Below, piece after piece: positions 1-64,000 of a stretch of DNA of 64,000 nucleotides; the stretch's first letter is position 1, and the number at the start of each line of letters is the position of its first letter. The position numbers were made by a program, and so were the translations under genes. The stretch covers positions 312,501-376,500 of the forward strand of contig NZ_LROY01000001.1 in assembly GCF_001639145.1 (NCBI RefSeq), in the 5' to 3' direction. Source of the DNA: Microbulbifer sp. Q7 (lineage in GTDB: Bacteria; Pseudomonadota; Gammaproteobacteria; Pseudomonadales; Cellvibrionaceae). Below the pieces are notes generated by a model. It was not told where the DNA came from. It was given only the letters and a program-made list of their open reading frames with translations, and searched no databases.

Positions 1-1
1 C

Positions 2-205
2 AGCACCCTGCAGATCACCCTGGCCAAGCACCTGCGTCGCTATCGCCAGCAGCCAGACTGCAGCGACTGCCGTCAACAACTGTCGGCATTCCTCTATGCC
101 TTACTGCCGCCACCCACGGCCGCGCCCGCGCTGCCGCAGAACCCCGCCCCATCGGGTAGCTACATGGACTGGTTGCGGCAATCCGCGGAGGGTACAGCGC
201 TATGA
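2..205 (+). CDS. C-terminal end of an unidentified protein (5' truncated)
   Basis: An open frame enters from the left edge and stops at 203-205. Only the last 67 residues are visible. They are rich in Pro, Ala and Gln and include two Cys close together (PDCSDC). The stop overlaps the start of the next gene in an ATGA arrangement, so the two are probably translationally coupled members of one operon. The visible tail is not enough to name a family. From the membrane protein that follows I would guess a MoxR/BatA-type (aerotolerance-like) operon, but this is inference only. Confidence 0.6.
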   Translation, partial: STLQITLAKHLRRYRQQPDCSDCRQQLSAFLYALLPPPTAAPALPQNPAPSGSYMDWLRQSAEGTAL

Positions 206-1881
206 GTCTGTTTACCGCGCTGTGTCTCATCGGGCTGGCCGTCTCCCTGTGGCTGACGCTGCGACAACGCAACGCCCCGCTGTTGCGACGATCCGGCGCT
301 GCGCTATTGCAGTCCGTCATCTGGCTGCTGGTGTGGTCGCTGCTGCAGCCACCGTCTGTGCTGCCGCCCACCGAACCCTTCGCCACAGCCGACGCGCCCA
401 AGATGGCCACTGATGGCCTGAGCCGCGACGCCCTGCGCGACCTGCCGCCGGTGCGCCTGCAACCCCTCGCCGCCAGCCCCAGCCCCGCATGGCAGATGGC
501 GTGGTCGCGCACAATGACGCTGGGTGAACCACTGATACTGAGCGTTGCCCTGCAAGACGGCGAACAGCCCCCGGTCACACTCACCCTGCAAGATCCTTTC
601 GGGCACGACATCCACAGCGCGCCACTAAGCGCGGACCGCCCGCGGGCGACGCTGCGGGCGCAGCCCAAAATGGCAGGCAACTGGCTGTACCGGTTGCGTA
701 TTGAGAGCAACTCAGAAGACCCGGCTTCCGCAGGCGAAGTAGGTATTCACTCCGAGTCCGGGCGCAGCGAGCTGCTGCCGGTCACCGTGCGCGAGGCACA
801 AAACCCCCGGGTGCTGCTGTGGCTGTCGCGCCCGGGATTTGAAACCGCGGCGCTGGCGCGCTGGTTGCGCCAGTCGGGCACCCCGGCGCAGGTGGTCACC
901 CAGCTGGCACCGGGCATGCAACGGCGCGAAACCTTCAATGGCCAGCCATTGCACGACGCAGAACTACTCGGCGCGGACAGTCCCTTTGACCTGCTGGTGC
1001 TCGACAGCCGCCTGTGGTCGCAACTGGATGCAGCGCAGCAACGCCGGCTCACCCGTCTGCCCGCGTCCAAGTCGCTGCTGTGGCTGGTCGACAGCGATAG
1101 CCCGGCGGGGTTTGTGGATTACGCCCGCGCGCAAAATATGCCGCTGCGGGCAACCAAGCCCGCCACCGCCAGCTACATGACAGCCGTCATTTCCACCCCC
1201 TCTGTCGCCAACGCCGAGCCGACACCACCGCCGCTGCAGCTTGCCGCTTTGCAGCCTGTGGAAATACTCGATCGCGACGCGCAGATCACCGAGGACGGAC
1301 ACACACTCTACTGGGCACGGGTAGAACCCCGGCAGTCCCTGGGCTTCGTGTTTTTCCGCAACAGCTATCAGTGGCAAACCGCGGGATTCGCCCGCGAACT
1401 GGCCCAGCTGTGGAAACAGCTTGTCGACCGGCAACTGACCTACCAGGGCGGTGACGCCCCCATCCATGTGCGTACCGAAATCCCCCGCGCGCTGCAGCGG
1501 CTCACCCTATGCAGCAGCGGCTTCGGCGACATACCCCTGCCACTGCACAGCCCGCAAAGCGCCAGCGACGCAGACTGGGGGCGCGGCGTGCCCGCCGGTG
1601 CCGACGCCCACGGCCGCTGCTACAGTTACTGGCCGCCAGCGCCGGGCTGGTATCAACTGGGCGACACGGACTTCTCCGTGTACGTGTCTGCCACAGATAC
1701 CTGGCGCGAATGGCAGGCCGGCATGACACGGCAGGAATCCGCACAGATGGCGCGCGCACGCCTTGGGCCGGAAACCGAGAGCCAGTCAGTCCGACAGCCG
1801 ATTCCTCTCCCCTGGCTGGCACTGGCACTGCTTGCGCTGCTGACGCTGACCTGGTGGCGGGAGCGCAGCAGCCTCCGCTAG
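202..1881 (+). CDS. Two-TM membrane protein, possibly of a BatA/MoxR-type operon
   Basis: Protein of 559 residues with hydrophobic segments near the N terminus (about residues 3-20 and 32-50) and a C-terminal helix (about 533-552) followed by a basic tail. This leaves a large central domain, probably periplasmic. The central part contains a stretch (about 195-300) that reads like an alpha/beta fold (VLLWLSRPGF, FDLLVLDSRLW, SLLWLVDSDSP), as in the glutamine-amidotransferase-like domains of membrane proteins found near BatA-type genes. Its start overlaps the upstream stop by ATGA. I do not recognise it with certainty; the topology is seen, the operon type is inferred. Confidence 0.6.
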   Translation: MSLFTALCLIGLAVSLWLTLRQRNAPLLRRSGAALLQSVIWLLVWSLLQPPSVLPPTEPFATADAPKMATDGLSRDALRDLPPVRLQPLAASPSPAWQMAWSRTMTLGEPLILSVALQDGEQPPVTLTLQDPFGHDIHSAPLSADRPRATLRAQPKMAGNWLYRLRIESNSEDPASAGEVGIHSESGRSELLPVTVREAQNPRVLLWLSRPGFETAALARWLRQSGTPAQVVTQLAPGMQRRETFNGQPLHDAELLGADSPFDLLVLDSRLWSQLDAAQQRRLTRLPASKSLLWLVDSDSPAGFVDYARAQNMPLRATKPATASYMTAVISTPSVANAEPTPPPLQLAALQPVEILDRDAQITEDGHTLYWARVEPRQSLGFVFFRNSYQWQTAGFARELAQLWKQLVDRQLTYQGGDAPIHVRTEIPRALQRLTLCSSGFGDIPLPLHSPQSASDADWGRGVPAGADAHGRCYSYWPPAPGWYQLGDTDFSVYVSATDTWREWQAGMTRQESAQMARARLGPETESQSVRQPIPLPWLALALLALLTLTWWRERSSLR

Positions 1882-1995
1882 CGGTGTTGGCATCGGCACA
1901 ACAGCAACCGGTGCCCCTGGCTTGCGCACACTGACTGGCTGGCGGTAGCCTGTGTGTCTCACCCGTCACGGAATCCGCATCAGGAACACCCTGCC

Positions 1996-2850
1996 ATGAA
2001 AGATGTTTGTGTCGCCGCGGTACAGATGGTCAGCAGTGACTCTGTTGCCGATAACCTGGCCCGCGCCCACGCCCTGCTGAAAGAAGCGGCCGCGGCGGGA
2101 GCACAGCTGGCGTTGCTGCCGGAATACTTTGCGCACCTGTCAGATCAGGGCAGCTATGCCGTAGCGGAAACCTTTCCCCAGAATGGAAATGCCAGCCCGG
2201 AATTGCACCCGATCCAGCACGCGCTGCAGTCCTGGTCCGCCGAACTCAATCTGTGGATTCTTGCCGGCGCCGTGCCCCTGCTGGAAAGACCCGACGGCGC
2301 TTATGCCGAGGGCAAGCGCAGCCGCTCGGCCTGCCTGCTCTACGACGACCGCGGCGTGCTGCGCGCGCGCTACGACAAGATGCATCTGTTTGATGTGGAG
2401 GTGGAAGACGCCGCGGGCAGCTACCGGGAATCCGCCAGTATCGAGCCCGGCGACGAAATACGCGTAGCCTCGTCACCCTGGGCGGAAATCGGCCTCAGTA
2501 TCTGCTTCGATCTGCGTTTTCCCGAGTTGTATCGGAAGCTGGCCTCGGCGGGTGCCGAAGTCTTTGTGGTGCCGGCGGCCTTTACTCACACCACCGGCAA
2601 GGCCCATTGGGAAACCCTGCTGCGAGCGCGCGCGATCGAGAACGGCAGTTTTGTAATTGCCGCTGGTCAGGGCGGCCAGCATTCGGAAAAACGACGAACC
2701 TGGGGCCACTCCATGATCATCGATCCCTGGGGCACCATTCTCGCGCAGGCGGAGGAGGGAGAGGCAGTGATCACCGCCCAGTTGAGTGCCGCCACACTCG
2801 CCAAGGTAAGACAGCGTATGCCGCTTCTGTCCATGCGCAGAATCCCGTAA
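1996..2850 (+). CDS. Carbon-nitrogen hydrolase (nitrilase superfamily, Nit-type amidase)
   Basis: A protein of 284 residues from the ATG at 1996. An in-frame upstream start at 1954 would add 14 residues outside the conserved fold, so the internal ATG is preferred. The nitrilase triad is visible: Glu43 (LLPEYFA), Lys128 (ARYDKMHLFD) and Cys170 (SICFDLRFPELYR). The DLRFPELYR and KMHLFD strings are typical of the Nit1/NIT2 branch, whose members hydrolyse deaminated glutathione or omega-amides as metabolite repair; that function is family knowledge. Length fits the family (about 270-280). It is convergent with the tyrosine-degradation operon and shares a hairpin terminator region with it. Confidence 0.9.
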   Translation: MKDVCVAAVQMVSSDSVADNLARAHALLKEAAAAGAQLALLPEYFAHLSDQGSYAVAETFPQNGNASPELHPIQHALQSWSAELNLWILAGAVPLLERPDGAYAEGKRSRSACLLYDDRGVLRARYDKMHLFDVEVEDAAGSYRESASIEPGDEIRVASSPWAEIGLSICFDLRFPELYRKLASAGAEVFVVPAAFTHTTGKAHWETLLRARAIENGSFVIAAGQGGQHSEKRRTWGHSMIIDPWGTILAQAEEGEAVITAQLSAATLAKVRQRMPLLSMRRIP

Positions 2851-2859
2851 AAAAGACAG

Positions 2860-2888
2860 CCAAAAAAAAGGCCACCCGAAGGTGGCCT
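2860..2888 (-). terminator. Rho-independent terminator between convergent genes
   Basis: An 8-bp perfect stem (AGGCCACC / GGTGGCCT) with a CGAA tetraloop spans 2869-2888. On the plus-strand side it is preceded by a run of A, which is a U-tract for minus-strand transcription. It therefore ends the fumarylacetoacetate-hydrolase operon, and may also act on the plus-strand amidase. Confidence 0.8.
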
Positions 2889-2907
2889 CTGTGGCAACAG
2901 CACGCAC

Positions 2908-3915
2908 TCAGGCTTGCTCTACCGTCTGCTCAATACGGCCGAAAATGGAACGGCCCTGATCATCCAGCATTTCAATGGCAATGCGATCACCAAACTGCAT
3001 AAACGCCGTGGTCGGTTTTCCATCCTGAATGGTTTCGATCATACGGATCTCGGCGATGCAGCTGTAACCAACACCACCCTCTTTTACCGGCTTGCCGGGG
3101 CCGCCGTCGAGTTTGTTGGATACCGTCCCCGAACCAATGATGGTGCCCGCACCCAGCGGGCGGGTTTTTGCGGCGTGGGCAATCAACTGACCGAAGTGGA
3201 AGGTCATATCGACACCCGCGTTCGGTTCGCCAAACTTTTCGCCGTTCAACTCGGAGACCAGCGGCAGGTGCAGCTTGCCGTCCTTCCAGTTGCCACCCAG
3301 CTGCGCGGGCGTGACGCACACCGGGGAAAACGCACTGGAGGGTTTGGACTGGTAGAAACCGAAGCCTTTGGACAACTCGTTCGGAATCAGCCCGCGCAGG
3401 GACACATCGTTCACCAGCATTACCAGCTTGATGTGCTTGAGCGCATCCTCGGGAGACACACCCATGGGCACATCGTCGGTAATGACCGCGATTTCCGCTT
3501 CAAAATCGATACCGAAGCCTTCGCTCTGCGGCATCTTGACCGGCTCGCGCGGTGCCAAGAAGGTATCGGAACCGCCCTGGTACATCAGCGGGTCGGTCCA
3601 AAAGCTTTCCGGCATCTCCGCGTTGCGCGCCTTGCGCACCAGTTCCACGTGATTGACATACGCGGAGCCGTCGGCCCAGTGGTAGGCCCGTGGCAGCGGC
3701 GAGTGACACTGGGCCTGGTCAAAGGCTTCGCCTTCGATTTCACCGCGGTTGAGTTTTTCCTGTAGCGCTTCGAGCTGCACGGATTTTTCCGCCCAGTCGT
3801 CCAGTGCGCTTTGCAGGGTAGGAGCAATTTCCACCGCGGACGCCATGCGGGTCAGGTCATCACTGACCACCACAAGCTGACCGTCGCGGCCGGACTTCAG
3901 GCTGGCTAACTTCAC
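2908..3915 (-). CDS. Fumarylacetoacetate hydrolase family protein
   Basis: A protein of 335 residues, the usual size of the short bacterial fumarylacetoacetase type found beside HPPD. The FAH-fold core shows metal-site strings such as FEAEIAVITDDVP, LVNDVSLR and GSGTVSN, and it carries a short N-terminal cap. In tyrosine catabolism this enzyme splits fumarylacetoacetate to fumarate and acetoacetate. It is the last gene of a three-gene minus-strand operon (HPPD, VOC protein, this gene) with 32 nt to the VOC gene. Position and family fit make the tyrosine role likely, although FAH-fold hydrolases are diverse. Confidence 0.85.
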   Translation of the reverse strand: MKLASLKSGRDGQLVVVSDDLTRMASAVEIAPTLQSALDDWAEKSVQLEALQEKLNRGEIEGEAFDQAQCHSPLPRAYHWADGSAYVNHVELVRKARNAEMPESFWTDPLMYQGGSDTFLAPREPVKMPQSEGFGIDFEAEIAVITDDVPMGVSPEDALKHIKLVMLVNDVSLRGLIPNELSKGFGFYQSKPSSAFSPVCVTPAQLGGNWKDGKLHLPLVSELNGEKFGEPNAGVDMTFHFGQLIAHAAKTRPLGAGTIIGSGTVSNKLDGGPGKPVKEGGVGYSCIAEIRMIETIQDGKPTTAFMQFGDRIAIEMLDDQGRSIFGRIEQTVEQA

Positions 3916-3947
3916 TGTGCCTTCCTCTAAAAAATAGTATTTTGGGT

Positions 3948-4496
3948 TTACGGATCGAGTGCTTTGAACTCTTCGTCACCGTGCATCCACGCCGCATGAC
4001 GCGGTGCCTTTTTGGTGCGCGACCACTCTTCCAGCATATCCTCGGCCACGCGCTTCAGCTCTTTGTGCATACCGGGCTTGGCGGTATTGGCAGCCAGCTC
4101 GATGCGGTGGCCATTCGGATCAAAGAAGTAAATGGATTTGAAGATCGTATGATCGGTGGGGCCGAGCACATCGATACCCGCATCTTCGAGCTTCTGCTTC
4201 ATCGCCAGCAGCTCGTCCATGCTCTCCACTTCCAGCGCAATATGTTGTACCCACTGCGGGGTGTTTTCATCACGGCCCATGTCGGGCGAGTTGGGCAGTT
4301 CAAAGAATGCCAGTACATTGCCCTGCCCCGCATCGAGAAAGATGTGCATGTACGGGTCTGGCGCCCCGGTTGAGGGCACCTTGTCTTCGGCGATGGCGAG
4401 CTGGAAATCCATGCCCAGAAGATCGCGGTAAAACTCCACGGTCTCCTTGGCATCGCGGCAGCGATACGCCACATGATGGATACGTTGTATTGCCAT
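3948..4496 (-). CDS. VOC-superfamily protein (extradiol dioxygenase-like) in tyrosine operon
   Basis: A protein of 182 residues from the ATG at 4496, which has a GGGAGG ribosome-binding site just upstream; a longer in-frame frame up to 4565 has no support. It has two VOC beta-alpha-beta modules. A type-I extradiol-like metal triad can be placed at His8 (IHHVAY), His85 (WVQHIALEV) and Glu133 (GHRIELAAN). It lies between hppD and the FAH-family gene, where a homogentisate 1,2-dioxygenase gene is often found in related bacteria. The substrate cannot be read from sequence; a ring-cleaving or isomerising step on a tyrosine-derived aromatic is a reasonable guess. Glyoxalase-type activity is an alternative. 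Confidence 0.8.
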   Translation of the reverse strand: MAIQRIHHVAYRCRDAKETVEFYRDLLGMDFQLAIAEDKVPSTGAPDPYMHIFLDAGQGNVLAFFELPNSPDMGRDENTPQWVQHIALEVESMDELLAMKQKLEDAGIDVLGPTDHTIFKSIYFFDPNGHRIELAANTAKPGMHKELKRVAEDMLEEWSRTKKAPRHAAWMHGDEEFKALDP

Positions 4497-4533
4497 GGTT
4501 GGCCTCCCGGCTGGTTTAAAAAGGCGCGGCCGA

Positions 4534-5628
4534 TCAGGCCGCGTCTTCCTCGCCTTTTTTGCCAATCACACCGCGCTGCAACTGATCGCGTTCGATGGAT
4601 TCAAACAGGGCCTTGAAGTTGCCCTCGCCAAAACCTTCGTCTTCCTTGCGCTGGATAAACTCAAAGAATACCGGGCCCAGCATGTTGGCTGAGAAAATCT
4701 GCAGCAGCAGGCGCGGCTGGCCACCCTCGGTGGTGCCGTCGAGCAGAATACCGCGCTTCTTGAATTCTTCGGTGGGTTCGCCGTGACCCGGCAAGCGCTC
4801 TTCCAGCATATCGTAGTAAGTATCCGGCGGCGGCGTCATGAACTGCATGCCGCGCTCTTTGAGACGGTCCCAACAGGCCACCAGGTCGTCACAGGCAAAG
4901 GCAATGTGCTGGATGCCTTCGCCGTTGTATTTCATCAGGTACTCTTCGATCTGACCGCCACCGCCGGCCGCTTCTTCATTCAGCGGGATGCGGATTTTGC
5001 CGTCCGGTGCAGTCATCGCCTTGGACAGCAGACCGGTGTACTCGCCCTTGATATCGAAGTAACGAATCTCGCGGAAATTGAACAGATCTTCGTAATACTT
5101 GGCCCAGTAGTCCATGCGACCGCGATACACGTTGTGGGTCAGGTGATCCAGGGTGTGAAAGCCACAGCCCTGTGGATGCTGGTCGACCCCTTCCAGCCAG
5201 TGGAAGTCGATGTCGTAGATGCTTTCGCCTTCTTTGTAGCGGTCGATCAGGTACAGGGTAGCGCCGCCAATGCCCTTGATCGCCGGCAGACGCAGTTCCA
5301 TCGGACCAGTCTTCACTTCAACCGGCTGCGCGCCCTTCTCGATCGCCGCGTTGTAGGCGAAGGTCGCGTCTTTTACGCGAAACGCCAGGCCACAGGCCGA
5401 GGCGCCGTGCTCGCGAGCGTAGTAGTCCGCGTGACTGCCTTTCTCATAGTTGGTGATAAAGTTGATGTCACCCTGGCGCCACAGCTCAACGTCTTTGGTG
5501 CGGTGGCGCGCTACCTTGGTGAAGCCCATGGCGTCAAAAACGGTCTCCAGAATGCCTTTCTCCGGGGCGGTGAATTCCACGAATTCAAAGCCGTCCAGGC
5601 CCATCGGGTTCTCAAATAAATCAGCCAT
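4534..5628 (-). CDS. hppD: 4-hydroxyphenylpyruvate dioxygenase
   Basis: A protein of 364 residues, the normal length for bacterial HPPD. It converts 4-hydroxyphenylpyruvate to homogentisate in tyrosine catabolism. The two-domain VOC architecture carries the Fe(II) ligands in the C-terminal half: His162 (LDHLTHNV), His241 (IQHIAFAC) and Glu323 (FFEFIQR). The family string [13 protein letters not shown] is also present. A strong AGGAGG site lies just upstream of the ATG. It is the first gene of the operon with the VOC and FAH-family genes. A palindrome about 90 nt upstream (5717-5730) is a candidate operator. Confidence 0.97.
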
Positions 5629-5968
5629 GTGATCCTCCTTTTATAGGATTCGTTATCGCGACCAGCAGCGCGGCTCGTGGCCGTCGGGTCGGGTGGTTTC
5701 AGGTGCAACGAATTTAGTTACGCGTGTAACCAATGTCAAGGGTCGCGAATGACGGCTCTTGAAGTGATAGGTCCAGACTACGGTTTCCGGTGGAAAATCA
5801 GTGACCAAACATTACGTTCTGTATCTCACATTTAAGGGACCACCGGGACGCGGAAGCTGAAGAGAGGTGAAAGAACTGACTGGGAAGACGGGCTAGCAGT
5901 GTGGCCAGCGTCGCTGCACCCCGAGAAACCACTAGGCAAGGGCGTTCAGGAACTCGAAATCTAGATGA
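5629..5968. other. Intergenic region between hppD and the EPS operon
   Basis: 340 bp. It contains the hppD leader and the 5717-5730 palindrome, and downstream the 3' flank of the CpsB-like gene. I see no convincing gene, tRNA or strong terminator in it. Confidence 0.6.
5717..5730. promoter_or_regulatory. Candidate operator palindrome upstream of hppD
   Basis: The inverted repeat GTTAC-GCGT-GTAAC lies 89 nt upstream of the hppD start, where a regulator of the tyrosine-degradation operon could bind. It does not match the TyrR box spacing (TGTAAA-N6-TTTACA). No regulator gene lies next to it. Confidence 0.4.
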
Positions 5969-6706
5969 TCAGGCACCGATAAACACACGATCACCCACGA
6001 TTTTCGCGGGATTATCTTTGACCAGTGCCCAGGCCGATGTCTCTCCGATTAACGTTTCGGCCGCACGTCGCCCTTCCGCCAAATTCGGGGGGCGTCGTTG
6101 TATGTGATGGGTATCAGTCGCCAGGACTGTTGCCAGGCCCCGCTTTACGATCTGCTCGGCGCGTGCCCGTGCAGGCTCCCCGAACTGCCCCACCAGAGCA
6201 CCTGCGGTAACCTGAAAAAGACAGCCCGCCTTGACGAGCGGTTTTATCTGGTCGAAATCGCGAATAATGTCTTTATTTCTCTCTGGGTGCGCTATCAGCG
6301 GCCGGACATTCTGACGGGTAAGCCAGTCGAGCAGCTTGGTCAGGCCCGCCGGAATGTGGCTATGGGGCATTTCCAACAATACGAGGAGGTCCCCCTCCCA
6401 GTATCCGAGGGCGGGTAGCTTATTCGCAGAAGCAAGATAAATCAGTTCGTCTGAAACCCGCACCTCTGCGGCCAGCGCAAACTGAACTCCAAGATCCTCG
6501 CGGACGGGCAGCGAATCAAGGAAACCTCGAAATGCCTGGGCGATTGAACTTGCAGTATTCGGATAACGCCCGGGATGAATATGCGGCGTTGCCACCATAT
6601 GCGTGATGCCATTAGATGCAGCTGCCCGGATTAGCGCCAAGCTTTGCTCTAATGTCTGCGGGCCATCGTCAACGCCCGGTAAAATATGGCAGTGGAGATC
6701 AATCAT
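5969..6706 (-). CDS. CpsB/CapC-type PHP protein-tyrosine phosphatase
   Basis: A protein of 245 residues. It opens with the PHP-fold metal motif DLHCHILPGVDDGP, followed by MVATPHIHPGRYP, LIAHPERNKDI and TDTHH, as in manganese-dependent CpsB/YwqE phosphatases. These dephosphorylate the C-terminal tyrosine cluster of the cognate Wzc-type kinase and so tune EPS polymerisation. It is the last gene of the minus-strand export operon, about 110 nt downstream of the kinase gene, which supports the pairing. Confidence 0.92.
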   Translation of the reverse strand: MIDLHCHILPGVDDGPQTLEQSLALIRAAASNGITHMVATPHIHPGRYPNTASSIAQAFRGFLDSLPVREDLGVQFALAAEVRVSDELIYLASANKLPALGYWEGDLLVLLEMPHSHIPAGLTKLLDWLTRQNVRPLIAHPERNKDIIRDFDQIKPLVKAGCLFQVTAGALVGQFGEPARARAEQIVKRGLATVLATDTHHIQRRPPNLAEGRRAAETLIGETSAWALVKDNPAKIVGDRVFIGA

Positions 6707-6815
6707 TGACGTATATTATCGCATTTATGGCGCGTTTACCCGCCGTCGACTATATGCCATCAATGCGCTTAGGCTCATGCTGCTAATAGACAATTTTTTT
6801 GAAGCCCTGATTTTA

Positions 6816-8996
6816 CTATGAGTATTCCGGATAATAACCATAATGTTGATCTGAATAAGCGCCCCGTTTCTCCATGGAAACGTAATTCAGTATCACGCCC
6901 TCAGGCCTGATTCCGATACTCGCCAGACGTGAAATTGCCGCTCGGACGACGCCTACCCTTGTCTCTTCTGCGCGAACGACGTAAAGCAAGGAGTTGGCTA
7001 ACTTGGCGATAACCATCACATCACTTACAGCCTGCACTGGTGGCGTATCGATAATAATACGATCGTATTTTCCCCTGAGCTCTTTCAACCTGTTCTGGAA
7101 TTGAACCGACCCCAACAAGCGCTGAGGATCTTCTGGACGAATGCCCGAGGGCATCAGGTCTACCCCGCTTTTTTCATCTCGAACAATACACTCATCAGTG
7201 GAAAAGCGGCCAGACAAAAGATCGGCGAGACCAGGTCGGTTTGGCGAAATATCAAATTTCCTAGCGATAGAGGGACGGCGCATATCGGCATCTATCAACA
7301 GCACTTTTTCAAGCTGTCCCAAGGAAAACGAAAGGTTGATTGACATAGAAGTCTTGCCTTCCTCTGGCGCAGACGAAGTTACACATATTACTTCGGCTCT
7401 ATCGTCCAATCGTGAGAGCACGACACCGGTACGCAACGATCGTATGGCTTCTGAAAACTGTCTATCTTCTCCATCAAAATAGTTATACAGAGCGAGCCCA
7501 TCTCCATCTTTTGAGGGCACTCTGGGAACCATGCCCATCAATGGCAGGCCTAGCTTTCTACTTACATCCTGTGGGTCTCGAATTCCATTTTTTAGGAGAT
7601 CCATTAAAACCACAAGCGCCACTCCGAATCCGGTACTCGCAACGAATGCGAACAAGATAAGAAGCCTCTTCTTGGACGCAAGAGGTCGCCTTGGTGTTAT
7701 CGCAGGATCTGCGAGACGAGCTGCAGCAGTCTCAAACCCGGAAACTTCACGAGTTTCCTTGAACCTTGTCAGGAAGGTATTATAAAGCTGGCTGTTGATC
7801 TCCACTTCGCGCCTTAGCTCATCGTAGCGCACCTCTTTTTGAGCTACGGTCTGCAAATCAGATTTGGCTATCGCCAGCTCCTTCTCTAGCGCACGCACTT
7901 TTTCCCTTGCTTGCTCGAAGTCGATTTCGATGCTCGCGACGAGATTCACTATCTCACCTCGGAGGTTCGCACGGGCACTGTCTAGCTCGTCGTGCGCCGC
8001 CTGCATAGCTGGGTGTTTGGGCCCATAACGGCGCGCAAGCTCGGTGACACCCAGCTGGGCAGAATTTTCTGCCTGGCGCGCGGCCTGAATCAGAGGATTA
8101 TTAAGAACCTCTGGCTGACTTAGCAACGACTCTGCAGCAACATCTTTCCTCCTGACCTGGCGGTAGATTGCCTCGACATCTTTGAGTTCCCGCTTTGCCT
8201 CCAGCAACTGATTCATTGTCTCGTTCAGTTCCTGAGACGCAAGCCCGCGCACCCCTTGTAGGTCAACCAGATCTTCACGCTGCTGAAACGCATTGAGAGC
8301 ATGCTCGGAAGCCTCCAGTTTTTCACGAAGGCCTTCTAATCTCTCACTCAGCCAGCTAGTGGCTTTTTCTGTCACATCTGTACGGACACTCTGCTGCTCC
8401 GCTATATAGGCTTGGGCAATTGCATTTGGTATGTCCGCGGCCAACCGAGGCGAGTAGCTTTCATAGGACAGCTTGATCAGCTGGGTATTCCTGACCGGCC
8501 TCACATTTATTTTGTCGACAATGTGATTCACGATCTGCTCGCGTTTGCGACGCGACAAAGCCTCTGGGTCCATTGATGCAGGTTCAGACTCAATGCCAAC
8601 CCACTGCTTTAATTTTGACGAGAGGGAGGGTTTCGGTGGCCGATTGAACTCCTCATGATTTTCCAGGCCAATCGCATCCACTACCCTCTCTGCGATCGCC
8701 CGAGAACGCAACATCTCGACCTGGGTCATAAGAAATTCACGACGCTGCGCGCCAGCCTCGTACACATCCCTGATTGAAACCAGATTGGTCTGGCTTGGCG
8801 ATAGCAATAGGGTCGCGGTCGCCTGATATCTGTCGCGTATGCTTTGTACAGAAAAATACGCCGCAATGGTGACCATCAGTGCAAATGCTGCGATGTACCA
8901 TTTTTTTTCATAAACGGCAAAAATCAGCGCAATGATATCAATATTACCCAGAGGCGAGGAATCCATCTCCTCCTCGATACGTGTATTAGTCTCCAT
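6816..8996 (-). CDS. Wzc-like polysaccharide co-polymerase / BY-kinase
   Basis: A protein of 726 residues with the standard arrangement: an N-terminal Wzz domain with a TM helix at about 30-50, long periplasmic coiled-coil segments, a second TM near 445-465, and a cytoplasmic BY-kinase domain. Walker A is seen as SSAPEEGKTSMS, Walker A' as VLLIDADMRRP and Walker B as RIIIDTPPV. The C terminus ends in a tyrosine-rich tail (YSDQHYGYYPEYS), the autophosphorylation cluster. It controls chain length and export in a Wzx/Wzy-type pathway with the neighbouring Wza-like and CpsB-like proteins. The start is not certain; a second ATG at residue 11 has a GAGGAGG directly in front of it. Confidence 0.95.
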   Translation of the reverse strand: METNTRIEEEMDSSPLGNIDIIALIFAVYEKKWYIAAFALMVTIAAYFSVQSIRDRYQATATLLLSPSQTNLVSIRDVYEAGAQRREFLMTQVEMLRSRAIAERVVDAIGLENHEEFNRPPKPSLSSKLKQWVGIESEPASMDPEALSRRKREQIVNHIVDKINVRPVRNTQLIKLSYESYSPRLAADIPNAIAQAYIAEQQSVRTDVTEKATSWLSERLEGLREKLEASEHALNAFQQREDLVDLQGVRGLASQELNETMNQLLEAKRELKDVEAIYRQVRRKDVAAESLLSQPEVLNNPLIQAARQAENSAQLGVTELARRYGPKHPAMQAAHDELDSARANLRGEIVNLVASIEIDFEQAREKVRALEKELAIAKSDLQTVAQKEVRYDELRREVEINSQLYNTFLTRFKETREVSGFETAAARLADPAITPRRPLASKKRLLILFAFVASTGFGVALVVLMDLLKNGIRDPQDVSRKLGLPLMGMVPRVPSKDGDGLALYNYFDGEDRQFSEAIRSLRTGVVLSRLDDRAEVICVTSSAPEEGKTSMSINLSFSLGQLEKVLLIDADMRRPSIARKFDISPNRPGLADLLSGRFSTDECIVRDEKSGVDLMPSGIRPEDPQRLLGSVQFQNRLKELRGKYDRIIIDTPPVQAVSDVMVIAKLANSLLYVVRAEETRVGVVRAAISRLASIGIRPEGVILNYVSMEKRGAYSDQHYGYYPEYS

Positions 8997-9003
8997 ACTT
9001 ATG

Positions 9004-9546
9004 TCAGAAAAACCCCTGCTCGATAGTCACCACGTCACCAGGCCGGAGCTTGGTAGACATCTCTACGCGCTCCCTCTCCTCTTCTGAATCACCCTCTCTA
9101 GTGAGAAATATTCTATTTTCCGATCCTCGCTCGGTGATTCCCTGTGCGAGCGCTGTAGCCTTGCCGACAGTTAAACCCGGTTGATAGCTATATCCTCCCG
9201 GCGCCTGCACTTCCCCGTAGATGAACACCGGGCGATATTGGGTTATAGATACGGTCACACTGGGGTCAATCAGATAGTCACCCTTGAGACCTTTTACAAT
9301 GATCGCCTCAAGCTCTTCAGGTGTAAGGCCGACAACTTTGATCTCACCGAGAAACGGATAATTGATATTTCCAGACTCTCCCAACATGGCGTCGATGTTC
9401 AGGTCATTCTCGCCATAGACCCGAATAGAAATTCTGTCACCGGCATTCATCCTGTATTCAACGGTCGCGGCCGCCGCATGTGTCAGCGAAAGCAAAACAT
9501 TGACCAAGATTGTCAAAGCCAGCGATGTTAGCTTCAAGGCACGCAT
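9004..9546 (-). CDS. Short Wza-like polysaccharide export protein
   Basis: A protein of 180 residues with a cleavable signal peptide (about residues 1-27, ending near THAAAA). A polysaccharide-export (PES) domain follows (YRMNAGDRISIRVYGENDLN), then one SLBB domain (VFIYGEVQAPGGYSYQPGLTV). It lacks the lipobox and the C-terminal helix of E. coli Wza, so it cannot form the same outer-membrane pore on its own. The barrel protein encoded next to it may supply that function. It ends 8 nt before the Wzc-like gene. Confidence 0.92.
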   Translation of the reverse strand: MRALKLTSLALTILVNVLLSLTHAAAATVEYRMNAGDRISIRVYGENDLNIDAMLGESGNINYPFLGEIKVVGLTPEELEAIIVKGLKGDYLIDPSVTVSITQYRPVFIYGEVQAPGGYSYQPGLTVGKATALAQGITERGSENRIFLTREGDSEEERERVEMSTKLRPGDVVTIEQGFF

Positions 9547-9573
9547 TCGAAATTCCTGTCCTGATCCTGCCTA

Positions 9574-10785
9574 TTAAAGCGGCGCCTCTAGCCCCAGAAA
9601 ATATCGATTATTTTCCAGGCCCAGAGCGTTTATCGAAGTGCTGCTGTCAAGACTGGACATACCAAGCCGCACGCTTAGCCAGTCGAGAGGCAAATATCCT
9701 ACTGAAAGACTTGACCGCGTCACCCGATCGGAACGTTCAGTACCAACGAATTCCCCCGCGGTCTCACTGTGAGAAAAGGTACTACTTAGCGTCTCGCCCC
9801 ACTGGTGAGTCCAGGAAAAAACGGAGCTCTTGACGTCAACAAAGCTCGCGAACCCTAGGGACTCCTGCACATTCTCCCCTATAGCGAACGAGATAGTACT
9901 GTACGTTTTTGGGCTCCAGGAAATTCGTCCGTCCCAGCGTGGCCCCTCAAAATCCGGCCTCGTATCCAGGGTAAAATCTCTGTGAAGTCTTCCGCCCCGC
10001 AATTGAATAGTTGTTTTTGGTAACCGTACCTCTGTGGTGGCCATCACAAGAACTTCATTACTGTCCCGCCTCGGAATCTGGGTTAGTTCCACATAGTCCA
10101 GGTTGGTTTGAACCGCCTCTATTCCCACCAGAAGCATACTATTCAATTCGAAGCTTCCAGTCGCTCCTGAATATACCGCTGTGGAATCCCGGGCAGCGTC
10201 GTCAAACTCACTTTTCCGTATGCCATGACGGATTAGGCTCTGTAGCCTGCCACCCTGGCGACCAAAGGCAATACTAACTTCTCCGCTCGGACGCCGTGTT
10301 CGCTCAGCCTCGACCAATATCGGCGCCAGCCCACCATCCAAAGTACCTGTAACCGACTGAGCGACATCCGCATAACTTGCTGTCGAACGCACCTCAATCA
10401 GAGAACCCACACGCCATTGCCAAGCAATATCTGCTGCATAATCTGTAAAATTTTCTCGTGCGCCATTTAGGTAGTGGCCACGGGTGACCGTAAAGCTAGT
10501 ACTCAGATTTGTACGCTGCCCCTCACGTGATAGCTCCAAAGACGGAGATACACGTGTAATCCAGTCGTCCTGGCGATTTTGTGTGGTTAATGAGACATTG
10601 TCGTCATACTGTACTTCTAACCCGGCCGAGCCGATCAGCTCGAAATTCGCCGGCAGGTCGACGGTGACCGCTTGCGCCGTCGCGGCGATACCCGCAAGCC
10701 CCAAAAATACAGCACCGCAGTGCAAGGTTATTTTTTTACCCTTCCAATGGCCGGCCACCTTACCGCTGTTGAATCTTCGCTTCAT
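9574..10785 (-). CDS. Outer-membrane beta-barrel protein of EPS export
   Basis: A protein of 403 residues with an N-terminal signal segment ending near AATAQA. The rest alternates short amphipathic strands with acidic turns and ends LGLEAPL, as expected for a transmembrane barrel. Similar 400-residue barrels accompany short Wza-like proteins in EPS loci of marine gammaproteobacteria. I infer it forms the outer-membrane exit channel that the truncated Wza-like partner cannot provide. It lies between the priming transferase and the Wza-like gene in the same operon. Confidence 0.75.
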   Translation of the reverse strand: MKRRFNSGKVAGHWKGKKITLHCGAVFLGLAGIAATAQAVTVDLPANFELIGSAGLEVQYDDNVSLTTQNRQDDWITRVSPSLELSREGQRTNLSTSFTVTRGHYLNGARENFTDYAADIAWQWRVGSLIEVRSTASYADVAQSVTGTLDGGLAPILVEAERTRRPSGEVSIAFGRQGGRLQSLIRHGIRKSEFDDAARDSTAVYSGATGSFELNSMLLVGIEAVQTNLDYVELTQIPRRDSNEVLVMATTEVRLPKTTIQLRGGRLHRDFTLDTRPDFEGPRWDGRISWSPKTYSTISFAIGENVQESLGFASFVDVKSSVFSWTHQWGETLSSTFSHSETAGEFVGTERSDRVTRSSLSVGYLPLDWLSVRLGMSSLDSSTSINALGLENNRYFLGLEAPL

Positions 10786-10833
10786 ATCAGTATCCCGCTC
10801 TCATCCACCGATCCGCACGACCGGGATTGACGG

Positions 10834-12246
10834 CTAATAGGCATTCTTGTGGTAAAAACCGCGATAAATGGTCAGGAATATAATTCGAAGATCAAGCAGG
10901 ATTGACCAGCGGCGAATATACTCGAGGTCATACTCGACACGCCGACTCATCTTGTACAGAGTATCCGTTTCTCCCCTGAAGCCTTTTATTTGCGCCAACC
11001 CTGTAATACCAGGCTTCACCTTGTGCCGGAGCATATAGCCATTGACTTGGCTCCGATATTCTTCGTTATGCGCTACCGCGTGCGGCCTGGGCCCCACGAT
11101 CGACATCGTTCCCTGTAACACATTAAAAAATTGGGGTAACTCATCAAGGGACGTTCGGCGTAGTATCCTACCCACTGGCGTAATACGTTGATCCCCCTCC
11201 TTCGCTTGCTCTACTTTTTCGCCATCGTCCATAGCCGTCATACTGCGGAACTTCCACACGTAAATTGTGCGGCCATCCAGCCCATAGCGTCGCTGCTTAA
11301 AGATAACTGGGCCAGGTGAGGTACACTTTACGGCCGCCGCGACCACCAACAGAATCGGTGAAATTAGCGCAAGGATCATTGATGCCAGAACGAGGTCTTC
11401 CAATCGTTTCAACCATCCATCAAATCCCTGAATCGGCGTATCGAACACGCTCAGAAGGCTACTACTTCCCACCTGATGCCAACGCGCATGCAACATCTTA
11501 GCGACAAAGAAGTTGGGAAGAATATGTACGGTTGCCGTCGTGTCTGAGAATTTATCCAACGTTTCGCTGATTATCTGCTCTGCCCGCATGGGTAGCGCGA
11601 TAAATACCAAATCCAGCTCACCCGCCCGCCCTTTTTCTAAGGCCTCATCTACGGTCCCAAGTACAGGGAATCTTGCTTCGTCGCCAAGGCAGCGGACGTG
11701 TTCTTGAAATCCAGGCACCTCATAGAAACCATTGACATGAATGCCCAACTGGGGGTTTTCGGCAAGATCCTTGGCGAGTTTATAGCCAGCGTCGGTGCAG
11801 CCAATGATCACTGCCCGGCGAGAATTGCCGCCATTCATACGAATGGCAAAGAGAAACTGACGCAAACAGTAGCGCCAGAAGGCCAGGCCGAAGAAAGTAA
11901 ATATCATCCATGCCGCGACGGCTGGCCGCATATAGTCAGCGCCAAATGCATTGAACGAATAAGCGAGGAGGATAAGAAAGGCACATACCGCAACCCAAGC
12001 CACAGTCACCGCACCGAGAATTCTTTTGTATGATTCACCGCGCCAGGATCGGTACAGTTCAACAGACTCTGATATAAAGGCAAAAGATACCGCGGCCAGC
12101 AGGCCTGCAATCAGCCAGTCTTTCCCGGGTGTGACCTCAAAGTACGCAAGACTTGCATAAAGTACCCCCTGAATTAGCAGCACATCAAACAGTCGATAAA
12201 GCGCTGTAATGCCACTTCGACGACTGCGGACCCATCCCTGTTCCAC
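10834..12246 (-). CDS. Undecaprenyl-phosphate sugar phosphotransferase (WcaJ/WbaP type)
   Basis: A protein of about 470 residues. The GTG at 12246 is preferred because a GAGGGA site sits 6-7 nt in front of it; another GTG two codons upstream overlaps that site. Four N-terminal TM helices are followed by a CoA-binding-like Rossmann segment (RAVIIGCTDAGYKLAKDL), a fifth hydrophobic segment, and the catalytic bacterial sugar-transferase domain. That domain carries KRRYGLDGRTIYVWKFRSM, RRTSLDELPQFFNVLQG and SIVGPRPH. It loads the first sugar phosphate onto undecaprenyl phosphate. It is the first gene of the five-gene minus-strand EPS operon. Confidence 0.95.
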   Translation of the reverse strand: MEQGWVRSRRSGITALYRLFDVLLIQGVLYASLAYFEVTPGKDWLIAGLLAAVSFAFISESVELYRSWRGESYKRILGAVTVAWVAVCAFLILLAYSFNAFGADYMRPAVAAWMIFTFFGLAFWRYCLRQFLFAIRMNGGNSRRAVIIGCTDAGYKLAKDLAENPQLGIHVNGFYEVPGFQEHVRCLGDEARFPVLGTVDEALEKGRAGELDLVFIALPMRAEQIISETLDKFSDTTATVHILPNFFVAKMLHARWHQVGSSSLLSVFDTPIQGFDGWLKRLEDLVLASMILALISPILLVVAAAVKCTSPGPVIFKQRRYGLDGRTIYVWKFRSMTAMDDGEKVEQAKEGDQRITPVGRILRRTSLDELPQFFNVLQGTMSIVGPRPHAVAHNEEYRSQVNGYMLRHKVKPGITGLAQIKGFRGETDTLYKMSRRVEYDLEYIRRWSILLDLRIIFLTIYRGFYHKNAY

Positions 12247-12816
12247 AAGCACTCCCTCTATTAGGAGAGGCTTAACGCCCCCAACTATTCCCTGTTTTTA
12301 AGCTCTTCTGCGATTAGGCTGAAGACACTGACATATTGCAAAACACATTAATCGCCAAAAATGAGATATCAGCAGCGACGGTGCCGTATACACCAATGCA
12401 TATACCGGGCCGATTTTCCTTGCTACCAAAATTTTTTTATCCCAGCTGTTTTTTGCTGTGAGTATGCGCCAGTGGCGTAGGATTATCGGACCAAAGTGTG
12501 ATGGGACTCAACTAATTTTCGAACACATAGCGCGCCAAGCACCAAAAAAGTGAATATTGGCGCGAATAAAAACCTAAGTGCATGGCCTGTGCGCTCCGAA
12601 CACTGAAATACGCGCCACATCTGCAAATGGGAACTCGATCTTCCATGGATGCAAGCGTGCATTTCGCACAAATTTTGAATTAAGCCTCCACCGGTGAATC
12701 ATTTTTGTGCGCGTGTTCTCAGTATTTTTCAGTTGACATTATTTTCAGCAATGCCATATTGGCGTCCGCTAGCCACAGTTTTCGTGGCAAAAAGTGCAAT
12801 TTCGGGGGGACATGGA
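12247..12816. other. Divergent promoter region between the two EPS operons
   Basis: 570 bp, AT-rich, separating the minus-strand export operon from the plus-strand NRPS-like operon. It contains a good sigma-70-like promoter for the plus strand (12733-12760). A short minus-strand frame (12483-12671) has no ribosome-binding site or family resemblance and was not called. Confidence 0.6.
12733..12760 (+). promoter_or_regulatory. Sigma-70-like promoter of the NRPS-like operon
   Basis: A perfect -35 TTGACA (12733-12738) and a -10 CATATT (12755-12760, 4 of 6) are 16 bp apart, placing a start near 12767 and a leader of about 50 nt before the 12817 start codon. Confidence 0.55.
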
Positions 12817-13479
12817 ATGTCTAGAGTCAGCAGAGTTGACCATATCGCATATGCGGTTGCAGAAGGAATGATCGAAAAATGGGCTTGGTACCACATCGAA
12901 GTGGAAGGCGGGAAGCTCACCAAACGGGTAGATGACGTTCGTCCCGACGATCCGGATAGCAGCATGAAGCTCTGGTGTATCGACTTTGAATCCTTCGGGG
13001 TCGTACTGGTAGAGGGGATCGATCGCAAGAAAAAGAGTCAAGTCACAGCCTTCGCTGAGTGCCATGGCGACCATAGCGTACAACATATCGCTTTCGACAC
13101 TGAAAACCTCGAGCAATTTGTTTCGCGCGCCATCGCTAAAGGTGTCAACCTTCGCGGGCAACAGCTCGTAAGCAATGATGGGTTCGGGGATCTGAAACAG
13201 CTTTTCGGCAAGGGATATGCCAAGCAGAACGCCGCAGAAATGTCCTTTCCTGAATACGTAGAGCGCCCCAAGCAGGGCGTACAGATGAGCACAAGCGTTC
13301 CACAAAATACCGGTAAGAACTTCTACCAGCGCATCGAACACGCGAGGAACACTGGTGATACATCGACATTGATCGACTTCGCCCTTATGCCTTCCGACTG
13401 GACTCCGGGCGCCCCGCAAGCACCGTCAGCTCCAATATCCACACGCTCTAAAGAACACGAAGCAACCGTCCAGGCTTAA
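12817..13479 (+). CDS. HPPD-like VOC protein, first gene of the NRPS-like operon
   Basis: A protein of 220 residues from the ATG at 12817, which has a GGGGGGA site 6 nt upstream. An upstream in-frame start at 12694 lacks one and would overlap the promoter. It resembles the C-terminal catalytic half of HPPD or hydroxymandelate synthase. Candidate Fe ligands are His9 (VDHIAYAV), His90 (SVQHIAFDT) and Glu146 or Glu149 (FPEYVERP). The N-terminal VOC half of HPPD is missing, and a Pro/Ser-rich tail follows the fold. I infer it may act on an aromatic keto acid and supply the acid used by the downstream enzyme. The substrate is unknown; a true HPPD exists elsewhere in the window. Confidence 0.8.
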   Translation: MSRVSRVDHIAYAVAEGMIEKWAWYHIEVEGGKLTKRVDDVRPDDPDSSMKLWCIDFESFGVVLVEGIDRKKKSQVTAFAECHGDHSVQHIAFDTENLEQFVSRAIAKGVNLRGQQLVSNDGFGDLKQLFGKGYAKQNAAEMSFPEYVERPKQGVQMSTSVPQNTGKNFYQRIEHARNTGDTSTLIDFALMPSDWTPGAPQAPSAPISTRSKEHEATVQA

Positions 13480-13616
13480 GCGTCGGGACTCTCCTGCGGC
13501 CGTCACTACGCACCCAAACCAATTAGTGTCGGCGATTGGCAGGCGACCTTCAGAAGGTTAATTTCATCCTGTAAATTGCGTAGATACGCTTAGGAATAGA
13601 TACGGACGAATACAGC

Positions 13617-16313
13617 GTGGAAAGTAGATCCATAGCCGGCGCATACCAAATTCGGGTAACACCCGACTCTTCCGACGCCACAATGCGATTATCATACGGC
13701 TTCGACGTTCCGGTGATTCGACAGATAGAACGCAATTCGGAAGGCTTCCCGGGCAAGATTGCACTCATACATAAGAACAATAAGCTGTCCTACTCCGACT
13801 TGATGGCTGCCGCACGCCAGCTTGCTGCCGGACTACAGTGCGCAGGCGTTACCAAATGCTCTCGGGTATCGCTATTAATGCATCCTTGTCCGCAATTGGT
13901 TATTGGCCTGCTCGCCACACACCTGCTTGGGGCAACTTATGTGCCTGTTGATCCGAGCTTCCCCGTAGCAAGAATCAGAATGATTTTGGAGGATATACAG
14001 CCCGCCGCAATCGTATATTTGGATGTAGATGGATGTGCGATACAAGAGACAATAACTGGATGTTTTTCTTCGCAGCTTCACACGTACGATCATTTATCAA
14101 TCCTTGGAGCGCATCAAGCAAATTCGTTTCAAGCATATCCGGTGACTCTAAGCGACGAGTCTCACATATTCTTCACTTCCGGGACTACAGGACGGCCGAA
14201 GGGCGCAGTTTCTTCACAGCTGAATCTCGCTCACGGAATGTCGTCATCGGCACACTGCTTCGAGCTTGACAGTTCGCATAGCATACTTTCTGTCGCTGGC
14301 TCGTCCTTTAGCATCAGCACTTTTGAACTCCTATCACTTCTTGCGGTTGGCGGCTCGATCATGATTGCTGAACGCGACGATATCCTTCAACTAGATGCCC
14401 TTTTCTCCACAGCCTGCCAGGTATCTGTATGGCACTTTGTGCCTACGCTACTTGCCAGACTCATAGAATTCGTGGAAGCGGAGCCGAGCAGGGCCGTACG
14501 CCTTAAAAACCTCCAACGCATCCTTACGGGTGGAGACAACGTTCCCCCCGACCTCCTATGCAAGATCCGAAGCCTGCTTCCGTGGGTGCATCTCTATGTG
14601 AACTACGGGGCGAGCGAGACAAGCTGTATGGTTACCTACTGGCCCGTAGCAGAGCTAGCTCCACTCAAAACAAAAATCGGAAGGCCGCAGAAAAATGTGA
14701 GGCTGCTGGTTCTCGATAAGAATGGCAAGGAGGTAGGCAAGGACCAGAGTGGGGAGTTGTTTGTCTCGAGTCCAGGAGTCATTGCTGGGTACTTAAACCG
14801 CGAAGACCTGAATCAACAGAAATTTCGCGAGATAGACGGCCGCCGATACTTTGCGACGGGAGACATGACGCGCGTCGATGAGGCAGGAAACTATGAGATG
14901 CTCGGCCGGGAAGATTTCCAGATTCAGCTGAATGGAAATCGGATCGAGCTCCTTGAGGTAGAGCGCACGCTCAAAGGGATACCAGGAATAAAAGACTGCG
15001 TTGTCGCAGCAAAATGCCTCAATGAGGAGTCCAATTCAGCGGCATTAGTGGCCTATATTTTGCCCGATGGATCCGTAGGCGCCACGGTCAGCGATATAAA
15101 GGCCATCGCTAGGGGCCTTCTCCCAGAGTATATGGTGCCCTCACTGTATCTTGAAATTGAGTCAGTACCGACCAATCACAATGGTAAAGTTGACAGAGCC
15201 AAGTTACCGGCACCGAGCGACTGTCGAGTACTTCAGTCGAATGAAGAGTTGCCGCTTAGTAATAATATTGAAATCAAGGTGGCGAATATCTGGCGTGAAC
15301 TTTTGGGTGCAAATTCAGTTCATGCAAACAGTCAATTCTTCGAGTTGGGCGGGGACTCGATTTCGGCAGTCCGTCTTATTACCAAAATATCTACAGAGTG
15401 TCTTGTCAATCTCTCTATCGCTGATATTGTTAGCAATACCACCGTGCGTCAACAATCAGCCCTGATTGAACAACGACAGTCAAACCAGGATATCACTGAT
15501 TCAGTAAGCCTCACCCACGATCCAGGGTACCTGCAATTAAAATCGGGGCGCAACGATATTTCGCCCCTGCTCTTGATCAATGGAGTTGTCGAATATCTCG
15601 AGTTAGCAAAGACCTTATCAACGGATCGATCAGTCTACGCCATATACCTTCCCGAGGAGATGGATCTAATCATTAAAGGCGCCGCGTCTACTGCGGCCAC
15701 TACAACAGATTCCATAGCTGGAATTACCGAGCTATATCTAACCGTAATTACCAGCCTGCAACCAAAGGGACCTTATTACCTGGCCGGGAAGTCCTTTGGC
15801 GGGATTATTGCCATTGAGGTCGCTCGAGAGCTCGAAAAGCTCGGGCACGAGGTAGCGTTCACAGGGTTGCTTGATACGGTAACACCAGAGGCATTTACCG
15901 CCCACCAGAGATTCCATTTCCGAGTAACGCAGCACATCAAGAATATTTTCAAGCAAGGTCCGAGATACTTGTTGGAGCGGGTTAACAGCAGACGTTCACG
16001 TACTACCCACAGGAACGCTTTACCCAGCTCTGTCGCACATGATTGTAACGAAGAGTCGATAAATATTCGCGTAAGACATCAAGTACGGAAGAATGCAATT
16101 TTCACAACTCGCCTGTCCCCTATTCAACGGCCGGTAGTACTGATTAAGGCCCGTGACCGAATACACCTATATGGCGAGAAACCATCTAAGGATCTAGGAT
16201 GGAATAAATATTGTGAAAACCTGATTACCTACGAAGCGCCCGGCAATCATCGATCTCTTCTAATGCCAGGACAGGCGGAGCATGTTGCGCGATATCTGGA
16301 GCTACATATTTAG
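13617..16313 (+). CDS. NRPS-like enzyme with adenylation-thiolation-thioesterase domains
   Basis: A protein of 898 residues from GTG 13617; an ATG at 13683 (residue 23) is an alternative and neither has a strong ribosome-binding site. Domains: adenylation about 30-530, carrier about 545-620, thioesterase about 645-898. Visible motifs are A3 (FTSGTTGRPKGA), A5 (NYGASET), A7 (YFATGD), A8 (LNGNRIELLEVE), A10 Lys524 (NHNGKVDRAKLP), carrier Ser581 (LGGDSISAVRL), and a thioesterase Ser726 in GKSFGG with Asp753 and a C-terminal His (APGNHRSL). The position that binds the substrate amino group (Asp in FDxS) is Ser232 (FSIS), which argues for a non-amino acid. There is no condensation domain. A-T-TE enzymes of this form are known to join two aryl keto acids; here MBOAT and SGNH genes follow, which suggests acyl transfer instead or in addition. 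Confidence 0.93.
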   Translation: MESRSIAGAYQIRVTPDSSDATMRLSYGFDVPVIRQIERNSEGFPGKIALIHKNNKLSYSDLMAAARQLAAGLQCAGVTKCSRVSLLMHPCPQLVIGLLATHLLGATYVPVDPSFPVARIRMILEDIQPAAIVYLDVDGCAIQETITGCFSSQLHTYDHLSILGAHQANSFQAYPVTLSDESHIFFTSGTTGRPKGAVSSQLNLAHGMSSSAHCFELDSSHSILSVAGSSFSISTFELLSLLAVGGSIMIAERDDILQLDALFSTACQVSVWHFVPTLLARLIEFVEAEPSRAVRLKNLQRILTGGDNVPPDLLCKIRSLLPWVHLYVNYGASETSCMVTYWPVAELAPLKTKIGRPQKNVRLLVLDKNGKEVGKDQSGELFVSSPGVIAGYLNREDLNQQKFREIDGRRYFATGDMTRVDEAGNYEMLGREDFQIQLNGNRIELLEVERTLKGIPGIKDCVVAAKCLNEESNSAALVAYILPDGSVGATVSDIKAIARGLLPEYMVPSLYLEIESVPTNHNGKVDRAKLPAPSDCRVLQSNEELPLSNNIEIKVANIWRELLGANSVHANSQFFELGGDSISAVRLITKISTECLVNLSIADIVSNTTVRQQSALIEQRQSNQDITDSVSLTHDPGYLQLKSGRNDISPLLLINGVVEYLELAKTLSTDRSVYAIYLPEEMDLIIKGAASTAATTTDSIAGITELYLTVITSLQPKGPYYLAGKSFGGIIAIEVARELEKLGHEVAFTGLLDTVTPEAFTAHQRFHFRVTQHIKNIFKQGPRYLLERVNSRRSRTTHRNALPSSVAHDCNEESINIRVRHQVRKNAIFTTRLSPIQRPVVLIKARDRIHLYGEKPSKDLGWNKYCENLITYEAPGNHRSLLMPGQAEHVARYLELHI

Positions 16314-16365
16314 CAGCGCTTACAGAGCGAAAATTCACAAATAAATATGCTGGCATGGAATCGAC

Positions 16366-18006
16366 GTGCTCTTTAATTCTATTACTTTCATCTTGATATT
16401 CCTGCCGTCCGTTTTGGTCGGCTACTATATTCTGCGCCATGTGACTCTCTTCCGCTTTGCGCTCGCATGGCTTTCGCTAGCTTCGCTATTCTTCTATGCA
16501 TGGTGGAACCCCCTATATTTAGCGCTGCTATTATCTTCTATCGTGCTTAATTTCATGCTTGGAAAAATAATCACTTGCAGTGATAGGCCCAAGCTATTCC
16601 TGATCATTGGCATTATTGGAAATCTTGCAGCTATTGGTTTCTACAAATATCTTGGTTTTTTCTCGACGATTATTTCAGGAGTTTCCGACCTTCAGGTCAC
16701 CACCCCCGAGCTGCTATTACCTCTCGCCATTTCATTCTTTACTTTTCAGCAGATTGCATACCTTGTCGATGTTTACCGCGGAGCGGGCGCTGAAAAAAAA
16801 TTCGACCAATATCTACTTTTCGTATCATTTTTCCCCCAGCTTATTGCGGGCCCCATCGTTCATCACAAAGACGTTGCCCCACAGTTTTCAGCTCTGCCAT
16901 ACACACCAATAAGGCATGAGCAAATATCCTCTGGGTTATTACTCTTTGTCATCGGGCTTGCGAAGAAAGTCATTATTGCCGACCAGCTTTCCCATTATGC
17001 GACTCCAGTTTTTTCTACCGCTGATAGTGGTGGAGCACCCGCCTTACTCGATGCCTGGGGTGGGCTTCTAGCTTATGCGTTGCAGCTATATTTTGATTTT
17101 AGTGGTTACGCAGATATGGCGGTTGGCTTAGCGAAAATGTTCGGTATCAATTTGCCGATCAACTTTGACTCCCCATATAAGTCGGCAAATATCGTTGAGT
17201 TCTGGCGCCGGTGGCATATCACTTTATCGCATTTTTTACGCGACTATCTCTATATAACATTAGGCGGTAGCAAGAGGGGATCAAGATCGTTAAACCTATT
17301 TGTGACTATGCTACTTGGCGGATTGTGGCACGGTGCAGGATGGAACTTCGTCATTTGGGGTGGATTGCATGGCACTTACTTGATCGTAAATCACTGGTGG
17401 GCTCAAGCTAAGTCGCTGCTGAATTTTACAGCCGACACGTCAACTTCAGGGCAGGTACTTTCTGTAGGTTTGAGCTCCAACAGCCACGGTCATTCACCGC
17501 GGACCGTTCCGCCAATATCAGAGAAGCCCTCTGGTTATCGCCTTTTTCCTTACCCTTCTGTTTATCGTGGGTTCGGTATTTTCACTACATTTTTGCTCGT
17601 ATCCTTGACTTGGTCGTTTTTTCGAGCAGAGTCACTGGATGGGGCATTGTCCATCCTTCGGGGAGCTTTTGGGCTTAATGGAATTAATGTTCCTCAGCAG
17701 ATTTTCTCTATCGCCCCGTACATATTTTCGATATTCGCCGACCCAACCCCCGGACTTTCCATTGGTGCATTTCCCCACGTCAAGGGCTTTGGATTTATCT
17801 TCGCTGCAATGTTCATTGTGTTCTTTTTACCCAACTCCAATCAAATTATTCGGTGGTTTTCTGAGACCACTAGCCTCCCAAGCAAAGGTCGCATAGATAC
17901 AATACAAACTACTGGAGTGATGGTCATTGCGGGGGTGCTTTTTGCCCTTTCATTAAAAATAATCGCATCCTCGCCGAATAGCGAGTTCCTGTACTTTAAC
18001 TTCTAG
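16366..18006 (+). CDS. MBOAT-family O-acyltransferase (AlgI/DltB-like)
   Basis: A protein of 546 residues with about 11 hydrophobic segments. The GTG at 16366 gives the family-typical opening LFNSITFILIFLPSVLV, so it is taken as the start although no clear ribosome-binding site is seen. MBOAT motifs are present: FSGYADMAVGLAKMFG, EFWRRWHITLSHFLRDYLYI and GGLWHGAGWNFVIWGGLHG, with candidate catalytic His322 and His335. Family members pass acyl groups across the inner membrane to polysaccharides, as in alginate acetylation (AlgI) or teichoic-acid D-alanylation (DltB). It lies 52 nt after the NRPS-like gene and 5 nt before the SGNH-like gene. Confidence 0.94.
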   Translation: MLFNSITFILIFLPSVLVGYYILRHVTLFRFALAWLSLASLFFYAWWNPLYLALLLSSIVLNFMLGKIITCSDRPKLFLIIGIIGNLAAIGFYKYLGFFSTIISGVSDLQVTTPELLLPLAISFFTFQQIAYLVDVYRGAGAEKKFDQYLLFVSFFPQLIAGPIVHHKDVAPQFSALPYTPIRHEQISSGLLLFVIGLAKKVIIADQLSHYATPVFSTADSGGAPALLDAWGGLLAYALQLYFDFSGYADMAVGLAKMFGINLPINFDSPYKSANIVEFWRRWHITLSHFLRDYLYITLGGSKRGSRSLNLFVTMLLGGLWHGAGWNFVIWGGLHGTYLIVNHWWAQAKSLLNFTADTSTSGQVLSVGLSSNSHGHSPRTVPPISEKPSGYRLFPYPSVYRGFGIFTTFLLVSLTWSFFRAESLDGALSILRGAFGLNGINVPQQIFSIAPYIFSIFADPTPGLSIGAFPHVKGFGFIFAAMFIVFFLPNSNQIIRWFSETTSLPSKGRIDTIQTTGVMVIAGVLFALSLKIIASSPNSEFLYFNF

Positions 18007-18011
18007 ATACT

Positions 18012-18995
18012 ATGCGCAATTACATCGCTTTTTCGTTTGGTGTATTCCTAGGCTTAGCCATGCTTGTCCTTCTTATTCAACTGCAAGAAGGCGTGCCCAC
18101 ATCCAGCTCCAAATGGGCTCACGACCTGTATCATGTCAAAGAAGAACATGCCAGAGCTGCCCATTCAAATAAACTCTTGATCGTCGCCGGATCAAATAGC
18201 CTCTTTGGGATCTCAGCCACGGAGCTAGAGGAGAAATTACATCGGCCAACGACGAATTTCGGTGTACATGCTGGTCTTGGACTTAGCTATATACTTGAGC
18301 GGAGCAAAGGATCCTTGATCCCAGGCGATATTGTTTATCTACCGATTGAGTATGCGCTCTATCAGCAAGACGCTGCGCCATCGTCACAATTGATGGACTT
18401 TCTTTTAGCCAGAGATCCTGAGTATTTTCACTCGCTACCTATTGCGCATCAGATACTTGGTTATGCCACCGTCTCGTTCGGACGGATATTCGAAGGGCTT
18501 AGCGGAGGCAGTGATCGCTATCAGGGTCGTTCGGCCAAGGTATACAATGTTGGCAACGTAAGTCCCTCTGGGGACCAGATAAGAAATAGCCTCGAGCAGG
18601 CTATGAGTTATACAGCACGACTGAAGGGTTTGCAGCCTAAGGACATAGGCAACGGAAAGATTTCTGAATACTCGAAATCAGTGCTTCGTCAATATTTCTC
18701 CTGGGCGAGAGAGAACAACATTTGCATAGTCGGAGCGCCACCTAACCTAATGTACTTTGAGGAATATGATTCGGAAAGATTTCTCGATTTTTTTGATGAA
18801 ATAGTCGATTTCTATCGGGCGGAAGGTGTCGCTTTCGCAGGTAGGCCTGTAGCCTATCTTCTCCCTGATTCATATTTTTTTGATACTGAGTATCATTTAA
18901 ACGAAACGGGGGTCGCACACAGGACCCGTCTGACGGTGAGGGATCTCGCTGGCCGAATGGACGGATATTGCTCCTACGATGCAGCCAGGTATTAG
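18012..18995 (+). CDS. Membrane-anchored SGNH-like protein (AlgJ/DltD-like partner)
   Basis: A protein of 327 residues with one N-terminal TM helix (about 7-24) and a periplasmic domain. A nucleophile motif is visible early (LIVAGSNSLFGIS, Ser61) and a C-terminal acid/histidine pair (FFDTEYHLNETG, Asp291 and His295), as in SGNH-like proteins encoded beside MBOAT genes. Such proteins complete transfer of the acyl group to its acceptor outside the inner membrane. It starts 5 nt after the MBOAT stop, so the pair is almost certainly coupled. It is the last gene of the operon; the next gene runs convergently with 4 nt between them. Confidence 0.85.
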   Translation: MRNYIAFSFGVFLGLAMLVLLIQLQEGVPTSSSKWAHDLYHVKEEHARAAHSNKLLIVAGSNSLFGISATELEEKLHRPTTNFGVHAGLGLSYILERSKGSLIPGDIVYLPIEYALYQQDAAPSSQLMDFLLARDPEYFHSLPIAHQILGYATVSFGRIFEGLSGGSDRYQGRSAKVYNVGNVSPSGDQIRNSLEQAMSYTARLKGLQPKDIGNGKISEYSKSVLRQYFSWARENNICIVGAPPNLMYFEEYDSERFLDFFDEIVDFYRAEGVAFAGRPVAYLLPDSYFFDTEYHLNETGVAHRTRLTVRDLAGRMDGYCSYDAARY

Positions 18996-18999
18996 TGAG

Positions 19000-20217
19000 C
19001 TAACCTATCCGCATTTTGTGTCCAAATCGTAATGCAACCGCTGTCACTACTCGACTAAGAGTTCCGACTCCAAGCTGGATATTAGGATCGACCTTGACGG
19101 GCGTACCGCGCACGAATCGCGATATGATTCTTAAAATGGCGTTCATGCTATTCCAAACTCTCTCCATCGCACCCTTCCCAAGCGGCAAGTCGCCAATTAA
19201 AACATCCTGATGGCAGACAAATGCTTCAGATATCGATGTAGGATAAGACTTGCCGGCTGTAGAATATCTGATGCCATTTTGGGCGCTGTCGATGATGAAG
19301 GATTCGTTTACGACACCGAAATTCTCTCCCAAAGGGAATACCTTAATATCCCGATTGGGCTTTATCCCTTCCGGGTATCGAAATACTTCCAGCGCTTCGT
19401 AGCAGATTATCGATCCTGCTTTCGCCACACGATGGTTTAATTTTCTCTTCCAGTCGTATATGCAGTCAGCGTCAATCCGCTTATCAATGTCTCCTTTCCA
19501 TGTCTCGGTCTCGACACGTACAAGATCTGCTCCAGACCTTTCAAGCATTTCAGGCTCAAAATCTTCACCGATAAACTTGCAAATCGCGCCGACTTCTTTT
19601 GACGGGTTTACCACCAGATCTTCATAACGAACGGTGACCGAGCCTGAATCATCACGAAAAAACGGTTCACTTTGTTCATACACTGACATCCAGCGATAGA
19701 ACTCGCCGACAAATGATTTGGACAAGCCAATGTTTTTTACTACTGATGGAATAGAGTCGCGAGGATCTCGAATTATGCGGATTATTTTTGCATCGGGATA
19801 GAGCAGTCTAATGGTGTCTGCATACATTATGTGCCGGGGAGTTTTTTCTGCCCATCGTACTTTTCCATGTCTATAGGCGAATGCGGCTGGAATTGCTGAA
19901 TAAATTGCCGACGCGGTAGGCTCTTGAGTGCACAGGTATTTATTAATCGATTGTTCTGTCAGTCCAAAATGGCTCAGCATACTCTTTCCATCCGGATATA
20001 GAATGCTTTTAAGTTGCAGGACGGCCAGCTGGCGCCAATCCTTCTCACGAACTATCTGAACGGCGGTCTCTAGCGGTATTGCTCTGAATAGATCCGTTTC
20101 AGGACCACATGCAATCCGGCTGTGACTGCCAAGTATGGCTGACAGAAGCGAAGTTCCTGATCTCGGTGGTCCGACGATAAAAACAGGTGACGCAGAATCT
20201 GAAGCTATTTTTGTCAT
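19000..20217 (-). CDS. Sulfotransferase family protein
   Basis: A protein of 405 residues. The PAPS 5'-phosphosulfate loop is seen at the N terminus (PVFIVGPPRSGTSLLSAILGSH). The 3'-phosphate-binding segment follows at about 145-165 (IIRIIRDPRDSIPS), then VTVRYEDLVVNPSKE. It probably sulfates a carbohydrate hydroxyl of the EPS. About 150 C-terminal residues extend past the core and resemble nothing I know. It is convergent with the SGNH-like gene. Confidence 0.9.
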   Translation of the reverse strand: MTKIASDSASPVFIVGPPRSGTSLLSAILGSHSRIACGPETDLFRAIPLETAVQIVREKDWRQLAVLQLKSILYPDGKSMLSHFGLTEQSINKYLCTQEPTASAIYSAIPAAFAYRHGKVRWAEKTPRHIMYADTIRLLYPDAKIIRIIRDPRDSIPSVVKNIGLSKSFVGEFYRWMSVYEQSEPFFRDDSGSVTVRYEDLVVNPSKEVGAICKFIGEDFEPEMLERSGADLVRVETETWKGDIDKRIDADCIYDWKRKLNHRVAKAGSIICYEALEVFRYPEGIKPNRDIKVFPLGENFGVVNESFIIDSAQNGIRYSTAGKSYPTSISEAFVCHQDVLIGDLPLGKGAMERVWNSMNAILRIISRFVRGTPVKVDPNIQLGVGTLSRVVTAVALRFGHKMRIG

Positions 20218-20346
20218 GGCGGCCGCAATGAATGTCTTTGGTCATAGAAAGCGATCATTCTATCGCAGATAGCTATTCTATTGACCCCAAAAGGAACCTA
20301 ACCCGCTTTTGCACACACCTCCATCTAACTAAATCGGAAGTGTCAA

Positions 20347-20436
20347 ATGGTACGAAGAAAGCGCTACAACCGCTACAACCGCTACAACGATGATTTCAAA
20401 GCAACAGCTAACGAAACTGGTTTCGCAGCTTCATAA
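20347..20436 (+). pseudogene. Possible IS3-type transposase OrfA fragment with 9-bp tandem repeat
   Basis: A 29-codon frame begins MVRRKRYN and continues DDFKATA, resembling the first residues of IS3-family OrfA proteins, then stops. It contains three copies of CGCTACAAC in a row (20362-20388), reading RYNRYNRYN. Its end overlaps the sulfotransferase gene that follows on the other strand. No further transposase sequence or terminal repeats are seen. The call is tentative. Confidence 0.35.
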
Positions 20437-21022
20437 GTACTGGGTACCTTCGTAGCCGAGATTTTAGCCATATGGGCAACGGAAACGCCCGGTTCGCAAT
20501 TGGGTACCGATGGATATTGCCGTCAATACCCAAAAAGTCAGCCAGCAATGCCATTTTTTTCTCTGATTCGATAGGAAGAACAAGAAGGTCATCTTCTCTT
20601 CCGCGGAAGTATGATGCAACTTCATTTACATGATTGGTATAAGCCGACCTGAAAATCTTTGTATTAAAAACCGAGCTACCGTAAAGTGCCTTATGTAAAA
20701 CCCTTTCGGCGTCCGAACTACTTAATTGGTCATTAAAATGGTTTTCGCAGGATCTCAACCATCCATCGATGCCCCTTGTTGTCAATATGAACTTCGACCC
20801 GGGATAACGTTTGTCCAGCTCTTTAAAGTAGTAGGCGATTTCGATATCTGTCGCTGAATCCATGCCATCAAGCTGATCAAAATCGAAGATTAGTTCTTTT
20901 TGGTCGTCAAGATGCAGCCATTCTGAGGGGTTGTGTATCGAATTTTTATACCCAAGTATCTTCAAAGCCTTCGTCAAACTGCTTGTTCCAGTCTTGGAGA
21001 GACCGACACCAAAAATTTTCAT
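20408..21022 (-). CDS. Small sulfotransferase family protein
   Basis: A protein of 204 residues. The 5'-phosphosulfate-binding loop lies at the very N terminus (IFGVGLSKTGTSSLTKALKILGY), followed by FILTTRGIDGWLRSCENHF at the 3'-phosphate site and LLVLPIESEKKMALLADFLGI near the C terminus, as in the Sulfotransfer_4-like group. It is unrelated in detail to the three other sulfotransferases in the window, so several different hydroxyls or sugars may be modified. It lies upstream of the 405-residue sulfotransferase on the same strand with about 190 nt between them. Confidence 0.87.
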   Translation of the reverse strand: MKIFGVGLSKTGTSSLTKALKILGYKNSIHNPSEWLHLDDQKELIFDFDQLDGMDSATDIEIAYYFKELDKRYPGSKFILTTRGIDGWLRSCENHFNDQLSSSDAERVLHKALYGSSVFNTKIFRSAYTNHVNEVASYFRGREDDLLVLPIESEKKMALLADFLGIDGNIHRYPIANRAFPLPIWLKSRLRRYPVLMKLRNQFR

Positions 21023-21699
21023 AATTATCCTAGATCAACATTAGATTAGTATTTAAGGGCTGTTTCCGAGAACGTATTCTCTCTTTATTGATAAATAGCT
21101 CTTGAGACGCAGCGGACTAGTTTGAGTGAAATCAACGGAAGACCTTTGGGTGGCGCCTCACATCACACCGAATTGGAGCTACCTGATGCGGTTTATAGAA
21201 GAAAAGTTCACTCAATATGTGAGGGTACTGCAGTATTCGCTCCGACTGAAGTAGCATCCCTACAACAAATGAGAGGCGCGACCAAGAGCGGGGCAGTTCC
21301 AGCTCAGAGATTGGCCCTGGAGTTAATGGCCGAACGAGTATCAGCCAGATACATTCCATTTTACAGAAACCGATAAAAACCGAGTCAATTAATCGTCTTT
21401 ATTGGCGCATTTTTCCACTAGATCCGAAGACGCAGGATATACCCGTTTTGTGTTGGTCTGAATATATTTAACCAAAGTGTCACACCAGATCCTTTTCAAT
21501 TTTTTACCGGCACGAGAATAGCGGGGTAGCGCGAAACATCTTACTCTGGCTAAGAACCTTTGTTGCGGTTAATATCTGTTCAAACCCTTAAATCATCTAC
21601 ATTTCATAAGCCAATAAAATATTCTTCGGATTCTGGCGTTGTTCATCAGCGGTAATGCCCCTTTAAGGGAAGGTCGCCCAATGACGTTATCCTAGATCC
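21023..21699. other. AT-rich intergenic region without a recognised gene
   Basis: About 680 bp between a sulfotransferase and a glycosyltransferase. Short frames exist on both strands (for example 84 codons at 21122-21376), but none has a ribosome-binding site or a family motif that I recognise. It may hold decayed mobile DNA, given the transposase-like fragment nearby, but I see no inverted repeats to support that. Confidence 0.5.
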
Positions 21700-21744
21700 G
21701 TGCAGCAGCTTAGATTTGTAAGGATACAGCCTGGAGCTTCGACA

Positions 21745-22815
21745 TTGAGAATCTGTTTTCTGCACCCTAAGCCTAATTATTCTGGAGGCTGTCGAGTTGT
21801 CGCGATATATGCGGAAGGGCTTGCCGCTCTCGGCCATGAAGTGTCCATCGTTTGTGGGTTCGGCGAACCTAAGACCAAAAATCCAATAAAGTGGCTGAGC
21901 GGCATTCTTCGGAGGCGAGAGAGGAAGGATTACGTTGAGAATTCACATTTTTCCAACCTAGAGAAGGTTCGTGTCAAGCTGTTGCCGGGTAATGATCGAT
22001 TGAGAGACAGACATGTCCCAGATGCAGACGTCGTTATCGCTACCTGGTGGAAGACGGCGGACTGGGCATACGGTTTCAGCAAACGCAAGGGAAAGAAATT
22101 TTATTTCGTCCAGCACCATGAAACCCATCCGCATTTTCCAAGAGAGAAAGTCGAAGCCAGCTATCGTTACCCGTTAACAAAAATCGTAATAGCAAATTGG
22201 TTAGCTAACGTCATGGCAAAAAAATATGGAGATGCTAATGTTCATCTTGTACCGAATGCAGTAGATAAGTCTATGTTTTACCCGGAGAAGAAGCCGGATC
22301 CCAGGTCTACGGTCTTTTGCACAATGTACTCGAAAAGAAGGTTTAAAGGCTTCGATGTCACGATTTCAGCATTCCTGCATGCTAAGAAGACTCGACCGGA
22401 TATACAGCTGATCATATTTGGTCGTGAAGATATAGCACGGCATACATCTATTGAAGGGGTAACAGTACTGGAGAATCCTAGTCAATCTCAAATACGAGAA
22501 ACTTACGCGTTATCAGATGGCTATGTCTTTAGCAGTCGCACTGAAGGATTTGGCCTTCCGATTCTTGAGGCTCTCGCTTGTGGTTGCCCTGTAATCGCCA
22601 CCAAGGCTGGATGCGCTGTAGATTACATCCAACCCGGTAAAAACGGATACCTTTCGGAGATAGATGACATGTTGAACCAATCAACTGCGATTCAAAAGAT
22701 CGCCGATATGGCACACCCCGAGAGGCTCACTATGCGCGCTCATTGTATCGACTCCGTCAAGGACGTATCTTGGGAAAATTCGATTAAGCGTTTTGAGGAT
22801 ACGGTTGCCAGTTAG
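21745..22815 (+). CDS. Glycosyltransferase family 4 (GT-B)
   Basis: A protein of about 356 residues. The TTG at 21745 is chosen because GGAG lies 8 nt upstream and the conserved first strand (LRICFLHPKPNYSGGCRVV) begins there; a GTG at 21700 would add 15 residues. The C-terminal half shows the nucleotide-sugar site: SSRTEGFGLPILEALACGCPVIATKAG, with the EX7E pair. It is a retaining sugar transferase of EPS assembly, donor unknown. It is the only plus-strand gene among the glycosyltransferases. Confidence 0.88.
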   Translation: MRICFLHPKPNYSGGCRVVAIYAEGLAALGHEVSIVCGFGEPKTKNPIKWLSGILRRRERKDYVENSHFSNLEKVRVKLLPGNDRLRDRHVPDADVVIATWWKTADWAYGFSKRKGKKFYFVQHHETHPHFPREKVEASYRYPLTKIVIANWLANVMAKKYGDANVHLVPNAVDKSMFYPEKKPDPRSTVFCTMYSKRRFKGFDVTISAFLHAKKTRPDIQLIIFGREDIARHTSIEGVTVLENPSQSQIRETYALSDGYVFSSRTEGFGLPILEALACGCPVIATKAGCAVDYIQPGKNGYLSEIDDMLNQSTAIQKIADMAHPERLTMRAHCIDSVKDVSWENSIKRFEDTVAS

Positions 22816-22826
22816 CATTCCGAAGA

Positions 22827-24122
22827 TTAATAGGGAAGCTGAGGCTTTTCAGATTCACCTAGCACCCACGAATAGATGCGCAGGGTATTTTCTGCTTTTG
22901 TGTGCCAGGTATATTTATCTTTGATTTTCGACATCCCGTTTTTGCTTTTTTCAATCAATTCGCTCGGATTCTCTATAATCCGTTCGATCAAAGAGGTCAG
23001 TCGACATTCGATCTGCCGTTGATTACCGAGTTCTACCAGATAGCCACAGCTTTCGTCCACCAGTTCGGAAGGACCAGCGTAATCAACGACCACCGGGACA
23101 ATTCCGCAAGCCATAGCCTCCAAAACTACTCCTCCGCCGAATTCTCTGATACTTGGAAAAATTAGTATATCGGCGTCCTTTAGATGAGCACTTAACTCAG
23201 AATGTGCGACATTCCCGTGTAGTTTTATACTCTTTTCGAGGCCCAAAGAATTAATCTGGCTTTGCAATTTTTCCATTTCTGGCCCTGCACCAAAAACGTC
23301 ATACCGGATCCTACCAAGTGAAGCCACGTGTTGAATCGCATTGATTGCCATATCCACTCCCTTGTAGGGGACCAGGCGCCCTATAAATACTGCTCTCAGT
23401 AGTGGCTTACCTAATGATTCTCTACCAGTGACCGTGAATCTTTTTGTATCTATTCCGTTTTCGGGCATATAGATTACTTTATCATTAGCGTACTTTGGCA
23501 ATTGCTGTTGTACTGCTCTAGATCCGGCTAAAATTGCCGAGCTCGTCTTACGCATTGATTTATAGCCTGGCAACAGTTTGTACATTTTCCGAAACTTGGT
23601 AAGCCATTCTTTTTCCTGACGCCTTCGATCACTGAACTGGTCTGGCCACTCAACTCCGCCGTTCATCGGCCCGACCACAAATGGGATACCGATCGATTTC
23701 AGTTTTTTAGCAAGGTAGCTCGGTGCGGTCGGGCTGACCGGTGTAATTCGATGCACCACATCGAATTCACCGTCTTTCAATCTCTGCGAGAATAGTCTCC
23801 AGCATTTATACTCAAAATAAGGATATATAAATGATTGAAAGGCCGTAGCAACAGTCCAGGCAAGCTTATCTCCTCCACGAACAATGCGTGAAATAAGATT
23901 TATCGGCTTTGCAATTAGCTCTGTATCTAATGCTGTGAACTCTTTACCTTCGACCCATCCTTGCCGTTCAATGGCTGCCTTATTCCTTATTTGTGTTACT
24001 AGGTGAATATCGCATAAACGCCCTAACGCTTCGGCATAAGACCAGCCGATCAAAGGTACACTCGTCCACTCCGGATTTGCCGCTTCAGCTAATACCAGTA
24101 CTTTGTATTTTTTCACGTCCAT
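22827..24122 (-). CDS. Glycosyltransferase family 4 (GT-B)
   Basis: A protein of about 431 residues from the ATG at 24122; a TTG five codons upstream is possible. The N-terminal domain begins YKVLVLAEAANPEW and the C-terminal donor site reads FPSIREFGGGVVLEAMACGIVPVVVDYAGPSELV. Sequence GRLVPYKGVDMAINA marks the domain junction. It probably adds one sugar of the EPS repeat. It follows the GT2 gene below by about 20 nt, so the two form an operon. Confidence 0.9.
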   Translation of the reverse strand: MDVKKYKVLVLAEAANPEWTSVPLIGWSYAEALGRLCDIHLVTQIRNKAAIERQGWVEGKEFTALDTELIAKPINLISRIVRGGDKLAWTVATAFQSFIYPYFEYKCWRLFSQRLKDGEFDVVHRITPVSPTAPSYLAKKLKSIGIPFVVGPMNGGVEWPDQFSDRRRQEKEWLTKFRKMYKLLPGYKSMRKTSSAILAGSRAVQQQLPKYANDKVIYMPENGIDTKRFTVTGRESLGKPLLRAVFIGRLVPYKGVDMAINAIQHVASLGRIRYDVFGAGPEMEKLQSQINSLGLEKSIKLHGNVAHSELSAHLKDADILIFPSIREFGGGVVLEAMACGIVPVVVDYAGPSELVDESCGYLVELGNQRQIECRLTSLIERIIENPSELIEKSKNGMSKIKDKYTWHTKAENTLRIYSWVLGESEKPQLPY

Positions 24123-24144
24123 ATGTATTTCTGCCAAGAATTGA

Positions 24145-25179
24145 CTATTTATCCAGAACCAGCTTTTCCTGAATTGAACAAAACTTTTCGATACTACTTT
24201 GCATGTTTGTATTCAACAGAGACCCTATGGAGTGTATCCCACGAATAATTCCTCTGAATCTTGGGAATAATGGGTCTCTGTAATAGACATCTTTTGCAGC
24301 TTCGATCACTGAGCGACGCAACAAAAATTTCCAGAGCCTGAACTTTGAACTTTTTAAATCAGGGCTGTTTATTCTATGTAGAAATACAAGGTTTATTGCC
24401 GTGAGAGCTGTTGTTGTATATGTGCTCAGGCGACCACCTGGCGATCCTATATGATGGAGTTTGGCATCTAGAGACTTTATTAGTAATCCAGATCTAGAAG
24501 CTCTATACGTGATATCGCTATCTTCTTCTGCCGAGTATCTGAGCAGCCTATTATCGAATTTCTCTTTCTTGGCAATTTCCGAACGCATAGTCAGTGAAAA
24601 GCCAGGCAATGTATTGCAAAAAGCGACCTTGAAATCTTTTAAAAATTCAGGCGCATCGTGGGAGGGGAAACTGTCTTCGTAGGGCAAAAAGCGACTGTTT
24701 GCATTTAAAATGAAACGCACAGCTTTTTTTACTACACCGCCCCCTGGACTGGAGGACAACAAGCTTGCTTCTTTTGAATTTGAGCAATTTAATGGATTTT
24801 GCCCTACATTTGCACCTGCAACAGCTGCAATCTGGCAATTTTTATCGGCTGTGTAGATCTCCATTATGCGTTCAGCACATTCTGGATACATCAATGTATC
24901 GTCATCGATGAAAAACAATACATCTCCACTACAAATTTCGGCTGCCTGATTCCGTTGTGCTGCAGCTGAGCGAACTAACGCTTCCTCATAAATAAGCGTT
25001 ATACCATGCTCGTCCTGAAGTAGCGCCTCCACCGCTGCTTTATTTTCCCGCCAAGAACGACTGCCGTCGACTACTACTATCTCCTTGGGCCGGTAGGACT
25101 GAGCAAGTATGCAGTGGATACATTGTTCAAGTACATCCCTTCGCTCATAGGTTGCCAAGGCCAAAGACCAACTCATCAT
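24145..25179 (-). CDS. Glycosyltransferase family 2
   Basis: A protein of 344 residues. The GT-A fold is clear: LALATYERRDVLEQCI at the N terminus, then EIVVVDGS, and the metal-binding DXD-type string FFIDDDTLMYPE at about residue 92. A basic C-terminal half has no TM helix, so it probably acts at the cytoplasmic face. It is the first of a two-gene minus-strand unit with the GT4 gene. Confidence 0.9.
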   Translation of the reverse strand: MMSWSLALATYERRDVLEQCIHCILAQSYRPKEIVVVDGSRSWRENKAAVEALLQDEHGITLIYEEALVRSAAAQRNQAAEICSGDVLFFIDDDTLMYPECAERIMEIYTADKNCQIAAVAGANVGQNPLNCSNSKEASLLSSSPGGGVVKKAVRFILNANSRFLPYEDSFPSHDAPEFLKDFKVAFCNTLPGFSLTMRSEIAKKEKFDNRLLRYSAEEDSDITYRASRSGLLIKSLDAKLHHIGSPGGRLSTYTTTALTAINLVFLHRINSPDLKSSKFRLWKFLLRRSVIEAAKDVYYRDPLFPRFRGIIRGIHSIGSLLNTNMQSSIEKFCSIQEKLVLDK

Positions 25180-25357
25180 TTTATCTTTCCCTGATAGCTT
25201 GAGTGGAAGGTGAAATTAGGCACCGATATTAGAATCACATTCTAACATTAACGGGAGGGCAACATCGACGATGTTGGCTGGCCAGAATTTGCGCAAATAT
25301 CATTTTCCGTCTTGGTTAAAAGCGAGGGATCTTGCGAGGAAATTCGAAGGAGTAAAG

Positions 25358-25388
25358 TCAGAGCCCCGATTGTGTTTCGGGGCTCTGA
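25358..25388. terminator. Stem-loop at the 3' end of the beta-helix lipoprotein gene
   Basis: A perfect 12-bp stem (TCAGAGCCCCGA / TCGGGGCTCTGA) with a 7-nt loop begins 6 nt after the lipoprotein stop codon on the minus strand. The U-tract is poor, so it may act as a 3'-end stabiliser or a two-way terminator. Confidence 0.65.
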
Positions 25389-25393
25389 TAATG

Positions 25394-28189
25394 CTAGTCG
25401 ATAAGGAAGCCTTCTCGTATATAGTCATTTATGGCTGGCGCAGAATATCGGGTATCCCATGACTGTAAGGGGCGCTGCTTCACCACATCCATAAAGGCAT
25501 CGAAGCTTCTATCACCACCTAGGTAAGCGTTGTAGTCAGCCAGTGTACGCTCGGGATCTCTATAGCTTGCACCAATATCGTCCTCACTTTCAAACTTGTA
25601 CTCAATATTTCCGGACATCTGAACATTGCTGCTTACCGCAAATCCCTTAATGTTCAGAGTTGAATAATCTTGAGTTTCGTCGGGACTGCGCTTTGATACG
25701 ATATTATCTTGAGCAATGAAATCGGCGAGGTCACCGCCCAGGTTGATTCCGTATAGAGCCCCCGTGCAAAGATTGTCAGCAGAGCACCCGTCTATCCCCT
25801 TGTGCATACTTTGTCCTTCAGACACCACATTGTCATATGCGTATGCGCGGGTACCCGCAGGAATATCTATAACGTTATACCCAATAAGCAAGCCGATCGC
25901 ATTGCGTGCAAAGAAATTATTATCAGCAAGCCCTCCAGAACGCATCTGTACACCATGACTAGACGCTCTAACAGAAATATTTTCTTTAAAAAGAAGCTTG
26001 TTCCCATTTGAGCCCGCTTGGAGGTAGACGTTGTGGTTAAACATATTGGCGCCGGCGCCTGCGACGTCTGGGTGCCAACCGCCGTAGTCAAAGACATTTT
26101 CTTCAAGCGTGAGTTGTTCTACACCTTTCGCAAAAACATTCGATGGGCGATGAGATCTACTGGTGCTGGTTCCGGAAACGTAAGCACCAGTGAAGATATT
26201 GCGCCTTACCGTAAATGTACCGACCTTACTGCCCTCCCACTCCTGTATTACCAATTCAGCGTGGTCGATCAGACAGTCTTCGATCAAAATATCATGATTG
26301 GGCCCCATAAATGACAGCGTATCGTCATCCACAGGGTCGAAGCCTGGATTTGACCTGTCTTTTTTATAAGCGTAGAAATGCAGGCCAATGTAACTGATGT
26401 ATTTCGAGTCACCATGGATATGACGCAGGTGGTTACCTGAAGATACGATCTTGGGGCGCGGTCCTGAACCATAAAATGCCATCACCGAAGGTTCAGACAC
26501 AGACTTACCGCTGGGTATTTTGATATTTCCGGTTTCCCAACTATCTCCTCGCTTCAGATAAATATGGTCCGGGTAACCCACACGCATTTTCTCGATACCA
26601 GCCTGAATAGTTTTACAAGGTGAACTCTCGGAAAGACAGCCATTTGTATTACTACCGGCCGAATTACTGACATAGATCACCCTTGAATCATTGGAGGGCA
26701 TAATCAGGGTGAAGCCTTCATTGGTGTATTGCGGAAGATTGCCACCACTGCTTGGATCAGTGACTTCAATTGAGACCGTCGCTTTCGACACCTCCGAATC
26801 TTGTCGGATTTCGTAAACGAATTGATCCGTCCCTGTAAAATCAGGGTCAGGCTGATACAAGAACATGCCTGTGACATCCATTTCCAAGCTCCCGGATTTA
26901 GGTTCTACCGACATTGCGAATGTCGCTTTATCTCTATCAACAGTGTCGTTGTTGAAAACAGCATTGCTCTCTGACGTCTCAAGCGTACCGCCGATTTCCA
27001 TTTGATAGAAGTCGTTAGCAGCAAACACGGCTGATTCGCTGTAACCGATGACGCTAAATTCGAGTACAAACTGCTTTCCGGCGTCACCTTCCTTGTTATT
27101 TTCAGAGTAAGGTGTAACTGTGAGCACGTAATCGCCGGAAGGAAGAACTGAGGACTGGACACTTAAGTGGTCAGCACCGTGTGCTGCCGTATATGCAGGC
27201 GTATTTTCATAGCGATCAATGATGTATTCATTCGAGTCTTTGGCCCGCAAAGTAAACGCGACGCTGCTCGTTAGCTCATCATTGACTGGCTCGGCCACAA
27301 AATTAAAAAGGTCTGTGGAAAGTGTATTCAAATCAATCGTTTCACCACTCGAAAGCCTTGATTCAAACACTAAAATATTGTCCTCACTGTCAACGGTCAC
27401 GAAATCAATCGCGGCAATCGCAGGCACTGTTGACTGGGGACCACCATCGTCTCCATCGATAACACTAAACCGGACAATTTTGCTATTTCCTTTTTCACCA
27501 GTTTTATCCGGACCCGCATAAGGAGTCACGGTGAGACTGTATTCACCAGTAGGAAGCTCTCCTTTGTCGATATGAAGGTTGTCGCTTTCGATAGCCATTG
27601 TATAGATGGCCACATTTTCGTGACGATCGATAGATACGGGGCCATCTAATAAGAAGTGGACACTGCCTGTTTTTGACGCATCATTGGATGTCGCTATGAC
27701 ATTCAGCTGATTTGTCGGGGCTTTGGAAAGGTCAACTACCGCACCTTCCGCCAGAGGAACAAACTCACTATAACCAGCGTCAGAAAATGCGACCACGGAC
27801 AGGCTTTTAATAGCGGGGCCGTTATTTTCAGGATCAGGTTCGCCGGAATCTGACTCTTCGACCACGCGAACAGTCCGCGTTACTTGAGCAGAGAGACCAC
27901 CTGAGTCCGTGACTCGATAGGTGAGTGTATAGCTACCCGCTTTACCTGTGTCTAAATCACTTTCGGTAACCACCTGATCTGTCAAAACACCATCTTCTTT
28001 ATCAGACGCTGTAAAACCAGGTTCAAAAAAGTTGGAACCAACTTTTAATGAAACTTCAGAGGCTCCTGCTAGAGAGATTGTGGGTGGAGTGTTTTTCTCA
28101 CCTTTGTCTTTTCCACTACCGCCTCCACAGCCTGTAGCCACAATGAAAATCAAAAAAAAGAGCGCTAAATTTCGGAGCCTTCGTAACAT
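25394..28189 (-). CDS. Multi-domain lipoprotein with Ig-like repeats and a right-handed beta-helix
   Basis: A protein of 931 residues. The N terminus is a lipoprotein signal with Cys21 (VATGCGGGSG). Next come a DUF5011-like Ig fold (about 33-115), two related Ig-like repeats (about 125-250 and 255-385, both containing YSLTVTPY or YVLTVTPY), a cadherin-like module (about 390-485; DFTGTDQFVYE), and a C-terminal beta-helix (about 500-900; ISYIGLHFYAY, ILIEDCLIDHAEL, KLLFKENISVRASSHGVQMR). The helix opens with IYVSNSAGSNTNG and CKTIQAGIEKM, common in pectate-lyase-like surface proteins. It may bind, cut or epimerise the EPS made by this locus, but no catalytic residues can be assigned. Confidence 0.82.
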   Translation of the reverse strand: MLRRLRNLALFFLIFIVATGCGGGSGKDKGEKNTPPTISLAGASEVSLKVGSNFFEPGFTASDKEDGVLTDQVVTESDLDTGKAGSYTLTYRVTDSGGLSAQVTRTVRVVEESDSGEPDPENNGPAIKSLSVVAFSDAGYSEFVPLAEGAVVDLSKAPTNQLNVIATSNDASKTGSVHFLLDGPVSIDRHENVAIYTMAIESDNLHIDKGELPTGEYSLTVTPYAGPDKTGEKGNSKIVRFSVIDGDDGGPQSTVPAIAAIDFVTVDSEDNILVFESRLSSGETIDLNTLSTDLFNFVAEPVNDELTSSVAFTLRAKDSNEYIIDRYENTPAYTAAHGADHLSVQSSVLPSGDYVLTVTPYSENNKEGDAGKQFVLEFSVIGYSESAVFAANDFYQMEIGGTLETSESNAVFNNDTVDRDKATFAMSVEPKSGSLEMDVTGMFLYQPDPDFTGTDQFVYEIRQDSEVSKATVSIEVTDPSSGGNLPQYTNEGFTLIMPSNDSRVIYVSNSAGSNTNGCLSESSPCKTIQAGIEKMRVGYPDHIYLKRGDSWETGNIKIPSGKSVSEPSVMAFYGSGPRPKIVSSGNHLRHIHGDSKYISYIGLHFYAYKKDRSNPGFDPVDDDTLSFMGPNHDILIEDCLIDHAELVIQEWEGSKVGTFTVRRNIFTGAYVSGTSTSRSHRPSNVFAKGVEQLTLEENVFDYGGWHPDVAGAGANMFNHNVYLQAGSNGNKLLFKENISVRASSHGVQMRSGGLADNNFFARNAIGLLIGYNVIDIPAGTRAYAYDNVVSEGQSMHKGIDGCSADNLCTGALYGINLGGDLADFIAQDNIVSKRSPDETQDYSTLNIKGFAVSSNVQMSGNIEYKFESEDDIGASYRDPERTLADYNAYLGGDRSFDAFMDVVKQRPLQSWDTRYSAPAINDYIREGFLID

Positions 28190-28933
28190 GGTTTTACCTC
28201 TACCTCGGGTAACTCGGTGCTGCGCATCTGTTTGGCTTATTGGCGCAAACTGGTTTACAGGAATTCCTGAATTTGCCTAATCGTATTGCTTTCGATCGCG
28301 ACGCCACACTTTTGTTGTAGCAGAGCCCGCTGAATAATTGACTAGATACAGAATAAAAGTCACGCAATGCCGCGGCGCACGTTCAGTTTGATACACGGGC
28401 AAGCCCACCGTGAGGGATAAGAGGACTAAACACTGAGTGTGTGACCTAGTACGCGTAACCTAGGTGCTTTATCCGCTTCATCACAACTTCACAACATTGC
28501 GGTTTCCGAAAGAAATTAACCGGCATGTTTTATGCCAGTTCACTTAAGGTGTGTAAAAAATACACTGATTGGAGGTCAATATCAGGAAGCAATTCATATT
28601 TTCGATAACGATAACTTAAGTCTATATTGATAGATCACCCAATAGCTGAAACGAGATATTCCAACTATCCGACTCAGGGTCTTCCATCCATTTGACAAGT
28701 GGTCTCGACCAGTACCGATTGGTCAGTCAAATAGACATCCGAGTGTGATCACAATTTCCATCGCAAGCGCTGGAAGTAAAAGCGCATTACCTCAATCAAC
28801 AATGACGACTGGGCCTTTGATACTGTAAGGAAAGATCACCCGACCAATACGAGTCGCCTGGGATAAGTCTACTCGACGGCTTCACGTGGGGTTTCGTTGA
28901 ATCGCTTTGGATGTGTGTTTACTGAATTAAACA
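28190..28933. other. Intergenic region upstream of the beta-helix lipoprotein gene
   Basis: About 740 bp with many stops in all frames. It should contain the promoter of the lipoprotein gene. I see no tRNA, terminator with a U-tract, or mobile-element end in it. Confidence 0.5.
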
Positions 28934-30310
28934 TCACCCAACCTCGATTCTCTGCGGTCTAGCAAACTTTACTCTTGCATTATTTTTGACGGCTGATTTT
29001 ATTGGCACAAATAACCCGATTGCGCAGCCATAGATGAACAAAACCCAGCTATCCTGAGAAGCATTCGGAATCTGATCGATCATCATAAGACAAATAATTA
29101 CGCAATATACGGCGGTTACTCGCTGACCAACTCTGCTACCTATTTTGCAGACTACTCGATATCCAGATAAGACCGCCAACATTGGGAGACCGAACAATAC
29201 TGCGTAGCTAGCTAGTCCGTATTTGCTTAGCACTATAATCCAATAGCCGTCTGTCACCGAGCCAAATACTCGATTTCGGTTCCAACCTCCCCAGCCGAAC
29301 ATAAACTTCTCTAGGCTGTGTTCTAGCATCATCTGCTCATGATGAAATCTGAATGCGAGACTCAGCGCCCGATCAGGCCAAACTTCACCGATAACTTCAA
29401 CGAGCCAATCTCTAGGCACAAAACCAAAAATTGACATAATCGGATACAGGAATATGAATATTGCAATTGCCGATACTATTTTCACTCCCATTTTTGCACT
29501 TGTGAATATCATTATTACAGCACCCAGAACTCCGAGGATCCAAGCACCGACAGTTTTACAGACAACCAAGATAAGCGCCAAATAGATCACGAAAAATATG
29601 CTTGGTATATAGAGTATCTTCTGCCTTGCCTTCCAGAGTCCAACCGCCGCAACAAAAACGATTGCGGCAAAGTTCGCGACGAGGAGACCATGCCCCATAA
29701 AAACGACAGGCCTATATCCGCCAAATCGTATTTGCTGTGCAAATGAATGCGGGAAAAAGCCATATATCCAAGTATGTAATTGCGGGCTCAGGAGAACCTC
29801 GACAATAATAAACGGCGAATAGATGACACCGGCCAATACGAGATGTCTGAGCACGGTAATGCCATCATCAAGACTTCTGACCAGCAACGCACCAAGCAAA
29901 AACGGTATAAGCAATATGTAGCGATTTAATATCAGTGTAATCGCCTCTTTTAGTGGCATTGCCTGAATATAGAATTCGCCATTAAACGCAGGCTCTCTGT
30001 TTGTAAGAACTGTGGCGACAGGAAACAAAAGTCCGGCGATAATCATTACTTTTGCCCATTTGCTCTGGGGTAATTGACTTAGCCGGACCTTTCCAAGCAG
30101 CACACACCCTACAAGCGCACTGATAACTGATATAGACTCTTTGTTAAGGCTAGGAATTAGGGGAAGTTCAAAGCTGACCTTTACCGGAAGGAATAGATAC
30201 CCACCTACAATCGTCCAAAAGCTCGCAACGAGAGGGCTAAGCCGTTTGAATAGAAGGATTGCGACAAGTGGCCAAATGACCAGACTTAGCTGTGCAACGA
30301 TATTTGGCAC
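28934..30310 (-). CDS. Wzy-like polysaccharide polymerase / O-antigen ligase family membrane protein
   Basis: A protein of 458 residues from GTG 30310 with about 11-12 hydrophobic segments and a large periplasmic loop around residues 290-345 (VPRDWLVEVIGEVWPDRALSLAFRFHHEQMM). This topology is that of O-antigen ligases and Wzy-type polymerases. Sequence LEHSLEKFMFGWGGWNR matches the variable loop region. It probably joins lipid-linked EPS repeats at the periplasmic face. It is the last gene of a tightly packed seven-gene minus-strand operon and overlaps the preceding GT4 gene by 25 nt. Confidence 0.85.
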   Translation of the reverse strand: MPNIVAQLSLVIWPLVAILLFKRLSPLVASFWTIVGGYLFLPVKVSFELPLIPSLNKESISVISALVGCVLLGKVRLSQLPQSKWAKVMIIAGLLFPVATVLTNREPAFNGEFYIQAMPLKEAITLILNRYILLIPFLLGALLVRSLDDGITVLRHLVLAGVIYSPFIIVEVLLSPQLHTWIYGFFPHSFAQQIRFGGYRPVVFMGHGLLVANFAAIVFVAAVGLWKARQKILYIPSIFFVIYLALILVVCKTVGAWILGVLGAVIMIFTSAKMGVKIVSAIAIFIFLYPIMSIFGFVPRDWLVEVIGEVWPDRALSLAFRFHHEQMMLEHSLEKFMFGWGGWNRNRVFGSVTDGYWIIVLSKYGLASYAVLFGLPMLAVLSGYRVVCKIGSRVGQRVTAVYCVIICLMMIDQIPNASQDSWVLFIYGCAIGLFVPIKSAVKNNARVKFARPQRIEVG

Positions 30311-31575
30311 GGAGTGTTCACTTTCGCTGTTTCGCAGGGAATGAATATTAGGCTCTTGAACTTTGCCAACCTCAAGGCATTGTCACTTAATTTAAATTCA
30401 GACCTTACAAGGGCTTCAGCTTCATCCAGCCGATTCACAATAGTTCTTTCAGTATCTTTAATGAACGCAATAATCGTAGCCGCAATTGAGTGCGCTTCGG
30501 GGCGAGCAATCAGACCTGTTTTTTTGTCACGGACCAACTCTGGAATGCCAGATATATTGGTTGAAATAACAGGAACTCGGCGCATCATAGCTTCCATAAG
30601 TACCACAGGAATTCCATCCATGTCACCATTAGAGTCCTTCTTCGCCGGTAAGACAAAAACATCAATACTGCCATACCAGCTCGCTACCTGGTCATGAGAT
30701 ATTTCCCCCAAAAACTTTGTATTCGGCCAAATACCACTACTTTTGGCCATTTCTTTTAACGCTGTCTCAAGTGGACCAGAACCGGCGATAACCAATTCGA
30801 ATGGAATGCCGTTTTTTTTGAGTATACTAGCCGCGCTGATTAGTAGATCGATACCCTTCTTTTCAACAAGCCGTGCCAAGCAGCCTATTCGTAGAACAGT
30901 CGCCAAAGGCCTGAACGGACGAGGCTCAAAGGCTTTATCATCTACTCCACACCGAACCAGCCTTATTTTATCAGGCTGGATACCAGATTTTTGAAGAAGC
31001 TTTACATTATATTCAGAAATCGTTGCAATAAAACTTGCCCTTTCAGATTTTTCTCGTAAAAGATAGCCATGCTCAAATAGATCGTTAGCATGCGCTGTAA
31101 TGCTGAAGTTTCCGCCATTCATTGCAGACGCATACATAGCAACATCGGCAGCAATATGACAAAAATGGCAATGTATATCTGCTATTTTTTGGGCAGCCAA
31201 TTTATTTGCGAATTTCGCAGCCATTAAAAATCTATAGATCATCCCCAGAGCGCGCCGCGGCTGCTTAACGAGCTTCAGCACATCAGATGTTAGTACGCCT
31301 AATACGGTTAAGTATCCACTCGGCCTTCTCCAGAAACATAAAATTTGAGCAGCTAAAAGCTCGAACACCCCGGTTTCATACAAATATGTGCAAATGCTGC
31401 TGATACGTGCAACTTGTTCTGATTTACTGATATTTTTTACTGAATGCAAAGAGAAAGGAACTACATTTATACCTAATTTTTCAAGTTCTAGTATCTCGTT
31501 GTATACAAACGTGCTTGAACGCCCTGGTATTTCTGGGGCCAAATATGCAATTTGTGGACGCTGTGCAGTTAACAT
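30286..31575 (-). CDS. Glycosyltransferase family 4 (GT-B)
   Basis: A protein of 429 residues. Motifs include IAYLAPEIPGRSSTFVYNEI at the N terminus and VLRIGCLARLVEKKGIDLLI between domains. FVLPAKKDSNGDMDGIPVVLMEAMMRRVPVIST marks the donor site, with the colanic-acid-type GDMDGIPVVLMEAM string. WcaL/AmsK-like enzymes share this signature. It adds a sugar to the EPS repeat. Its stop lies inside the start of the polymerase gene, and 3 nt separate it from the GT2 gene upstream. Confidence 0.92.
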   Translation of the reverse strand: MLTAQRPQIAYLAPEIPGRSSTFVYNEILELEKLGINVVPFSLHSVKNISKSEQVARISSICTYLYETGVFELLAAQILCFWRRPSGYLTVLGVLTSDVLKLVKQPRRALGMIYRFLMAAKFANKLAAQKIADIHCHFCHIAADVAMYASAMNGGNFSITAHANDLFEHGYLLREKSERASFIATISEYNVKLLQKSGIQPDKIRLVRCGVDDKAFEPRPFRPLATVLRIGCLARLVEKKGIDLLISAASILKKNGIPFELVIAGSGPLETALKEMAKSSGIWPNTKFLGEISHDQVASWYGSIDVFVLPAKKDSNGDMDGIPVVLMEAMMRRVPVISTNISGIPELVRDKKTGLIARPEAHSIAATIIAFIKDTERTIVNRLDEAEALVRSEFKLSDNALRLAKFKSLIFIPCETAKVNTPCQISLHS

Positions 31576-31578
31576 TTT

Positions 31579-32556
31579 TTAGGATTCCGTGTTTAACTGC
31601 TTGTTATCCATAAATTCAAGTGATCTTGCACACCCGCCGTCTGGCTTCCAGTTCGGAAAGCTTTTAGCTTCCATATAACTTGTTGCCTTCCGTTTTCCAA
31701 CAAAAAGTGCCCGCCATTGAAATTGTCGTATTTCCTTAATAATGTCCGGATCTGAATATCGCTCTTTTCGTTGTAACAAGGAACGCAGGTACCCCCAAAA
31801 CATTGCGGATCCGCCGATCAACAATGGGTATTCAACTGCCCGAAACAGGCAGGTTGCAAACATGTAGACAACTCCGGTGCCCATGAAATATTGCCCATAC
31901 CCATGTCGCATACGGCCGGTTAGGACTCCGTGTTGACTTGAGCCCATAATCCGGAGATGAAGAAAGTTTAAGTTCGGATGGTCCCAGCTTCTGGCCTTCC
32001 ATCCGAGCTTTCTACACTTGTGGCAATCAATTGCATCCCACATTACCTCCCTTACGAAGCCACCAATTTGCTGGAAACATGTGACTCTGTAGAATTTTGT
32101 CATTCCAGCGGACATTTCATCGCCACGCCGTTCACTAACCAGTCTACCTTCATGCTCGTTATATGGTTTTCCACTACAAGTGCCCAAACGGGGATCAGCT
32201 TCCATTTTTTCAATCAGTGTTTCAAAGTACTTTTCGGGTAATTCAAGATCTAGGTCTAATTTGCATATATACTGGTAGTCCGCGATATTGGCTTGTCGCA
32301 AACCAGCGTAAAATGCGTCGACGACACCAGGCCCTACGTTACGAAATCCCCGGTTCTCCCGCTTCACGACCTTAATGAATGGATATCGATCAGCGTATCG
32401 TTCAAGAATGATAGGTGATCTGTCTGTGGATCCATCATCAACGATAATCCATAATTTCGGCACCACCGACTGCGATACCACACTATCCAGTGTGCGCTCC
32501 ATATACTCCGCTTCGTCGCGACAAGGCGATATGATCAGGTAATCTCTACTTTTCAA
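31579..32556 (-). CDS. Glycosyltransferase family 2
   Basis: A protein of about 325 residues. The TTG at 32556 is preferred: an AAGGAAG site lies about 6 nt upstream and the conserved opening RDYLIISPCRDEAEYMERTL follows. A TTG at 32616 would add 20 residues and overlap the gene upstream. GT-A signatures are LWIIVDDGSTDRSP and the acidic CKLDLDLELP. Weakly hydrophobic segments near the C-terminal third (YMFATCLFRAVEYPLLIGGSAMFWGYL) suggest membrane association. It is part of the seven-gene operon. Confidence 0.88.
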   Translation of the reverse strand: MKSRDYLIISPCRDEAEYMERTLDSVVSQSVVPKLWIIVDDGSTDRSPIILERYADRYPFIKVVKRENRGFRNVGPGVVDAFYAGLRQANIADYQYICKLDLDLELPEKYFETLIEKMEADPRLGTCSGKPYNEHEGRLVSERRGDEMSAGMTKFYRVTCFQQIGGFVREVMWDAIDCHKCRKLGWKARSWDHPNLNFLHLRIMGSSQHGVLTGRMRHGYGQYFMGTGVVYMFATCLFRAVEYPLLIGGSAMFWGYLRSLLQRKERYSDPDIIKEIRQFQWRALFVGKRKATSYMEAKSFPNWKPDGGCARSLEFMDNKQLNTES

Positions 32557-32581
32557 CGTAGCTTCCTTGCAATTCGCATAA

Positions 32582-33355
32582 TTAAGATTCGGCGTTCTGC
32601 CTGAGATGTATTGCAATTTGTCGGTTTATAAACGGCAATTTTAGGGCGTTATTAAAATACCGCATGGCCATGCGCTTGGGATTTTGCATCAGTCGGTAGA
32701 GCCACTCCAATCGTAATCTCTGCATCCAGTGCGGTGCGCGCTTTTCCGACCCCGCGAGAAAGAGCATCGATGCACCAATACAAAATGCGAGACCATCGAA
32801 TCGTTCTTCGGACATGAGTTTGCTGGCTATTATTTCTTGCTGAGGTGAACCGACAGCTAGGAAAACATAGTTTGAGTGGGAATCGACAATGTTGGCGACG
32901 ACATCTTTGACCTCTTCTGTTTTATTTATAAATCCCATAGAAGGATTATGATGGGCGATGTCAATGTATGGAAATCTACTGCTAATCTTTTCTAGTGTCT
33001 CTGCGTCTCCGCCCAAAATGTATACCTTATCTTCTTTCTTTATTTCGTCTCGGAATAGCCTAGCGGTGAGGTCACTCCCCGTAACTACGCCAGGTAGCCG
33101 GCATCCGTGTGCCTTCAGTATGAACTCCAGGATTCGGCTATCGCATAATGAGAGGGTTGCTGAGAAATATAAATCCCTCAGCTTACGGCCAGAGGGCACC
33201 TCAGCAAGTCGCGCAAGATGATCGATGTTGGGAGTTATTATGTATCCCTTTTTGTTATTGCATCGCATGAATCTAATTTCCGACAAGACGCGATCCATAC
33301 AGGCCATGTCAATTCTACATAGACCTAAATTTAGCGATTCAACTTTGGGCTGCAT
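32582..33355 (-). CDS. WecG/TagA/CpsF family glycosyltransferase (GT26)
   Basis: A protein of about 257 residues from the ATG at 33355; an in-frame TTG at 33376 is possible. GT26 signatures are seen: IITPNIDHLARL near the start, CDSRILEFILKAHG, RVTGSD-like VVTGSDLTARLF, KVYILGGDAETLEK, FLAVGSPQQEIIASKL, CIGASMLFLAGSEKRAPHWMQRLRLEWLYRL. Family members transfer ManNAcA, ManNAc or glucose-type sugars to lipid-linked acceptors. In EPS loci it usually adds the second or a late sugar. It lies between two GT2 genes of the operon. Confidence 0.93.
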   Translation of the reverse strand: MQPKVESLNLGLCRIDMACMDRVLSEIRFMRCNNKKGYIITPNIDHLARLAEVPSGRKLRDLYFSATLSLCDSRILEFILKAHGCRLPGVVTGSDLTARLFRDEIKKEDKVYILGGDAETLEKISSRFPYIDIAHHNPSMGFINKTEEVKDVVANIVDSHSNYVFLAVGSPQQEIIASKLMSEERFDGLAFCIGASMLFLAGSEKRAPHWMQRLRLEWLYRLMQNPKRMAMRYFNNALKLPFINRQIAIHLRQNAES

Positions 33356-33362
33356 AATTTTT

Positions 33363-34415
33363 TTACTTATACTCAATAATTGAGGATTTTCTACCTGCTA
33401 GTTGCGTGAGAAAATATTTCGTAGCACCAAGAAACTGCGGAAATTTTGCCAGTATTGTAAACATGCTATAAACGAGGGATCGACGAATTGAATTTCGAAG
33501 CTTTATTCGCCGTAGAAATATTCTGATCGCGATGGCTGGATAAGCCATCAGGATTAAAATTGATATCGGCGCAAATGCTGGCGCAAGAGTTAGCGCGGCC
33601 ACTGGTATAAAAAATGCCCAGAAAAAAATGCTTGAAATTTCCCTCACACAATACGGCCGTTTTTTCGTAGCATGCATTGCGCAGCGCTCTGCGTATGCGA
33701 ATCCAGCCCGTACATTTCTGAGCCAGAATTGCCTGAAGCTCGTCATCGCAGCATCGTGCGATGTCATCTCGCTATCTATTCTCCAGACGCGCCAGTTCTC
33801 TTTTCGCAATCTGAAGCACATTTCAGGCTCCTCTCCAGCAATCATGTCAGAGTTAAAAGCCTGGACACTTTCTAAAGCGGTTCTACGAGCAAGAAAATCT
33901 CCGCCACATGCTTTGGATTCTCCGATAGGTGTATCCCACTCAATGTCACACAGTGCGTTGTATACGGTTTTCTGCGGATATACCTCTCTTCTTCGGCCGC
34001 ACACGATGGCAGCCTCTGGGTTCACTGAAGAAAATGCTATTGCCTTCGATAGCCACCCGGGTTGCAATGAACAATCACCGTCGATAAATTGAATAAATTC
34101 GACCACCGGACTTATTTCGATCAGGCGCTCCAGGCCTGCGTTTCTAGCTCGTGCCGCCGTGAAAGGTCGCGTGGCTTCGAGCTGCACCACGTCGCATCCG
34201 AGATTTTTTGCAGAATCAACACTACCATCGACGGAACCTGAATCGACATAGACTATCGGAGTTAATATCAAGTCGGAGACTGATTCGTCACTGGCGCTTT
34301 CGCCAACAAGCATCTCTCGTCGCAGGGCAATTGACTGCTCAAGAATAGATTCCAGACAGCGGCGAAGTCGTTCCCCTTCATTTCTTCCGATAACGACAAA
34401 GCCAAGAGCTAGCAT
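33363..34415 (-). CDS. Glycosyltransferase family 2
   Basis: A protein of about 350 residues; the ATG at 34415 has AGGGCAG in front of it and gives the usual GT2 opening LALGFVVIGRNEGERLRRCLESIL, while an ATG at 34445 would overlap the sulfotransferase gene. GT-A motifs: PIVYVDSGSVDGSV and FIQFIDGDCSLQPGWL. Two hydrophobic stretches near 265-310 (FFWAFFIPVAALTLAPAFAPISILILMAYPAIA) predict membrane anchoring. It is a member of the seven-gene operon. Confidence 0.9.
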   Translation of the reverse strand: MLALGFVVIGRNEGERLRRCLESILEQSIALRREMLVGESASDESVSDLILTPIVYVDSGSVDGSVDSAKNLGCDVVQLEATRPFTAARARNAGLERLIEISPVVEFIQFIDGDCSLQPGWLSKAIAFSSVNPEAAIVCGRRREVYPQKTVYNALCDIEWDTPIGESKACGGDFLARRTALESVQAFNSDMIAGEEPEMCFRLRKENWRVWRIDSEMTSHDAAMTSFRQFWLRNVRAGFAYAERCAMHATKKRPYCVREISSIFFWAFFIPVAALTLAPAFAPISILILMAYPAIAIRIFLRRIKLRNSIRRSLVYSMFTILAKFPQFLGATKYFLTQLAGRKSSIIEYK

Positions 34416-34437
34416 CTTTTCTGCCCTAAGGTGCGCT

Positions 34438-35364
34438 TCACGCATATTTATGAATTCTCGCCAGATCTACTTTATCGGTTGGCTTACTCCATTCCATCGG
34501 TTTCCCCAACACGACTTTCTTATAGCTTTCGCAATCAAGATTAGTATTAAATAACGTACCCAGCATTTTTAGCTCTTCATCAAATGTAGCTTCCAATTTT
34601 CGTATACTGGCGGCTGATAGATTTGGCCTCTTTGACATTTGCATTCTTGACTTAATCGAATTGCGAAATGTGGCAGGGACAAGGGTGCGCCTTATGATCG
34701 TCAAGAGCGGATTACGAATCAGGAAATTAGTAAATGCATTCGTTCTCAGGCGGGCAGATGAAACATTTGTTTTTGCATGCGAGTCGATCCACGCAACCTC
34801 TTGCTTATAACCTATAAATTTTGCAATCCGTGAGAGTTCTTGTGCGGGATTACGTTTGATTCTCTCGAAGAATACTGGAAGAATATTTTCTTTCCCGTAG
34901 TGAGCAAGGTATGGAGATAACTGGGTTGCATAGCAACTATATTTTACGAGTTCCGGGTGCAAATCAATTGCGTGATTAATATCGACCCGGATATTGTTGC
35001 AGCTCCATTCATGTATATATTGTGATACCAAGCGATCTATCGGGTCTCGCATGATGTAAATAAGTTTTACGTCAGGTAATGCATCGGAAAGCCTTGCAAA
35101 GCACTGCGGGTACGTTGGAATTTTCGTGTAATGGGTGCTGGCCTCTCCGAGGATGTCATCTGCCTTTGCGGCTTCGAAAAGTCTTTCATACCAGCTTGCA
35201 CCACGCGCATACTGAGAATCATCACTGAAGAAGTTTGGCTCCTTTAGATCCGGCATATACACGCCATCGAGCAAACGCAATTGCTCGTAAATCGTTGTAG
35301 TAGCTGACTTCATTGCGCCAATAATTATAAAGTCCGGTCGCTTTCCGGGTTTCAATATATTCAT
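34438..35364 (-). CDS. Sulfotransferase (heparan-type sulfotransferase domain)
   Basis: A protein of 308 residues. The PAPS loop is DFIIIGAMKSATTTIYEQL, the PDLKEPNFFS string follows as in carbohydrate sulfotransferases, and the 3'-phosphate segment is KLIYIMRDPIDRLVSQYIHEW. Further on are ILPVFFERIKRNPAQELSRIAKFIG and a basic C terminus. It transfers sulfate from PAPS to a sugar hydroxyl or amino group. Its start overlaps the GT2 stop by ATGA, so it is made together with the repeat-unit glycosyltransferases. This is the best evidence that the EPS of this operon is sulfated. Confidence 0.93.
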   Translation of the reverse strand: MNILKPGKRPDFIIIGAMKSATTTIYEQLRLLDGVYMPDLKEPNFFSDDSQYARGASWYERLFEAAKADDILGEASTHYTKIPTYPQCFARLSDALPDVKLIYIMRDPIDRLVSQYIHEWSCNNIRVDINHAIDLHPELVKYSCYATQLSPYLAHYGKENILPVFFERIKRNPAQELSRIAKFIGYKQEVAWIDSHAKTNVSSARLRTNAFTNFLIRNPLLTIIRRTLVPATFRNSIKSRMQMSKRPNLSAASIRKLEATFDEELKMLGTLFNTNLDCESYKKVVLGKPMEWSKPTDKVDLARIHKYA

Positions 35365-36419
35365 GACTGGGCCACCTGATTACCGTATGCAGAAACTCTT
35401 TTATTGGTGCCCTTTTCCCCGGATAGAAAACCGAGCCAAAGATCCCGCCACTCACCCGAAATTGATGGGCCGGGAGCACGCCCGAGCAGGCACTTTGAGA
35501 GTCGCAAGATTCGGCCAGCACACCAGGCGAGATTTGCAGCAAATAGCTTTCGTCTACCGCCTAGCAGGAGAAAGTAACGCGATCTGGATCGATAGAAATA
35601 GGCGGGGACGCGCTTTCTCGCATTGCCATTCTTCTTGACGCTGGAGGTTCCCCCACGCAAATGTACTACGCGGGCATCTAATTCTTGCTTGATGCTGTAA
35701 CCTGCACGCTTTATCCGCAAGCAATACTCGATATCCTCAAAATACATGAAGAACGATTCATCCATGCGGCCAATTTGCGTGACGATATCCGAGCGCAGCA
35801 GCACGCAAGCGAAACTAACCCAGTCCAATTCCTGGTCTGGCTCATTGAGCTCTATTGGCGTGTTCTTATACTTGAGCAGCTTTGTTACTAACTCAATCTG
35901 GGCACCGCGAATTAACTCACTGGTCACACCCCTGCGGCGAAAGCGACTTACTTGCTGCTGTCCATCAAGGTATTCGAGACGTGGACCGAGGGCCCCGATA
36001 GTTCGGTCGCCCTCCATTCTGGAGAGGAGCACTGAAATCGCACCCGGGCGGACAATCGTGTCGCTATTCAGCAGGAGATAATACTCAGCTTCTACCTGCG
36101 ACATTCCGAAGTTGTTGCCCGCAGAAAAGCCGCCATTTACTGAAGATGCACACAACCGGATTTTCGTGCTGAAGGCTGCTGGGCAGCTTTTTAACCAATG
36201 CTCGAGAAGTTCGATTGAATGATCACCGGAAGCATTATCCACAACGACGGCTTGCGCATTCAGGCCAGATAGCTGCGGGACCAAGCTCTTTAGGCAATCC
36301 TGAACGAGATCCGGAGTACAGTAATTAACAATCACTACTGCAAGCTTGAGGGGGGCGCGACCTTCCATTGTCTGCTTCTTTATTGCCGCCATTTCAGGGG
36401 GAAATGCGGGAAAATCCAT
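35361..36419 (-). CDS. Glycosyltransferase family 2 (rhamnosyltransferase-like)
   Basis: A protein of 352 residues. Opening LKLAVVIVNYCTPDLVQDCLKSL and the acidic YYLLLNSDTIVRPGAI are typical of WbbL-type rhamnosyltransferases, as is the later FFMYFEDIEYCLRIKRAGYSI and VVHLRGGTSS. It is the first gene of the seven-gene minus-strand operon; the ATG at 36419 has no strong ribosome-binding site, and an internal ATG at residue 18 is an alternative. Confidence 0.9.
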   Translation of the reverse strand: MDFPAFPPEMAAIKKQTMEGRAPLKLAVVIVNYCTPDLVQDCLKSLVPQLSGLNAQAVVVDNASGDHSIELLEHWLKSCPAAFSTKIRLCASSVNGGFSAGNNFGMSQVEAEYYLLLNSDTIVRPGAISVLLSRMEGDRTIGALGPRLEYLDGQQQVSRFRRRGVTSELIRGAQIELVTKLLKYKNTPIELNEPDQELDWVSFACVLLRSDIVTQIGRMDESFFMYFEDIEYCLRIKRAGYSIKQELDARVVHLRGGTSSVKKNGNARKRVPAYFYRSRSRYFLLLGGRRKLFAANLAWCAGRILRLSKCLLGRAPGPSISGEWRDLWLGFLSGEKGTNKRVSAYGNQVAQS

Positions 36420-36793
36420 TTAAATGTTGCAACCTTCGTTCACCGCTATGTTCGCAACTTACGTGCCAAACTTTATTGCGGTATCCGGTTTATTGCGCAC
36501 TATCCGAGGCGCATTGAAATTGCTGCATCCATTTATCGCGTAAAGCGGGAGGCTCTGTTGCGCTGATCAGCAGCGGGATCGCTCGGGCCACTACCGGAAA
36601 TCCAGGTTCCAGTTGAAATAGACGTCCGAAGCGAGACGCGCAACTCACTTTATCAACTATTCCTGATAATTCAAAAGAAAAAGATATGAAGGAAGAGAGA
36701 GGCGCCAATAGTTGACGCCCCTATTGTTTGTTTGTCCATTATGTGCGGCACTCCAATCCATGAAAAAGAGGTACCAGCTGTTGAGGTTGCCGG
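36420..36793. other. Intergenic region at the fpr boundary of the EPS locus
   Basis: About 370 bp holding the 3' flank of fpr and the promoter side of the seven-gene operon. A weak inverted repeat (CAATAG / CTATTG, about 36707-36726) is present. No gene is supported. Confidence 0.5.
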
Positions 36794-37570
36794 TTACTTC
36801 TCAACAAATGCGCGCTCAATCACATACTCCCGCGGGACACCAGCGCGGGTTTCCTTGAAACCCCAACTGTCGAGGATTGACGTTAGATCCTTTAGCATGG
36901 CCGGCGAGCCGCAAAGCATAAATCGATCTTCATCTGTATTTGGTTTAGGTAAGTTCAGATCATTGAAAAGTTTGCCCGAAAGCATCAGATCAGTGAGGCG
37001 TCCATTATTGCGGTAAGATTCACGAGTCACTGTCGGGTAATACATAAGTCCTTCCCTTACCATCTCACCAAAGTACTCATGCTCTGGAAGCTCGTGTTCA
37101 ATGTAGTGCTGATAGGCAAGCTCTGACTTGTATCGCACACCATGGGTAAGGATTATCTGGTCGAAGCGCTCGTAGACACTCGGGTCTTTGATGATACTCA
37201 TAAACGGCGCTAGCCCTGTACCGGTCGAAAGGAGCCACAGGCGCTTGCCCGGCAACAAATGATCGGCGACCAGGGTTCCCGTTGGCTTGCGACTGACGAA
37301 GATTTCATCTCCAGGTTTGATTTTCTGCAGCTGGGAAGTGAGCGGACCATCCGGCACCTTGATACTGAAAAATTCCAGCTCATCTTCATAATTGGCACTG
37401 GCTATCGAATAGGCACGCAACAGTGGTCGGCCATTTGGCTGCGCCAAACCGATCATAGTGAAGTGACCGTTTTCAAATCGGAACCCCGGGTCACGGCTTG
37501 TTTTAAAGCTAAACAGCGTGTCATTCCAGTGGTGGACTTCCAGCACCGTTTCCGTATTCAGGTTTGACAT
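36794..37570 (-). CDS. fpr: Ferredoxin-NADP reductase (bacterial class I)
   Basis: A protein of 258 residues, the standard length. The FAD site is LLRAYSIASANYEDELEFFSIKV and the NADP site begins LLSTGTGLAPFMSIIKD; FMLCGSPAMLKDL and a C-terminal VEK follow. It moves electrons between NADPH and ferredoxin or flavodoxin, supports Fe-S and redox repair, and is induced by oxidative stress in pseudomonads. A LysR gene resembling FinR, its known activator there, is found 1.9 kb away on the other strand, with a sulfotransferase between. Confidence 0.95.
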   Translation of the reverse strand: MSNLNTETVLEVHHWNDTLFSFKTSRDPGFRFENGHFTMIGLAQPNGRPLLRAYSIASANYEDELEFFSIKVPDGPLTSQLQKIKPGDEIFVSRKPTGTLVADHLLPGKRLWLLSTGTGLAPFMSIIKDPSVYERFDQIILTHGVRYKSELAYQHYIEHELPEHEYFGEMVREGLMYYPTVTRESYRNNGRLTDLMLSGKLFNDLNLPKPNTDEDRFMLCGSPAMLKDLTSILDSWGFKETRAGVPREYVIERAFVEK

Positions 37571-37865
37571 AAAAATATAACCGCTTAATCCAGAAATGCT
37601 TGTGGGCCGAATTTTAGCGCCACATGCGATATCTGGACAGTGGGATATTTTGATACCAGCTATCTATTTAATAGATATAGACTCGGTATTCTAGTTGCCC
37701 GCGTGGATCAGCTTGAAGCGCGGCTGGTTGCCGTATTCGGAGGTGCTGAGGTGCTGGTGGGAGCGCCCTCTACTGACTCGTGCGCTCCCAACTTCACTCG
37801 ATACACCAGCGAACAACCCAGCTAGCAGGTTCTGTCTGGAATACACGGGGAGGCGTTACGCATAG

Positions 37866-38846
37866 CTATTTCAGCAATGAACGATCAATCGCATTCGTTC
37901 TGTGTTTTACGTATTCGACCCATTGACGAATTCCGGTACGTCGCGCAAGGACATGCTGCAGCCAAAGAACGAGGCCCCATTTTCTGATGTTGTAACGCAT
38001 GCGATAGACACGGTTTTGAACCTTCAGCGCGAGTTTTTCTTGTATCGTGAGCGCGCATGTATCACGGGAGAAGGGCTGATACCCCTGTTTCATCATTTGC
38101 TCGCTCGTCAGTAATTCGATCCAGCGGATTTCTCGAGCCGATGATTTGGACTTCCACTGCTCAGCGTATTGCTTTGAAGGGCAGCTGTAAGTGGTGTCTC
38201 GATCCAACTTGAGCATTTCCGGGTCGAACTTGAGAGAGAGGAATTCACAGAGGCGCGACAATTCCTTTACGGGGTTCTCAACGAGCTGTTCATAGAAAAC
38301 CTCGATTGCTTGACCAGGCTGCTCCTGTGTTCTCAAAAGCTCACGTCGCTTTTCGAAATCGCACCATATTTTTGCGCCTTCATAGACATTTCCCACCCAG
38401 CCCATCCCGATGCAAGAGCGGGCAACATCTCTGGGATCTCGGTAGAGATGTATGTACCGGGCGTTGGGCCAAAGCCTGGGTAACAGGTCTACACGCGAGT
38501 GGATCGACGCGCCAACGACTGGTTGGGGATTGCGGAGGTAAAGTTGCCGGAGAAAGTCTTTAACTAATGCTGGATAATCCAGTTCAGGGTCAATCGCCAG
38601 GTTCATTGCACTGGTCTGCCGATCGATTTTAACAAAGCGCCAATAGTCTTCGAGGTCGGGCCATCGATCACCGCGGGCCTGGGAAACAGCGCCCTCAAAC
38701 TCCCCAAACATATGTATCTTGGGGTGGTGATCCAAGAGTAATCGGAGAAGTGTGGATCCGGAGCGCAGTGGGCCAATAACAAATACCGGCGCTTCGAGGG
38801 CGAGGCTCGCTTGTTGCTCAAAATCTTGTCTGGGCTGGTGAGACAT
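37866..38846 (-). CDS. Sulfotransferase family protein
   Basis: A protein of 326 residues. The PAPS loop is PVFVIGPLRSGSTLLRLLLDHHPKI and the 3'-phosphate segment is RYIHLYRDPRDVARSCIGMGW, with IEVFYEQLVENPVKELSRLCEFL later and a basic C terminus. Its layout is close to that of the 405-residue sulfotransferase but without the C-terminal extension. It stands alone between fpr and a LysR gene, outside the glycosyltransferase operons, yet probably serves the same EPS or a sulfated lipid or protein. Confidence 0.9.
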   Translation of the reverse strand: MSHQPRQDFEQQASLALEAPVFVIGPLRSGSTLLRLLLDHHPKIHMFGEFEGAVSQARGDRWPDLEDYWRFVKIDRQTSAMNLAIDPELDYPALVKDFLRQLYLRNPQPVVGASIHSRVDLLPRLWPNARYIHLYRDPRDVARSCIGMGWVGNVYEGAKIWCDFEKRRELLRTQEQPGQAIEVFYEQLVENPVKELSRLCEFLSLKFDPEMLKLDRDTTYSCPSKQYAEQWKSKSSAREIRWIELLTSEQMMKQGYQPFSRDTCALTIQEKLALKVQNRVYRMRYNIRKWGLVLWLQHVLARRTGIRQWVEYVKHRTNAIDRSLLK

Positions 38847-39436
38847 ATCCCTGCTCTCTCACAAAGTGTCCTCCAGTTACTGGTGGACCTTGTTTAGTAA
38901 ATCCATTTACTTTGCCCATTGAGCCTTGCGGCCATGATGAGCGGTGGCGTCCAGTGTTGCCTTGGCTACAGACACGGACTCATAGAGACATACCGAAACC
39001 CGGTAAAACATCCAAATTTAACAATACGGCGCCAATTGGATGGGGATCACACTCTAGCAAGATACGCTGACAAAATAAAAGATTGATCTGTGATCCCCGC
39101 TATGGCGCCAGGATCATCCCAAAGGACAAAGATTCCATTCTTGTGGCGGTGTCGTTTTTCTTTCTATCTATTGCACAAAGTGTGCCCGAAACGAGCCCAT
39201 GACATGCTGCAGATCGCTCCCTATTACAGGAATATGAAGAATCCGGCGCTGCTAGCGCTAGATTTTGCCAGCACCCGTTTTCTGGCTGAAGTCCAATCGC
39301 CCCGTGATCGAAATTTGTTCACTGCAGGTCCTATGGTCGATATACAGACACCCGTATTTGCTGTAGCGCTGTATTCAATGGAAAATGCCAAAAACGCAGC
39401 GCCTAGTCTGTGGTTAACATCGATTCGAGCATCTCC
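38847..39436. other. Intergenic region with a large imperfect inverted repeat
   Basis: 590 bp between a sulfotransferase and a LysR gene. It holds an inverted repeat (39028-39109). A plus-strand frame at 39090-39461 has no recognisable family or ribosome-binding site and overlaps the LysR start, so it was not called. Confidence 0.55.
39028..39109. repeat. 82-bp imperfect inverted repeat
   Basis: Left arm GGCGCCA (39028-39034) and GGGGATCACA (39042-39051); right arm TGTGATCCCC (39089-39098) and TGGCGCC (39103-39109). Both blocks pair in order across a 37-nt centre, with 7-nt and 4-nt unpaired spacers. It could be a small mobile-element remnant or a binding site for a dimeric regulator. Confidence 0.6.
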
Positions 39437-40318
39437 ATGCGCTACTCCTTGCGTCAATTAGAAGTTTTTCTCGCCTGCGCGCACTACCAGAACGTGAGTC
39501 GAGCTGCGGAAAGCCTCAACATGTCACAGTCTGCGGCTTCCACCGCGCTCAAAGAGTTTGAGCAACAATTCGACCTGCGACTTTTCGAGCGGACAGGTAA
39601 ACGTCTGCGCCTGAATGAGCTGGGGCGGCAGCTTTGGCCGAGGGCGGAGGAACTACTGGAGCGTGCAAGGGAGTTGGAAGTTAGCCTGCAGGCGCACGGT
39701 GACCTCGGGCGATTGAAGATCGGGGCCACGTTAACCATCGGCAATTACCTGGCCGCCGATATCATGGCTCGTTACATGGAAGAGCAACCTGGCGCGCGGG
39801 TGGAGCTGGAAGTGGCCAATACCGCGGCCATCTCCCAAAGGGTACTGAATTTCGAACTCGACCTTGGACTGATCGAGGGGGAGCTGAATCATCCCGATCT
39901 GGAAATGATCCGCTGGCGGGACGATGAGCAGGTGGTGTTCTGCGCACCGGATCACCCCCTGGCGAAACGCGCGCAACTGAGCGATGAAGACCTGCGCAAA
40001 GCTACCTGGATTCTGCGGGAAACTGGCTCTGGTACCCGGCAGACCTTCGAACGCGCGCTGGCGGGGCTACTACCGGAACTGAATATCCGCCTGGAGCTGC
40101 AGCATACTGAAGCGATCAAGCGCGCAGTGGAAGCAGGCCTGGGGATCAGCTGCCTCTCGCGCGTATCATTGACAGATGCCTTTCGTCGCGGCGCACTGAT
40201 TGAGCTGCCGGTACCGCAAAGGGATTTCAGCCGCGAGTTTTATTTTGTGCTACATCGGCAAAAGTATCGCAGCACGGGAATCGAGCGCTGGCTGGAACTG
40301 TGCCGGCAGCAGGCTTGA
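39437..40318 (+). CDS. LysR-family transcriptional regulator (FinR-like)
   Basis: A protein of 293 residues from the ATG at 39437 (an upstream start at 39410 would add 9 residues before the conserved opening). The winged helix-turn-helix reads YSLRQLEVFLACAHYQNVSRAAESLNMSQSAASTALKEFEQQFDLRLFERTGKRLRLNELG, shown here as the usual LysR N terminus; the ligand-binding domain follows. Opening and SQSAAST string resemble FinR, the LysR activator of fpr in Pseudomonas. The gene is divergent from fpr but separated by a sulfotransferase gene. Family is certain; the FinR role is inference. Confidence 0.9.
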   Translation: MRYSLRQLEVFLACAHYQNVSRAAESLNMSQSAASTALKEFEQQFDLRLFERTGKRLRLNELGRQLWPRAEELLERARELEVSLQAHGDLGRLKIGATLTIGNYLAADIMARYMEEQPGARVELEVANTAAISQRVLNFELDLGLIEGELNHPDLEMIRWRDDEQVVFCAPDHPLAKRAQLSDEDLRKATWILRETGSGTRQTFERALAGLLPELNIRLELQHTEAIKRAVEAGLGISCLSRVSLTDAFRRGALIELPVPQRDFSREFYFVLHRQKYRSTGIERWLELCRQQA

Positions 40319-40334
40319 CATGAACGCCAGCCAG

Positions 40335-40355
40335 AGGGGCTGAAGCCAGGCCCCT
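40335..40355. terminator. Weak stem-loop between convergent LysR and ATP-grasp genes
   Basis: A 6-bp stem AGGGGC / GCCCCT with a 9-nt loop lies in the 60-bp gap between two convergent genes. No clear U-tract follows, so confidence is limited. Confidence 0.35.
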
Positions 40356-40378
40356 AGGCGGTGCTGTTTCAAAACTCC

Positions 40379-41845
40379 CTATTCCTGACCCGCTTTGCGC
40401 GCATCCAGACGGCGAAGAAATTCCTGCAGTATTAAGCGATAAAGTTCCTTACCCAGATACTTATCTTCCACGCCACTATCGATGGAAGGATTGTCGTTCA
40501 CCTCGATCACATAGCCCTTGCCCGCTGACTCTTTTACATCCACGCCATAGAAACCGCGACCAATGGGCTTGGTTGCCTTCAACGCCGCCTGCAGTACCGG
40601 CTTGGGCACCTCAAACGTCGGCAGGGTGGTAAACCCTCCGCTCACGGTTTTCTTGCTGCCGTGGTTGTATATCTGCCAGTGATTCTTGGCCATGTAATAA
40701 CGGCAGGCGTACAGGGGCTTGTTATCGAGTACGCCAATGCGCCAGTCGAATTCTGTATACAAAAACTCCTGTGCCAGTAGAAGGCTCGACTCCGCAAACA
40801 GCTCTTCGAGTTTGCTGTGCAATTCGTCTTCCGAATGAACCTTTACCACGCCCCGGGAGAAAGAGCCGTCGGGGATTTTCACCACCATCGGCAAGCCGAT
40901 TTCTTCCAGCGCCTTCCTCAGGCTTTCCTCGTCACCGCGACGCAGGATGCAGGTGCGCGGTGCCGGCACCTTGTGATTGGTGAACAGATCCGCGAGATAT
41001 ATCTTGTTGGTACAGCGCAGGATGCTGGTGGGATCGTCCAACACTACCAGACCCTCTGCCTCGGCTTTTTTCGCAAACCGGTAGGTGTGGTGATCAATCG
41101 CGGTGGTCTCGCGGATAAACAGGCCGTCAAATTCCGACAGGCGCATGTAGTCCCCGGGGCCGATCAATTCCACCGATAGGCCGAGCTCGCGCCCGGCGCT
41201 AACGAATTTTTTAATCGCGGCGCCATCGGACGGCGGCAACGGTTCTTCCGGGTTTACCAGAATGGCCAGGTCATAGCGGCTGTTGCTGGGCTTCTTGTGC
41301 TGACGCCATACCTTGTTACTGAAGTTATCCAAGGCCTCGGCAAACTCGGTTTCTTCTCCCTCGCTCAGATCCCGATGGGAACAGACCTTTAACTCCACAA
41401 TCTCCCACTGGGGATTGGCCTGCAGGTGAATCTCCAGCACCGGGCAGGCAAAGCGGTCAAACAATGCACGCGCCAATGGTTGCAGGGACGAATCTGCACA
41501 GCGACCAAAATAGGACTTCACCACGCGCTCGGTACCCGGTGCCGGCAGTGGCAGCTTCGCCAGTGCCGGAATCGCCTGGGATAGCTGCAGCTTGTACAGC
41601 TGCGGCAAGGCCAGATCGTTCAGCGTGCGTACGCTGGGCAATACATTGTGGCTCCGCGCCTCCGCCAGCAGGGAGCAGTAATAGCCCTCGCTGCGGTAGT
41701 CGTAATCCGCGCACAGGTTGATGACCCGCACCCGCTGCGAGCGGGCCGGCAACGCCAGGTAGTCGGCAAAGGTAATCACCCGCTCGCTCGGGTAGTAGGG
41801 GGCCCAATCGTCGGGCTGGTCGATCACAATCAGGATCTGGGACAT
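40379..41845 (-). CDS. RimK-like ATP-grasp ligase with N-terminal extension
   Basis: A protein of 488 residues. Residues 1 to about 200 form the N-terminal domain typical of this RimK-like group (ILIVIDQPDDWAPYYPSE, VINLCADYDYRSEGYYCSLLAEAR). The rest is an ATP-grasp ligase (VVLDDPTSILRCTNKIYLADL, GLPMVVKIPDGSFSRGVVKV, YVIEVNDNPSIDSGVEDKYLGKELY). Such enzymes form a peptide or amide bond, often adding glutamate-like residues, from an acylphosphate intermediate. The substrate is unknown. I recall that genes of this family often neighbour GNAT-C39 peptidase fusions; one such fusion occurs here at 61551, on the far side of the alginate locus. Confidence 0.9.
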   Translation of the reverse strand: MSQILIVIDQPDDWAPYYPSERVITFADYLALPARSQRVRVINLCADYDYRSEGYYCSLLAEARSHNVLPSVRTLNDLALPQLYKLQLSQAIPALAKLPLPAPGTERVVKSYFGRCADSSLQPLARALFDRFACPVLEIHLQANPQWEIVELKVCSHRDLSEGEETEFAEALDNFSNKVWRQHKKPSNSRYDLAILVNPEEPLPPSDGAAIKKFVSAGRELGLSVELIGPGDYMRLSEFDGLFIRETTAIDHHTYRFAKKAEAEGLVVLDDPTSILRCTNKIYLADLFTNHKVPAPRTCILRRGDEESLRKALEEIGLPMVVKIPDGSFSRGVVKVHSEDELHSKLEELFAESSLLLAQEFLYTEFDWRIGVLDNKPLYACRYYMAKNHWQIYNHGSKKTVSGGFTTLPTFEVPKPVLQAALKATKPIGRGFYGVDVKESAGKGYVIEVNDNPSIDSGVEDKYLGKELYRLILQEFLRRLDARKAGQE

Positions 41846-42175
41846 TGTTTGGCGGTCTGCCTCTATAAATAGGTGGGCGGCACTGGGAGTCGGTAATGCG
41901 TGATCTCAGGGGGGCCTGGATAGCGAGTCAGAACGGCCTCGCTGAACGTGCGAAAGATAGAAGAAATCTCCGTTTCTGCCTAATACTTTTTGCGCAAATT
42001 TTCTCGCCAGATCAGTGGCTTCGATGAGAGGCTGCACAATCTGTCACGACCAGCCATCATACCAATAAACATTGCCTGTAAGACCAATTATGGTAGACTC
42101 AAGGGTGACTTTCGGCTCCCGGCGTCGACGCGCTATTTGGGGCAGGTTCGTATAACAACGATAGAATTCAGTGCT
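41846..42175. other. Divergent regulatory region upstream of the FadR-type regulator
   Basis: 330 bp between the ATP-grasp gene and the regulator gene. It carries two ACCAAT half-sites 22 bp apart (42061-42066 and 42083-42088), the second continuing into ATTATGGT. The frame upstream of the regulator is open back to 41990 but without a supported start. Confidence 0.5.
42061..42088. promoter_or_regulatory. Pair of ACCAAT half-sites, candidate autoregulatory operator
   Basis: Two direct ACCAAT boxes with a 22-bp period (two helical turns) lie 88-115 nt upstream of the regulator start. The same hexamer is found before both TonB-receptor genes of the locus. UxuR/ExuR-type regulators of the FadR subfamily bind sites with TTGGT/ACCAA halves, which fits. 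Confidence 0.4.
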
Positions 42176-42952
42176 ATGAAAAGCGATTATGTTGGAAGTG
42201 GCCGCCGTATATATCAGCAGGTGGTAGAAAAAATGTTGGCCTTGCTCGATAGTGGGGAGTACCCGCCCGGCGTGCGACTGCCTTCGGAGCGCGAGCTGTC
42301 GGAGATGTTCGATGTCAGCCGGCCAAGTATTCGCGAAGCCATTATCGCCCTGGAGGTCATGGGCCGGGTAGCAGTGCGCACCGGCTCCGGGGTTTATGTG
42401 ATCGAACCGGTGAATTCCTTCACCGATACCAAGGACTTCAGCCCGTTTGAGCTCACCGAAGCGCGCGTGCTGATCGAAGGCGAGCTGGCGGCCCTGGCAG
42501 CCACCATGATTACCGAAGAGCAACTGGAAGACCTGCGCCTCGCCTATCGGGATATGGTACGCGAGAACGAAGAGGGTAACCTGACCTCCGAGCGCGCCGA
42601 CCGGAAGTTCCACGAGGTCATTTCGCGCGCCACCAACAACCGGGTATTGATGAGCACCATCGATAAGTTGTGGGATATCCAGGGGCACTCACCGGACATC
42701 CAAACGGTGCACAAGAATGTGTGTAAAAAGGATGGGCAAAAACGCCTCGCCGAGCACAAGGCGATTCTGCAGGCGCTGGAAAACCGCGATCCGTGCGCTG
42801 CACGCAAGGCGATGCGCCTGCACTTCAATCGCTCATTGAACGCCTTGCACGATGCCTCCGAAGCAAAGGCGGTTGAAGTTGTACGCCGGGAAGTATCCGA
42901 ACGCCGCAAGCGCTTTTCCATCGACCGGCTGGGCGAGACCACCGGGATCTGA
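42176..42952 (+). CDS. FadR-subfamily GntR transcriptional regulator of the alginate locus
   Basis: A protein of 258 residues from the ATG at 42176. The GntR helix-turn-helix is clear (ALLDSGEYPPGVRLPSERELSEMFDVSRPSIREAIIALEVMGRVAVRTGSGVYV), followed by an all-helical FCD domain with metal-site residues (FHEVISRATNN, EHKAILQALENRDPCAARKAMRLHF). FadR-type regulators of uronate pathways respond to pathway sugar acids such as KDG. It sits next to the first TonB-receptor gene and is followed by a strong terminator, so it is monocistronic. Its role as repressor of this locus is inferred from position and from shared half-sites. Confidence 0.92.
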   Translation: MKSDYVGSGRRIYQQVVEKMLALLDSGEYPPGVRLPSERELSEMFDVSRPSIREAIIALEVMGRVAVRTGSGVYVIEPVNSFTDTKDFSPFELTEARVLIEGELAALAATMITEEQLEDLRLAYRDMVRENEEGNLTSERADRKFHEVISRATNNRVLMSTIDKLWDIQGHSPDIQTVHKNVCKKDGQKRLAEHKAILQALENRDPCAARKAMRLHFNRSLNALHDASEAKAVEVVRREVSERRKRFSIDRLGETTGI

Positions 42953-42980
42953 TTTTTTCGACCTGGATCGCAAACTCTCG

Positions 42981-43012
42981 GGGCCATACCACAAAGGGTA
43001 TGGCCCTTTTTT
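42981..43012 (+). terminator. Rho-independent terminator of the GntR-family gene
   Basis: A perfect 10-bp stem GGGCCATACC / GGTATGGCCC with a 6-nt loop is followed by six T (43007-43012). Confidence 0.92.
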
Positions 43013-43057
43013 GTGCCCGCGAATTAAGCCACCTATTCCAGGGCAGGAAAGCAGACA

Positions 43058-43081
43058 CAAAAAAGCCCGCATAAAGCGGGC
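43058..43081 (-). terminator. Terminator of the first TonB-receptor gene
   Basis: A stem GCCCGC / GCGGGC with an ATAAA loop lies downstream of the receptor gene on the minus strand and is bordered by a run of A (a U-tract on the minus strand). A second GC-rich imperfect hairpin (about 43200-43225) lies directly after the stop codon. Confidence 0.75.
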
Positions 43082-43231
43082 GAATAGTCTCCGAAAGGCG
43101 GCACCTTATCGGATGGAGAAGAGACAACCAATCAAACAAACCGAAGAACCTGCAACCCGCTCCGCAAGATTGGGCTACAGCTCCCCCTATGCCAAAGGCC
43201 CCGGGCCCGCATAACGGACCCGGGATAGCAC

Positions 43232-46200
43232 TTAGAACTTGGCTTTCAGGCCAAGGAATACACGCGGTCCATAGCTGTTCATCTCACCCAGGTTATCGCG
43301 GGTGTAGAAGTACTGCTTCTTGGGCTCGTCAAACAGGTTGATCGCTTCCAGGCTCAGCTTCACGTTGTCGGTCAGCTGATAAGACGCTTTCGCCTCCCAC
43401 ACACCTACGTCACCGACGAAACGCAGTCGCGTGCCATTGCTGGTATAGGGCTGGAAGTACTCGCTGCGGTACTTGTAGATCAAGCTGGTATCGAAATCGC
43501 CGATCTGGTAGTACACCTGGCCGGAGAACACGTTCTCGGAGAAGCCGGGGATATTACCCGGGGCGATAATGCCGATGTTCTCGGAAACCGTATTGCCATC
43601 CTGGTCCAACACCACGGAGTCACCGTAATTGCTGTCTTCAAACTCGAAGTTGGAATCCGCGTAGTTGTAGCTCGCCTTGACACCGAGACCGCTCAGGTAA
43701 CCGGGCAGATACGAGAAGCGATGCGTCGCGGTCATCTCAAAACCTGTGAGAGAGCTTGTGTCGTCATCGGTGCGGGTGATATTGAAATCCGCCGGAATAA
43801 TCTCGCCATCAACTTCGAACGTCTCGACGATCTGTGCGGTTTCAAAGCCACCCTGGAAGCGTTTGTGATAAATACCAAAGGCCAACATGGTGTCGTCGTT
43901 CGGGTACCACTCGATGGCGGTATCGAAATTCCATGAAGTCAGCGGCTGCATGTTGGGGTTGCCGTCACCATCTACCCCGTCCAGCAGGTCAGCGATGTCG
44001 ACAATGTCGTCCGCGCCGTTGGTATCGAACGAGCGCCGGTAACCGAGGTCAGACGGATCCGGGCGGGACAGGCCACGGTATACCGCACCGCGCAACAGTA
44101 CTTCTTCGGTGAGTTCCGCAACCAGGTTCAAGCTTGGTAGTACTTCGGTGTAATCACCTCCAGCAACCACACGCTCCAGATCGGCACCCTCGACTTCCTG
44201 CATGGCATAGGTGCCATCGGCGTTGGTGATGATGGTGTATGGCGTGCGGTAACCCACGGACTCAACGTCGGTCTGCACCACGCGCACACCGACGTTACCG
44301 TTAATCGGCGTACCGGCGAGAGCACTGCTGAAATCAGCCATGACATAGGCGGCGGTAGTGGTTTCAGTCACATCGGTAACATTCGCACTTTTTTCTTCCA
44401 GCTCAGGGTAGGCAAACGTTTCGCCCAAGTGAGACAGCACCATGTCCGCAACACACTGGGTATCGAAAGTCGCCCACTCGTTCGCGCTTCCGGTTACGTT
44501 GCCATTCTCATCGACCATCGTGATGAGGCTGCCGTCACTCTCGGCACCCAGGAAGTCGCTTTCCGGGAAAGCGATAGCGCAAGCCTCGTTGATTGCCAGC
44601 AGAGCCGCTTCACTCTCATCGTCGCCACGGTCAATTTCATAGGTGTCGCGGGCGCTACCCAGATCGACATACTCGAGCTCGGAGAAACGCAGGCCGCCAC
44701 GGACCGCCGTCACAACCTCATTATCCAGAACCAGGTCGAAGTCAGCACGGAACGCTTCGTTGGTGTTGCGGCGATCCACATCGTTGTCTACACGAATACG
44801 GTATTCGTCCGAGAACAGGGTGTGGTCGGTGACATCGAAATCGGTGACGGTGTACTGGCGGATCTCGGAATCCATGTCCCACGCAACCAGGGGACGGTAT
44901 CCCGCTGCCGTGGAGTCACCGAAGACATCGCGGCTGTCGGACTGGGTGCGCAACAGGATTTGATTTTCGGTACGAGTAGTCTCGGAGAAGGAGTAGTCCG
45001 CGGAAACCGTCAGATTATCGGTAAATGCATAGGACACGTTCAGACCGTAACCGAGATAGTCTTCTGCGCGCTCATACGTTTCGCTATTGGACTCAATCGC
45101 CGTTTCACCGGCCCAGTTCAAAACGGTACCGCTATCGGTCACAACCAGCGACTCAGCGGTAACACCCGGGGTTACCCGCTTCATGTTGGCAAAGTTCAGA
45201 TCATGCCGCAGTTCGGACTGAATCCGCTCAGACTGCTGCAGGTCAAAGTTGATATCGGTCTTGTCGTTCGGCTGGAACTGCAGCGCAACAAATACGGAAT
45301 CGCGCTCATCTCTTGTATCGTTCTGGCGATAGCCATTGGAACTGGGCGCGAACGCATAGGCAATCCCATCGCTGACCGCTTTGCCGGTTTCGGGATCAAC
45401 ACTGGTGTTGTATCCCTGGTTGGAAGAGCCACCAATCTGGTCTTCACAGTCACCAGAGCTTTCGCGGTAAAAACCTTCGTTGGTTACGCTGGGATCGTTA
45501 AGGCAGGCGTAACGGGACGAACCGGTCGGGCTGGAAGAGCGCATTTCGGATTCAGGCTGGGAAATATCGCTGCGCTGATACCCGAGGGACACGCCAAATG
45601 CCATGCCGTTATCGAACTCGAACTGGTCTACATAGCTCGCGGTTCCGCGGAAACCGAGATCACCGGCCATCGGGTCGTCGATATTGGACTGGTTCGGATT
45701 GATATTCGCTTTGGCATCAAACTGGATACGCTGCTTGCCGTATTCCAGCGGCTTCAGAGTTTCCAGCTCGATCAGGCCGGCCACACCGCCCTCGATCAGG
45801 CTCGCATCCTGAGTCTTGCGAATAGCAACCTTGTTCATCAATTCGGAGGGGAACTGGGAAAAGTTCACCGAGCGGTCACCACTACCATTGGTGGCCATAC
45901 GTCCATTAAAAGTCGTTGCGCTCAGGTAAGGCCCCATACCACGGATGGAAATCTCGGTAGCGCCGCCGTTTTCACGGTGCGAAGACGCGCCGGTTACGGA
46001 CTCGAGTGCTTCGCCGATCGACAGCGCCGGCAGTTCACCAATCTCGCTCGCCGACAGGCCGTCGACGATGGTTACAGAGTTGCGCTTGATATCAATAGTG
46101 GACTGGATGGTGGCACGGGAACCGGTAACCACTACTTCTTCCAGAGCCTGGTCCGCTTGTGCTTCCTGACCATGAACGGCACCGGCGTAACCTACATAAG

Positions 46201-46291
46201 TCACTGCAGCGATTGCGCTTACCAGGAGTGACTTCTTAAAATTTTTCTCGTTCGCCATGTTTTCTCTCGCGTCTTTATTATTATCACGCAT
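43232..46291 (-). CDS. TonB-dependent receptor, alginate-oligosaccharide uptake (first copy)
   Basis: A protein of about 1019 residues; starts at 46291 and 46258 are both possible, and the segment LLVSAIAAVTYVGYAGAVHGQ is the signal peptide. The TonB box region reads ALEEVVVTGSRATIQ. The plug domain (ELPALSIGEALESVTGAS, EISIRGMGPYLSATTFNGR) precedes a large barrel ending NSYGPRVFLGLKAKF with C-terminal Phe. This is the TIGR01782-like receptor type used for oligosaccharides in marine bacteria. It is transcribed away from the PL6 operon, sharing a 455-bp control region with it. The substrate is inferred from context. Confidence 0.93.
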   Translation of the reverse strand: MRDNNKDARENMANEKNFKKSLLVSAIAAVTYVGYAGAVHGQEAQADQALEEVVVTGSRATIQSTIDIKRNSVTIVDGLSASEIGELPALSIGEALESVTGASSHRENGGATEISIRGMGPYLSATTFNGRMATNGSGDRSVNFSQFPSELMNKVAIRKTQDASLIEGGVAGLIELETLKPLEYGKQRIQFDAKANINPNQSNIDDPMAGDLGFRGTASYVDQFEFDNGMAFGVSLGYQRSDISQPESEMRSSSPTGSSRYACLNDPSVTNEGFYRESSGDCEDQIGGSSNQGYNTSVDPETGKAVSDGIAYAFAPSSNGYRQNDTRDERDSVFVALQFQPNDKTDINFDLQQSERIQSELRHDLNFANMKRVTPGVTAESLVVTDSGTVLNWAGETAIESNSETYERAEDYLGYGLNVSYAFTDNLTVSADYSFSETTRTENQILLRTQSDSRDVFGDSTAAGYRPLVAWDMDSEIRQYTVTDFDVTDHTLFSDEYRIRVDNDVDRRNTNEAFRADFDLVLDNEVVTAVRGGLRFSELEYVDLGSARDTYEIDRGDDESEAALLAINEACAIAFPESDFLGAESDGSLITMVDENGNVTGSANEWATFDTQCVADMVLSHLGETFAYPELEEKSANVTDVTETTTAAYVMADFSSALAGTPINGNVGVRVVQTDVESVGYRTPYTIITNADGTYAMQEVEGADLERVVAGGDYTEVLPSLNLVAELTEEVLLRGAVYRGLSRPDPSDLGYRRSFDTNGADDIVDIADLLDGVDGDGNPNMQPLTSWNFDTAIEWYPNDDTMLAFGIYHKRFQGGFETAQIVETFEVDGEIIPADFNITRTDDDTSSLTGFEMTATHRFSYLPGYLSGLGVKASYNYADSNFEFEDSNYGDSVVLDQDGNTVSENIGIIAPGNIPGFSENVFSGQVYYQIGDFDTSLIYKYRSEYFQPYTSNGTRLRFVGDVGVWEAKASYQLTDNVKLSLEAINLFDEPKKQYFYTRDNLGEMNSYGPRVFLGLKAKF

Positions 46292-46746
46292 GCTAACCCC
46301 CAAGGATGTCTGCGCTGGTTGATAGTAACAAGGGCGCGCTCTCCTGGCGCCCTATTCATCGCCTGTGCCGCGGTTTTTTATGTCAGCCTTCAGACCAGTT
46401 ACAACCTAATTCTGGCGGGCTGCCCGCGGCTGGGCCCGATCAAATTGTCACCCGCTTACAACACAGTCAACCAATTTCCTGAAAAAAATCACATTTTGGA
46501 CTGACCCCTGAACAGTTTTTGTGCATTTTTGTGGAAAATTTTCCCTGATGCACCAATTCGGCACAAAATTTTGGTGGGAACTGGTTAACCCGATTGGTTG
46601 ACAATTATTTTTGACCAATTTAGTCTGGCCCCATAATAAGTCCACAACGCCACCTGGCGCACTGATATGGTGCATTTAAACAGGGTTGGATCTGGCGCTG
46701 CGGGCAGACGTGATAACGCAAACGCAGAAAAATAAATCAGGTGATC
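46292..46746. other. Divergent control region of the alginate genes
   Basis: 455 bp, AT-rich, between the first TonB-receptor gene and the PL6 gene. It contains an inverted ATTGGT / ACCAAT pair over a TTGACA -35-like hexamer, a further ACCAAT at 46470-46475 on the receptor side, and a GGTTAACC palindrome at 46583-46590. No gene is seen. Confidence 0.6.
46593..46619. promoter_or_regulatory. Candidate operator overlapping a promoter (ATTGGT-N15-ACCAAT)
   Basis: A perfect 6-bp inverted repeat separated by 15 bp covers the -35-like hexamers TTGACA (46598-46603) and TTGACC (46611-46616); the second has TAATAA as a possible -10 at 46634. A repressor bound here would block the PL6 operon. The match to UxuR/ExuR-like half-sites supports binding by the local FadR-type protein. 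Confidence 0.45.
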
Positions 46747-49017
46747 ATGAGCGCTTCCAGATTGAAACCATTACTCGCCGCCGCGCTGCTGACCGCGGGC
46801 CAGGCCTCTCTGTTCTGTGTCCACGCCTCCGCCGAGGAATACCTGGTACACAATCAGAAGGAATACGCCCGGGTGGTGAAAAGCCTGGAAGCGGGCGACA
46901 CCGTGATGCTGGCGAATGGCGTCTGGAAAGATTTTGAAATTCTGTTCACTGGCAAAGGGAAGAAAGGAAAACCGATTACGCTAACTGCCGAAGAAAAGGG
47001 GAAGGTTGTGCTCAGCGGGCAGTCCAATCTACGCCTTGCCGGTGAACATCTGGTGGTTTCCGGCCTGGTGTTCAAGAACGGTTACACGCCGAGCAGTGAA
47101 GTCATCGCGTTTCGCCGCAACAAAGATCACCTGGCGAACCATTCTCGCGTGACCGAGATTGTCATCGAAGACTTCAGCAAACCGGAGCGTATGGACTCCG
47201 ATTACTGGGTGGGCGTCTACGGCAAAAACAACCGCTTCGACCACAGCCAACTGGCGGGCAAGCGCAACAAGGGTGTCACCATGGCGGTGCGCCTGAACAG
47301 CAAAGCCAGCCAGGAAAACCGCCATCGTATCGATCACAACTATTTCGGCCCGCGCCCGGTACTGGGTTCCAACGGCGGCGAAACCCTGCGCATCGGTACC
47401 AGCCACTATTCTCTGACCGATTCTCTCACCGTAGTCGAAAACAATTTCTTCGACCGCTGTGACGGCGAGGTGGAAATCATCTCCGTCAAATCCGGCAAGA
47501 ACATTCTGCGTAACAACACCTTTTTCGAGTCCCGCGGCACCCTGACCATGCGTCACGGCAACGGCAACCTGATTGAAGGCAACGTGTTCCTGGGCAATGG
47601 GGTGGACCACACCGGCGGTATCCGCGTAATCAATGCGGACCAGATGATTCGCAACAATTATCTCGAAGGTCTCACAGGCTATCGATTCGGGAGTGGGTTC
47701 ACCGTGATGAACGGTGTTCCCAACTCTCCCATCAACCGCTACCACCAGGTGGTGAACGCGAAGATCGAGAACAACAGCTTTATCAACGTAGAGCATATCC
47801 ACCTGGCCGCGGGCAGCGACCCCGAGCGCAGCGCGGTGCCGCAAGATTCCTCTATTGCCGACAACATCTTCTACAGCGAAAGCGGCAAGTCTCCCTTCTC
47901 TGTCTTCGACGATATCTCCGGCATTACCTTCGCCAACAATATCTCCAATGGCTTTGTGGACAAGAAAATCCACGAGGGAATTGATAAGGTCGTGGACAAA
48001 CTGAAGCGCGCCGACAACGGCCTGCTCTATCCGGTCAGCGACTCAGCGGCGCAAAAAGGCGCAAGCAAAGATCTGGTGGTCACCACCAAAGAAATGACCG
48101 GCGCTCCCTGGTATCCGAAGTCCGAACCAGTCACCCCGTTTGGTAGTGGCAAGACCATCAGCGTGCGGCCCGGTGAGAATGCCCTGTTCAATGCCATTGT
48201 TAGCGCCGCCGACGGTGACACTCTGCTGCTGGAAAGCGGTGTGTACAGCGCAAGCAAGCGCCTGGATATCGACAAGACCCTGACGATCAAGGCGAAGAAG
48301 CAGGGCAAGGTTACCCTGACCAGCGAGCGTCCGGTGATGTTTGAAATCCAGGACGGCGGCAGTCTGTCGCTGGACGGTCTGGTGATTTCCGGAGCCAACA
48401 GCCCGGACAATGCCGGCAATATCCTGATCCGAACCTCGGTTTGGGGCATGCTGAAAAATTATCGCTTTTCCATGACCAACAGCCGGGTGGAAAACCTGGA
48501 TATCAACCACTCCTATCACTTCTTTGATTCCGGTCTGCGCGCGTTTGCTGACACCATCACCCTGCACAACAATCACTTTGAAAATATCACCGGGGATCTG
48601 CTCAAACTGAATAAGGAGACGGACGATCTGGGTATTTACAACGCGGAGTATGTGATTGTTACCGGCAACACCTTCGAAAACGTGCAAGGTGCCATGGTGG
48701 ATCTTTATCGCGGCGGTACCGATGAAAGTACCTTCGGCCCCCATATCGACTTCAGCAACAACACGGTCGCCGAATCCGGTAAAGGCAAGCGCAACAAGAC
48801 ACAGGCACTGATCAAACTCCATGGCACGCAAGTGGCGGATATTCGCGACAACCGGATCGAGAACAGTGCTGGCATCGTAGTCGAGCACACCGTCGGTGAG
48901 CCGGTCACCCATATTGCCAACAATCAGTTCTTCGGCGCGCCGCTGCCGGAAGTGACTGAGCTGGTGGCAAAAGGGCCGCACACTGCGATCCTCGCCAATA
49001 ACGAAGTCAAGAACTGA
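46747..49017 (+). CDS. Polysaccharide lyase family 6 alginate lyase (two-domain)
   Basis: A protein of 756 residues with a signal peptide ending near VHASA. It has two parallel beta-helix domains (about 35-445 and 465-756), as in the AlyGC type. The catalytic pair is visible in the first domain: Lys248 (EIISVKSGKN) and Arg269 (LTMRHGNGN), 21 residues apart exactly as the Lys/Arg pair of AlyGC. PL6 enzymes cut alginate by beta-elimination, many preferring poly-G and some acting as exolyases. The second helix lacks an obvious copy of the pair. It is the first gene of a six-gene plus-strand operon. Confidence 0.95.
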   Translation: MSASRLKPLLAAALLTAGQASLFCVHASAEEYLVHNQKEYARVVKSLEAGDTVMLANGVWKDFEILFTGKGKKGKPITLTAEEKGKVVLSGQSNLRLAGEHLVVSGLVFKNGYTPSSEVIAFRRNKDHLANHSRVTEIVIEDFSKPERMDSDYWVGVYGKNNRFDHSQLAGKRNKGVTMAVRLNSKASQENRHRIDHNYFGPRPVLGSNGGETLRIGTSHYSLTDSLTVVENNFFDRCDGEVEIISVKSGKNILRNNTFFESRGTLTMRHGNGNLIEGNVFLGNGVDHTGGIRVINADQMIRNNYLEGLTGYRFGSGFTVMNGVPNSPINRYHQVVNAKIENNSFINVEHIHLAAGSDPERSAVPQDSSIADNIFYSESGKSPFSVFDDISGITFANNISNGFVDKKIHEGIDKVVDKLKRADNGLLYPVSDSAAQKGASKDLVVTTKEMTGAPWYPKSEPVTPFGSGKTISVRPGENALFNAIVSAADGDTLLLESGVYSASKRLDIDKTLTIKAKKQGKVTLTSERPVMFEIQDGGSLSLDGLVISGANSPDNAGNILIRTSVWGMLKNYRFSMTNSRVENLDINHSYHFFDSGLRAFADTITLHNNHFENITGDLLKLNKETDDLGIYNAEYVIVTGNTFENVQGAMVDLYRGGTDESTFGPHIDFSNNTVAESGKGKRNKTQALIKLHGTQVADIRDNRIENSAGIVVEHTVGEPVTHIANNQFFGAPLPEVTELVAKGPHTAILANNEVKN

Positions 49018-49038
49018 TCTAAAAAAAGAAGTAAAACC

Positions 49039-51282
49039 ATGTTGGCGAATTCAGCTTTTCACACGCGCAAAACCCTCGCTGCCGGCATCACACTGGCCGC
49101 GGGCATGACTGCCGCAATGCTGGTCTTGAGTCCTCTGGCCGCCTATGCCGCCGACCACCCCAACCTGGTTATCAGTGCGGCGGATGTCGATGCCATGCAG
49201 GGGGCAATCAAACAGCCCGGCCGTTTTCGTAATGCCTTTCTTGCCACGCAGTCTGCCGTCGATCGCGCACTGCAAGCACCACTGGCTATACCCATGCCCG
49301 CCGATGCCGGCGGTGGCTACACCCATGAGCAGCACAAGAAAAACTACCAGCTGATGTATAACGCCGGGGTGCTGTATCAGATCACGCAGGATCCCAAGTA
49401 CGCTGAGCGCGTGCGCGATATGCTGCTCGCCTACGCAGAGCTGTATCCCACACTGCCGTTACACCCAAAGCGTCGCTCGGGAGCGGATAACCCCGGCAAA
49501 CTGTTCTGGCAGAGCCTTAACGAGGCGGTGTGGCTGGTTTACACCATCCAGGCATACGATCTGATTCTCCCATCTCTAACCGATGCGGAAGCAAAAAAGA
49601 TTGAGCAGGGAGCCATTCGGCCGGTGGCCAAGTTCCTATCTATCGATTCGCCGAAGACCTTCAACAAGGTACACAACCACGGCACCTGGCTAACCGCCGG
49701 TGTGGGTATGGCCGGTTATGTGCTCGACGAGCCGGAGTGGGTGGAACAGGCACTACTGGACTTGGACAAATCTGGCAAAGGCGGCTTCCTTCGCCAGCTG
49801 AGCACACTCTTCTCGCCAGATGGCTACTATAACGAAGGCCCCTACTATCAGCGCTACGCGCTGATGCCATTCGTAACCTTTGCCAAGGCGATCGAAAACA
49901 ATGAGCCAGAGCGGGGTATTTTTGAATACCGCGACGGTATCGTGATGAAAGCCATCGATACCACTATCCAGCTCAGCTACGACAACCTGTTTTTCCCGAT
50001 CAACGATGCCATCAAAAGCAAGGGTATCGATACATCGGAGCTGGTACTGGGTGTCACCATCGCCTATGGCCATTCCGGCGACCCACAGCTGCTGGATATC
50101 GCGGCCAAGCAGGATCAGATCCTGCTGTCTGGCGATGGGCTTAAGGTTGCGAATGCTCTGGATGCAGGTCAGCAACAGCCCTACACCTTCAAATCTTTCG
50201 CTTTCCGCGACGGTAAAGACGGCGATGAAGGGGCACTGGTTGTCCTGCGCCAGCAAACTGACGGTGACCAGGCGCTGGTGTTCAAGCCCGCCGCACAAGG
50301 TATGGGCCACGGCCACTTCGACAAGCTCACCTGGCAGTTCTACGATCGCGGGGAAGAGATTGTTACCGACTACGGCGCCGCTCGCTTTCTGAATGTGGAA
50401 GCCAAGAATGGCGGTCGCTACCTGGAAGAGAACGAAACCTGGGCCAAGCAGACGGTCGCTCACAACACGGTTGTGGTGGATGAGACCTCTCACTTCGATA
50501 ACAACCTGAAAGTTGCCAACCAGAATCACCCGGATCTGCTGTTCTTCCATGCGGACGACCAGGTCAAGATCAGCGCGGCAGAAATTGATTCCGCCTACCC
50601 GGGTGTGCGCCTGAAGCGCACCATGGCACTGGTGAACAGCCCGGAAAATGGTAAGACCTTTGCCATCGACGTATTCGATGTGGCGTCCAGCAAGGAACAT
50701 CAGCTGGATCTGCCACTGCATTACAACGGTCAGCTGGTCGACACCAGCTTCAGGCTTCAGGGCTTCACCGACAATCTTAAGGCACTGGGCACCAATCATG
50801 GTTACCAGCACCTGTGGCTGAAAGCCCGTGGCAAGCCAGAGTCCGGCCTCGCACAGGTAACCTGGCTGAACGACAACGGCCGTTTTTATACCCAGTCGAG
50901 CCTGATGGATGGCGCTACCGAACTGCTGTTTACCGAGCTTGGAGCCAACGATCCCAATTTCAACCTGCGTTCGGAAAAGGGCTTCATTGCGCGCCGTGAC
51001 GGCGTCAAGTCGCACACCTTCGTGAGCGTTCTGGAGCCGCACGGCCAATACAATCCGTCCAAGGAATTTACCCTCGAGGCAGAAAGCCAGGTGAACGCAC
51101 TGGATCACCAGCGCGTTGGTGATCTGGAGCTGATCACAATCGGAACCAAAGATGGTGTGACCCAGTTGCTGGCGTACCACCGCAGCAAGGGTATCGCGGC
51201 CGATGCCAGGCACACCTTCAAATTCGGCGGCAGTGAGTACAGCTTTACCGGTCGCGCCAAACTTTTTCAATTCAACAATTAA
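49039..51282 (+). CDS. Polysaccharide lyase family 17 oligoalginate lyase
   Basis: A protein of 747 residues with a signal peptide ending near AAYAA at about residue 38. The N-terminal (alpha/alpha) toroid carries Asn213-His214 (KVHNHGTWL) and Tyr270 (EGPYYQRYALMPF), matching in spacing Asn201/His202/Tyr258 of Alg17C. The C-terminal beta-sheet half contains GMGHGHFDKLTWQFYDRGEEIVTDYGAARF, the heparinase-II/III-like segment. These exolyases release unsaturated uronate monomers from oligo-alginate, probably in the periplasm. It follows PL6 by 21 nt and precedes kdgF by 17 nt. Confidence 0.96.
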   Translation: MLANSAFHTRKTLAAGITLAAGMTAAMLVLSPLAAYAADHPNLVISAADVDAMQGAIKQPGRFRNAFLATQSAVDRALQAPLAIPMPADAGGGYTHEQHKKNYQLMYNAGVLYQITQDPKYAERVRDMLLAYAELYPTLPLHPKRRSGADNPGKLFWQSLNEAVWLVYTIQAYDLILPSLTDAEAKKIEQGAIRPVAKFLSIDSPKTFNKVHNHGTWLTAGVGMAGYVLDEPEWVEQALLDLDKSGKGGFLRQLSTLFSPDGYYNEGPYYQRYALMPFVTFAKAIENNEPERGIFEYRDGIVMKAIDTTIQLSYDNLFFPINDAIKSKGIDTSELVLGVTIAYGHSGDPQLLDIAAKQDQILLSGDGLKVANALDAGQQQPYTFKSFAFRDGKDGDEGALVVLRQQTDGDQALVFKPAAQGMGHGHFDKLTWQFYDRGEEIVTDYGAARFLNVEAKNGGRYLEENETWAKQTVAHNTVVVDETSHFDNNLKVANQNHPDLLFFHADDQVKISAAEIDSAYPGVRLKRTMALVNSPENGKTFAIDVFDVASSKEHQLDLPLHYNGQLVDTSFRLQGFTDNLKALGTNHGYQHLWLKARGKPESGLAQVTWLNDNGRFYTQSSLMDGATELLFTELGANDPNFNLRSEKGFIARRDGVKSHTFVSVLEPHGQYNPSKEFTLEAESQVNALDHQRVGDLELITIGTKDGVTQLLAYHRSKGIAADARHTFKFGGSEYSFTGRAKLFQFNN

Positions 51283-51299
51283 TAATGGCGGAGGAATGA

Positions 51300-51653
51300 A
51301 TGCCCGCAACTGATGCATTTGTACAAGCGCAGGATGTCGAAGTCGAAGACCTGGGCGGCGGAATAAAACGGCAGATCCTCGGCCACGACGACAACCTGAT
51401 GATTGTCAGAGTCTGGTTTGAGGAAGGGAGTATCGGCTATGTGCACAAACACCCACACACCCAGGTGAGCTATGTGGAGAGCGGGGAGTTTGAAGTGCAG
51501 GTCGATGGACGTAAAAAACTTTTGAAAGCCGGCGACAGTTTTTACATAGCACCACATTTGGAACATGGTGCCGTGTGCAAAAAGGCCGGAGTGCTACTCG
51601 ATACCTTCAGCCCCTACCGGGAAGACTTTCTGGAAAACGAATCAGGAAAATAA
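51300..51653 (+). CDS. kdgF: KdgF-type cupin, unsaturated uronate ring opening
   Basis: A protein of 117 residues from the ATG at 51300 with GGAGGA upstream. It is a single cupin with metal-site residues in VHKHPHTQVSYVESGEFEVQV and FYIAPHLEHGAV. KdgF accelerates conversion of the 4,5-unsaturated monouronate made by the PL17 exolyase to the linear ketouronate DEH. Size and operon position match known KdgF genes. No signal peptide is seen, so it acts in the cytoplasm unless exported otherwise; this would mean that some unsaturated monomer enters unopened. Confidence 0.93.
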   Translation: MPATDAFVQAQDVEVEDLGGGIKRQILGHDDNLMIVRVWFEEGSIGYVHKHPHTQVSYVESGEFEVQVDGRKKLLKAGDSFYIAPHLEHGAVCKKAGVLLDTFSPYREDFLENESGK

Positions 51654-51655
51654 TA

Positions 51656-52951
51656 ATGAAGAACTTACGCTGGACTATTGTGTCCCTGGTAGCCCTGGCT
51701 ACCATCATCAACTATATCGACCGTACCGCGCTTTCGGTGATGTGGCCGGGCATTGCCGATGACCTCGGCATGGACAGTCACGACTACGCCAATATCATGA
51801 GTGTGTTCCTGATTGCCTACGCCATCGGTCAGGCGGTGTTTGGCCGGGTATTTGATGCAATCGGTACTCGTCTTGGTTTCATGCTTTCTATTGTGGTGTG
51901 GTCGATCTCCATCGCGCTGCACGCATTGGCCACGTCCGTGGCATCGTTCAGTCTTTTCCGCATCCTGCTAGGCTTCGGTGAAGCGGGTAACTGGCCCGGC
52001 GCTACCAAAGCGAACGCCGAGTGGTTCCCGGCCAAGGAGCGCGCACTTGCCCAGGGCATTTTTGGCGCTGGCGCGTCTGCGGGAAGCATTATTGCACCGC
52101 CGCTGGTTGCCTTTCTTTATGCCTTCCTCGGCTGGCAGGCCACCTTCGTAGTCGTGGCACTTCTCGGCTTTATCTGGCTCGTGCCCTGGCTGATCATCTA
52201 CAAAAGTGGACCCGATGCGCACCCCTGGATTACCCAGGAAGAACGCGAGCTGATCCTGTCCGGGCAGATTACAGCGGAGAAAGACGAAGACGAGTATGTT
52301 CCGAATCTACGCGAGCTGCTGTCGCACCGCCAGAGCTGGAGTGTCATCTCCGCCCGCTTCTTCATTGAGCCGATCTGGTGGTTGTTTGTGGCCTGGTTGC
52401 CGCTGTATCTGAACGACAAATTCGGTTTTGACGTAAAAGCCATTGGTGCCTCTGCGTGGATTCCATACTGCGGCGCCGCAGCCGGCGCCCTGTTTGGGGG
52501 CTGGTTGTCTGGCAAGCTGATGAGCAGCGGCTGGAGCGTGAATAAGTCCCGCAAATTTGCCGTACTGTTTGGTGGCTGCTGTATGTTGCCCGCCCTGCTC
52601 GCCACCACAGTTGCTGCAACGCCCGCGGCAGCACTCGCGCTGATCACCGTAATCCTGTTTGGCTTCCAGGCTGCGATTAATAATATCCAGACACTGCCCA
52701 GCGACTACTTCTCCGGAAAAAGCGTTGCCAGCCTTGCCGGTATCAGCGGCGCCGTCGGTGTGATCAGTGTCATTACCGCCATTCAGTTGGTTCCATTCAT
52801 TACCAACGATGGCACCTACTATCCGCCCTTCTTCATTCTCGGTGCTTCTCTGGTGCCGCTGATGTTGATCTCTGTTCTGTTTGTTGGGGGACGTATCACA
52901 CCAGTACGTAGCAAACACGAAAAGAAGCAACTCGCTGACGCAGCGAGCTAG
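51656..52951 (+). CDS. MFS transporter for uronate monomers (hexuronate/KdgT-like ACS family)
   Basis: A protein of 431 residues from the ATG at 51656, 2 nt after the kdgF stop, with AGGA upstream. It has 12 predicted TM segments in two groups of six with a charged central loop (SGQITAEKDEDEYVPNLRELLSHRQSW). The signature IINYIDRTALSVMWPGIADDLG and the motif FGRVFDAIGTRLGF are those of the anion:cation symporter branch that includes hexuronate carriers. In this operon it most likely carries DEH or the unsaturated monomer across the inner membrane; the substrate is inferred. Confidence 0.93.
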   Translation: MKNLRWTIVSLVALATIINYIDRTALSVMWPGIADDLGMDSHDYANIMSVFLIAYAIGQAVFGRVFDAIGTRLGFMLSIVVWSISIALHALATSVASFSLFRILLGFGEAGNWPGATKANAEWFPAKERALAQGIFGAGASAGSIIAPPLVAFLYAFLGWQATFVVVALLGFIWLVPWLIIYKSGPDAHPWITQEERELILSGQITAEKDEDEYVPNLRELLSHRQSWSVISARFFIEPIWWLFVAWLPLYLNDKFGFDVKAIGASAWIPYCGAAAGALFGGWLSGKLMSSGWSVNKSRKFAVLFGGCCMLPALLATTVAATPAAALALITVILFGFQAAINNIQTLPSDYFSGKSVASLAGISGAVGVISVITAIQLVPFITNDGTYYPPFFILGASLVPLMLISVLFVGGRITPVRSKHEKKQLADAAS

Positions 52952-53012
52952 CTCAAACACAAGAAAATCTTCGATTCGACATCGGAAATCAAAATTACAG
53001 TCAGGAGTCACT

Positions 53013-53762
53013 ATGAAACTTCAAGGTAAAGTAGCCATCGTCAGCGGTGGGGCACGGGACATCGGTAAAGCGGTTTCCCTGAAGCTGGCAGCAGAAGGCG
53101 CAAAGGTAGTGGTGAACTACTTTAGCAATGCACAGACTGCAGAAGAAACGCTGGCCGAGATCAAGGCAGCGGGCGGCGAAGCCATCATCGCCAAGGGCGA
53201 CATGACCAAGCAGGCGGACGTGGCGAGCGTTGTCGCTGCGGCACAGGAAGCCTACGGCAAAACCATCGACGTCCTGGTGAATGTTGCCGGCGGCCTGGTA
53301 GAACGCAAAACCATCGAAGAGATGGACGAAGAGTTCTTCAACAAAGTTATCGCATTGAACCTGAACAGCACCTTCCTGCTGACCAAAGCCGTTGTTCCGC
53401 ACATGGATGGCGGCGCTATCGTAAACCTGGCTTCCCAGGCTGGCCGTGATGGTGGTGGCCCCGGTGCTTCTGCGTACGCGACCTCCAAGGGTGCGGTGAT
53501 GACCTTTACCCGCGCCATGGCGAAAGAGCTGGGACCAAAAAACATTCGTGTGAACTCCCTGTGCCCGGGCATGATCAGTACCACTTTCCACGATACCTTC
53601 ACCAAAGATGCGGTGCGTGAAAATGTTGCGAACGCCACTCCGCTGAAGCGCGAGGGTAAAGCTCCGGAAGTCGCAGACGCGGTTGCCTACCTGGCGTCCG
53701 ATGAAGCCTCTTTCATCACCGGCACCAACATCGACATCAACGGTGGACTGTTCTTCTCCTGA
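53013..53762 (+). CDS. SDR-family oxidoreductase, probable DEH reductase
   Basis: A protein of 249 residues from the ATG at 53013 with AGGAG upstream. The Rossmann start reads KVAIVSGGARDIGKAVSLKLA, then NVAGG, IVNLASQAG and the catalytic pair in YATSKGAVM. The C terminus is FITGTNIDINGGLFFS. In alginate loci an SDR at this position reduces DEH to 2-keto-3-deoxygluconate with NAD(P)H. Family is certain, and the DEH role follows from position between the transporter and kdgK. Confidence 0.93.
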   Translation: MKLQGKVAIVSGGARDIGKAVSLKLAAEGAKVVVNYFSNAQTAEETLAEIKAAGGEAIIAKGDMTKQADVASVVAAAQEAYGKTIDVLVNVAGGLVERKTIEEMDEEFFNKVIALNLNSTFLLTKAVVPHMDGGAIVNLASQAGRDGGGPGASAYATSKGAVMTFTRAMAKELGPKNIRVNSLCPGMISTTFHDTFTKDAVRENVANATPLKREGKAPEVADAVAYLASDEASFITGTNIDINGGLFFS

Positions 53763-53825
53763 TTTGGGGAAGAATGGCGAAATGGTACTTGAGGTAAACA
53801 GGCGTAACTCTTGGGCGAAATAGTG

Positions 53826-54782
53826 ATGCACAAGCGCATAGCAGTCATCGGCGAATGTATGCTGGAAATGAACCTGGACGGCGATTGTCGCAGCTACCAT
53901 AGCGAGCCCCGCTTACAGGCGGGTCTCTCGTTCGGCGGCGACACATTAAACACTGCGTTGTATATGTCCCGTCTCGGCGCCAGTGTCGATTATGTCACTG
54001 CGCTGGGGGATGATCATTTAAGTGATTGGATGATTCGCCAATGGCAGGCAGAAGGTATCGGTTGCGATCTGGTAAAGCGCGAGGCGAATGCAACGCCCGG
54101 GCTTTACCTGATCGAGACCGATAGCACCGGCGAGCGCACTTTCCACTACTGGCGAGACCGCGCACCGGCCAAACGGCTGTTGGACAGTGCGCAAGCGGCA
54201 ACCCAGTTGTTTGCCCAGTTGAAGCGGTTTGATGCGATTTACCTCTCTGGGATCTCCCTCGCCATCCTGTCGCCCTATGGGCGCGAGTGCCTGTTCGATT
54301 TCCTTGCGGATTTTCGCCAGGGTGGCGGTCAGGTGATTTTCGACGGGAATTATCGACCGCGACTGTGGGGCAACGAGACACTAACCCGCAAAGCCTACGA
54401 ACAGATGCTGCGGCTCACGGATATCGCATTGCCGACATTCGAAGACGAGCAGATGCTGTTTCATGACACAGATACCGATGCCGCGCTGGCGCGCTTGCAG
54501 GCGTGGGGAGTGGATGAAATCGTGCTGAAACTGGGCGGAGATGGGTGTCTGGTGGTACAGCGAAACCGGGACCCGCGACTGGTACCGACAAATAAAGTGG
54601 TACCCGTAGATACCACCGCGGCCGGTGATTCGTTCAATGCGGGTTACCTCGCCAGCCGTCTCGCTGGTGACAGTGCTGAGAAAGCAGCCGCAAACGGACA
54701 CCGCTTGGCGAGCACGGTTATCCAACATCGCGGTGCCGTCATTGCGCGAAGCGCCATGCCAGAAGGTACCGAGACGGCCTGA
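53826..54782 (+). CDS. kdgK: 2-keto-3-deoxygluconate kinase
   Basis: A protein of 318 residues (ATG 53826; a TTG at 53811 is possible). The PfkB fold shows FGGDTLNTALYMSRLG near the N terminus and the anion-hole/catalytic motif DTTAAGDSFNAGYLASRL near the C terminus. DGNYRPRLWG is characteristic of KdgK. It phosphorylates KDG to KDPG, the substrate for Eda aldolase, which is not in the window. It ends the operon and is followed by a strong terminator. Confidence 0.95.
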   Translation: MHKRIAVIGECMLEMNLDGDCRSYHSEPRLQAGLSFGGDTLNTALYMSRLGASVDYVTALGDDHLSDWMIRQWQAEGIGCDLVKREANATPGLYLIETDSTGERTFHYWRDRAPAKRLLDSAQAATQLFAQLKRFDAIYLSGISLAILSPYGRECLFDFLADFRQGGGQVIFDGNYRPRLWGNETLTRKAYEQMLRLTDIALPTFEDEQMLFHDTDTDAALARLQAWGVDEIVLKLGGDGCLVVQRNRDPRLVPTNKVVPVDTTAAGDSFNAGYLASRLAGDSAEKAAANGHRLASTVIQHRGAVIARSAMPEGTETA

Positions 54783-54807
54783 TAACCACGGTAAGCGGAA
54801 TCATGCA

Positions 54808-54834
54808 AAGCGGCCAGTTGGCCGCTTTTTTATT
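54808..54834 (+). terminator. Rho-independent terminator of the PL6-kdgK operon
   Basis: A stem AAGCGGCC / GGCCGCTT with a short AGTT loop is followed by a T-rich run (TTTTTTATT) 26 nt after kdgK. Confidence 0.92.
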
Positions 54835-55040
54835 GCGTGTCTTTTCGCGCCGTTGTCGTCCATTTCGTCACCGGAGGTCCCCCCGGACAATATCTGTCAT
54901 AACGATTGGTTTTACCTCTTGGGGATTTATTTTATAAACGGCCAAATTAAAAATTTTTTTAAATCAGTTGCCGACCAGAAAAATCACTAAAAATGGATAC
55001 AAAACAATAATTTACAGGGTTTTCACAGCAACCTATCTTA

Positions 55041-55069
55041 CCAATACTGCTAACCAATGTTGTTGACAG
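55041..55069 (+). promoter_or_regulatory. ACCAAT half-sites and TTGACA hexamer before the second TonB-receptor gene
   Basis: Two direct ACCAAT boxes 13 bp apart lie immediately upstream of a consensus -35 TTGACA (55064-55069). The -10 is weak (TTAACT at 55086 is the best). It shares the hexamer with the control regions of the regulator and of the PL6 operon. Confidence 0.4.
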
Positions 55070-55149
55070 GTTTTTCGGTTCGCGTTTAACTCGCCACTCT
55101 GAGAGCTAATAAAAACATAAGTGTTCTTACAATGAGAGGAAACCGTTAC

Positions 55150-58020
55150 ATGGATAACAATAAAACGTTTAAGAAGTTCGATAAGCAGAGTGCACTGAAG
55201 GATCTGAGTGTGCTGATGCTCTCCGCCTCTGCTATGGCATTTACCCCAATGGTTGCCGCCCAAACGGACGACGCCGCTGCGCTCGAAGAAGTGAGCGTGA
55301 CCGGTATTCGTGCCAGCCTGGAGGCAGCCGCTGACGCAAAGCGCGACGACGCCCGAGTGGTTGACGCAGTTGTTGCGGAAGATATCGGTAAACTCCCGGA
55401 CAACAACATCGCCGAAGCACTGCAGCGAGTGACCGGGGTTTCCATCAACCGCGACTTCGGTGTGGGCTCCGAGGTCTCCATTCGTGGCCTTAAGCAAAAC
55501 CGCGTGGAAGTAAACGGCCGCTCCGTACTGGGTGATACCCGCAGCGGCATCGACTTCCAGGACTTCCCCGCCGCGTTCCTTGAAAAAGTGGAAGTGATCA
55601 AGTCGCCTACCCCGGAAATGACCGAAGGCGCGCTCGGCGGCACCATCAGCCTGAAAATGGCCCGTCCGCTGGATCTCAACGGACCTCTGGCCGCTGTATC
55701 TGTGCAGGGCGAGTACGCCGACAAGGCCGATAACTGGGCCCCTATCATCAACTCCGGCGTGGGCAACACCTGGGATCTGGGTGATGCCGGCACCTTTGGC
55801 GTGATTGCGTCTTTGGCCTACCAGGACCGCGAACTGCGTCGCGACGAATCCCTGGTGCAGCTGCAGGTCGGTGAGGTCGAGGGAATGCCCCCCGCACAGA
55901 ATACCCCCAGCGGCAATTACGTATATGGCCGCGAGCATACCTTTAACCCGCGCACCGAAGTGCGTGAGCGCACCGCGATCAACCTCGCATTCCAGTGGGC
56001 GCCGGCGTCAGAGCAGGGTCAATTCTATCTGGACCTGAACTCCGTAGAGCGCGCGGGCAGCCAGGAGACGTTCTCACTGCTGCACATCCTCGACTCACCG
56101 ACGGTGATTCCAGGACAAACCTACGAAGACGAAAATGGCCAGCTGCAAAACTTCATGTACGACGAAGTTCAGCCACTACAGACTGCCGGCTCCAGCTTCC
56201 GCAACAGCGACTCCTTCAGCCACGCGTTTGGTGGCGCATGGGATTTCACCGAGAAGCTGACCGTGAGTGGGGAATTTTCCTACGCAGAGTCCGATAGCTA
56301 CACGCCTTTCTCTGAATTCCGTTTCCGCGGCATCGATCGCGAGCTGGAAGGCCAGGGCGCGGATGGTGAGAACAAATGGCTGATTCCGGTGACCTTCGAG
56401 AACAGCAACAACAGCGCACCGACCATCGACTTTGCCGACGGCTATGTATTTACCGATCAGCAAAATCAGGCGTTCCGCCGCTACGAAGATACCCGTACCT
56501 ACATCGATAATGCAGAAAGCGCGTTCAAGTTCGACGTTGAGTATGCTGAGCCGTTCGGCCTTGAGTGGGTATCTTCCGTCAAAACCGGTGTGCGCGCGAC
56601 ATCGCGGGATTTCGAACAGAACCGCTACCAGTTCCGCATTACCAATATCTTCAAAAACTTGGAGGACGCGGACGGTAATCCGGACATCATCTGGATGGAA
56701 GATATCGCCGCACAGTTCCCGAATGCGATCAAGGACTACGATTTTAGCGGGGATGCGTTTGAACACACCGGCAGGAGTGGCGCTTACGACCTGGCTAAAG
56801 TAACCGCGTACGATGTGGGCCTTCTGCAAAACCAGCAGGCAACCTTCGATATCGTTCAGCAGCTGCTGGCCGGAACGAATATGGAGATCAGTGGCAGCCT
56901 TGCGGACAACCTTGCGTACCAGGAAGGCAGCTACTCGGAAGTGAATGAAGAAACGTCTGCCGCCTACGTCCAGGCCAATCTGGACTTTGGCGATGTGCGC
57001 GCTGTTGTAGGTGGTCGTTACGTCTCCACAGACGTCACCTCCAGGGCATACCAAGATGGCGACATCGTCTCCGACGGTGCCAGCTACGACGATTTCCTGC
57101 CGAGCGTTAACGTCACCTGGAGCCTCAACGAAGATACGCAATTGCGTTTTGCTGCGGCCAAGGTCATGCGCCGCGCCGACTTCAATGAGCTGAGCCCCGC
57201 CTACAACTATCGTGATGCCTACATCGCCGCCAGCCGGGGCAACCCGGATTTGGAGCCCTATCGCGCGACCCAGTATGACATTGCTGCCGAGCACTACTGG
57301 GACAGCAACATGGTGTCTGCCACCTTGTTCTACAAGGATGTTGAATCCTTCCTGACCCAGACCTTTGAATGTGAAAACCAGCCGGAAGTGGTCAGTACCC
57401 TGACCAATACCTCGGACTTCGACAAAATCTGTCTGTGGCAGGCGAATGGCATTCAGTACGCGAATGCGAACACGCCAATTTCTGAAATGGGTATTCTCAC
57501 CGACTTCATCACCAACGGTGAGAACGGCAAGATTCAAGGGCTGGAGCTGGGTTACCAGCAAGCCTTCGACTTCCTGCCTGGTCGCTGGTCTGGCCTGGGC
57601 ATCAGCGCCAACTACACCTACGCGGACAGTGAAGACCCGAATGGCGTTGCGCTGGAAGATATTTCTAAAAATACCTTCAACACGCAGTTTTACTACGAGT
57701 ACGAAGGCCTGGGTATTCGCCTCGCCTACACCTATCGCGACCGCTTCCTGGATAGCGCGCAAACCAAACGCGTACTGCCGCTGGGTGAGCTCGTACTGGG
57801 CGCAGGTTCGGATGATCCAACACTGGGCAACGATTACCGCGAAGACCTCTCGCAATTGGACCTCTCTGCCAGCTATGACGTGACCGAAGACATTACGGTG
57901 ATCGCAAACGTTACTAACCTGACCGCAGAGCCCACTATCAACACCGGTGCCAACGGCACAGCGTTCCAGATCATGGAAACTGACCGTCGCTACGTACTGG
58001 GTGTGCGCGCGAAGTTCTGA
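55150..58020 (+). CDS. TonB-dependent receptor, alginate-oligosaccharide uptake (second copy)
   Basis: A protein of 956 residues from the ATG at 55150 with AGAGGA about 10 nt upstream. The signal segment is LMLSASAMAFTPMVAAQ and the TonB box region EEVSVTGIRASLE. The plug contains DIGKLPDNNIAEALQRVTGVSINRDFGVGSEVSIRGL, and the barrel ends DRRYVLGVRAKF. It differs clearly from the first receptor, so the two may take oligomers of different size or uronate composition. It lies directly upstream of the PL7 genes on the same strand. Confidence 0.94.
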   Translation: MDNNKTFKKFDKQSALKDLSVLMLSASAMAFTPMVAAQTDDAAALEEVSVTGIRASLEAAADAKRDDARVVDAVVAEDIGKLPDNNIAEALQRVTGVSINRDFGVGSEVSIRGLKQNRVEVNGRSVLGDTRSGIDFQDFPAAFLEKVEVIKSPTPEMTEGALGGTISLKMARPLDLNGPLAAVSVQGEYADKADNWAPIINSGVGNTWDLGDAGTFGVIASLAYQDRELRRDESLVQLQVGEVEGMPPAQNTPSGNYVYGREHTFNPRTEVRERTAINLAFQWAPASEQGQFYLDLNSVERAGSQETFSLLHILDSPTVIPGQTYEDENGQLQNFMYDEVQPLQTAGSSFRNSDSFSHAFGGAWDFTEKLTVSGEFSYAESDSYTPFSEFRFRGIDRELEGQGADGENKWLIPVTFENSNNSAPTIDFADGYVFTDQQNQAFRRYEDTRTYIDNAESAFKFDVEYAEPFGLEWVSSVKTGVRATSRDFEQNRYQFRITNIFKNLEDADGNPDIIWMEDIAAQFPNAIKDYDFSGDAFEHTGRSGAYDLAKVTAYDVGLLQNQQATFDIVQQLLAGTNMEISGSLADNLAYQEGSYSEVNEETSAAYVQANLDFGDVRAVVGGRYVSTDVTSRAYQDGDIVSDGASYDDFLPSVNVTWSLNEDTQLRFAAAKVMRRADFNELSPAYNYRDAYIAASRGNPDLEPYRATQYDIAAEHYWDSNMVSATLFYKDVESFLTQTFECENQPEVVSTLTNTSDFDKICLWQANGIQYANANTPISEMGILTDFITNGENGKIQGLELGYQQAFDFLPGRWSGLGISANYTYADSEDPNGVALEDISKNTFNTQFYYEYEGLGIRLAYTYRDRFLDSAQTKRVLPLGELVLGAGSDDPTLGNDYREDLSQLDLSASYDVTEDITVIANVTNLTAEPTINTGANGTAFQIMETDRRYVLGVRAKF

Positions 58021-58065
58021 TCCTCTCGTTGCACTCAAGCTTATTGCTGACCTCCAGCAATGAAG

Positions 58066-58096
58066 TACAGCCGGCGGTTTCACACCGCCGGCTGTA
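58066..58096. terminator. Long stem-loop after the second TonB-receptor gene
   Basis: A perfect 13-bp stem (TACAGCCGGCGGT and its complement) with a 5-nt TTCAC loop begins 45 nt after the stop codon. No U-tract follows. It may attenuate read-through into the PL7 genes or protect the receptor mRNA. Confidence 0.7.
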
Positions 58097-58261
58097 TTCC
58101 CTGACCAGATTTGCCGCTCTTTTTCGTTATATCCCATGCAGAGTTGAGAGAACCGGATACTACCGGTGGCACTGCCGTGGTTTGAAAACTCGGTAAACGA
58201 CGCAGCAGGTTTTAATTGCTGCCAATTAGAAAACCCTACATAAATACATAAAGAGGGTCCC

Positions 58262-60115
58262 ATGAAATCAACATCTCTAGCGATGAAAGTAAGTTGCGCT
58301 GTCGTACTGTCTGCTTGTATTGCCAGTGCCAACGCATCCATTCTTAACCCTGGCTTTGAAAGCAGCTTTGACAACTGGGTCGACACCGATCCTTCTGCCC
58401 TTTCCGGCGTTGCTAACAGTGGCAGCAAGTCCGCAAAAGTTTCCGGTAGCGGTGGTCGCGTCGAACAGGAAGTTCCCGTCAGTTCAAACACCAATTATCG
58501 TTTGACCGCTTACGTGCGTGGGGCCGGCACCGTCGGTGCACAGGTGGGCGGATCTACGTTCGATAGCAGCGCAAGTCATTCCGACTGGCAACCGGTGTCA
58601 GTGGAGTTCAATTCCGGTAGTGCCAGCAGCATTACCATCTTCGGTAGTTATAACGGTGGCGAAGGTCGCTTCGATGATTTCGCCCTGGAGAGCCTCGGTA
58701 CCGGGTCCAGCTCATCCAGCAGTTCCTCCAGCAGCTCCTCCAGTTCCGGCGGCGACAGCTGCACTTCAGGTAGCAGCCTTACCATTATTGCCGCAACGGA
58801 TGATGGCACTAACGACGGTAACGGCCCGGCAAATGTACTCGACGGCAGCTTCGCGGCACAATCTCGCTGGTCCTCTCAGGGCATCAAATGGATCACGCTA
58901 GATCTCGGTGTCCCCCAAACCGTGCAGGCCATTGATATCGCATGGTACAAGGGCAACCAGCGAGCCAGCTTCTTTGAGGTCGAGACTTCGGCCGACAATA
59001 GCAACTGGACCGTGGTCCTATCTGGCGGGCAGTCGAGCGGTACCACAGCGGATTTTGAACGCTATGATCTCGCGGACACCAGCGCTCGCTATGTTCGCGT
59101 CACCGGCAGTGGCAACACCGCCAACAACTGGAACAGCATTCTGGAAATGGATGTAATCGGCTGCACGGAGAGCGGCAGCGGTTCCAGCTCTGGCGGATCC
59201 TCTTCCGGTTCCAGTAGTTCCAGCAGCAGTTCAGGTGGCAGCTCCAGCGGTGGCTCTGGCGGTTCCAGCTCGGGCGGAAGCCTCGATCCGAACCTGCCCC
59301 CGTCCAGCAACTTCGACCTGAGCGCCTGGTACCTGAGCGTGCCTACCGACAACAATGGCGATGGCAAGGCCGACTCCATCAAGGAAAATGACCTGAATGC
59401 AGGCTATGCAGATGGCACCTACTTCTATACTGCTGCCGATGGCGGCATGGTGTTCCGCTGCCCGATCGATGGCTATAAAACATCGACCAACACGTCCTAT
59501 ACCCGCACCGAGCTGCGCGAGATGCTACGTCGTGGCGACACCAGCATTGCCACCCAGGGGGTCAATGGAAACAACTGGGTATTCGGCTCCGCACCCGCTT
59601 CGGCACGTGAAGCAGCCGGCGGTGTCGACGGTGTTTTACGCGCAACCCTCGCGGTAAACCATGTCACCACTACCGGAGATAGCGGCCAGGTTGGACGGGT
59701 GATTGTTGGACAGATTCACGCCAACAACGACGAACCGCTGCGTCTTTACTACCGCAAGTTACCGGGCCACAGCAAAGGTTCTGTGTATATCGCCCATGAG
59801 CCAAACGGCGGCAGCGACAGCTGGTACGACATGATTGGCAGCCGTTCCAGCAGCGCCTCGGACCCGTCCGACGGTATCGCACTGGATGAAGTCTGGAGCT
59901 ACGAGGTCAAGGTTGTCGGTAACACCCTCACCGTGACCATCTTCCGTGCTGGTAAAGACGATGTGGTACAGGTTGTGGATATGGGCAACAGCGGTTACGA
60001 CGTCGCCGACCAGTACCAGTACTTCAAGGCCGGGGTGTACAACCAGAACAACACCGGCAATGCCAGTGACTATGTCCAGGTGACCTTCTACGCCCTGGAG
60101 CAGTCGCACGATTAA
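58262..60115 (+). CDS. Secreted modular PL7 alginate lyase with two carbohydrate-binding modules
   Basis: A protein of 617 residues with a signal peptide ending near SANAS. Modules: a beta-sandwich CBM at about 28-148 (ILNPGFESSFDNWVD), a serine linker, an F5/8-type C (CBM32-like) domain at about 168-302 (IKWITLDLGVPQTVQAIDIAWYKG), a Ser/Gly linker, and a PL7 catalytic domain at about 345-617. PL7 motifs are present in order: RTELREM, QIH and YFKAGVYNQ. It is probably a free extracellular endolyase held to the polymer by its binding modules. The catalytic domain is nearly identical to that of the next gene. Confidence 0.96.
   Translation: MKSTSLAMKVSCAVVLSACIASANASILNPGFESSFDNWVDTDPSALSGVANSGSKSAKVSGSGGRVEQEVPVSSNTNYRLTAYVRGAGTVGAQVGGSTFDSSASHSDWQPVSVEFNSGSASSITIFGSYNGGEGRFDDFALESLGTGSSSSSSSSSSSSSSGGDSCTSGSSLTIIAATDDGTNDGNGPANVLDGSFAAQSRWSSQGIKWITLDLGVPQTVQAIDIAWYKGNQRASFFEVETSADNSNWTVVLSGGQSSGTTADFERYDLADTSARYVRVTGSGNTANNWNSILEMDVIGCTESGSGSSSGGSSSGSSSSSSSSGGSSSGGSGGSSSGGSLDPNLPPSSNFDLSAWYLSVPTDNNGDGKADSIKENDLNAGYADGTYFYTAADGGMVFRCPIDGYKTSTNTSYTRTELREMLRRGDTSIATQGVNGNNWVFGSAPASAREAAGGVDGVLRATLAVNHVTTTGDSGQVGRVIVGQIHANNDEPLRLYYRKLPGHSKGSVYIAHEPNGGSDSWYDMIGSRSSSASDPSDGIALDEVWSYEVKVVGNTLTVTIFRAGKDDVVQVVDMGNSGYDVADQYQYFKAGVYNQNNTGNASDYVQVTFYALEQSHD
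58704..58751 (+). repeat. Serine-codon-rich linker repeat
   Basis: An AGC/TCC/AGT-rich low-complexity stretch encodes about 15 serines between the first CBM and the F5/8-type domain. Such linkers are typical of secreted enzymes of Saccharophagus, Microbulbifer and Cellvibrio. Confidence 0.85.
59168..59280 (+). repeat. Serine/glycine-rich linker repeat
   Basis: A low-complexity stretch of serine and glycine codons joins the F5/8-type domain to the PL7 domain. Confidence 0.85.
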
Positions 60116-60298
60116 CCTTCCATTTAATCTCTCGCCAGCGCGTGATGCGGGCGGCCTCACCCCCAAGAAATCGTTTGTCTGAAGGGGTCGCCCAGCAGAA
60201 GCTTCCCGGAGCGGTGTCGGTTCATCTTCGCCACTCCGGTTTTTTTGGTTTTTACGCGATGTTTTACCTACCCATTTACATCAACAGGAACCTGTCCC

Positions 60299-61417
60299 GT
60301 GACTTTCTGGAATCTTCACGCAGTATCGAAGCCAATCCTTCGTCGGTTTTTTTTCGCAGGTACCCTCACGGTCATGATCGCCGGTTGCAGTGGTGAATCC
60401 GGCCCTGCAGAACAGGCTGATCCTGAAGCGCCAACTTCGAGCTCATCCTCGAGCTCATCCTCCAGCTCCTCTTCAAGTTCATCCTCGAGTTCATCAAGTT
60501 CGAGCAGTAGCTCTGGCGGTGGATCCAGCAGCTCCAGCAGCAGCGGTACCGACAACGGATCTGGGTCCGGTCTTGATCCCCTGTTACCACCCTCCAGTAA
60601 TTTTGATCTATCGGACTGGTACCTCAGCGTGCCCACCGATGACGACGGCAATGGCAAAGCCGACTCGATCAAGGAAAACGAGTTGAACAGTGGCTACGGA
60701 AACAGCGGCTATTTCTTTACCGGCAACGATGGCGGCATGGTATTTCGTTGCCCCGTGGCTGGTTACAAAACCTCGACCAATACGTCTTACACCCGTACCG
60801 AGCTGCGGGAAATGTTGCGCCGCGGCGATACCAGTATCGATACCCAGGGCGTCAATAAGAACAACTGGGTCTTCGGCTCAGCCCCTAGCGCCGCCCGCGA
60901 AGCGGCCGCAGGCGTCGATGGCATTCTGCGAGCAACCCTTGCGGTCAACCACGTCACCACCACCGGCGACAACGGCCAGGTAGGCCGGGTGATCGTCGGC
61001 CAGATCCACGCCAACGATGATGAGCCCCTGCGCCTCTACTACCGGAAACTGCCGGGCAACAGCAATGGCAGCATCTATATCGCCCACGAAATCAAAGGGG
61101 GTGAGGATACCTGGTACGAACTGATCGGCAGCCGCTCCAGTAGCGCATCCAACCCGGTTGACGGTATCGCCCTGGATGAAACCTTCGGCTACGAAATCAA
61201 GGTGGAAGGCAACACCTTGACCGTCACCATCACCCGCGAGGGCAAAGACGATGTGGTACAGGTGGTCGACATGCGTAATAGCGGCTACGACAGCGCAGAT
61301 CAGTACCACTACTTCAAGGCCGGCGTGTACAACCAGAACAATACTGGCGATGACACTGACTACGTTCAGGCCACCTTCTACGCCCTGGAGAACAGTCACA
61401 CCGGCTACGCCTACTAG
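60299..61417 (+). CDS. PL7 alginate lyase lipoprotein
   Basis: A protein of about 372 residues. The GTG at 60299 is preferred because AGGAA lies about 10 nt upstream and it gives a normal lipoprotein signal (basic, then FFFAGTLTVMIAGC); an ATG-like frame back to 60245 would put 18 residues before it. A poly-serine linker follows the lipid Cys, then one PL7 domain with RTELREM, QIH and YFKAGVYNQ. It has no CBM. It is probably anchored to the outer-membrane surface, where it would shorten chains for the TonB receptors. It is a tandem paralogue of the preceding lyase. Confidence 0.94.
   Translation: MTFWNLHAVSKPILRRFFFAGTLTVMIAGCSGESGPAEQADPEAPTSSSSSSSSSSSSSSSSSSSSSSSSSSGGGSSSSSSSGTDNGSGSGLDPLLPPSSNFDLSDWYLSVPTDDDGNGKADSIKENELNSGYGNSGYFFTGNDGGMVFRCPVAGYKTSTNTSYTRTELREMLRRGDTSIDTQGVNKNNWVFGSAPSAAREAAAGVDGILRATLAVNHVTTTGDNGQVGRVIVGQIHANDDEPLRLYYRKLPGNSNGSIYIAHEIKGGEDTWYELIGSRSSSASNPVDGIALDETFGYEIKVEGNTLTVTITREGKDDVVQVVDMRNSGYDSADQYHYFKAGVYNQNNTGDDTDYVQATFYALENSHTGYAY
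60437..60547 (+). repeat. Poly-serine linker repeat
   Basis: A run of TCC/TCG/TCA/AGC serine codons encodes about 30 serines between the lipid anchor and the PL7 domain. Confidence 0.88.
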
Positions 61418-61550
61418 GTTCGCCGGTCGTGCGGGCCAGCGCTGCCAAGAAATATTTCTGTACGGATATTGCCCGCAAGCGCAACCAGCGCTTTAATCGC
61501 AGTCCTTCTACCACCTTGCGGGCCAACCCCGGCCCCATCAGCTGTCCTTC

Positions 61551-62666
61551 ATGACCCAATTCCCAAGCCCTGACCTATCCATCCGCCCCGCCGTCGATAC
61601 CGATCTGGATCCATTGTGCACCCTGGAGGAAGCCAGTTTCCGTGGCGACCGCCTGAGCCGTCGACGTTTTCGCCACTGGCTGAAAACCGACAATCGGGTA
61701 TTTCTGGTGGCAGAACAGGCTGGCTGTCTGCTGGGCTACGCACTGGTACTGCTGCGTCGGGGTACCCGGCTTGCGCGACTCTACTCCCTGGCAGTTGCGC
61801 CCGCCGGTCGCGGCAAGGGCATTGGCAAAGCCCTGCTCTCCGCGGCCGAAGACGCCAGTAGCCGCAGCGGCCGCCTGTACATGCGGCTGGAAGTGGCCGA
61901 GCACAACACGGCCGCCATCGCGCTCTACCAGCAGCTGGGGTACCGCACCTTCGGCAGCTACAGCAATTACTATGAGGATGCCGGCAACGCCCTGCGCATG
62001 CAGAAACGCATTCGCTACCGCCCGGAAAACCTGCAGACCGCCGAGGTGCCCTGGTACGGACAGCGCACGGAATTTACCTGCGGCCCCGCCGCCGCAATGA
62101 TGGCCATGGCCGGCCTTGATCCGGGCTATACGCCCAATGCCAGTGACGAATTAACCCTGTGGCGGGAAGCGACCACTATTTTTATGACCTCCGGCCACGG
62201 CGGCTGCCATCCCATCGGGCTGGCACTGGCGATGCAGAAACGAGGCTTTGCCTGTGAGGTTTATCTGAACCTGCAGGCGCCACTGTTTATTCAGGGTGTA
62301 CGCAGTGAGGAAAAAAAACGCGTTATCCAGCAGGTCGATGCCGATTACAGATCGCAGGCGGATTTGGCCGGTTTGCCGGTCATTGCACAGGACTTCACCC
62401 AGGAACAGTGCCAGCAATGGTTAGAACAGGGCGCGCTGGTTTTACTACTGATCAGCACCTACCGACTGGACGGAAAGAAGGTGCCGCACTGGGTCACACT
62501 AACCGGTATGGACGACCAATGCTTTTATGTGCACGACCCGGATGTAGACGATGAAGACAACCCGCTCGACAGCCAATATCTACCTATCGCGCGGGAAGAT
62601 TTCGCATTGATGTCGCTATTCGGGAGTGAGCGCTTACGCACCGCTGTGGTAGTGCGTCAGGCCTGA
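61551..62666 (+). CDS. GNAT acetyltransferase fused to a C39-like cysteine peptidase
   Basis: A protein of 371 residues. The N-terminal 155 residues form a GNAT domain with the acetyl-CoA loop at 82-95 (VAPAGRGKGIGKAL) and AEHNTAAIALYQQLGY. The rest is a papain-like, C39-type domain with Cys177 (RTEFTCGPAAAMMAMAGL) and His in VPHWVTLTGMDDQCFYVHDPD. Such fusions are reported in gene neighbourhoods with RimK-like ATP-grasp enzymes and may modify and cleave a small peptide or protein; the true substrate is unknown. It directly follows the alginate locus on the same strand but is not part of alginate breakdown. Confidence 0.92.
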   Translation: MTQFPSPDLSIRPAVDTDLDPLCTLEEASFRGDRLSRRRFRHWLKTDNRVFLVAEQAGCLLGYALVLLRRGTRLARLYSLAVAPAGRGKGIGKALLSAAEDASSRSGRLYMRLEVAEHNTAAIALYQQLGYRTFGSYSNYYEDAGNALRMQKRIRYRPENLQTAEVPWYGQRTEFTCGPAAAMMAMAGLDPGYTPNASDELTLWREATTIFMTSGHGGCHPIGLALAMQKRGFACEVYLNLQAPLFIQGVRSEEKKRVIQQVDADYRSQADLAGLPVIAQDFTQEQCQQWLEQGALVLLLISTYRLDGKKVPHWVTLTGMDDQCFYVHDPDVDDEDNPLDSQYLPIAREDFALMSLFGSERLRTAVVVRQA

Positions 62667-62680
62667 CGTTAATAGTTGGC

Positions 62681-64000
62681 TCACTGAGCTTTGCGAAACA
62701 GATCCCCAAAGAAATCCCCCCGGTACCAGTGCGGCTTTTGCTCGGCGTCCGTGACTTCCCGTGCGATGGCGTAGTTCACTTCGGCAAACTGTTGTGCGGC
62801 GATATAGTTGACCTGCTCATCCGCCTCATCACTGGGGCGGTGGTAGCGCGACTGGAGAAATTCTATTTGCGCGGCGGTGCCATTAATCTTTTTGTCGATG
62901 GCTTCGCGCCCGGTGATCAGGTAGATGGCCGGTACGCCCTGGCGCACGAAGCTGTAGTGGTCGCTGCGCACAAAAATGACCTGCTCTGGCATCGGGTCGG
63001 GGCTGAGCTTGAGGTTGGCCCGCTGGGCGGCACGCGCCGCAGTTTTGCCGAGGCTTGAGTGTTCGGCGCCGAAGGCGATCACATCCTGGAACGGATACAA
63101 CAGCATCGGCATATCCAGGTTGATGTTGGCCACCATGGCTCGCGGCGCAACCGGCGGGTGCTGGGCGAAATAGTCGGAGCCGAGCAACCCCTCTTCTTCT
63201 GCGGTCACCGCCACAAACAGAATCGAGCGCCGCGGGGCCTGTGCGGACTCCGCAAACAGTCGCGCCACTTCCAGCATCACTGCAATACCGGCCGCATTGT
63301 CCTGGGCACCATTGTGAATGGTGTCGTGCCCGGATTCAGCGTCCGCGTCCCACCCATGGGCGGCGGCACCAATATGGTCGAGATGCGCGGAGAAGACGAC
63401 ATATTCATGTTTCAGCACCGGGTCGCTGCCGGGTAACAGGCCGACCACGTTGGGACTGATGAGCTTGCGGTGTGCGGCGCTGCTGCGGACGGTCGCGCTG
63501 TAAGGCAGTGGGAACCCCTTGGGTACCACACCGTTTTCCATCTCGGTGTACACGGTATCGAGACTGCGCAATGCGCCCATGAACAACTGCTTGGCCGCGG
63601 GCATGTCCAGAATCAGCCCCGGGTGCAAACCGGGAATGGCGTTACCGGGAATGTCGTCCGCGCGCACCCAGTCAAAACTGGGGTCGTTCACGTGCTCGAC
63701 GGAGCGGACAAACGGCCTGCGCGCTTCCCGCGCCGGGGTGTTCAGGGTGATCGAGCCCACCGCGCCATGCCGCGCGGCAGTATCCCGCTTGTTGCGCCCG
63801 GAGGCGTAGTGGGCACCCACTTCACTGGGCAGTTTCGCCGGCCGCCCATCCAGCATCACCACGATTTTGCCCTGCACATCCAGCCCGGCGTAATCGTCGA
63901 GACCGTAGTCTGGCGCCTCGATACCGTAACCGACAAACACCAATCCCGCAGAAGCTACCGTGTCTTCACTGATGGTCGGGGGGGATGCGAGAAAATCTTC
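62681..64000 (-). CDS. M28-family zinc aminopeptidase with PA domain (5' truncated)
   Basis: The frame is open to the right edge, so the N terminus lies outside; about 440 residues are seen. The first part is a protease-associated domain (GLVFVGYGIEAPDYGLDDYAGLDVQGKIVVMLDG). The M28 metal and catalytic residues follow: His in FSAHLDHIG, Asp in GAQDNAAGIAVMLEVARL, Glu-Glu in VAVTAEEEGLLGSDYF, Asp in NINLDMPMLL and His in FVRSDHYSFVRQG. Proteins of this kind are exported aminopeptidases. It is convergent with the GNAT-C39 gene. Confidence 0.93.
   Translation of the reverse strand, partial: EDFLASPPTISEDTVASAGLVFVGYGIEAPDYGLDDYAGLDVQGKIVVMLDGRPAKLPSEVGAHYASGRNKRDTAARHGAVGSITLNTPAREARRPFVRSVEHVNDPSFDWVRADDIPGNAIPGLHPGLILDMPAAKQLFMGALRSLDTVYTEMENGVVPKGFPLPYSATVRSSAAHRKLISPNVVGLLPGSDPVLKHEYVVFSAHLDHIGAAAHGWDADAESGHDTIHNGAQDNAAGIAVMLEVARLFAESAQAPRRSILFVAVTAEEEGLLGSDYFAQHPPVAPRAMVANINLDMPMLLYPFQDVIAFGAEHSSLGKTAARAAQRANLKLSPDPMPEQVIFVRSDHYSFVRQGVPAIYLITGREAIDKKINGTAAQIEFLQSRYHRPSDEADEQVNYIAAQQFAEVNYAIAREVTDAEQKPHWYRGDFFGDLFRKAQ

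Follow-up and report, generated by a model that had tools for sequence, protein, structure and literature searches.

Genes of the locus

The window (64,000 nt of the Microbulbifer sp. Q7 genome) carries four plus-strand genes, encoding a VOC protein, an A-T-TE synthetase, an MBOAT O-acyltransferase and an SGNH-like protein, in this order and with gaps of 137, 52 and 5 nt (Table 1). An earlier reading made from the sequence alone (the sequence-only reading) had described the same arrangement and proposed a Dlt-like system that passes an organic acid to an exopolysaccharide (EPS) or a lipid. The gene set is confirmed as real and beyond chance, because its order is conserved in 8/48 Microbulbifer genomes. 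An alternative upstream GTG start would lengthen the VOC gene to nt 12694. The promoter-like element claimed for the operon does exist, with a 10/12 match, but the region holds 6 such sites against 9.5 in shuffled sequences, and since there is no excess the element is weak evidence for a promoter.

The EPS setting that had been claimed is borne out. Sugar transferase (nt 10834 – 12252), export and chain-length genes adjoin the operon, with the export core divergent to it, and sulfotransferases and glycosyltransferases lie downstream. Four sulfotransferase-like genes were seen in the locus (nt 19000 – 21022, 34438 – 35364 and 37866 – 38846), and are consistent with a sulfated EPS. The EPS locus also includes a 931-aa protein with bacterial Ig-like domains (nt 25394 – 28189, minus strand), and next to the locus a small VOC-like protein is found beside the canonical HPPD (nt 3948 – 5628, minus strand).

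Table 1. Features of the operon and its surroundings (positions in the window)
Feature	Position (nt)	Strand	Basis or remark
Canonical HPPD	4534..5628	-	TIGR01263 400.3 bits, cut-off 277; context, possible homogentisate source
EPS core adjoining operon	5969..12252	-	Cps4B-like, chain-length/autokinase, EpsE-like export, 403-aa protein, initiating sugar transferase
Promoter-like element TTGACA-16-CATATT, TG before second hexamer	12733..12760	+	10/12 matches
VOC	12817..13479	+	Single-domain relative of the HPPD catalytic C-terminal domain; putative metal ligands H9, H90, E146
A-T-TE NRPS-like synthetase, 898 aa	13617..16313	+	Pfam; carrier Ser and TE Ser/Asp/His present
Ser232 codon, at place of GrsA Asp235, A4 motif FSIS	14310..14312	+	Alignment
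Carrier (T) domain	15276..15467	+	Pfam PP-binding, residues 554-617
Thioesterase domain, GKSFGG nucleophile, Asp and His present	15591..16310	+	Pfam, active-site residues
MBOAT O-acyltransferase, PatA/AlgI layout	16366..18006	+	Pfam MBOAT 5.1e-32
C-terminal acyl-shuttle motif FLYFNF (FXYXXF)	17986..18003	+	8/8 operon MBOATs
Membrane-anchored SGNH-fold protein; Ser61 in GSNS, His295 in FDTEYH	18012..18995	+	Motifs, AlphaFold model

The VOC protein

In Pfam, the VOC protein has only a weak match to Glyoxalase_4 (0.0016, below the cut-off). Against the NCBIfam HPPD profile TIGR01263 it scores 35.1 of the 277 bits at the cut-off (1e-8; profile positions 156 – 262 of 353), and as it also lacks a second VOC domain it does not qualify as an HPPD. 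Its sequence matches in the PDB are nevertheless six HPPD chains, and the longest fold alignments of its model (pLDDT 67.7) are to HPPD and hydroxymandelate synthase, the top Z score being shared by hydroxymandelate synthase and a glyoxalase-family protein. The three putative metal ligands occur in 121/121 aligned VOC rows, but these rows also share H26, H83 and H86 throughout, and E146 was not aligned with the HPPD Glu by MAFFT. The protein shares with HPPD and hydroxymandelate synthase the VOC fold, a sequence match in the catalytic half and candidate 2-His-1-Glu ligands, but differs in being a single domain of 220 aa, in lacking the P and N of the HPPD motif IPLN, and in coming from a genome that also has a canonical HPPD.

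The VOC family comprises 570 proteins at E 0.001 or better, and the named ones among those listed are hypothetical or VOC-domain proteins. Among 38 VOC genomes outside Microbulbifer, many of them draft MAGs, homogentisate dioxygenase (TIGR01015) was matched in 6 and exceeded its cut-off in 3, while canonical HPPD exceeded its cut-off in 3, all cyanobacteria. Because homogentisate dioxygenase is so rarely matched, the VOC product is not generally fed to HmgA, and a role as simple HPPD substitute in tyrosine breakdown was rejected. Members of the family are common in Acidimicrobiia and Woeseia-like genomes (L074 – L146), often beside a divergent Lrp-type gene, and these genomes mostly have no detected homogentisate dioxygenase.

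The A-T-TE synthetase

Activation and carrier functions are fused with a thioesterase, as the sequence-only reading had it. Pfam places AMP-binding (8.7e-68), PP-binding (1e-12) and Thioesterase (7.9e-17) domains in the protein, active-site residues are present and there is no condensation domain, the composition of an NRPS-like synthetase. The carrier Ser and the Ser/Asp/His triad of the TE are intact in the Microbulbifer members. In cyanobacterial relatives (L101, L105, L134) the TE nucleophile is Cys rather than Ser, and one of them has Glu for Asp; two cyanobacterial relatives have a partial condensation domain in their N-terminal part. Three Microbulbifer loci (L060, nt 7720 – 11055; L061, nt 8054 – 11347; L062, nt 8902 – 12309) encode longer relatives, in which an N-terminal part of about 250 residues has no Pfam match.

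In an alignment to LgrA, Ser takes the place of the Asp that holds the alpha-amino group (GrsA 235), giving the motif FSIS, and the ten-residue code, placed by the GrsA motifs, is SIFTLGNCMK. The list of code residues comes from PMC11253843, according to which adenylation domains that take hydroxy, keto or aryl acids have another residue for this Asp, and those for amino acids conserve the A5 Pro. Ser at GrsA 235 and the loss of the A5 Pro (325) were found in 31/31 aligned members, which had been picked for the presence of A, T and TE plus close similarity, and which stand apart from eight other adenylation domains in a tree (100/100). Since both residues are missing throughout, an alpha-amino acid is an unlikely substrate, in agreement with the organic acid suggested earlier. 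The members were drawn in part from 35 A-T-TE relatives, of which 12 were added to the signature alignment and 13 were the window protein, its Microbulbifer relatives and two cyanobacterial proteins whose loci were in the set before. For the remaining ten, scored by regular expression only, FSIS was found in five (P0149, P0150, P0151, P0153, P0154), FD.S in two (P0141, P0147) and neither pattern in three.

The A-T-TE quinone/furanone synthetases include the bacterial RalA. The fungal members that make atromentin or polyporic acid resemble the window enzyme in their A-T-TE layout (PMC10316625 and PMC9047271, both in part), and in the acid without an alpha-amino group and the aromatic precursor that are predicted for it. 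The fungal alpha-keto acid enzymes have Val at the first code position (PMC10316625, in part), whereas Ser is found here in 31/31 members, and the window enzyme differs further in its HPPD-type partner and in its place in a polysaccharide locus with an acyltransferase.

The MBOAT and SGNH-like proteins

In the Dlt system, the acyl group goes from DltC to DltB and on to DltX. The operon MBOAT scores 169.8 bits with the DltB profile TIGR04091 (cut-off 375), and DltB is the only solved MBOAT matched by sequence (6bug, 4e-34). The operon protein does not qualify as the DltB equivalog that works with a separate DltX. Instead, all 8 operon MBOATs have the C-terminus FLYFNF together with WHGAGWN, which contains the conserved His, and so show the PatA/AlgI layout. 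In PMC12148441, FXYXXF is described as an acyl shuttle that forms part of the MBOAT itself in PatA-like pairs and of DltX in the Dlt system, and PatA is reported to use acetyl-CoA; AT3 proteins are described with acyl-CoA donors (PMC12423673, in part).

The SGNH-like protein has no match in Pfam or NCBIfam. Its AlphaFold model (pLDDT 91.7) shows an N-terminal helix (residues 2 – 24) and an SGNH fold, and the membrane acyltransferase pair claimed earlier is supported. Alignments to DltD structures cover 234 – 243 residues and those to other listed SGNH proteins at most 207, with similar Z scores and with DltD chains that are also longer. AlgJ, AlgX and PatB were not among the best 50 fold rows, which excludes nothing. 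The candidate catalytic Ser and His of this adjacent, anchored protein lie in motifs (GS.S and DT.YH) that are kept in 8/8 operons.

The operon therefore resembles Dlt (DltA, DltB, DltC, DltD, DltX) in having adenylation and carrier domains, an MBOAT and an SGNH protein with a DltD-like fold, and presumably in transfer to an envelope polymer. It is unlike Dlt in the Ser that replaces the amino-binding Asp of the A-T-TE, in the shuttle Tyr fused to the MBOAT, in the HPPD-type enzyme and in the Gram-negative EPS setting. Strict Dlt membership was rejected on the DltB comparison above and on that with the DltA D-Ala ligase profile TIGR01734 (229.9 bits, cut-off 559.85; amino-coordinating Asp replaced by Ser). 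With PatA/PatB, AlgI/AlgJ and WssH/WssI it has in common an MBOAT with a C-terminal FXYXXF, a neighbouring SGNH protein and a polysaccharide setting in Gram-negative bacteria, to which it adds enzymes predicted to make and to activate an acid; PatA uses acetyl-CoA.

Distribution in Microbulbifer and exchange of the acyltransferase

Among the 48 genus genomes, VOC was found in 13, MBOAT in 10 and the SGNH protein in 8, and all four genes stand in the same order in 8. The sequence-only reading would have been contradicted by relatives in which MBOAT and SGNH are always alone, and this is not the case: 8/10 MBOAT matches lie in the operon, and the other two (G023, G063; 43 – 44% identity) are in genomes without VOC.

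Gene maps were drawn for the window and 12 further VOC loci (at L054 the VOC gene was masked by an opposite-strand ORF and was placed by the genus VOC search). The sole broken VOC, with an internal stop, is at L063 (G060), where the A-T-TE is absent from the 20 kb read. At each of the 12 intact loci an acyltransferase gene lies directly downstream or one small gene away, but it is of three types: MBOAT with SGNH in 8, an AT3-SGNH fusion in 1 (L059) and AT3 in 3 (L060 – L062; at L060 a small hexapeptide-repeat protein separates the pair from the AT3 gene). The A-T-TE is thus not tied to an MBOAT, since AT3-type proteins, absent from the window operon, fill the MBOAT/SGNH position in 4/12 intact loci. 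At L059, the A-T-TE is 66% identical to that of the window and its partner is an AT3-SGNH protein. Because the L059 adenylation domain falls within the window-type group (9 rows, 100/100), with L052 and the window as its neighbours (84/99, less than full support), the acyltransferase was probably exchanged here while VOC and A-T-TE stayed. The acyltransferase partner is therefore exchangeable in the Microbulbifer group.

Canonical HPPD is present in 48/48 genus genomes. It lies within 20 kb of the EPS sugar transferase in 13/13 VOC-bearing genomes against 5/16 VOC-less genomes with this transferase (Fisher p 0.0001, a value that ignores relatedness). The nearness of HPPD to the EPS locus was dropped as an argument, as the five VOC-less cases show that the neighbourhood is partly plain synteny.

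The HPPD-type and A-T-TE gene pair

The conserved unit is a gene pair, found mostly in the company of polysaccharide genes, in which an HPPD-type dioxygenase stands with a Ser-signature A-T-TE. The dioxygenase is the defining partner, which the sequence-only reading overlooked. In loci fetched only by A-T-TE similarity, with about 1.5 kb of flank on each side, an HPPD-type gene accompanies 12/13 distinct FSIS loci but 0/46 loci without FSIS. The 13 derive from 16 FSIS loci, three places having been fetched twice, and 11/13 are from Microbulbifer, so that independence is overstated; the 46 are defined by the missing FSIS pattern and include at least one repeat (L020/L177). The count covers neither L192 nor the cyanobacterial loci. 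The one FSIS locus without an HPPD-type gene (L165/L191) is near a contig end.

At three loci (G002, G927, G878), full-length HPPD paralogs or relatives take the place of VOC beside the A-T-TE. All three lie in or next to polysaccharide genes, and their HPPD proteins retain the motifs IPLN and GFGEGNF as well as the ligand positions seen in the Pseudomonas-type HPPD 1cjx. The G002 paralog is above the TIGR01263 cut-off and adjoins rmlA-D genes, and the G927 pair lies in an EPS locus that also has genes for a sugar transferase, export and chain length. This pair is followed by a glycosyl hydrolase family 71 protein (L190, nt 11831 – 14098), and at G878 a 296-aa protein with no Pfam match stands between the HPPD paralog and a sugar transferase (L192, nt 5862 – 6752).

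In cyanobacteria, VOC occurs in 4/291 genomes, three of them already known. The three known loci have a Ser-signature A-T-TE (3/3), prephenate dehydrogenase (3/3) and O-methyltransferase (2/3), and two have glycosyltransferases near the A-T-TE. Prephenate dehydrogenase makes 4-hydroxyphenylpyruvate, so its presence with VOC suggests that VOC acts on this compound. In G002, G927, G878 and the cyanobacteria, where neighbours were partly identified, no acyltransferase was recognised next to the pair: the Pfam tally of 24 neighbours gives 25 of 43 families and covers the larger ORFs, and a weak acyltransferase could be hidden.

An order-wide search matched 58/390 genomes; FSIS was confined to L160 – L165 among 30 loci fetched, and G878:C30 (L192), alone read among the places with no fetched locus, also has it. 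Class-wide searches of 369 genomes returned the window's own protein only, and by profile 12 further loci, none with FSIS; in both the order-wide and class-wide searches two candidates were scored per genome. A plasmid search gave partial matches only, in the MBOAT part of the query. At L151 (G602), VOC is near the contig start and no A-T-TE was present in the 20 kb read, a position too close to the start to judge.

Proposed function and alternatives

We propose, tentatively and with not quite an even chance of being right, that the enzymes of the operon convert 4-hydroxyphenylpyruvate to an aromatic acid, activate this acid and pass it to the EPS of the surrounding locus. VOC would oxidise 4-hydroxyphenylpyruvate as HPPD-type enzymes do. 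Its most likely product is homogentisate, because full-length HPPD paralogs replace VOC beside the A-T-TE elsewhere, with 4-hydroxymandelate as an alternative because of the VOC fold and the changed IPLN site. Judging from its signatures, the adenylation domain, without the amino-binding Asp, would load the acid on the carrier domain, and the TE would pass it to CoA, a small acceptor or a sugar. The MBOAT would then load its C-terminal Tyr with the acyl group, which the SGNH protein would transfer to the polysaccharide, AT3 proteins acting in place of both in relatives. Acyl-CoA is the donor described for PatA-like MBOATs and for AT3 proteins, so that CoA may be the acceptor to which the TE hands the acid, or else the acyltransferase may perform an unrelated acetylation.

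This proposal draws on the HPPD-type gene at 12/13 against 0/46 loci, on the Ser and the lost A5 Pro in 31/31 members, on the HPPD paralogs and the cyanobacterial prephenate dehydrogenase, on the acyltransferase at 12/12 intact loci and on the broken VOC at L063, where the A-T-TE is missing from the 20 kb read. Against it, a second homogentisate source would be redundant, as canonical HPPD is in every genus genome, and a single genus supplies the link between acid and acyltransferase, since no acyltransferase was seen beside the pair outside the Microbulbifer group. In addition, the TE with its intact triad might simply release its product, the characterised fused-shuttle MBOAT, PatA, uses acetyl-CoA, and the VOC, modelled at modest confidence, is without the P and N of IPLN.

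The strongest alternative, unlikely but of real weight, is that the product of VOC and A-T-TE is a free small molecule, with the TE condensing or releasing the aromatic acid as fungal quinone/furanone synthetases do with aryl pyruvates, and that MBOAT/SGNH is an ordinary acetyl-CoA EPS O-acetyltransferase sharing the operon. The A-T-TE layout, the TE triad of the Microbulbifer members, the PatA-type fused shuttle and the pairs with no acyltransferase seen beside them would all fit, but code position 1 is Ser and not the fungal Val, an acyltransferase is kept at every intact Microbulbifer locus despite the change of type, and most loci read are in or beside polysaccharide genes. It is quite improbable that the TE itself forms the ester of the aromatic acid with a sugar precursor in the cytosol or with a lipid-linked unit before export, with MBOAT/SGNH or AT3 adding separate acetyl groups; this would account for HPPD and A-T-TE among polysaccharide genes with no adjoining acyltransferase seen, and for the glycosyltransferases near two cyanobacterial A-T-TE genes, but leaves unexplained why an acyltransferase gene of any of three types follows the pair at 12/12 intact Microbulbifer loci. 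Least probable is the Dlt-like direct hand-off of the sequence-only reading, in which the carrier domain docks on the MBOAT as DltC does on DltB: activation, carrier, MBOAT and SGNH protein do share one operon, with DltD giving the longest fold alignments and DltB the only solved MBOAT match, but the fused, PatA-like shuttle of 8/8 operon MBOATs replaces DltX, the A-T-TE has a TE, which Dlt lacks, and no amino-binding Asp, and the AT3-SGNH protein beside the 66% identical A-T-TE of L059 argues against a specific docking pair.

Significance

No such operon was found described in the titles and abstract beginnings of the open-access literature among the matches listed, nor was an adenylation domain that activates homogentisate, or EPS esterified with homogentisate. 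A broader form of our proposal, rather doubtful as a whole, is that a two-gene module of an HPPD-type enzyme and a Ser-signature A-T-TE, present in cyanobacteria and in polysaccharide loci of gammaproteobacteria, produces thioesters with a homogentisyl or hydroxymandelyl group, which exchangeable membrane acyltransferases attach to EPS, giving a redox-active, cross-linkable, pyomelanin-like phenolic polysaccharide. Ferulate on plant walls follows a comparable logic. The acyl groups of bacterial polysaccharides are described as mainly acetyl, succinyl and other small acids (PMC9558356, in part). If the proposal is true, a module for phenolic decoration would place a redox- and metal-active, possibly cross-linking group in the biofilm matrix. 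It would also suggest a substrate for the FSIS adenylation subfamily, whose relatives' names state none, and a reaction for a large family of single-domain VOC proteins.
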